From assembly GCA_937950385.1 (NCBI GenBank), contig CALFEA010000278.1, positions 1 to 21,502 of the forward strand: a stretch of DNA of 21,502 nt, read 5' to 3'. This DNA is from an uncultured Altererythrobacter sp. Its GTDB lineage: Bacteria > Pseudomonadota > Alphaproteobacteria > Sphingomonadales > Sphingomonadaceae. Below the pieces are notes generated by a model. That model was not told where the DNA came from and did no database searches. It worked only from the letters and a program-made list of their open reading frames with translations. The translations under genes and the position numbers were made by a program. This document shows positions 1 to 21,502 of this stretch, piece by piece (within the stretch, counting starts at the first letter, position 1; every line of letters starts with the position of its first letter).

Positions 1-513
1 ATAGGTGAAGCCTTCTTCCTGCAAAAGCCGCCGCGTATTGTCTGTGAGAAGGTAGCGTGAGAGCCAGCCATAAGGGCGCACCCCGCAGGTTTTTTCGATG
101 CTGGTTACAGCTTTACGAATAAAGTCGCGCTCTTGATCCTCATCCATCTTAAACTGATGAATCCAGCGGTAGCCATGGCTAACCGGTTCATGCCCCAGAT
201 CAACGATGGCCTTTGCAATCTCTGGGTGGTTTTCAAGGCTGAGTGCGGCCACTGTCCAGCTCGCCATAATGTCATAGCGCTTAAGCAGTTTGACGATCCG
301 CGGGGCGCCCGCTTTTATACCGTAGAGATAGTTGCTTTCATTGGAATAATTGCGGATTTTGGACTTCACAAAGACGCCAAGCTCATCAACAGGCTCCATC
401 CCGCGATCCCCGCGAGCGATGGTCATCTCGCTGCCTTCTTCGACATTGACGACAACGCTAAGCGCCATCTTTGCGCCGCCGGGCCAATCGATCCGTTCTT
501 CCGTTAACGACAT
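1..513 (-). CDS. Polysaccharide-deacetylase-fold hydrolase, PuuE/cyclic-imide-hydrolase-like (partial, C-terminus missing)
   Basis: An open frame of 171 codons begins at ATG 513 on the minus strand and is still open at the window edge, so the C-terminal part is missing. The N-terminus (MSLTEERIDWPGG...) is followed by VVVNVEEGSE near residue 30 and SHGYRW near residue 115. These are the hallmarks of the non-canonical NodB-fold branch that includes the allantoinase analogue PuuE and bacterial cyclic imide hydrolase. The Asp-Asp pair of true sugar deacetylases is replaced by Glu-Glu. Those relatives open amide or imide rings rather than deacetylating polysaccharide. The ATG shares one base with the TGA of the upstream SDR gene (TGATG), indicating translational coupling as the last visible gene of the operon. 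Being next to an amidase gene fits a C-N hydrolysis role. The exact substrate is unknown; family call good, activity tentative. Confidence 0.82.
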   Translation of the reverse strand, partial: MSLTEERIDWPGGAKMALSVVVNVEEGSEMTIARGDRGMEPVDELGVFVKSKIRNYSNESNYLYGIKAGAPRIVKLLKRYDIMASWTVAALSLENHPEIAKAIVDLGHEPVSHGYRWIHQFKMDEDQERDFIRKAVTSIEKTCGVRPYGWLSRYLLTDNTRRLLQEEGFTY

Positions 514-1313
514 CAATGCATCTCCTCGCCGCCAGAGACATTCAGCGCCTCGCCTGTCACATAGAACGCGTCGTCACTCGCCAGCCATAGGCAAGCAGCG
601 GCCGTATCGCTTGGCAATCCAGGTCGGCCCATGGGATTTTTCGCTGCCATATTAGCCAAATAATCTTCAACCTTGTCAAAGCCAAGCAGCTTGGAAAAAT
701 ACTCATTTTGTTGCGCGCCTAAGCCGGTAGTCACATGGTTCGGGCACACCGCATTCACTGTGATGCCATGCGCACCCAATTCCACCGCACTCGCCCGTGT
801 GAGGCCAACCATGCCGTGTTTGGACGAGACATAGGCCGGTAGATGCGGAAAGCCCGTCTTCGCCGCTTGAGACGCGATGTTGATGATCCGGCCGCCGCCA
901 CCATTATCGACCATATGCCGGGCTGCCGCCTGCGTGCAGTAAAATGCGCCGGACAGATTGACCGAGAGGACTTGATCCCACTCTTTCGCTGTGTCCACTT
1001 CGAGCAGCGGCTTCATTAGAAAACCGATCCCAGCATTGTTCACAAAAACGTCGACTTTGCCAAATTGCTGCGCGGCCTTAGCCACAAGCGCTTGGCATTG
1101 ATCAGCCTTGGAAACGTCGCAGGCAATCGTTGCCACCTTTGCACCGCGCTTCCGCAATTCCTCTGCTACGCCTTGGGCTTCATCATCAATCGCCAGGTCT
1201 GAGACCACGCAATTCGCGCCTTCATCAGCAAAGGCTTGCAAGATACCCTGCCCCAGCCCCTTTTCCTTACCGGAACCGGTAACAACAATCGTTTTGCCAG
1301 CGAATTTGGACAC
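513..1313 (-). CDS. Short-chain dehydrogenase/reductase (SDR), classical type
   Basis: This 266-residue protein has the complete classical SDR signature. The Rossmann motif TGSGKEKGLG is at residues 12-21, Asp39 at the end of beta-2 suggests NAD(H) preference, CDV is at 65-67 and NNAG at 92-95. The catalytic tetrad is Asn119, Ser148, Tyr161 and Lys165 (YVSSK). Length is normal for the family. The start is GTG at 1313, two bases after the stop of the REDY-like gene, with an upstream GGAGG inside the end of that gene. Its own stop overlaps the deacetylase-like start. In this operon it probably oxidises a hydroxyacyl intermediate or reduces a keto group; the substrate cannot be told from sequence. 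It is slightly unusual in having KEK inserted in the glycine-rich loop. Confidence 0.93.
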   Translation of the reverse strand: MSKFAGKTIVVTGSGKEKGLGQGILQAFADEGANCVVSDLAIDDEAQGVAEELRKRGAKVATIACDVSKADQCQALVAKAAQQFGKVDVFVNNAGIGFLMKPLLEVDTAKEWDQVLSVNLSGAFYCTQAAARHMVDNGGGGRIINIASQAAKTGFPHLPAYVSSKHGMVGLTRASAVELGAHGITVNAVCPNHVTTGLGAQQNEYFSKLLGFDKVEDYLANMAAKNPMGRPGLPSDTAAACLWLASDDAFYVTGEALNVSGGEEMH

Positions 1314-1315
1314 TT

Positions 1316-1624
1316 TTAGAGATCCTCCGTCAGGATAAACTGCGGCGCATCAGCATACTCTTGGAAGGGCGCGGCAGCCGCTTGGAAAGTCTCATCCGAA
1401 ACATCAGCGATGAAATCATCCATATTGGTGATGTCGAGAATCTCGAAATAGGCGAAAGGCGGCGGTGTATCAGGATCACCAAAAAGCCCGGTCGCTTTGT
1501 GAACGGTGAAGGAATTTACCGAACCCAGCGCGCTGGCGGTAGGCACGTCTTTCGTTTTGGCCCATCCTTCATATTCAGCAACATTGGTGCCGGGCTTCAA
1601 ATTGAACGGAACGATAATACGCAT
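1316..1624 (-). CDS. Small REDY/HapK-like (EthD-type dimeric alpha/beta barrel) protein
   Basis: This 102-residue cytoplasmic protein starts MRIIVPFNLKPG and ends with FILTEDL. The pattern of an N-terminal beta strand, a helix carrying EYEGWAKTKDVPT, a VNSFTVHKATG strand and a second YFEILDI strand fits a ferredoxin-like dimeric alpha/beta barrel. It resembles proteins annotated as REDY-like/HapK in sphingomonad genomes; that assignment is from memory of the family pattern. No catalytic residues can be named with certainty. A clear GGGAG ribosome site lies just upstream of ATG 1624, 14 bases after the amidase stop, so it is a deliberate operon member and not a spurious frame. Such barrels often handle small hydrophobic or aromatic intermediates; the role here is unknown. 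Confidence 0.75.
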   Translation of the reverse strand: MRIIVPFNLKPGTNVAEYEGWAKTKDVPTASALGSVNSFTVHKATGLFGDPDTPPPFAYFEILDITNMDDFIADVSDETFQAAAAPFQEYADAPQFILTEDL

Positions 1625-1638
1625 TGCGTGTCTCCCTA

Positions 1639-2778
1639 CTAAGGTGTTGGCGGACGATAAGCGCCCAATTTGTCATCGATATGGCGGGCAATTTGGAACA
1701 GTGAGGCTTCCTCGCCGATCTCCCCGACCAGCTGAACGCCCAAAGGCAAGCCATCCTTCGTCCAGCCCATCGGTATGCCAATGGCAGGCAATCCGGCAAT
1801 ATTGGCGAGGCAGGTGAAGTCAGCCTGAGCGGGCGGCTCATTTTCGCTGTGTGGGAACGGGGGATTAGGGACCGTGGGCATGATCAAAAAACCGTGCTTT
1901 GCGACAATTTCGCGCACATCTTCTCGGGTTTGAGACAGGACCCGCTGATCCTCTTCCCAATCTTGGTCTGCACGCTTGGGCCCATATTTTAAAAGTTTTG
2001 CCAGATGATCGGAAGCTTGAACGCCTTCCAAATGCTCTGTCAAAGCCTTGGCCACTTTGATGAAACCAGCAAAACGAATGCGCGAATTTTTGTAGCGTAT
2101 TTGCGCCAATGCGGGAGAGGTTGCGAGCGTAGCTAATGCTTGGTCAAAAGCCATTTCTACCTCTGCGTCAATTGCCACACCGTGCCCTATCAGAGTAGCA
2201 CCGGCCTTGTTCACCGCGCGCCCTTCAAAGCGGGAGATCACGCATGATGCAGCTTCCAATTGGTCCAATGACCGCGCCAAGACGCCAATCGCATCAAGAT
2301 CCAAATCAGCCGGATCCAGCCCGACTTGGCTGACGGATTTCGTCGCTGGTTTGAAGCCATAAACCCCGCAATGGCTGGCGGGAATACGCACCGATCCCAT
2401 AGTGTCTGTGCCCAGCGCAATATCGCAAAGGCCAGCCGCCACAGCAGCCCCGCTGCCGCCGGATGATCCGCCGGGGGAATATCCTTCCTTATGGGGGTTA
2501 ATCGTCGCACCAAAATGCGGATTGTCGGTTTTGGAACCAAGCGCTGCCTCTTCCATATTGAGGATGCCGGCGATGCTGGCTCCAGCATCTTTCAGCAGCG
2601 TGACAACTTCTGCATCTTCTGCGGCAATGCGACTTTCTAGAGAACCAATCCCGGCGTGAAATGGCATGCCCTTCACCGCGATATTTGCTTTAACGCCCAC
2701 AGTGACACCCGCTAGAACGCCCTCACCTGAAGAGGCATTTTCATCGCGGTATAAAAAGGCGTTGTATTTATCCTGCAT
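1639..2778 (-). CDS. Amidase-signature family hydrolase
   Basis: Amidase signature (AS) enzymes hydrolyse amides with a Ser-cisSer-Lys triad. All three are visible (numbering from ATG 2778, 379 aa): Lys30 in VGVKANI, the cis-Ser at residue 105 in GGSSGGSGAAVAAGL, and the nucleophile Ser129 in GTDTMGSVRIPA. The residue two before the nucleophile is Met, where most members have Gly (TGGS); it lies in the oxyanion-hole loop. At 379 residues it is short for the family, similar to compact AS amidases and half-amidases. An alternative start at ATG 2802 would overlap the ligase gene by 17 bases and add eight residues. Neither start has a strong ribosome site, so 2778, seven bases after the ligase stop, is preferred. 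It may hydrolyse an amide made by the deacetylase-fold protein. Confidence 0.92.
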   Translation of the reverse strand: MQDKYNAFLYRDENASSGEGVLAGVTVGVKANIAVKGMPFHAGIGSLESRIAAEDAEVVTLLKDAGASIAGILNMEEAALGSKTDNPHFGATINPHKEGYSPGGSSGGSGAAVAAGLCDIALGTDTMGSVRIPASHCGVYGFKPATKSVSQVGLDPADLDLDAIGVLARSLDQLEAASCVISRFEGRAVNKAGATLIGHGVAIDAEVEMAFDQALATLATSPALAQIRYKNSRIRFAGFIKVAKALTEHLEGVQASDHLAKLLKYGPKRADQDWEEDQRVLSQTREDVREIVAKHGFLIMPTVPNPPFPHSENEPPAQADFTCLANIAGLPAIGIPMGWTKDGLPLGVQLVGEIGEEASLFQIARHIDDKLGAYRPPTP

Positions 2779-2785
2779 TGAGCGA

Positions 2786-4153
2786 TTACACCCCGCGCTC
2801 ATCGATCAGTCGCAACGGTTTTTGGCGCTTATCAATCTCTGTTGCAGCAGCAGTCCCGCCCGGTTCGCACAGAGCAATCTCCACCTCTACACCCAGCCCC
2901 TGCTTAAGCGTTTCTGACAAGGCCGCGGCATCGGTCCCACCTTTGCTTTCCAGCGTCACGCGCATGGAATCGCGCTGACTGGCATCGCGGGTAAGGTGAC
3001 AAACATATTCGCCGGTCAAGTCTGGACGGTTTTCAATGATTGAACCAATGGCATGCGGGAACACATTAATTCCCCGCAATTTCACCATGTTGTCAGAACG
3101 GCCGCGAAAACCAGCGATCCGTTTAAACGCAATCTCGCCGCGACCATCCAACTCATGCGTAATGTCATGCGTGTTAAAACGAATGCACGGCGCAATATCG
3201 TTTTTGTAGAGGCAGGTCACAACCATGTCGCCTGTGTCACCGCGCGCAACCGGTGCGCCATCATCAATGCCCAGCAATTCAAGATATTGCGCATCTTCCC
3301 ATACATACATCCCATCGCGGTCTGGACCCTCGCCTGCAATAGAACCCGTGTCGCCAACGCCGTACCAATCATACGCCTTTGCGCCATGCCAAGCCGCCTC
3401 TGTGCTGGCGCGATCTTCTGTGCCCAAATGGCCGATAATTGTGCGAATATTGATCTTGTCAAAAAGCTCTTCCGCCTCTGCTGTTTCGGCCAGCTTACGC
3501 ACGTAATCGACAAAGCCCACGATTGCGGTCACGCCAAAATCCGCCATCAATTGCACCTGCGCTTTGCTGCGCGTTTCGATCCCTGTGCCCGCTGATAGAA
3601 AGATCGAATTGGTGAATTTTGTCACAGCCTCGCGGATGTAATGCCCGCCATTGATCATCCCGTGACCATAGACCGAATGCACGACATCATCGCTTTCCAA
3701 GCCCATCCAGCGGTACATGCGGCCCACCAGCAGATTGCCGACTTCGCGCCCCTTTGGACCGAACATCAGAACCTGAGGTTTACCGGTTGTGCCGCTGGTC
3801 GTGTGGAACACGGTTGGGGGCCGCGTGGCGGCATCACCCATTCCGTGAAAGTCGCCATAAGGCGGGTGCTCAGCAATCGACGCCATCAGGTCAGACTTAT
3901 CATAAACCGGCAGTTTGGTGATGTCTGCCAGACCGGTAATATCACCCGCTTCTATGCCCTGTGCGCCCCATAGACGCTGGTAAAAGGGAACCTGCCAGCC
4001 TTTCACCATCAGCTTCTTAAACTGCGCATCTTGAACTGCGAACAGCTCATCGCGGCTCATCGATTTGTAACGCGAAACGAATTCTTCCCCGACAGGATAG
4101 TCTGCGAGCATCTGCTTGTGATCGAGCGCTTCGAAATAGGTGGGATAGGTCAT
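2786..4153 (-). CDS. PaaK-like acyl-CoA ligase (phenylacetate-CoA ligase family, AMP-forming)
   Basis: This 455-residue adenylate-forming enzyme is of the PaaK type, which activates carboxylic acids to CoA thioesters using ATP. The P-loop TTSGTTGKPQ is at 118-127, YGVGDTG at 264-270, TGD around 307-309 and RFNTHD at 325-330. The hinge GRSDNMVKLRG is at 351-361, and a C-terminal AMP-binding_C_2-like domain ends in KPLRLID, whose Lys445 is the expected catalytic lysine. Length matches PaaK (about 430-450). The start ATG 4153 overlaps the stop of the upstream MmgE/PrpD gene by four bases (ATGA). PaaK relatives usually use arylacetates or arylcarboxylates; the acid here is undetermined. No phenylacetate epoxidase genes are nearby, so a genuine phenylacetate pathway is unlikely. 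Confidence 0.92.
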   Translation of the reverse strand: MTYPTYFEALDHKQMLADYPVGEEFVSRYKSMSRDELFAVQDAQFKKLMVKGWQVPFYQRLWGAQGIEAGDITGLADITKLPVYDKSDLMASIAEHPPYGDFHGMGDAATRPPTVFHTTSGTTGKPQVLMFGPKGREVGNLLVGRMYRWMGLESDDVVHSVYGHGMINGGHYIREAVTKFTNSIFLSAGTGIETRSKAQVQLMADFGVTAIVGFVDYVRKLAETAEAEELFDKINIRTIIGHLGTEDRASTEAAWHGAKAYDWYGVGDTGSIAGEGPDRDGMYVWEDAQYLELLGIDDGAPVARGDTGDMVVTCLYKNDIAPCIRFNTHDITHELDGRGEIAFKRIAGFRGRSDNMVKLRGINVFPHAIGSIIENRPDLTGEYVCHLTRDASQRDSMRVTLESKGGTDAAALSETLKQGLGVEVEIALCEPGGTAAATEIDKRQKPLRLIDERGV

Positions 4154-5448
4154 AAATTGTCCGTGAAATAGGTCATAGGATCATCGAAAATACGTGGGTT
4201 TGAGCTGGCAGGCGCAAGCTCTCTGGCGAGGCTTAATTTGGCGCTGGCTTGCTGTGGCGAAAGCGGATTATCGGGGCTGCCGAGTGTGTGCTCTACGCCA
4301 TACATTTGTGAGGAACCATCAGCCATCGTCACGGTAAGAACCTGCGGGAACAGCGCATTAGCATCCGAATTCTCATCAGGGGTAAGCGTAACTTTGGCGG
4401 CAATTGCGGCAAGCTTTGGTTTGGCAATATCGTCCGCCGTAAACCGGCGCGGGTCAATTCGCCCATCACTCAGCATCAACGCTGTCAAAAACGGCATGCA
4501 AAGCCGTGCCCACGAAGGCTGCATATCACGCGAATATGGGCGATCAACCAGCCGCCGGATGAGCGGCGGACAGGCAAGTTCGATGGACGCCACTTGGTCT
4601 GGATCAAGCGCCAGCGCGCTTAGTTTACCCAGCGCGGCATGGCTCGCCCGGCCTGAGGGGAAAGGTTTCGTAGATACTTCTGAAATGCGCCATACCTTGC
4701 CCAAATCACCTGTGTAGCGCGCCAGATCGCCGCTTTCGAACAGTTGATAATAACCAAATGGCCCCTCTAGCGGGTCTTTCGGAGCGGAAAAGCCAGCCTT
4801 CGCCAGATCGCTTGCAGTCACTGCTGCGCGCGCGGCATTGGCTATTTGAAACGGAAGCGTTTCGCTGCCTTCGACATGGGCCTGCATTGTGCCGGCCGCA
4901 CTTGAATACGCAAGGCCGAGCGCCTCATCCAAAGGCGCACCATCAACACGCGCGACCGCGACAGCTGCTCCCATCACGCCGCACACAGCCGGGCGGAAAA
5001 ACTGCATTGAGCTATCCACGCTTAGACCCAATCCTGAGGCGATATCCACGCCGATAGACAGCGCGAGCAGCGCCTCTTCCACATCGCAGCCGCCCTTGCG
5101 ATCAATCGCAGCCCCCAAAGCTGCGGTCACAACGCTCATGGCGTGAACCACGGCGGGTTCGTGGACCCCGTCCCATTCCAGGCAGTGGATGCGGTAGCCA
5201 TTGACGAAGGCGGCAGAGGGCGCTGAAAGTCGTTCATCTGTTCCAATCAGGCGCGCGTCATTGCCAGACCCCATCGCGCGCGCTGCTTGCAAAATTTGTG
5301 CCTCGCCCGGAGCGTCAACAGCCGCCGCACCAATTGCCAAAGTATCGCCGAGCAATCGCACCGCATCATTGCACGTTGCGGCAGGCAGCACATGCTCAGC
5401 GCCCGCAAATTCGAGCAATCTTTGCGTATTTTGGGACGCGCCGCTCAT
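4150..5448 (-). CDS. MmgE/PrpD family protein 1 (divergent paralogue)
   Basis: This 432-residue protein of the MmgE/PrpD family, which includes 2-methylcitrate dehydratase, cis-aconitate decarboxylase and iminodisuccinate epimerase. Family landmarks are present but eroded. NGYRIHCLEWDGVHEP replaces the usual N-hALD-DD-H segment, MQFFRPAVCGVMGAA replaces HPTATAGVFGAA, and TKPFPSGRASHAA replaces KPYxxCRxxHPA, so the conserved HPT triplet and the Cys are gone. Start ATG 5448 overlaps the upstream MmgE/PrpD stop by four bases (ATGA); an in-frame ATG three codons earlier is possible. Its stop in turn overlaps the ligase start by four bases. Tandem placement with a canonical copy suggests a heteromeric partner or a changed reaction. 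Family call strong, reaction unknown. Confidence 0.88.
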   Translation of the reverse strand: MSGASQNTQRLLEFAGAEHVLPAATCNDAVRLLGDTLAIGAAAVDAPGEAQILQAARAMGSGNDARLIGTDERLSAPSAAFVNGYRIHCLEWDGVHEPAVVHAMSVVTAALGAAIDRKGGCDVEEALLALSIGVDIASGLGLSVDSSMQFFRPAVCGVMGAAVAVARVDGAPLDEALGLAYSSAAGTMQAHVEGSETLPFQIANAARAAVTASDLAKAGFSAPKDPLEGPFGYYQLFESGDLARYTGDLGKVWRISEVSTKPFPSGRASHAALGKLSALALDPDQVASIELACPPLIRRLVDRPYSRDMQPSWARLCMPFLTALMLSDGRIDPRRFTADDIAKPKLAAIAAKVTLTPDENSDANALFPQVLTVTMADGSSQMYGVEHTLGSPDNPLSPQQASAKLSLARELAPASSNPRIFDDPMTYFTDNL

Positions 5449-6671
5449 GCCAGCCAATCCTCAAGCATGGCATCTATCGCTGCAGGATCATTGCCCGTCA
5501 GCGCTAGATCAACTGCACGGTCTGCATCTTGCGCAGAAACCCCGCCCCATTTCGCCAGCGTGTGCATCTTTTCAATGATCCGCGCTTCCTCAACGGGCCG
5601 TTCTGGATCGCCCAGCGTATCGATAATCTCATGGCCGTTCACCCGTGCACCGAAATGCGCAGGATAGCGCGCAGTAATCGCGGCGTCTTGTGCCACAGAA
5701 ACCTGCGCGCGCAGGCCAGAAAGCGCGGCAATAGCGTCTTGGGTAAAATCCTCGGGATTGGCATCGCGGCCATCGGCCACAACCGCGACCGCATGTTGGA
5801 GCGAAAACTTAGCCTCTAATTCAGTCGTTGGATCGGGTCGGTCGCAGAAAGTAAGCGCATCGGCGAAAGTTTCGACATTAAACGGCGCTTTAAGCTGACC
5901 CGCCCTGCGCAATTCCATCGCAGCATCAATCGCTGGATGGGCGTGGCGACAGGCGGCAAACGGCTTGAAACTGACTTCATCAATCAACCACCCATCACCA
6001 GCACTTGCCAGTTCTCCTGGTTGATTGGTCATCGCAGCAAAGAGCCCTTGTGGTCCTTCCAGAATGCCAACTGGCCCAGTCGCGCCGAAATGCACATGCA
6101 ATGCTGCATCGCGCCCTGTGCGCACAGCGTGATATATATGCCATTGCTTGGTCAACACATTGTCGTGCCGCATATGCCAAAGCCCGCCAGCAACCGAGCC
6201 TGCATTGCCCAGCGCATTGCGATATTCCACCTCAGCAAATCCCATCAGCGAACCAAAGGCTGCTGCCGCGCCAAATACTCCAGCAGTCGCGGTCGGGTGC
6301 CAATGAGCATAGTGATGCGCATCCAGCGCCGACCCAATGGCTATCATCGCTTCATAGCCGCGAACGCCGGCATCAAGCCGGGCATCCATATCCGCACTGC
6401 TTAAGCTCATCGCTGTTGGCCAGATCACGGGGCCGGGATGGAGTAAGGCTGTACGGTGGACGTCATCCATTTCAAGCGCATTGCCGACATATGTTGCACG
6501 CTCCCAACCCTGACGCGAAATCCGCCCGCCAACATGCCCCGCCTCGCTATCGCGCGCGCCAACCAAGCAAGCGAGCCAATCAAGTAAGTGGAGACGTGCG
6601 CGCTTTCTCTCGCTTTCGCCTAAATTGCGCGCTATTGTCTGGACAAGTGTATGGAGGAGCGGGTCGATCAT
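5445..6671 (-). CDS. MmgE/PrpD family protein 2 (canonical motifs)
   Basis: This 408-residue protein keeps the family motifs. LLDWLACLVG is near residue 30, NALEMDDVHRTALLHPG near 65, HWHPTATAGVFGAAAAFG in the middle, and KPFAACRHAHPAIDAA in the second half. Members dehydrate, isomerise or decarboxylate small di- and tricarboxylates. Start ATG 6671 is chosen because GGAG lies eight bases upstream and a longer frame would run into the divergent gntR coding sequence. Only 23 bases separate the two start codons, so the promoter for this operon must lie inside gntR coding DNA or in that gap. A TTGTCCAGACAA palindrome falls in codons 9-13. It is the first gene of the seven-gene minus operon. Likely substrate: a carboxylate in the same pathway as the CitE/MaoC/CaiB genes (inference). 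Confidence 0.92.
   Translation of the reverse strand: MIDPLLHTLVQTIARNLGESERKRARLHLLDWLACLVGARDSEAGHVGGRISRQGWERATYVGNALEMDDVHRTALLHPGPVIWPTAMSLSSADMDARLDAGVRGYEAMIAIGSALDAHHYAHWHPTATAGVFGAAAAFGSLMGFAEVEYRNALGNAGSVAGGLWHMRHDNVLTKQWHIYHAVRTGRDAALHVHFGATGPVGILEGPQGLFAAMTNQPGELASAGDGWLIDEVSFKPFAACRHAHPAIDAAMELRRAGQLKAPFNVETFADALTFCDRPDPTTELEAKFSLQHAVAVVADGRDANPEDFTQDAIAALSGLRAQVSVAQDAAITARYPAHFGARVNGHEIIDTLGDPERPVEEARIIEKMHTLAKWGGVSAQDADRAVDLALTGNDPAAIDAMLEDWLA
6635..6646. promoter_or_regulatory. Putative GntR operator, site 1 (TTGTCTGGACAA)
   Basis: This 12-base near-palindrome differs by one central base from the TTGTCCGGACAA core found at four other places in the window. It is the exact reverse complement of the second tonB1 site core. 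It lies 48 bases before the gntR ATG at 6695 and inside the first codons of the divergent mmgE2 gene, the expected place for autoregulation of gntR. The flanks (A/T at the outer positions) are less perfect than at the other sites. Confidence 0.65.
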
Positions 6672-6694
6672 TCGCCCTGCTCCGCGAAACGGAA

Positions 6695-7477
6695 ATGGGA
6701 TTGGAAATCGACTTGGCAGAGGCCGCCGCGCCCAAGAAAATAAGCGCTGAAAAAAAGACACCGCGCTACCTGCAGCTTGCAGGTGAATTGCGCGAGGCGA
6801 TTGTCTCTGGTCGCTACGCCAATGGGCGACAGTTCCCGACCGAAACTGCGCTTTGCAAACAATTTGACGTCAGCCGCTTTACCGTGCGCGAAGCACTGAA
6901 AAGACTTCAAGGTGAAGGGCTGATCGAACGCAAGCGCGGCTCTGGCACCATTGTTCAACCTGCATCTGCACGAGGCGGCGCATTGCATCAACCGCTCTCT
7001 AACGTGGGCGAATTGCTGCAATATGCCAGAGGAAGCGAAGTCATTTATAGCGCCCAAGGCTCTGGCACCTTGCCCGCGAGCGTTTCTGATCAAATCGAAG
7101 AGAGCACCAATGGGATCTGGCGCCGTTTTAGCGGCACACGCCGACAAAATGCTGACTCGCCGCCGATTGCCGTCACCGATGCCTATTTTCACGAGAAATT
7201 GGGAGATGCGGTTGAACAGCTCGATCTTGGAGCCGGGACTTTGTTCAGCCAGATCGAAAAACTGACCGGCATTACTGTCGCGCGCGTAACGCAAGATATT
7301 CAAGCTATTGCCGCTAATTCCGCAATGGCCAGAGCACTCGACATTAAGCGGGGCGAACCGATATTGCGGATCATCCGGTGCTATCTCGATACGAAGGGCG
7401 CGGTTTACGAAATCTCGGTCAGCCATCATCCCGGTAACCGCTTCGCCTATTCGATGCATATCGATCTTGACGCGTAG
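6695..7477 (+). CDS. GntR-family transcriptional regulator, HutC subfamily (UTRA domain)
   Basis: This is a 260-residue regulator. A winged-helix GntR DNA-binding domain spans about residues 22-90 (YLQLAGELREAIVSG; FPTETALCKQFDVSRFTVREAL; GLIERKRGSGTIV). A C-terminal UTRA-type ligand domain spans about 100-255 (ITVARVTQDIQAIAAN, PILRIIRCYLD, YEISVSHHPGNRFAYSMH). HutC-type members typically bind short TTGTNNNNACAA-like palindromes and release them on binding a pathway metabolite. The window contains six such palindromes, making this the best candidate for controlling all the transport and catabolic genes. Start ATG 6695 fits the domain; an in-frame GTG at 6647 directly after the operator would add 16 residues and is less likely. 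It is transcribed against its neighbours, between the two minus operons, and its stop is 20 bases from the converging CaiB gene end. Confidence 0.94.
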   Translation: MGLEIDLAEAAAPKKISAEKKTPRYLQLAGELREAIVSGRYANGRQFPTETALCKQFDVSRFTVREALKRLQGEGLIERKRGSGTIVQPASARGGALHQPLSNVGELLQYARGSEVIYSAQGSGTLPASVSDQIEESTNGIWRRFSGTRRQNADSPPIAVTDAYFHEKLGDAVEQLDLGAGTLFSQIEKLTGITVARVTQDIQAIAANSAMARALDIKRGEPILRIIRCYLDTKGAVYEISVSHHPGNRFAYSMHIDLDA

Positions 7478-7497
7478 GGGGGCAGCGGAGAGTTTCA

Positions 7498-8592
7498 TCA
7501 ATTTTCGCCCAGAGCTGGCGTTTTGCTGGGCGTGAATTGCGTTCCGGCAAAACGGATTGGCGAAGCTATATGATGTGCCCCGCTTTCATCCTCGACCAGC
7601 AGTCCGCGCTCTGCAATATGCGGCTGATCAAGCGCTTCGCGAAAATCAAGAACGGGCGAAAATGCAACGTCTTTGTCAGCAAACCAAGCGATCCATTCCC
7701 GTCGCGTCTTGGACGAAAATGTATCGGCTAGGAATGCGATAAGATCGCTTTGTTCACCTGCCTCGCGCTCAGCATGAGCGATCAAATCTTCGCGGCCCAA
7801 AGCGGTCAGCAAAGTGCGCGCAAACTTCATCTCGCGCCCGCCAAGTGCAACGTGTTTGCCATCCTTGGTCTTGTATATTTGGTAAAAGCCCGCACCGCCG
7901 AGCGAACGCTGACTGGTAGACTTCGGGCTTTCGCCGCCTGCAATCGCGCTGCCAGCGGTATGCGCACACCATGGCAACATTGCATCGAACATAGCGCAGT
8001 CGATATAGGCTCCCTCGCCTGTTCGATCCCTGCTCAGCAGCGCCATCAAGACCGCCGATAGACCAGTAAGGCCAGCTGCCATATCCGCGCTGGGCGCGCC
8101 TGGTACAACTGGCGTTCCATCGGCACCATCATTGACGCTAAGAAAACCAGCAAGGGCCTGCACGGCCATATCATGCGCAGGGTGATGCGCGAGTTCACCC
8201 TCTTGGCCGAACGCGGAAATTGAACAGTAAACGATGTCAGGCTTGATGGCTTTCACGCTGTCATAATCAAAACCCAACCGCTTCATAACACCGGGCCTAA
8301 AACCTTCGACAAAGACATCAGCCTCGGCGCATAATTTGGCCAGTTCAGCCTTGCCTTCTTCGCTTTTCAGATCGAGGACAAAGCTGCGCTTGCCGCGGTT
8401 GAGATTGGCGAACCACACTGAATGCGCATCATCGCCATTGCCTTCCTTAGGCAGCATATCGCGCGCTGGATCGCCCGCCGCTGGCTCGACTTTCATCACC
8501 TGCGCGCCGTGATCAGCCATCATGACAGTCATCATCGGTCCCGGCAGAAATTGCGTCAGATCGACGACCTTTATGTCCGCTAATTTACCCAT
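7498..8592 (-). CDS. CaiB/BaiF (type III) CoA-transferase 1
   Basis: Family III CoA-transferases move CoA between carboxylic acids through an Asp-anchored intermediate; the family also holds alpha-methylacyl-CoA racemases. This 364-residue protein begins with KVVDLTQFLPGPM, has LNRGKRSFVLDLKSEEG near residue 65-80 and VEGFRPGVMKRLG near 95-107, and carries the expected catalytic Asp141 in PAHDMAVQALAG. It is somewhat short, as for racemase-like members. A purine-rich AGAGGACGAG lies before ATG 8592, and 42 bases separate it from the stop of the second CaiB gene. It is the last gene of the five-gene minus operon. In itaconate- or oxalate-type pathways such enzymes supply the CoA ester from succinyl-CoA or another donor; substrate here unknown. 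Confidence 0.92.
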   Translation of the reverse strand: MGKLADIKVVDLTQFLPGPMMTVMMADHGAQVMKVEPAAGDPARDMLPKEGNGDDAHSVWFANLNRGKRSFVLDLKSEEGKAELAKLCAEADVFVEGFRPGVMKRLGFDYDSVKAIKPDIVYCSISAFGQEGELAHHPAHDMAVQALAGFLSVNDGADGTPVVPGAPSADMAAGLTGLSAVLMALLSRDRTGEGAYIDCAMFDAMLPWCAHTAGSAIAGGESPKSTSQRSLGGAGFYQIYKTKDGKHVALGGREMKFARTLLTALGREDLIAHAEREAGEQSDLIAFLADTFSSKTRREWIAWFADKDVAFSPVLDFREALDQPHIAERGLLVEDESGAHHIASPIRFAGTQFTPSKTPALGEN

Positions 8593-8634
8593 GATGCGCT
8601 CGTCCTCTGATTGGTTCTTGGCCCGCTGCCAAAA

Positions 8635-9858
8635 TCACACAATACCGCTGGCACGTAGACTGGCGATGGCATCAGCATCATAGCCCAGCTCGTCCAACAA
8701 GGCATCACTATCTGCCCCAAGCAAAGGCGCAGCGCGGTTTGGCAGGCGTTCACCGTCCAATTTGATTGGACTGGCCAGCACGTCGATGGATTCACGATCG
8801 GGATGTGAAACCGTGTCGCGCATTCCGATAGTTTGGAGCCAAGGGTTATCCATCGCATCAGCCAGCTCGTAAACCGGCGCAACCGGTACAAGTCCAGCAA
8901 GCAGTTCCTGCCAATGCGCCATCGGCTTTTGCGAAAATTCTGCATCAAGAAGCTCGGTTAAAGCGGCACGATTGGCCAGCCGGTCGGCATTGGTGGCAAA
9001 GCGGGCGTCATTCAGCAGATCGTTGCGGCCCATTCGTTGGGTCAAGATATCCCAAAATTTGGGCAGTTGGCACATAACGAACATCCACCCATCAGCCGCT
9101 TTGAACATCTGGCTGGGGGTGGCGGTGGGATGCGCCGACCGCGGGGTGCGGGCCGTTTCATCCGCCTCGTTCATATACCACAGCGCGGGGTAGCTAGTTT
9201 GATGGACCGCAGCCGACAACAGATCGGTATCTACATCGCGGCCTTTGCCGGTGCGCTGCGCATCGGTAAGCGCCGCCAGCAATCCGATGGTGAAAATCGT
9301 GCCCGTCATGAAATCGACCATCGATAGGCCCATGCGTTGCGGTTCGGTTCCTGGTTCTCCGGTCAGTGCGCAATAGCCCGCCTCTGCCTGCATCAGATAG
9401 TCATAACCCGGCCATTTCGTGCGCTCATTATCGCGCCCATATGCCGACAAATGCGCGCAAACGATCGCGGGGTTCACATCCTTGACCGCGTCATAGGTAA
9501 GCCCCAGCTTTTCCGGCAAATCGCCGCGCATATTGTTCGCCACGACATCGCTGGATGCGGCCAGCTTGCGGAAAATCGCCTGTCCCTCATCGCTGCGCAA
9601 ATCGAGTGTCAGCGATTTTTTGTTAAGATTGAAGGCCTGAAAATACAGGCTCTCCCCCTTACTGAGAAAATGCGGCCCGACCGCACGCGCCGTGTCGCCG
9701 CCGCCCACCTTTTTGCCATCAGGCCCATCTTTGCGCGGCGGCTCGATCTTGATCACCTCTGCGCCCAATTGCGCCAAATGCATGGTACCATATGGACCAG
9801 CACCATATTGCTCGGCGCTGATGATCCGAAAGCCGGCGAGAGGAAGATTGAGGCTCAT
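8635..9858 (-). CDS. CaiB/BaiF (type III) CoA-transferase 2
   Basis: This is a 407-residue type III CoA-transferase of standard length. The N-terminus has FRIISAEQYGAGPYGTMHLA followed by LGAEVIKIEPP, then LNKKSLTLDL near residue 78-87. Catalytic Asp153 sits in the canonical GYDYLMQAEAG. It is clearly diverged from the neighbouring CaiB copy, so the two probably act on different acids or form a heteromer as some succinyl-CoA-dependent transferases do. ATG 9858 is ten bases after the acyl-CoA dehydrogenase stop, with no strong ribosome site, so translational re-initiation is likely. It belongs to the CitE-MaoC-dehydrogenase operon. Confidence 0.94.
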   Translation of the reverse strand: MSLNLPLAGFRIISAEQYGAGPYGTMHLAQLGAEVIKIEPPRKDGPDGKKVGGGDTARAVGPHFLSKGESLYFQAFNLNKKSLTLDLRSDEGQAIFRKLAASSDVVANNMRGDLPEKLGLTYDAVKDVNPAIVCAHLSAYGRDNERTKWPGYDYLMQAEAGYCALTGEPGTEPQRMGLSMVDFMTGTIFTIGLLAALTDAQRTGKGRDVDTDLLSAAVHQTSYPALWYMNEADETARTPRSAHPTATPSQMFKAADGWMFVMCQLPKFWDILTQRMGRNDLLNDARFATNADRLANRAALTELLDAEFSQKPMAHWQELLAGLVPVAPVYELADAMDNPWLQTIGMRDTVSHPDRESIDVLASPIKLDGERLPNRAAPLLGADSDALLDELGYDADAIASLRASGIV

Positions 9859-9868
9859 GCTAGGTTGA

Positions 9869-11053
9869 TCAGATCTTGTTTTCTTTAAGGTGCTGCTTGG
9901 CGATAATCATTCGTTGCATTTCATTGGTACCTTCGCCGATACACATCAGCATGCTATCGCGGTAATAGCGCTCAATATCGTATTCTTTGGAGTAGGAATA
10001 TCCGCCGTAAATTCGCATTGCCTCTTGGCTGTTTTCAACCGCGGCTTCGGATGCGAAATATTTTGCAATACCCGCCTCTTTGTCGCAGCGCTCGCCAAGG
10101 TCATAGGCTTCCGATGCATCGAGCGTAAGCAACCGCGCAGCCCGGGCCCGCGTCACCATCTCGCCCAATTTAAGCTGAATCGCCTGATGCTGAGCGATCG
10201 GCTTGCCCATGGTTTCGCGCTGTTGGGAGTATTCAGTCGCGAGGCGCAAGGCCCCTTCGGCTAGGCCAACACCGCGCGCAGCGACATTGATGCGCCCCAG
10301 TTCTAGCCCGCCGGTTGCCTGGAAAAATCCTTGTCCTTCTTCACCGCCGATCAATTGGTCAGCAGGGATGCGATAGTCGTCCATGACAAGTTCAGCTGAA
10401 TCGATCGCTTTGTAACCAAGCTTGTCGAATTTCTTACCTGTCGTCAGACCGTCTCGCTTGTCTGCGATAAACAAGCTCATGCCCTTGTACCGCGGATCCG
10501 CATCAGGGTTGGTCTTGACCAGCATTGCAAAGCAATGACCGTTCACCGCGTTTGAGATCCAAGTCTTGGTGCCGTTGATCACATAATCATCACCGTCACG
10601 CACCGCGACACTGCGAATGGCCTGCAAATCGGTTCCTGCGTTGGGTTCGGTCAGGGCAAGACCGCCGCGAAGTTCACCAGAAGCCAGCTTCGGCAACCAC
10701 TTCGCCTTTTGTTGCGGTGTTCCAAAACGTTCGACCGCAGCCGCCATAATCAAATGCGAGTTAAAAATACCGGTAATCGCCATCCAATAGCTAGAAATTC
10801 GCATCACAATTTTTGCATAAGTGGTCGCGGGCAAGCCTAACCCGCCATATTCTTGACCGATAGTGGCCCCGAACAAACCCATTTCGGCCATTTGATCAAC
10901 GAGCTTTTCCGGCCAAATATCACCATGATCATGATGCTGAATAACAGGAATAACCTCGCGCTCAAGCCAACGGTCAATCGCATCCATGAAGGCGCGCTCT
11001 TCCTCTGGGTCGATGGTACGAATTTGATCTGTCAATACTGCGGCGGTTGCCAT
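9869..11053 (-). CDS. Acyl-CoA dehydrogenase
   Basis: This FAD enzyme introduces an alpha,beta double bond into an acyl-CoA and passes electrons to ETF. The 394-residue length is typical. Visible signatures are EYGGLGLP near 68-75, LTEPNAGTD at 134-142, TWISNA around 164-169, and the C-terminal IYGGYSYSKEYDIERYYRD. The active-site base is Glu374 in CIGEGTNEMQR. It is much shorter than methylsuccinyl-CoA dehydrogenase of the ethylmalonyl-CoA pathway. The start ATG 11053 has AAAGGAA eight bases upstream and lies 45 bases after the MaoC stop. Within the operon it would act after CoA-ester formation and before hydration by the MaoC protein. Chain length and branching of the substrate cannot be inferred reliably. 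Confidence 0.96.
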   Translation of the reverse strand: MATAAVLTDQIRTIDPEEERAFMDAIDRWLEREVIPVIQHHDHGDIWPEKLVDQMAEMGLFGATIGQEYGGLGLPATTYAKIVMRISSYWMAITGIFNSHLIMAAAVERFGTPQQKAKWLPKLASGELRGGLALTEPNAGTDLQAIRSVAVRDGDDYVINGTKTWISNAVNGHCFAMLVKTNPDADPRYKGMSLFIADKRDGLTTGKKFDKLGYKAIDSAELVMDDYRIPADQLIGGEEGQGFFQATGGLELGRINVAARGVGLAEGALRLATEYSQQRETMGKPIAQHQAIQLKLGEMVTRARAARLLTLDASEAYDLGERCDKEAGIAKYFASEAAVENSQEAMRIYGGYSYSKEYDIERYYRDSMLMCIGEGTNEMQRMIIAKQHLKENKI

Positions 11054-11098
11054 TGTGCTTTCCTTTGGGGGTGAGTTTAAGGGGGGAGGAGGATTGCT

Positions 11099-11608
11099 TC
11101 AGTCGTCGAGGCCGCCAAAGCCGCGGCGCCACACCAAAACAGTGCGCTTATAGTGGCTTACAATCTCTCCATTTTGATTTTTGGCGATAGTCTTAAACGT
11201 GACGATGCCTTGTTCAGGGCGGCTTTTGCTTTCACGCAATTCCAGCACTTCACTCTCGCAATATAAGGTATCACCAACGAACAATGGCTTGACCATGCGA
11301 ACCTCGTCCCAGCCAAGGTTAGCGATAGCTTTGCCGCTCGTGTCCGACACACTCATGCCAGTCATCAGCGCGATGGTGAACGGGCTAACTACAAGCGGTT
11401 TACCAAATTCGGTATCTTTCGAAAGCTCATAATCGAAATGCGCAGGATGAGTATTCATCGTAAGCAGTGTGAACCAGACATTGTCCGCATCCGTTATGGT
11501 GCGCCCAGGCCGGTGCTCATAGACGTGCCCTTCTACGAAATCTTCGAAATAGCGCCCCTGCACTTCACGGAAGCGTCCAGGGGCCACTTCGATTACGCCA
11601 TCACGCAT
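11099..11608 (-). CDS. MaoC-type (hot-dog fold) enoyl-CoA hydratase
   Basis: This 169-residue single hot-dog domain protein has GRYFEDFVEGHVYEHRPGRTITDAD at the start. It then carries a hydratase-2-like active-site segment MNTHPAHFDYE (Asn52, His54, His57, Asp59), and KPLFVGDTLYCESEV in the second half. It probably hydrates an unsaturated acyl-CoA, or dehydrates the reverse. Single-domain MaoC proteins beside a CitE lyase and a CaiB transferase are known for itaconyl-CoA hydratase loci, and the arrangement here is the same. The start ATG 11608 has AAGGAAT directly upstream and overlaps the CitE stop by eight bases. Confidence in the family is high; the itaconyl or mesaconyl specificity is only suggested by context. 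Confidence 0.92.
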   Translation of the reverse strand: MRDGVIEVAPGRFREVQGRYFEDFVEGHVYEHRPGRTITDADNVWFTLLTMNTHPAHFDYELSKDTEFGKPLVVSPFTIALMTGMSVSDTSGKAIANLGWDEVRMVKPLFVGDTLYCESEVLELRESKSRPEQGIVTFKTIAKNQNGEIVSHYKRTVLVWRRGFGGLDD

Positions 11609-12428
11609 GAGAATTCCTTTCTTTGCGCGCTAAGGTAGCGCGATGCTTTTTCACCAAGGGCGCCTCTAACATTTGCCCTTTATAACGGATCGCCTTTTCG
11701 CCGGCATCTTCATAAGCACGCAGCGCATCTGCTGCGGCATTGACGGCCTCTTCGCCGGGCTCAAACGCCGCTTCAATGGCGGGAATCTGCCTGGGGTGAA
11801 TGGCCGCTTTTGCATCAAAGCCAATGCTTTCAGCCCGGCAGCATTCCTCGGCTAAGCCCTCGTCATCATCCAATTTGACGAAGGGCACATCAATCGCTGG
11901 CAATTTATGTTCAGAGCAGGCGAACACGAATTGCTGACGGGCGGTTATAAGCGGTTCCCACGCAAGATCGACACCCAGTTCGCCAGAAAAATCCCCGCCG
12001 CCAAACATCATTGCTGCATTGCCCTTGGCAGCGGCAATCTCATGCGCATGACGCAATCCCTTGGGGGTCTCGATCAGAGGAATGAGGCCAGGGCAACGAT
12101 CACCTAAAGCCTTGTAAACCACCTCAACCTCAACCACGCTTTCCACCATAGGCAAAAGTAGAAAAGGTGGCAGCGTCTCGGCATGGATCAGTGCGGCGAG
12201 ATCGCAAATGCCTTCTGCCGTATCCACTGCATTCATCCGAAGCCCCCACCCCGCTGTTTCATTATTGGCAAACTGGCTGAGAGCACTTGCCCGCGCGGTG
12301 TCTTTGTCATCTGAACTGACCGCATCTTCCAAATCGATCACAGTAACGCCCGCGTCAGATCCGCGCGCTTTTGCAAAACGATCGGGCCTCGACCCCGGGA
12401 CAAATAACAGACTGCTGACTGCAAACAC
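11601..12428 (-). CDS. HpcH/HpaI aldolase / CitE-type acyl-CoA lyase
   Basis: This is a 275-residue CitE-like TIM-barrel lyase. LFVPGSRPDRFAKA is at residues 8-21, DLEDAV at 32-37, Arg64 is the likely CoA/carboxylate ligand, and Glu120 (LIETPKGL) and Asp146 (GGGDFSGELG) are the Mg2+ ligands. KAAIHPRQI is at 207-215. Relatives cleave malyl-, citramalyl- or beta-methylmalyl-CoA to acetyl- or propionyl-CoA plus glyoxylate or pyruvate. The start is GTG 12428, with GGAG eight bases upstream. It is the promoter-proximal gene of the five-gene operon, preceded by two copies of the shared palindrome. Being first in the operon with MaoC overlapping its end suggests these two carry out the terminal hydrate-then-cleave step. 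Confidence 0.95.
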   Translation of the reverse strand: MFAVSSLLFVPGSRPDRFAKARGSDAGVTVIDLEDAVSSDDKDTARASALSQFANNETAGWGLRMNAVDTAEGICDLAALIHAETLPPFLLLPMVESVVEVEVVYKALGDRCPGLIPLIETPKGLRHAHEIAAAKGNAAMMFGGGDFSGELGVDLAWEPLITARQQFVFACSEHKLPAIDVPFVKLDDDEGLAEECCRAESIGFDAKAAIHPRQIPAIEAAFEPGEEAVNAAADALRAYEDAGEKAIRYKGQMLEAPLVKKHRATLARKERNSHA

Positions 12429-12472
12429 GCACCAAACTCCAAACGAGCAAATTAGATGAGACCTTCCCCTTC

Positions 12473-12501
12473 ACAATTTGTCCGGACAAATCTAAAGTCA
12501 A
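12473..12501 (-). promoter_or_regulatory. Possible promoter of the CitE-MaoC-ACAD-CaiB operon
   Basis: On the minus strand TTGACT (12501-12496) matches five of six bases of the -35 consensus. A 17-base spacer leads to a weak AATTGT at 12478-12473. The spacer and the -10 region are occupied by the palindrome at 12476-12491, the layout expected for repression by polymerase exclusion. The -10 match is poor, so the call is tentative. Confidence 0.35.
12476..12491. promoter_or_regulatory. Putative GntR operator, site 2 (ATTTGTCCGGACAAAT)
   Basis: A perfect 16-base palindrome in the 125-base gap between the divergent CitE operon and DUF1838 gene. Its centre is 39 bases from the centre of the neighbouring identical site. 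It lies 48 bases upstream of the GTG start of the CitE-type lyase. The same 16-mer recurs at 12515, 17540 and 18362. Confidence 0.85.
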
Positions 12502-12514
12502 GAGAGAATCGCAA

Positions 12515-12530
12515 ATTTGTCCGGACAAAT
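12515..12530. promoter_or_regulatory. Putative GntR operator, site 3 (ATTTGTCCGGACAAAT)
   Basis: A perfect 16-base palindrome identical to the one at 12476. It ends 23 bases before the DUF1838 start codon and just before its ribosome site (GGAGAA, 12540-12545). At this distance it would sit at or after the transcription start of the plus-strand genes. Two sites 39 bases apart could allow cooperative binding over both divergent promoters. Confidence 0.85.
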
Positions 12531-12553
12531 GCGTTTTTTGGAGAACGATACCA

Positions 12554-13477
12554 ATGACACTTCGTCGTATTTTTGCAAGTTTCGTCACTGCCGCGCTGCT
12601 AAGCGCAAGCCATAGTGCAACCGCGCGGACGCTTGATCCGGCGGTCGCAGAAGACGCCATCGAAATTTCTAAGCGTTTACAATGTGGTGTTTCGGCCGAT
12701 GAACCTGCGGTCTACCATTGGTCGGGCAATATCTATGGCCGATCACCTGGACAGCGCGATAAGCTGCTTTTCAGAGGCGAAGGCATGAATATTCGCCGCT
12801 GCGTCGAGGTCAGTGATCCGGTTCGCGGAGAAGGTTGGCGGCTAATTAGCCGCGAGATCATGCTGATGCTCGACCCGAAAACTGGCGAAGTCGTCAATGA
12901 ATGGGAGAACCCCTACACTGGCAAAACGGTATCGGTGATGCAGATCCACAACGATCCCGTGAATGGCCGCCCAAACTTTCCGCGCGGCGCTGACGGAAAA
13001 CCATTCCAGCTTTCAACCATGCGCGTTGCTGGCCCTTACGTTTTCATGCCATTCGAAGTGCCGCTATTTTATACCAATCCTTTGGCAGGCGATTATCAAG
13101 AATATGTGGGCGGCAAATATCACGCGATGGAGATATTCGATTTTGCGGCACTGAAGGACGAGTTGTTCGATACGACCAAGCCCACCGCTTATCCGATGAT
13201 TAGCTGGGTACGCATTTCCGGTTGGGCCCCTTGGATGGAGATGGGTGGACGGCCTGGTCAAATGGTGTTCAACGCTATGGGCCGGAAATTGCCCGGTGGG
13301 TTTGAAGAACTGCCCGCTGTGTTGAAGAATGAAATTCGCGCGAATTATCCGATTTACGAGCAAGCGCCTCCCAAGAATGACACCCGCCGCAATGAGACAA
13401 CTTGGACCAAGTTTAAGATGCTTACCGACAAGTCACGCGCGGAATCCGCCGAGGAAAAACCTGTAGGCGGGGATTAA
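12554..13477 (+). CDS. Exported DUF1838 family protein
   Basis: This 307-residue protein has a Sec signal peptide (MTLRRIF, then a hydrophobic stretch, predicted cleavage after ATA near residue 24). The mature part follows the DUF1838 pattern: VYHWSGNIYGRSPGQ, RLISREIMLMLDPKTGEVVNEWENPYTGKTV and VMQIHNDPVN around residues 50-140, then a Trp- and Gly-rich second half (WVRISGWAPWMEMGGRPGQM). DUF1838 has no established activity that I know of. GGAGAA lies eight bases before ATG 12554. The gene is followed six bases later by the flavin amine oxidase, so the pair is probably co-transcribed and both products are periplasmic. Two copies of the shared palindrome lie directly upstream. The single Cys of the mature N-terminus (LQCGV) and Cys in RRCVEV could form a disulfide. 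Confidence 0.88.
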   Translation: MTLRRIFASFVTAALLSASHSATARTLDPAVAEDAIEISKRLQCGVSADEPAVYHWSGNIYGRSPGQRDKLLFRGEGMNIRRCVEVSDPVRGEGWRLISREIMLMLDPKTGEVVNEWENPYTGKTVSVMQIHNDPVNGRPNFPRGADGKPFQLSTMRVAGPYVFMPFEVPLFYTNPLAGDYQEYVGGKYHAMEIFDFAALKDELFDTTKPTAYPMISWVRISGWAPWMEMGGRPGQMVFNAMGRKLPGGFEELPAVLKNEIRANYPIYEQAPPKNDTRRNETTWTKFKMLTDKSRAESAEEKPVGGD

Positions 13478-13483
13478 TCTCCT

Positions 13484-14893
13484 GTGCCGATAGCTGATCG
13501 GCGTTCTTTCCTTGCAGGAAGCAGTGCGGCTTTAATCGCTGGAGCTGCGCCGCGCGCGGCATGGGGCCGCACACAGGTTGATGTTGCTATTGTTGGAGCA
13601 GGCTTAGCAGGGCTCCACGCGGCGAAAATATGCGAAAATGCGGGCCTTAGCGTAGTGGTTCTTGAGGCCGAGAACCGCATCGGAGGCAGGCTGCATACGC
13701 TTGATGATCTACCTGGCGCACCTGATGCTGGCGGTATCCAAGTTGGCGCAGGCTACAAACGTCTCCAGAATATCGCCCGCGAGCTGCGCGTTGAGCTCTC
13801 GGACAATATAGGAAGTGGTGCGGGCCGGGCGCAAACGCCTGGAAACCTCTATTCCATCGGCGGGATCACCGCCTCTCCCCAGGCCTGGCCGCAAAGCGCA
13901 GGCAATATGCTATCCGACGATGAACGCGCTATCGAACCCGCTCGTTTGCTAAGCTATTATGCGCGTAGTCTACCCCAATTCGCACAGCCTACGGACTGGC
14001 TGACTGCGCCGTCAGACCAAGACATCTCAGTTCGCCAAGCCTTGCGCCAAGCCGGAGCAAGCGCAGAGGCCCTTCGTTTAATCGAGGCCAATTTCAACGG
14101 CAATAGCCTGGCCGGGATGTCGCAGCTTCACCTTGCTCGCAGTTTCGCAATCTTTCGCAGCCAGCCCGGTCCTGTCTCAACCATTGTTGGCGGCTCGCAG
14201 CGGCTGCCTGAGGCCATGGCAAAAAGCCTAACGCGAGATGTCAGACTGGCCGAACCCGTTCGCGCTATTCAAGAGGAGGCAGATGGGGTCACATTGAAGC
14301 TGGAGGGTGGCAGTATCACCGCGCGCCATGCGATCTGCACAATTCCATTTGCGGCCATGCGCCAAATTCCGCTCCGGTCTGAAATGCCGCTAGATATGGC
14401 ACGAATGATTGCAAGCCTGCCCTACACCCGCGCCACTTTTGCTTATATCACTGCGCGCGAGCCATTTTGGCGAAGCGACCCCCTTCCCGATACGCTTTGG
14501 AGCGATGATCCTTTAATTGGCCGCATCTTTGTATTGGGCGATGAACCAGCGATGCTGAAACTATGGACGACGGGAGCTGGCGCGGACTTGCTGGATCGCT
14601 TGCCTAAAACCGATGCGGAAAGGATGATTATGGATCGCATCGAACGAGCCCGCCCCTCTGCCAAAGGCAAGCTCGACAGCGTTCAGCTTTATAGCTGGCA
14701 GCGCAATCCCCATGCACGGGGCATTTATCATCATGTTGGCACCGGCATGGCTAGCGCCTTGGCAACTTCGGCCCAAGTGCGCGGCAATCGACTCCATTTT
14801 GCGGGCGAGCACTTAGCGACCCAAAATAGCGGCATGGAAGGCGCCCTTGAGAGCGGTGAGCGTGCCGCGCGCTTCGTCATTTCAAGCGCTTAG
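13484..14893 (+). CDS. Tat-exported flavin amine oxidase family protein
   Basis: This is a 469-residue FAD-dependent amine oxidase-fold protein. The N-terminus carries a twin-arginine motif DRRSFLAG (Arg6-Arg7), a hydrophobic Ala-rich segment and cleavage near AAWG (residue 28). It would therefore be exported folded with its flavin. The dinucleotide motif VGAGLAG is at 37-43, ribose-binding Glu61 at the end of beta-2, RIGGRL at 65-70, and the C-terminal FAD motif LHFAGEHLATQNSGMEGALESGERAA. Relatives oxidise amines, amino acids or polyene and phenolic substrates, with O2 or another acceptor. The GTG start at 13484 lies six bases after the DUF1838 stop with a G-rich AGGCGGGG upstream. Pairing with DUF1838 suggests a shared periplasmic oxidation step. 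No covalent-flavin Cys is evident. Confidence 0.92.
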   Translation: MPIADRRSFLAGSSAALIAGAAPRAAWGRTQVDVAIVGAGLAGLHAAKICENAGLSVVVLEAENRIGGRLHTLDDLPGAPDAGGIQVGAGYKRLQNIARELRVELSDNIGSGAGRAQTPGNLYSIGGITASPQAWPQSAGNMLSDDERAIEPARLLSYYARSLPQFAQPTDWLTAPSDQDISVRQALRQAGASAEALRLIEANFNGNSLAGMSQLHLARSFAIFRSQPGPVSTIVGGSQRLPEAMAKSLTRDVRLAEPVRAIQEEADGVTLKLEGGSITARHAICTIPFAAMRQIPLRSEMPLDMARMIASLPYTRATFAYITAREPFWRSDPLPDTLWSDDPLIGRIFVLGDEPAMLKLWTTGAGADLLDRLPKTDAERMIMDRIERARPSAKGKLDSVQLYSWQRNPHARGIYHHVGTGMASALATSAQVRGNRLHFAGEHLATQNSGMEGALESGERAARFVISSA

Positions 14894-14913
14894 CTGAAGC
14901 TGAATCGCAATAA

Positions 14914-14942
14914 AAGAGCGGGGACATTGTGCCCCCGCTCTT
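14914..14942 (-). terminator. Intrinsic terminator between converging amine oxidase and TonB receptor 1
   Basis: A perfect 10-base-pair stem (AAGAGCGGGG / CCCCGCTCTT) encloses a 9-base loop. On the minus strand it is followed by TTTTATTG, so it is a standard rho-independent terminator for TonB receptor 1, whose stop codon is 42 bases upstream. On the plus strand the stem follows the amine oxidase stop but lacks a real T-run, so it would work only weakly for that gene. Confidence 0.85.
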
Positions 14943-14983
14943 CATAATTGTGTTAGCCACAGGCGGCCGCTTGGCTGCCTTTC

Positions 14984-17482
14984 CTATTGGAACGAGTAAC
15001 TCAATCGCAGGCCGAATTGGCGGCGATCGCGAAGAATGACCCGCGCACCTTCCCGTGAGAAGTTAAAGAACCCGCCCGGCAATGTTCGAGTGCCGAAGCC
15101 TGTATCCGCAAAGTTTTGCGCCGATGTCGGTGCATCCTCGTCAAAAAGATTGGTGACAAAGAGCTCGACACCCAGGTTTTCACCCTGCAAACCAAAGCGC
15201 ACATTCACATCTGTTGCCGGTTCGACCTCAGCGACATTAGCATTTGAAACATAATACTCGCTGGTAAAGAACAGGTCCGTGCGCAAATACCATGTGTCGA
15301 TCATCTCGCCGAGACCATTGAACTGATCTTCATACTTCGTGCCCAAAGACAAGGTGATCGGCGGGAAGCGCGGCGCCTCCTGCCCGACCACACCATCATC
15401 GTTGCCGAAGATATCACCGAAGTCACCGCTTCCGCCGGAGGCAGGGAAACTCGCGATCGAAGAGTCGATATAGGCAAACGAGCCTTGCATCGAAAACTCG
15501 TCACTTATCTGCAATGCAGCATCAAGCTCAATACCGAAAATGTCAGTAGTCGCACCATTGGCAAGAAACTGAACAGTGCGCAGCGGATTTGGTGCCATCG
15601 GGCGAGTGTCGGTAACAACTTCAAACGAGTTAAACAGCTCATTTTTGCGCTGCATATGGAACAGCGCAAGGTTGAAGGCCACTTTCCCGTCATCAAACTG
15701 CTGCTTCCAGCCAAGCTCATAATTGACCAGCTTTTCTTCTCCAAATACCACGTTGGCATCGGGCGCAAGCGCATTGAGTTCGGCCAATTGTGCTGCATCA
15801 AGCTGCGCCACCTCTGCGTTGAAACCGCCAGGCAAGTTGCCTTCGCTATATGTGGCGTACAAAGTTGTGTCGCTGGACGGCTGATAGCGCAACGTAGCGC
15901 GAGGCAAGAAGTTGCTGATCGACGCAGGCGAAGTAGGCGTTGTCAGACCGACATTTACTTCATCTTCGTAGATCTCATCCTCTTGGTAGCGCCCCTCTAA
16001 TGTGATCGAAAGAGTGTCAGTGAACTGGTAGTCGATCAGACCAAAGACACCAATTGTCTCGGCACCTGACAAAAAGCCCACTTCACGAAAAATGTCCGAG
16101 AAGAAAATTGTAGGACCAAAAAAGCTAGCCGTGCCTCCTAACTCATTGATATCAATCGTGACGTAGCTTGCACCGACCAACACAGTCAGATCATCATCCA
16201 AGAAATTGCCTTGGAGCCGGCCTTCTAGCGTCAAATCTTCAGTTTCCCGCGCGCTGAAGCTGAGGAACGACTGGCCTGGCGTCAGATCGAAATCTGAAAA
16301 GAAACCAAAGTTTTCCTCGTTATAACCAGCCAAGAAACTGAACTCGATGTTATCACTTAGATCGACCGAACCCGTCGCACTCAATTGCAAAGAATCTAGG
16401 TTAAGGCCAAACTCATCGACATTGGTGGGATTGTATTTGAAGTCGAAAATCGCATCGCTCGGATCTGAACGGCCATCGTCCAAGAAACCGCGATACAGTG
16501 CAACGGAATCGGCTCCTGAGTTTTGACCAATCGCAGACGCCGGAGGTTGTGTAATCTGGCCGCGAAACACTGATTCTGTGCGATTACCGAAAGCTGGCTG
16601 ACTGCTGTCGTTCAGATCAACCGAACCGTCAGCATTGATCAAGAAACCGCCAAAGTTGTGCTGCGCAGTGCCAAAGTAGGAAGCAGCTGCCGCCGGTCCG
16701 TCAGTGATTTCTTGATACGATCCGCGCAGCTTCAAACGAAACGCTGAAGAAGGCTCAAACAGCAAGGAACCGTTGATAGACCATTGCTCTTGATCACCAA
16801 GCCGCTGGCCATCAACAGCAGCATTATCAAAATGACCATCCTTTGTGATGTAATTGCCGCCAGCGCGGAATGATAGTCCGTCAAACAACGGCCCTTCAAT
16901 GCCAGCAGATAAGCGGTATTCGTTACGTGTCGCTGCAGTTACATCGAGGTCAACGCGAAATTCATCGCTCGGATCCTTAGTGACGTAATTGATTGCACCT
17001 GCAAAGGTGTTCCGTCCGAAAAGGGCCGATTGCGGACCTTTGATGATTTCGACTCGCTGAAGCTCATTGATGCCGATCGTCTCAATGCCGCCACTCAAAT
17101 ACACTCCGTCGACAAAGACGGTAGCAGTCTGCTGGAGGCGATCGCCGCTCAGCACCGATACGCCCCGGAAACGCGGAGTACTGTTTATTCGCGCTGGGCC
17201 ATTCACATTGTTGCCAGTTGGTTCGACAAAAGCACCTGGTGACGCTTTGGTGATTTCGGTAATGTCGGTGTAGCCACCCTGCTCCAGTTCAGCTTCACCC
17301 AAAACAGTGACAGCCAATGGCGCATCTAGAAGCGTCTCTTCCTTCTTTCGCGCGGTGACGATAATCTCGTTTCCATTCGTCGCTACTCCATCGGCATTCG
17401 GTTCACTGGAAACTTGAGCAGATACCGCTCCCGGCGTCATAACAGTCGCGGCCAGCAAGGCGCCCTTCAACAGTATTTTCAT
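14984..17482 (-). CDS. TonB-dependent outer-membrane receptor 1
   Basis: This 832-residue receptor imports a scarce substrate across the outer membrane using TonB energy. The start ATG 17482 is preferred over an in-frame GTG at 17491 because GAGGGAG lies eight bases before the ATG. The signal peptide MKILLKGALLAATVM...AVSA is predicted to be cleaved after residue 22. A TonB-box-like NEIIVTARKKEE is near residue 38, followed by a plug with TVFVDGVYLSGGIETIGINE and RVEIIKGPQSALFGRNTFAGAINY. The remainder is a beta-barrel rich in alternating aromatic strands, ending in RLSYSFQ. The sphingomonad-type receptor family is large and substrates cannot be called from sequence. It has its own control region with two overlapping palindromes 58-87 bases upstream, and a terminator after it. 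Confidence 0.95.
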   Translation of the reverse strand: MKILLKGALLAATVMTPGAVSAQVSSEPNADGVATNGNEIIVTARKKEETLLDAPLAVTVLGEAELEQGGYTDITEITKASPGAFVEPTGNNVNGPARINSTPRFRGVSVLSGDRLQQTATVFVDGVYLSGGIETIGINELQRVEIIKGPQSALFGRNTFAGAINYVTKDPSDEFRVDLDVTAATRNEYRLSAGIEGPLFDGLSFRAGGNYITKDGHFDNAAVDGQRLGDQEQWSINGSLLFEPSSAFRLKLRGSYQEITDGPAAAASYFGTAQHNFGGFLINADGSVDLNDSSQPAFGNRTESVFRGQITQPPASAIGQNSGADSVALYRGFLDDGRSDPSDAIFDFKYNPTNVDEFGLNLDSLQLSATGSVDLSDNIEFSFLAGYNEENFGFFSDFDLTPGQSFLSFSARETEDLTLEGRLQGNFLDDDLTVLVGASYVTIDINELGGTASFFGPTIFFSDIFREVGFLSGAETIGVFGLIDYQFTDTLSITLEGRYQEDEIYEDEVNVGLTTPTSPASISNFLPRATLRYQPSSDTTLYATYSEGNLPGGFNAEVAQLDAAQLAELNALAPDANVVFGEEKLVNYELGWKQQFDDGKVAFNLALFHMQRKNELFNSFEVVTDTRPMAPNPLRTVQFLANGATTDIFGIELDAALQISDEFSMQGSFAYIDSSIASFPASGGSGDFGDIFGNDDGVVGQEAPRFPPITLSLGTKYEDQFNGLGEMIDTWYLRTDLFFTSEYYVSNANVAEVEPATDVNVRFGLQGENLGVELFVTNLFDEDAPTSAQNFADTGFGTRTLPGGFFNFSREGARVILRDRRQFGLRLSYSFQ

Positions 17483-17539
17483 AAATCGCACTCCCTCAAA
17501 ATTTTCTGCCTGAACCCAAAACTATTTCACGACATGGAT

Positions 17540-17555
17540 ATTTGTCCGGACAAAT
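17540..17555. promoter_or_regulatory. Putative GntR operator, site 4 (ATTTGTCCGGACAAAT)
   Basis: A perfect 16-base palindrome 58 bases upstream of the TonB receptor 1 ATG. It shares two bases with the next palindrome, giving a continuous 30-base double operator in the 134-base gap after the membrane-protein gene. Confidence 0.85.
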
Positions 17556-17569
17556 TTGTCCAGACAAAT
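17554..17569. promoter_or_regulatory. Putative GntR operator, site 5 (ATTTGTCCAGACAAAT)
   Basis: This is the same palindrome with a single central change (CG to CA). Its centre is 14 bases from site 4. Its 12-base core TTGTCCAGACAA is the exact reverse complement of the site in front of gntR at 6635-6646, so this variant is used twice in the window. Confidence 0.78.
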
Positions 17570-17616
17570 TCTGCCCACTATCCATAGGTGATTAAAACGC
17601 AAGAGTGGATGTGACT

Positions 17617-18300
17617 TTATGGCAACGGTTTGACATTGCCTAAAAATGCGGTTGCGAGCAGTAAAATATATACGGCCCACACCCAAATTCTTGTCTTGTT
17701 CATCGTTTTGAGCAAGGGGATTTCGGTTTCATCGCTCGAACCTTTTTCCAAGACCGCGCCCAACTGCGCGCCGACGGGTTTAAACGAAAAGTCGATCATG
17801 ATGGCGGCGACAAAGATGAAACCAAACAGCAGCGCTTTCCACGCTAACCAATCTGGCGAGAGCGGCGCATCGAGCAATAAGCTTTGTCCACCGAGCCAAA
17901 GGTAGAATGCGCCGACAATCCAGCGCAGCCATCCCTCAATACCGCGATTACGCGCAGCGCGCGGGGTCATATCATGGTTATGCGCATCCCAAACCAGCCA
18001 CAGCCAAAAACCTCCAATCGCCCAAGCAATGACAATCAGCCAAGATGGCGCATCCCACCAACCGCCCATATCAACCACACTAAGCGACAATGGCACCATC
18101 AACGCCCACGCACTGCGCGGGGTCATGTCAATCAGCACCAGCAATTTGAGCAGGGCAATCCTTTGCTCCAGCGTATACTCATCCCGCTTGCGGAAATGCT
18201 GCCCCAGCAGGAACACGCCTACATCAGCTCCCAGCCACAAAACGAACAATAACAGATGGGTATATACTAGCGTTGGATAGGCAAGATCGGGCAAGCTCAT
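17617..18300 (-). CDS. Six-helix integral membrane protein, unknown function
   Basis: This 227-residue inner-membrane protein has about six hydrophobic segments (roughly residues 11-33, 52-76, 86-105, 123-143, 152-172 and 205-222). TM1 carries a His (YTHLLLFVLWLGADVG, His15), a pattern seen in CopD- and cytochrome-b-like membrane proteins. Other His residues follow at 35, 107 and 109. Between helices there are two MTPR motifs (residues 59-62 and 111-114), suggesting an internal repeat or paired loops. The start ATG 18300 has GGAGA six bases upstream; an upstream in-frame start would translate through the operator and promoter and is rejected. I do not recognise a specific family with confidence. 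It is divergent to TonB receptor 2 and shares its control region, so it likely serves the same system, perhaps as an electron-transfer or accessory component. Confidence 0.75.
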   Translation of the reverse strand: MSLPDLAYPTLVYTHLLLFVLWLGADVGVFLLGQHFRKRDEYTLEQRIALLKLLVLIDMTPRSAWALMVPLSLSVVDMGGWWDAPSWLIVIAWAIGGFWLWLVWDAHNHDMTPRAARNRGIEGWLRWIVGAFYLWLGGQSLLLDAPLSPDWLAWKALLFGFIFVAAIMIDFSFKPVGAQLGAVLEKGSSDETEIPLLKTMNKTRIWVWAVYILLLATAFLGNVKPLP

Positions 18301-18324
18301 ATGTCGTCTCCATTGGGTTGAATA

Positions 18325-18354
18325 AACATACAAACACATTTGCCCGGTTGACAA
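18325..18354 (-). promoter_or_regulatory. Possible promoter of the six-helix membrane protein gene
   Basis: On the minus strand TTGTCA (18354-18349, five of six to consensus) is followed after 18 bases by TATGTT (18330-18325, four of six). This would start a transcript shortly before the ribosome site of the membrane protein gene. Its -35 overlaps the -35 of the plus-strand promoter for TonB receptor 2 on the opposite strand. Confidence 0.4.
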
Positions 18355-18377
18355 AAGGGAAATTTGTCCGGACAAAT
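18348..18377 (+). promoter_or_regulatory. Probable promoter of TonB receptor 2
   Basis: A perfect -35 hexamer TTGACA lies at 18348-18353. The -10 position at 17-18 bases spacing falls inside the right half of the palindrome (GACAAAT), which is a poor TATAAT match. Operator binding would directly cover the spacer and -10. Confidence 0.5.
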
Positions 18378-18378
18378 T
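18361..18378. promoter_or_regulatory. Putative GntR operator, site 6 (AATTTGTCCGGACAAATT)
   Basis: The longest copy, a perfect 18-base palindrome, sits in the 147-base gap between the divergent membrane-protein and TonB receptor 2 genes. It begins eight bases after a consensus TTGACA -35 element and ends 69 bases before the receptor start. A degenerate left half, ATTTGCCCGG, lies 24 bases upstream at 18338-18347. Confidence 0.86.
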
Positions 18379-18447
18379 AGAGTTGGGAGAACGAGTGCTC
18401 TTGGAGCAAGGCCCTCTCACATCGATTGACAGGGAAGGATTTTGTGA

Positions 18448-20985
18448 ATGTCGCAGAAATTTTTGACCGCATCTGTATCACTGGCCGCTTGCGCCACTGT
18501 GCTTGCGCAGCCGGCTTTAGCCCAGGACACTGACACGCAAGCGCAAGCAGACCGTGGCGGGTTGAACGAGATTATCGTCACCGCCCAGCGGCGCGAGGAA
18601 AGCGTCCAAGACGTTCCTATCGCGATTAGTGCATTCAACGCTGAAGAATTGGAAGCGCGCGGCATTGGAACGGCTTTGGAAGTGGCGCAATATGTTCCCA
18701 ACCTTGTCGGCTTGAACAATACCGGCCTTGGCACAGCAAACTCTTATTATCTGCGCGGTATCGGTAATACCGAATCCATCGCCACCTTTGATCCGCCCAT
18801 TGGCACCTATGTCGATGACATTTATCTGTCGCGCCAAAACGCCAACAACCTCTCGTTCTTTGACGTCAATCGCGTCGAAGTCTTGCGCGGACCTCAGGGC
18901 ACATTGTTTGGCCGCAACACCACTGGCGGCGCCGTCAATGTTTACCTCAGCGAACCAGGTGATGAAGTCGCTGGCTACGCTGAAATTGGCTATGGCAGCT
19001 ACGAACGCAAAATGGCCCGCGCCTCTATCGACCTGCCAGTGGCAGATAATCTTGCGCTGAAAGTCTCAGGCTATTGGCAGGACGACGATGGTTACGCGCA
19101 GAATTCTGTCACGGGCGAGCGCACCAATGAAAATGATGGTTGGGGCGTAAGAGTTGGTGCACGCGGCGAGCTAGCTGATTGGGCAACATGGACCGGATCG
19201 TATATTCATACTGAAGCCGACTCCGCCAACATACTGAACTTTGATTGTGACCCTAACAATCCCACCAATTGCAGTGGGCGGTTTTCCGCCACCGGCCTGC
19301 GCTCTGATAGCACATTCAATAGTCCGGTATTCGGTGATTTGTTCACGGGTGAGAAAAACGGTTTTGGCCTTGGAAACGAAGCCACGATGGACTTCATCTC
19401 ATCCAATCTTGAGCTTGAGCTGTCCGACGATTGGACCGTCAACATCATCACAGGCTTTGTCAAAATAACGCAGGATTTTGCGCTCGACTTTGCCGATGGT
19501 CGCGGCCTTCCCGGCACGTCCAACCCAGTGCCGCCTGTTGTGGGCTTTACCTATGGTGGTTTCACCATCGCTAATGATGGGCGCCACGGCCAGTTTACGC
19601 AGGAAGTAAAGTTTTCTGGCTCTGTTGGAGACGGCTTAGTCGATCTGGTCGGCGGAGTTTACTACTTCACTGAGGACAATACGACGGATTTCGGCGACAT
19701 CTTTTCGCTGGGCTTCCCTCCCCTTCCCGACGGCTTCCCACTGGTTCTGGCTGATCGTACGATCAACAATACCGCTGAGGCTTGGGCAGGTTATTTACAA
19801 GGCGATTTCAACGTCACCGACCAGCTCACGCTGACGGCGGGTATTCGATACACCGATGAAGAAAAAACCTTCGATATTCGCGACAATCGTCCGCGTATCG
19901 GCGGCGGTCTATGCCAAGCGGCTGCGCAGTTTGGACCATCAACATGTATTGATACGGCCAATTTGATCGCAACCAATGGTAATGCGATCCCGAATGAGCA
20001 ATCGGTCGGTGTTTGGACCCCGCGTTTTGCCCTCAACTACGCGGTAAATGACGATGTATTGCTGTTCGCATCTGCCACCCGAGGATTTAAATCGGGCGGT
20101 TGGAATGCCCGCGGCACATCGGCAAGCGAGCTACTACCATTCGGGCCAGAGACAGCGTGGAGCTATGAAGCCGGAACCAAAACCGAATTGTTTGACCGGA
20201 TTGTCCGTCTGAACATCACAGCTTTCTACCTTGATGTGGGCAACCTTCAAACGCCATCAGCATTCATTCGTCCCAATGGTTCATTGGCATTCATCACCCG
20301 CAATTTCGCGGATTATGAGAACAAAGGGCTTGAGGTTGAATTTACCGCGGTACCAGCTGACGGGCTAAGCCTCTTTGCAGCGATCGGTTATCAGGACGAT
20401 AAGTACAAAATTGACGCAAGTGCACCGGCGCTCGATGAATTCGGTGTTCAAGCGGTGGCAGCACAGCAGGCTGCTTGCCAAGCGCAGCTTGCCGGCGGAC
20501 TTATTCCCAACACAGGCGCCGGCGACACAGCGGCATCATGCGGTGTAGGTATCGTTGCACCTGACGGATCAATTGCAGAGCCGGTGCGCTCCCCCGACTT
20601 TACCGTTGCATTGGGCGCTAGCTATGAATTGGACTTGGGCGGCTTCTCTTTAACACCCGCGGTCAATGCAAGTTGGCGCAGCGAGAGTGAGGTAGGAACA
20701 AGCGAAGTGACCTTGTTTGATGGGGCGGTTACCGGCCTATCCGGGACAGTTTATCCGGCCAATACAATCGGCCTAGGCAACCCAATCGACCCGCGAAGTG
20801 GATCTTTCAGTGAAGATCGCTGGATCGTCAATGCATCGGTGACTTTGGGCAACGATTCCGGCTTTTCTGTAGTGGCTGAATGCAAAAACTGCTTTGACCA
20901 AGAAGCTGTGGAATCGGCACTCGCCAATTACAGCTATCTCAACCCGCCGCGCACATGGACGGTGCGCGCCAAATACGAATTCTGA
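18448..20985 (+). CDS. TonB-dependent outer-membrane receptor 2
   Basis: This 845-residue TonB receptor has a signal peptide MSQKFLTASVSLAACATV...ALA cleaved after residue 25. A TonB-box/plug start NEIIVTAQRREESVQDVPIAIS is near residue 40. The plug carries YLRGIGNTE, IGTYVDDIYLSRQ and NRVEVLRGPQGTLFGRNTTGGAVNV, and a long beta-barrel ends in the classical C-terminal aromatic strand (WTVRAKYEF). A purine-rich AGGGAAGG lies nine bases before ATG 18448. It is only distantly similar to receptor 1, so the pair may take up different but related compounds. Its stop codon overlaps the start of the VOC gene by one base (TGATG), implying coupled translation. The promoter carries the 18-base operator. 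Confidence 0.96.
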   Translation: MSQKFLTASVSLAACATVLAQPALAQDTDTQAQADRGGLNEIIVTAQRREESVQDVPIAISAFNAEELEARGIGTALEVAQYVPNLVGLNNTGLGTANSYYLRGIGNTESIATFDPPIGTYVDDIYLSRQNANNLSFFDVNRVEVLRGPQGTLFGRNTTGGAVNVYLSEPGDEVAGYAEIGYGSYERKMARASIDLPVADNLALKVSGYWQDDDGYAQNSVTGERTNENDGWGVRVGARGELADWATWTGSYIHTEADSANILNFDCDPNNPTNCSGRFSATGLRSDSTFNSPVFGDLFTGEKNGFGLGNEATMDFISSNLELELSDDWTVNIITGFVKITQDFALDFADGRGLPGTSNPVPPVVGFTYGGFTIANDGRHGQFTQEVKFSGSVGDGLVDLVGGVYYFTEDNTTDFGDIFSLGFPPLPDGFPLVLADRTINNTAEAWAGYLQGDFNVTDQLTLTAGIRYTDEEKTFDIRDNRPRIGGGLCQAAAQFGPSTCIDTANLIATNGNAIPNEQSVGVWTPRFALNYAVNDDVLLFASATRGFKSGGWNARGTSASELLPFGPETAWSYEAGTKTELFDRIVRLNITAFYLDVGNLQTPSAFIRPNGSLAFITRNFADYENKGLEVEFTAVPADGLSLFAAIGYQDDKYKIDASAPALDEFGVQAVAAQQAACQAQLAGGLIPNTGAGDTAASCGVGIVAPDGSIAEPVRSPDFTVALGASYELDLGGFSLTPAVNASWRSESEVGTSEVTLFDGAVTGLSGTVYPANTIGLGNPIDPRSGSFSEDRWIVNASVTLGNDSGFSVVAECKNCFDQEAVESALANYSYLNPPRTWTVRAKYEF

Positions 20986-21502
20986 TGGGACTGAAAACTG
21001 TGGCAGCGCTCTTAGTGAGCGTTGTCACAGCCCTCTCTTATCCTAATTCTATCGCCGCTCACACACCCAACATTGAGCCATGGTCAGAGGCAGTTGTGAG
21101 CGTCACGGATTTGCAAGAAAGCACATCCTGGCTGGTCGAAGATGGTGGTTGGAGAACCGTATCATCTGGCGCGCTTGATGAAGCAGAGATTGCCTATTGG
21201 AAATTGCCCGAAACCGCAGCTGGCGCCTTTCTCAAAATTTGCGCGCCTGAGGCATCCGTTGGCTGCATCCGCTTTGTGCGGTTTGATGGCGTCAATCAGC
21301 GCCCGATCCGCCGCGCCGCCCGCCCTTGGGACACTGGCGGTATATTCTCTCTTATGGTCCGCAGTGAAGATACTGCTGCACTGTTCGATGCAGCGATTGC
21401 ACGCGGCTGGTGGGCGGAAAGCGACCCATACGAATTTTCTTTCGGCGGATCGGACCTCGTCAATGTCGTTGTGCGCGGGCCGCACGGGGTCAATTATGCT
21501 GT
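20985..21502 (+). CDS. Exported VOC-superfamily (glyoxalase-fold) protein, partial
   Basis: The frame opens at ATG 20985 inside the receptor stop (TGATG) and remains open for 172 codons to the window edge. The N-terminus MGLKTVAALLVSVVTAL... is a Sec signal peptide with cleavage near residue 24-25 (IAA). The mature part shows VOC-fold halves: AVVSVTDLQESTSWLVEDGGW (about 33-53) and then GGIFSLMVRSEDTAALFDAAIARGWW (about 118-143) followed by VNVVVRGPHGVNYAV. VOC proteins are dioxygenases, glyoxalases, isomerases or binding proteins, usually cytoplasmic and metal-dependent. The metal ligands cannot be assigned confidently here. Export and coupling to a TonB receptor suggest a periplasmic enzyme or binding partner for the imported compound. 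The C-terminus is missing. Confidence 0.85.
   Translation, partial: MGLKTVAALLVSVVTALSYPNSIAAHTPNIEPWSEAVVSVTDLQESTSWLVEDGGWRTVSSGALDEAEIAYWKLPETAAGAFLKICAPEASVGCIRFVRFDGVNQRPIRRAARPWDTGGIFSLMVRSEDTAALFDAAIARGWWAESDPYEFSFGGSDLVNVVVRGPHGVNYA

Follow-up and report, generated by a model that had tools for sequence, protein, structure and literature searches.

The palindrome TTGTCCGGACAA (full site ATTTGTCCGGACAAAT) is probably (we estimate about 85%) the operator of the HutC-type GntR regulator encoded at positions 6695-7477, which would repress the promoters of a catabolic island until it is released by a compound derived from the substrate. We analyzed a stretch of 21,502 nucleotides from an uncultured Altererythrobacter sp. 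(the window) together with related genomes and found that the sites are conserved, that they co-occur with gntR and that they lie in a promoter-like geometry. Without substrate, a GntR dimer would keep citE, DUF1838, the TonB receptors and further operons of the island off by sitting in the spacer or −10 region of their promoters. Binding of a catabolic intermediate by the UTRA domain would release GntR, and uptake across the outer membrane, the steps in the periplasm and CoA-dependent breakdown in the cytoplasm would be switched on together. Hence, the palindrome looks like the probable landing site of one repressor, conserved with GntR across related water bacteria, which probably lets the cell turn on a whole nutrient-breakdown island at once.

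An earlier note on this DNA had described six sites with the core TTGTCC(G/A)GACAA, four of them as an identical 16-mer, and all were found where it placed them. Exact copies of ATTTGTCCGGACAAAT lie at 12476-12491 (operator 1, common to the putative citE and DUF1838 promoters), 12515-12530 (operator 2, in the DUF1838 leader, 39 nt from operator 1), 17540-17555 (operator 3) and 18362-18377 (operator 5). Operators 3 and 4 precede the gene of TonB-dependent receptor 1 (14984-17491, minus strand, start ATG 17482 or GTG 17491). Operator 4, ATTTGTCCAGACAAAT (17554-17569), overlaps operator 3 by 2 nt and has one mismatch to ATTTGTCCGGACAAAT; its gene-strand form, TTGTCTGGACAA, is the version kept before most of the receptor-1 relatives listed. 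Operator 5 separates a hydrophobic membrane protein (17617-18300, minus strand, ATG 18300 from the orthologue alignment; multi-pass by eye, no Pfam family) from TonB-dependent receptor 2 (18448-20985, plus strand, ATG 18448). Operator 2 is exact in some relatives and degenerate or absent in others. With the starts read here for citE, DUF1838, the receptors and the membrane protein, these five sites are intergenic, as had been claimed. The last of the six, the minus-strand core TTGTCCAGACAA (6635-6646, within the weakly conserved operator-like site TATTGTCTGGACAAGT, 6633-6648), indeed lies before gntR and inside the start of mmgE2, 48 nt before the gntR ATG at 6695 and within the first mmgE2 codons (ATG 6671). 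Allowing up to 3 mismatches to ATTTGTCCGGACAAAT, the window contains 5 matches compared with 0.10 expected, and 0 of 100 shuffles reached 5, in agreement with the view that the recurrence of the 16-mer is beyond chance; the shuffles and a reversed-motif control rule out a chance origin of the repeats.

The gntR gene (plus strand) encodes a protein of 260 amino acids, the likely cognate repressor, with an N-terminal HTH domain (PF00392, 74.4 bits versus a cut-off of 27) and a C-terminal UTRA domain of the chorismate-lyase fold (PF07702, 60.8 bits versus 23.8). Its best PDB relative by sequence is YvoA (4u0v). The protein scored below the cut-offs of the HutC, PhnF and trehalose repressor equivalogs (TIGR02018, 89.7/220; TIGR02325, 80.3/156.8; TIGR02404, 63.1/211.95) and reached the cut-off of none of the 23 NCBIfam models listed. 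The recognition-helix residues S, R, T and R, equivalent to FadR 44, 45, 47 and 49, are the same in all 60 aligned rows with letters, with F (53 rows) or Y (7 rows) between R and T. At HutC position 28, the aligned GntR rows have S, T, A or N, never Arg; according to an excerpt of PMC4494728, a residue other than Arg at this position fits a T/A pair at nucleotides 8/17, and GT-N4-AC spacing is the HutC norm. The core TTGTCCGGACAA is a palindrome with GT-N4-AC, as in the HutC subfamily, and is a candidate site to which GntR would bind; its centre is C-C-G-G, whereas the subfamily consensus in the same excerpt has M-T-A-K (PMC4494728). The system shares with HutC, NagR/YvoA, DasR and PhnF the GntR HTH and UTRA domains, the GT-N4-AC palindrome and operators that serve transport and catabolism, and reconstructed HutC regulons of Caulobacterales and Sphingomonadales likewise include a TonB-dependent transporter, as described in an excerpt of PMC5343134. 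It differs in that acyl-CoA enzymes are among its putative targets, and neither the window nor the linked contigs that were scanned had a gene named as part of a histidine pathway.

Conservation is strongest for the operator between citE, encoding a citE/ccl-like C-C lyase (11601-12428, minus strand, GTG 12428), and the DUF1838 gene (12554-13477, plus strand, ATG 12554; signal-like N-terminus by eye). Of 49 loci, 48 have the exact core upstream of citE; orthologous loci keep the site, whereas its loss there was one of the outcomes that the note had named as refuting its reading. Operator 1 fills the spacer of two overlapping, opposed promoter-like pairs: a putative DUF1838 promoter, TTCACA-17-TAAAGT (12470-12498, plus strand), supported by a promoter scan, and a putative citE promoter, TTGACT-17-AATTGT (12473-12501, minus strand), which was recognized by eye, has a poor −10 (AATTGT) and was missed by the scan. 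Among 36 non-redundant loci, a set chosen for the exact core, in which invariance of the core is therefore by selection, the AT flanks and adjoining promoter-like elements are near-invariant and the outer flanks drift. TTCACA is exact in 36 of the 37 loci with DUF1838 next to citE versus 0 of 11 without it. The citE-strand TTGACT occurs in 45 of 48 loci, a conservation that is not independent evidence because the citE promoter overlaps the other promoter and the operator. The position in the spacer and the tracking of TTCACA with DUF1838 suggest that the regulator is most likely a repressor at citE/DUF1838, and one dimer in the 17-nt spacer could shut both genes. On the receptor 2 side, TTGACA (18348-18353) lies 8 nt before the operator 5 16-mer; TonB receptor 1 has no clear −35/−10, and the promoter scan gave nothing useful at the receptor sites.

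The genome from which the window comes contains ten exact TTGTCYRGACAA sites compared with 0 for a reversed-pattern control, and only six fall in the window, which contradicts the description of the regulon as complete and local. The other four, all AGTTGTCCGGACAAAT in the same orientation, are located on contigs C17, C24, C185 and C187 next to genes whose counterparts in relatives share one island with the window genes. Sites may be missing from this count since the genome is a MAG of 2.05 Mb in 317 contigs with 72.6% completeness. At up to one mismatch there were 15 matches versus 9 for the control, placing the five one-mismatch matches at background level. Seven relatives have mapped islands and sites on usefully long contigs. 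There, 47 of 49 exact sites belong to a single island surrounding gntR, and most occupy the same gene starts; a high frequency of the motif elsewhere, which the note had named as a refuting outcome, is thus not seen. The pattern in two more distant relatives agrees. Sites precede c187_SnoaL in 7 of 10 cases, with the L129 row left out as a slicing artefact, and none precedes two further island genes, c24_ADH (0/3) and c24_VOC1 (0/3). The count for Isoch (0/8) probably results from over-long ORF starts, as the site falls inside several Isoch matches.

The sites also track gntR across genomes. Within the genus, at least three sites were found in 15 of 16 genomes with a GntR orthologue, a count that takes in the genome of the window, versus 0 of 45 without (Fisher 2e-13, a value that treats genomes as independent); site totals versus the reversed-motif control were 105 versus 5 with the orthologue and 10 versus 13 without. 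In a family sample, which has the genome of the window and two others in common with the genus sample, the numbers were 18 of 19 versus 0 of 140, and both sets of counts are inflated by relatedness. The pairing of one palindrome with one likely cognate GntR/HutC regulator, proposed in the earlier note, is supported by this co-occurrence. In two genomes (G006 and G208), gntR is retained, but the stretch that was read has a single exact site and only a small part of the island.

Three other explanations were weighed against repression by GntR. GntR could act at the same sites as an activator or dual regulator, as a −35 lies downstream of some sites (operator 2 seen from citE) and TTGTCC could itself be a poor −35. 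This is unlikely given that operator 1 has a polymerase-blocking position between the elements of two promoter-like pairs, as do several methyltransferase and TonB receptor 2 sites that closely follow a TTGAC element. There is still less reason to assign the palindrome to another regulator of the island, LysR or Lrp (contigs C17 and C187), with gntR merely linked: some genomes do have Lrp- or LysR-like genes, named by similarity or by eye, within or next to the island, but the GT-N4-AC symmetry is HutC-like, sites occur before gntR as well (24 of 61 loci), and gntR, the sole regulator gene identified in the window, tracks the sites from genome to genome. Least probable of all is a genome-wide iterated palindrome or repeat element with no regulatory role. 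It is suggested by one orthologue carrier (G151), with 41 copies of the 12-mer, most of them dispersed beyond the island, and 95 copies of TGTCCGGACA across its genome, in which the eight scattered 12-mers that were read lie within long open frames. However, six of the ten sites in the genome of the window are packed into 21.5 kb, and the number of sites is 1-12 in the remaining orthologue carriers, where those that were mapped cluster at gene starts. A general sphingomonad repeat is ruled out for the genome of the window, and the repeat-like spread was seen in G151.

The gntR gene itself lies antisense between two halves of a minus-strand gene run. Downstream of citE, one half encodes a maoC/ich-like hydratase (11099-11608), an acyl-CoA dehydrogenase (9869-11053) and CaiB/BaiF CoA-transferases 2 (8635-9858) and 1 (7498-8592); the other encodes the MmgE/PrpD family proteins mmgE2 (5445-6671, start corrected to ATG 6671 with orthologue support) and mmgE1 (4150-5457), a PaaK-like CoA ligase (2786-4153), an amidase (1639-2802) and an SDR oxidoreductase (513-1313). 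This placement recurs in all 55 loci that carry the three genes, the window and 54 fetched ones. The caiB1-gntR stop-to-stop gap is 20 nt in the window, and the gap at gntR has a median of 8 nt and does not exceed 21 nt in 52 of 55 loci. In a noncontiguous operon, a gene enclosed by the operon runs opposite to the others, and the arrangement here matches this kind in its layout, with an antisense gene inside a co-directional run and almost no intergenic space. Upstream of gntR, a site that matches at least 10 of 12 positions, often in degenerate form, occurs in 24 of 61 loci (shuffle control: mean 0.4, largest 3 in 200 mononucleotide shuffles; control motif 0), and among 19 loci titled Erythrobacter only 1 reaches this level. 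In most loci the site is weak or missing, and conserved gntR autoregulation is only partly supported. The half from mmgE2 to SDR has no conserved operator of its own. An operator inside gntR serving mmgE2 was rejected, as the core at up to one mismatch occurs in just 2 of 60 called gntR ORFs, both at loci with a site near the ORF start. The claim that the whole window behaves as one system is supported for the receptor, periplasmic and cytoplasmic genes that share sites, but not for the mmgE2-SDR half, nor firmly for the gntR-proximal site.

We tentatively suggest, as a possibility with rather low odds, that the repressor gene lies antisense within the operon that it represses, and that derepressed citE transcription would run through gntR into mmgE2-mmgE1-ligase-amidase-SDR, co-expressing both halves and cutting GntR synthesis (positive feedback). 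The same low odds apply to the accompanying idea that the island serves the import and breakdown of a nitrogen heterocycle, degraded to alkyl-substituted cyclic imides and possibly derived from tetrapyrrole pigments, which draws on PuuE-like hydrolases, a maleamate-amidase-like hydrolase, a LeuCD-like hydratase and HMGL-/Ccl-like lyases. The antisense placement offers a simple feedback circuit open to testing.

The island is present in Erythrobacter, and Novosphingobium, Sphingorhabdus, Blastomonas and other bacteria have loci related to it. It now has one testable operator and regulator for uptake and catabolism, and a reporter on the operator would be a direct substrate screen. The regulon also flags orphan genes (DUF1838, the membrane protein, three TonB receptors and several C-N hydrolases) as probably sharing one substrate; the DUF1838 gene is followed in the window by a gene for a flavin amine-oxidase-like protein (13484-14893, plus strand; Tat-like N-terminus by eye). 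Among the open-licence PMC matches listed, the 12-mer appeared only in a single, unrelated Drosophila paper and DUF1838 only in a single one about an antibiotic cluster, and nothing on point dealt with the regulon or with the catabolism of tetrapyrroles, imides or chlorophyll in these bacteria. A comparable case is PheR of Sphingobium, a repressor in a sphingomonad that is linked to a catabolic operon and, in a wider sense, to TonB functions of the outer membrane; as described in an excerpt of PMC13273656, it differs in its IclR family, GCAACG motif and aromatic substrate, and its TonB effect is presented as broader and downstream.

Overall, the enzymes suggest cyclic imides and branched dicarboxylates as substrates. 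CaiB, MaoC and CitE in one run are shared with itaconate degradation (RipABC: CoA-transferase, Ich hydratase, Ccl lyase), and the best NCBIfam matches of MaoC and CitE are RipB (NF038241, 222.9 versus a cut-off of 340) and RipC (NF038242, 220.7 versus 375), both below cut-off. These scores and the MmgE/PrpD, ligase, amidase and TonB receptor genes added here point to what is probably another branched acid. The LeuC, LeuD and HMGL-like proteins of the island score above general NCBIfam subfamily cut-offs (634.9/531, 222.5/167 and 270.9/246), which on scores alone would allow house-keeping roles. Plain leucine biosynthesis was rejected for the island LeuCD, as a second LeuC relative with 49-51% identity is encoded elsewhere in 3 of 3 genomes searched. 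The second LeuC relative of one genome (G012) was reported with one in-frame TGA.

A motif scan of the window located the 16-mer ATTTGTCCGGACAAAT exactly at 12476, 12515, 17540 and 18362 and with one mismatch at 17554 (0.10 matches expected over the window when up to three mismatches are allowed), and a sixth 12-base core at 6635. The count in the earlier note, six core sites with four identical 16-mers, is thereby borne out. Its placement of the sites also holds: with the gene starts as read, and with the mmgE2 start set at the ATG at 6671 on orthologue evidence, five of the six are intergenic and the sixth falls within the first mmgE2 codons, 48 nt ahead of the gntR ATG at 6695.

The assembly from which the window comes (2.05 Mb, 317 contigs, 72.6% complete) contains 10 exact TTGTCYRGACAA sites and no match to the reversed control motif. 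All four sites outside the window are AGTTGTCCGGACAAAT and lie at or just ahead of called gene starts: on contig C17 that of a third TonB receptor, on C24 that of a methyltransferase-domain protein, on C185 that of an alpha/beta hydrolase gene, which diverges from an isochorismatase gene, two PuuE-like genes and one aldehyde dehydrogenase gene, and on C187 that of a SnoaL-like protein. In G004, a genome taken as Erythrobacter sp. YT30, a single run comprises the window genes, counterparts of the C24, C185 and C187 genes with their sites, and counterparts of the C17 genes for MFS and FAD-oxidase proteins; a separate counterpart of the C17 TonB receptor was not found in this run. The regulon therefore spans a catabolic island of which the window holds only part, and the description of a complete, local regulon does not survive, since 4 of the 10 sites lie outside the window. 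In six relatives with the region on a single contig (G004, G012, G026, G028, G031 and G036), 36-51 kb separate gntR from the outermost clustered site. The motif is not frequent away from the locus: over these six and G035, 47 of 49 exact sites lie inside the island stretches, the two others being G028:C1:547355 and G036:C5:55302.

Sites and regulator co-occur. Among 61 genomes of the genus, 16 encode a GntR orthologue (E 1e-20 or better); these carry 10 (own genome), 7, 3, 1, 8, 7, 7, 7, 6, 7, 7, 7, 9, 5, 6 and 8 sites, 105 in total versus 5 reversed-motif matches. The 45 genomes without the orthologue have 10 sites versus 13 control matches (none in 37 genomes, one in 6, two in 2). Our family sample comprised 159 genomes (at least 90% completeness, plus the own genome), of which 29 have a GntR relative at E 1e-20 or better; 19 were counted as orthologues (3.1e-50 or better, the next relative being at 8.5e-32). 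Sites are present in all 19, with at least three in 18, while 20 of the 140 non-orthologue genomes have one or two. G000, G019 and G027 belong to both samples, and the Fisher values for co-occurrence ignore relatedness and use counts added manually from tables.

Orthologous loci keep the sites. We fetched 63 named GTDB loci that have a GntR relative. One or more exact cores occur in 52 of the fetched stretches, several of the other 11 being short pieces, and the reversed control is absent from all 63. An exact core precedes citE in 48/49 loci (exception, L181), the 16-mer beginning 31-100 nt ahead of the tblastn-defined start. For the other genes we searched a zone reaching from position -260 to position +60 relative to the matched start for the core with outer bases free; named loci and sampled genomes overlap in these counts, so that some genomes are counted twice. 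Cores were found at DUF1838 (47/48), TonB receptor 2 (34/40), TonB receptor 1 (16/21), the membrane protein (22/39), the alpha/beta hydrolase (8/10) and the methyltransferase (9/11), and none within this zone at isochorismatase (0/8) or at two C24 genes (0/3 each). Where mapped relatives have paired sites, their spacing is 37-40 nt between citE and DUF1838 and 42 nt in the membrane protein/receptor gap.

The sequence CTTCACAATTTGTCCGGACAAATCTAAAGTCAAG around the citE operator changes little across 36 non-redundant loci, which were selected for the exact core. On the + strand, a promoter scan of this region gave TTCACA-17-TAAAGT; on the - strand we read by eye TTGACT-17-AATTGT, with a poor -10 element. 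TTCACA is exact in 36/37 loci where DUF1838 adjoins citE, many of them close relatives (37/37 with up to one mismatch), and in 0/11 loci lacking DUF1838 beside citE (2/11 with up to one mismatch), whereas TTGACT on the citE strand is present in 45/48. Since TTCACA tracks DUF1838 and TTGACT is kept with citE, we assign one putative promoter to each gene, with a single operator within both spacers, an arrangement that argues for the regulator being a repressor. At TonB receptor 2 and the methyltransferase gene, many of the listed sites likewise have a TTGAC element ahead of them. From sequence, the system is best read as a conserved GntR regulon in which a single operator serves a catabolic island. 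As a kind of system it is ordinary; the shared double promoter is neat and the embedded position of the putative repressor gene unusual. Literature searches found no publication on this regulon.

The regulator has HTH and UTRA domains, and YvoA is its best relative of solved structure. All 60 aligned rows with letters share S, R, T and R in the recognition helix, with F (53) or Y (7) between R and T; none has Arg at position 28 (S 32, T 23, A 4, N 1). According to Suvorova et al. 2015 (PMC4494728), GT and AC are 4 nt apart in most HutC sites and Arg28 associates with G/C at nucleotides 8/17. The present sites have T/A there, which is consistent with a non-Arg residue 28 and with the predicted GntR-operator pairing, without proving it. 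HutC (histidine) regulons of Sphingomonadales that include a TonB-dependent transporter, described in PMC5343134, are a precedent for the layout; the present GntR falls below the HutC cut-off.

The gntR-proximal site is less widely kept: 24 of the 61 upstream regions have it at 10/12 or better, compared with a mean of 0.4 in shuffles, and no conserved operator was found before mmgE2. The view of the whole window as one operator-linked system is thus supported at the citE, DUF1838 and receptor sites, but not at mmgE2 and only in part at the gntR-proximal site. In all 55 loci having the three genes (one at 5445-8592 of the window, and 54 fetched), gntR lies between caiB1 and mmgE2 on the opposite strand, an antisense gene splitting a run that otherwise reads in one direction and leaves hardly any space between genes. 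The stop-to-stop gap does not exceed 21 nt in 52/55 (median 8; 2 of the 52 overlap), and the estimated gntR and mmgE2 starts are at most 66 nt apart in 54/55. A scan that had no positive control placed terminator-like hairpins on this operon's strand in 2/55 loci. The simplest route by which the mmgE2 half could come under GntR would be read-through from the citE promoter past gntR.

The enzyme core of the window resembles itaconate degradation, its nearest relatives being RipB/RipC at scores below cut-offs, and mmgE2 distantly matches IDS epimerase and cis-aconitate decarboxylase structures. The linked operons encode two PuuE-like hydrolases that score below the allantoinase cut-off, a third, more distant match, LeuC/LeuD-like and HMGL-like proteins, a CaiB, and an isochorismatase-family hydrolase with matches to N-carbamoylsarcosine amidohydrolase and to 4l07, which we take to be a maleamate amidase. 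Because a second LeuC relative (49-51% identity) lies elsewhere in all three genomes searched, the island copy is unlikely to be the leucine enzyme. Together, such proteins would fit a route in which a substituted cyclic imide is opened, deamidated, hydrated and cleaved at a C-C bond. Imides of this kind arise in nature from, among other sources, the breakdown of tetrapyrroles. G031, taken as Porphyrobacter sp. HT-58-2, gives no more than a hint of a tetrapyrrole-derived substrate: the consulted passages of PMC10459692 describe this strain as the dominant Erythrobacteraceae member in a culture of a tetrapyrrole-producing cyanobacterium, and mention no degradation.

Some individual genomes showed further features. 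In the own assembly, contig C17 ends in a transposase-like ORF, named by eye (L026 7555-7996), past the third TonB receptor, MFS and FAD-oxidase genes. G151, among the family-sample orthologue genomes, has 41 12-mer sites and 95 copies of TGTCCGGACA over 3.4 Mb (loci L185-L193; reversed control, 0), with none in its genus mate G215; eight scattered 12-mers all lie within open stretches of more than 200 codons and share no flanks by eye. This is perhaps a species-specific highly iterated palindrome. G006 (L094, L095) and G208 (L200, L201) keep gntR and one exact site with little island in the stretch read, an apparent decay of the regulon. At L105 (G076:C3:311929-312687) the gntR orthologue is reported with one in-frame TAG, although five sites remain, and L110 (G070:C2:967349-968089) is a second GntR relative, 38% identical, whose genome has nine sites.
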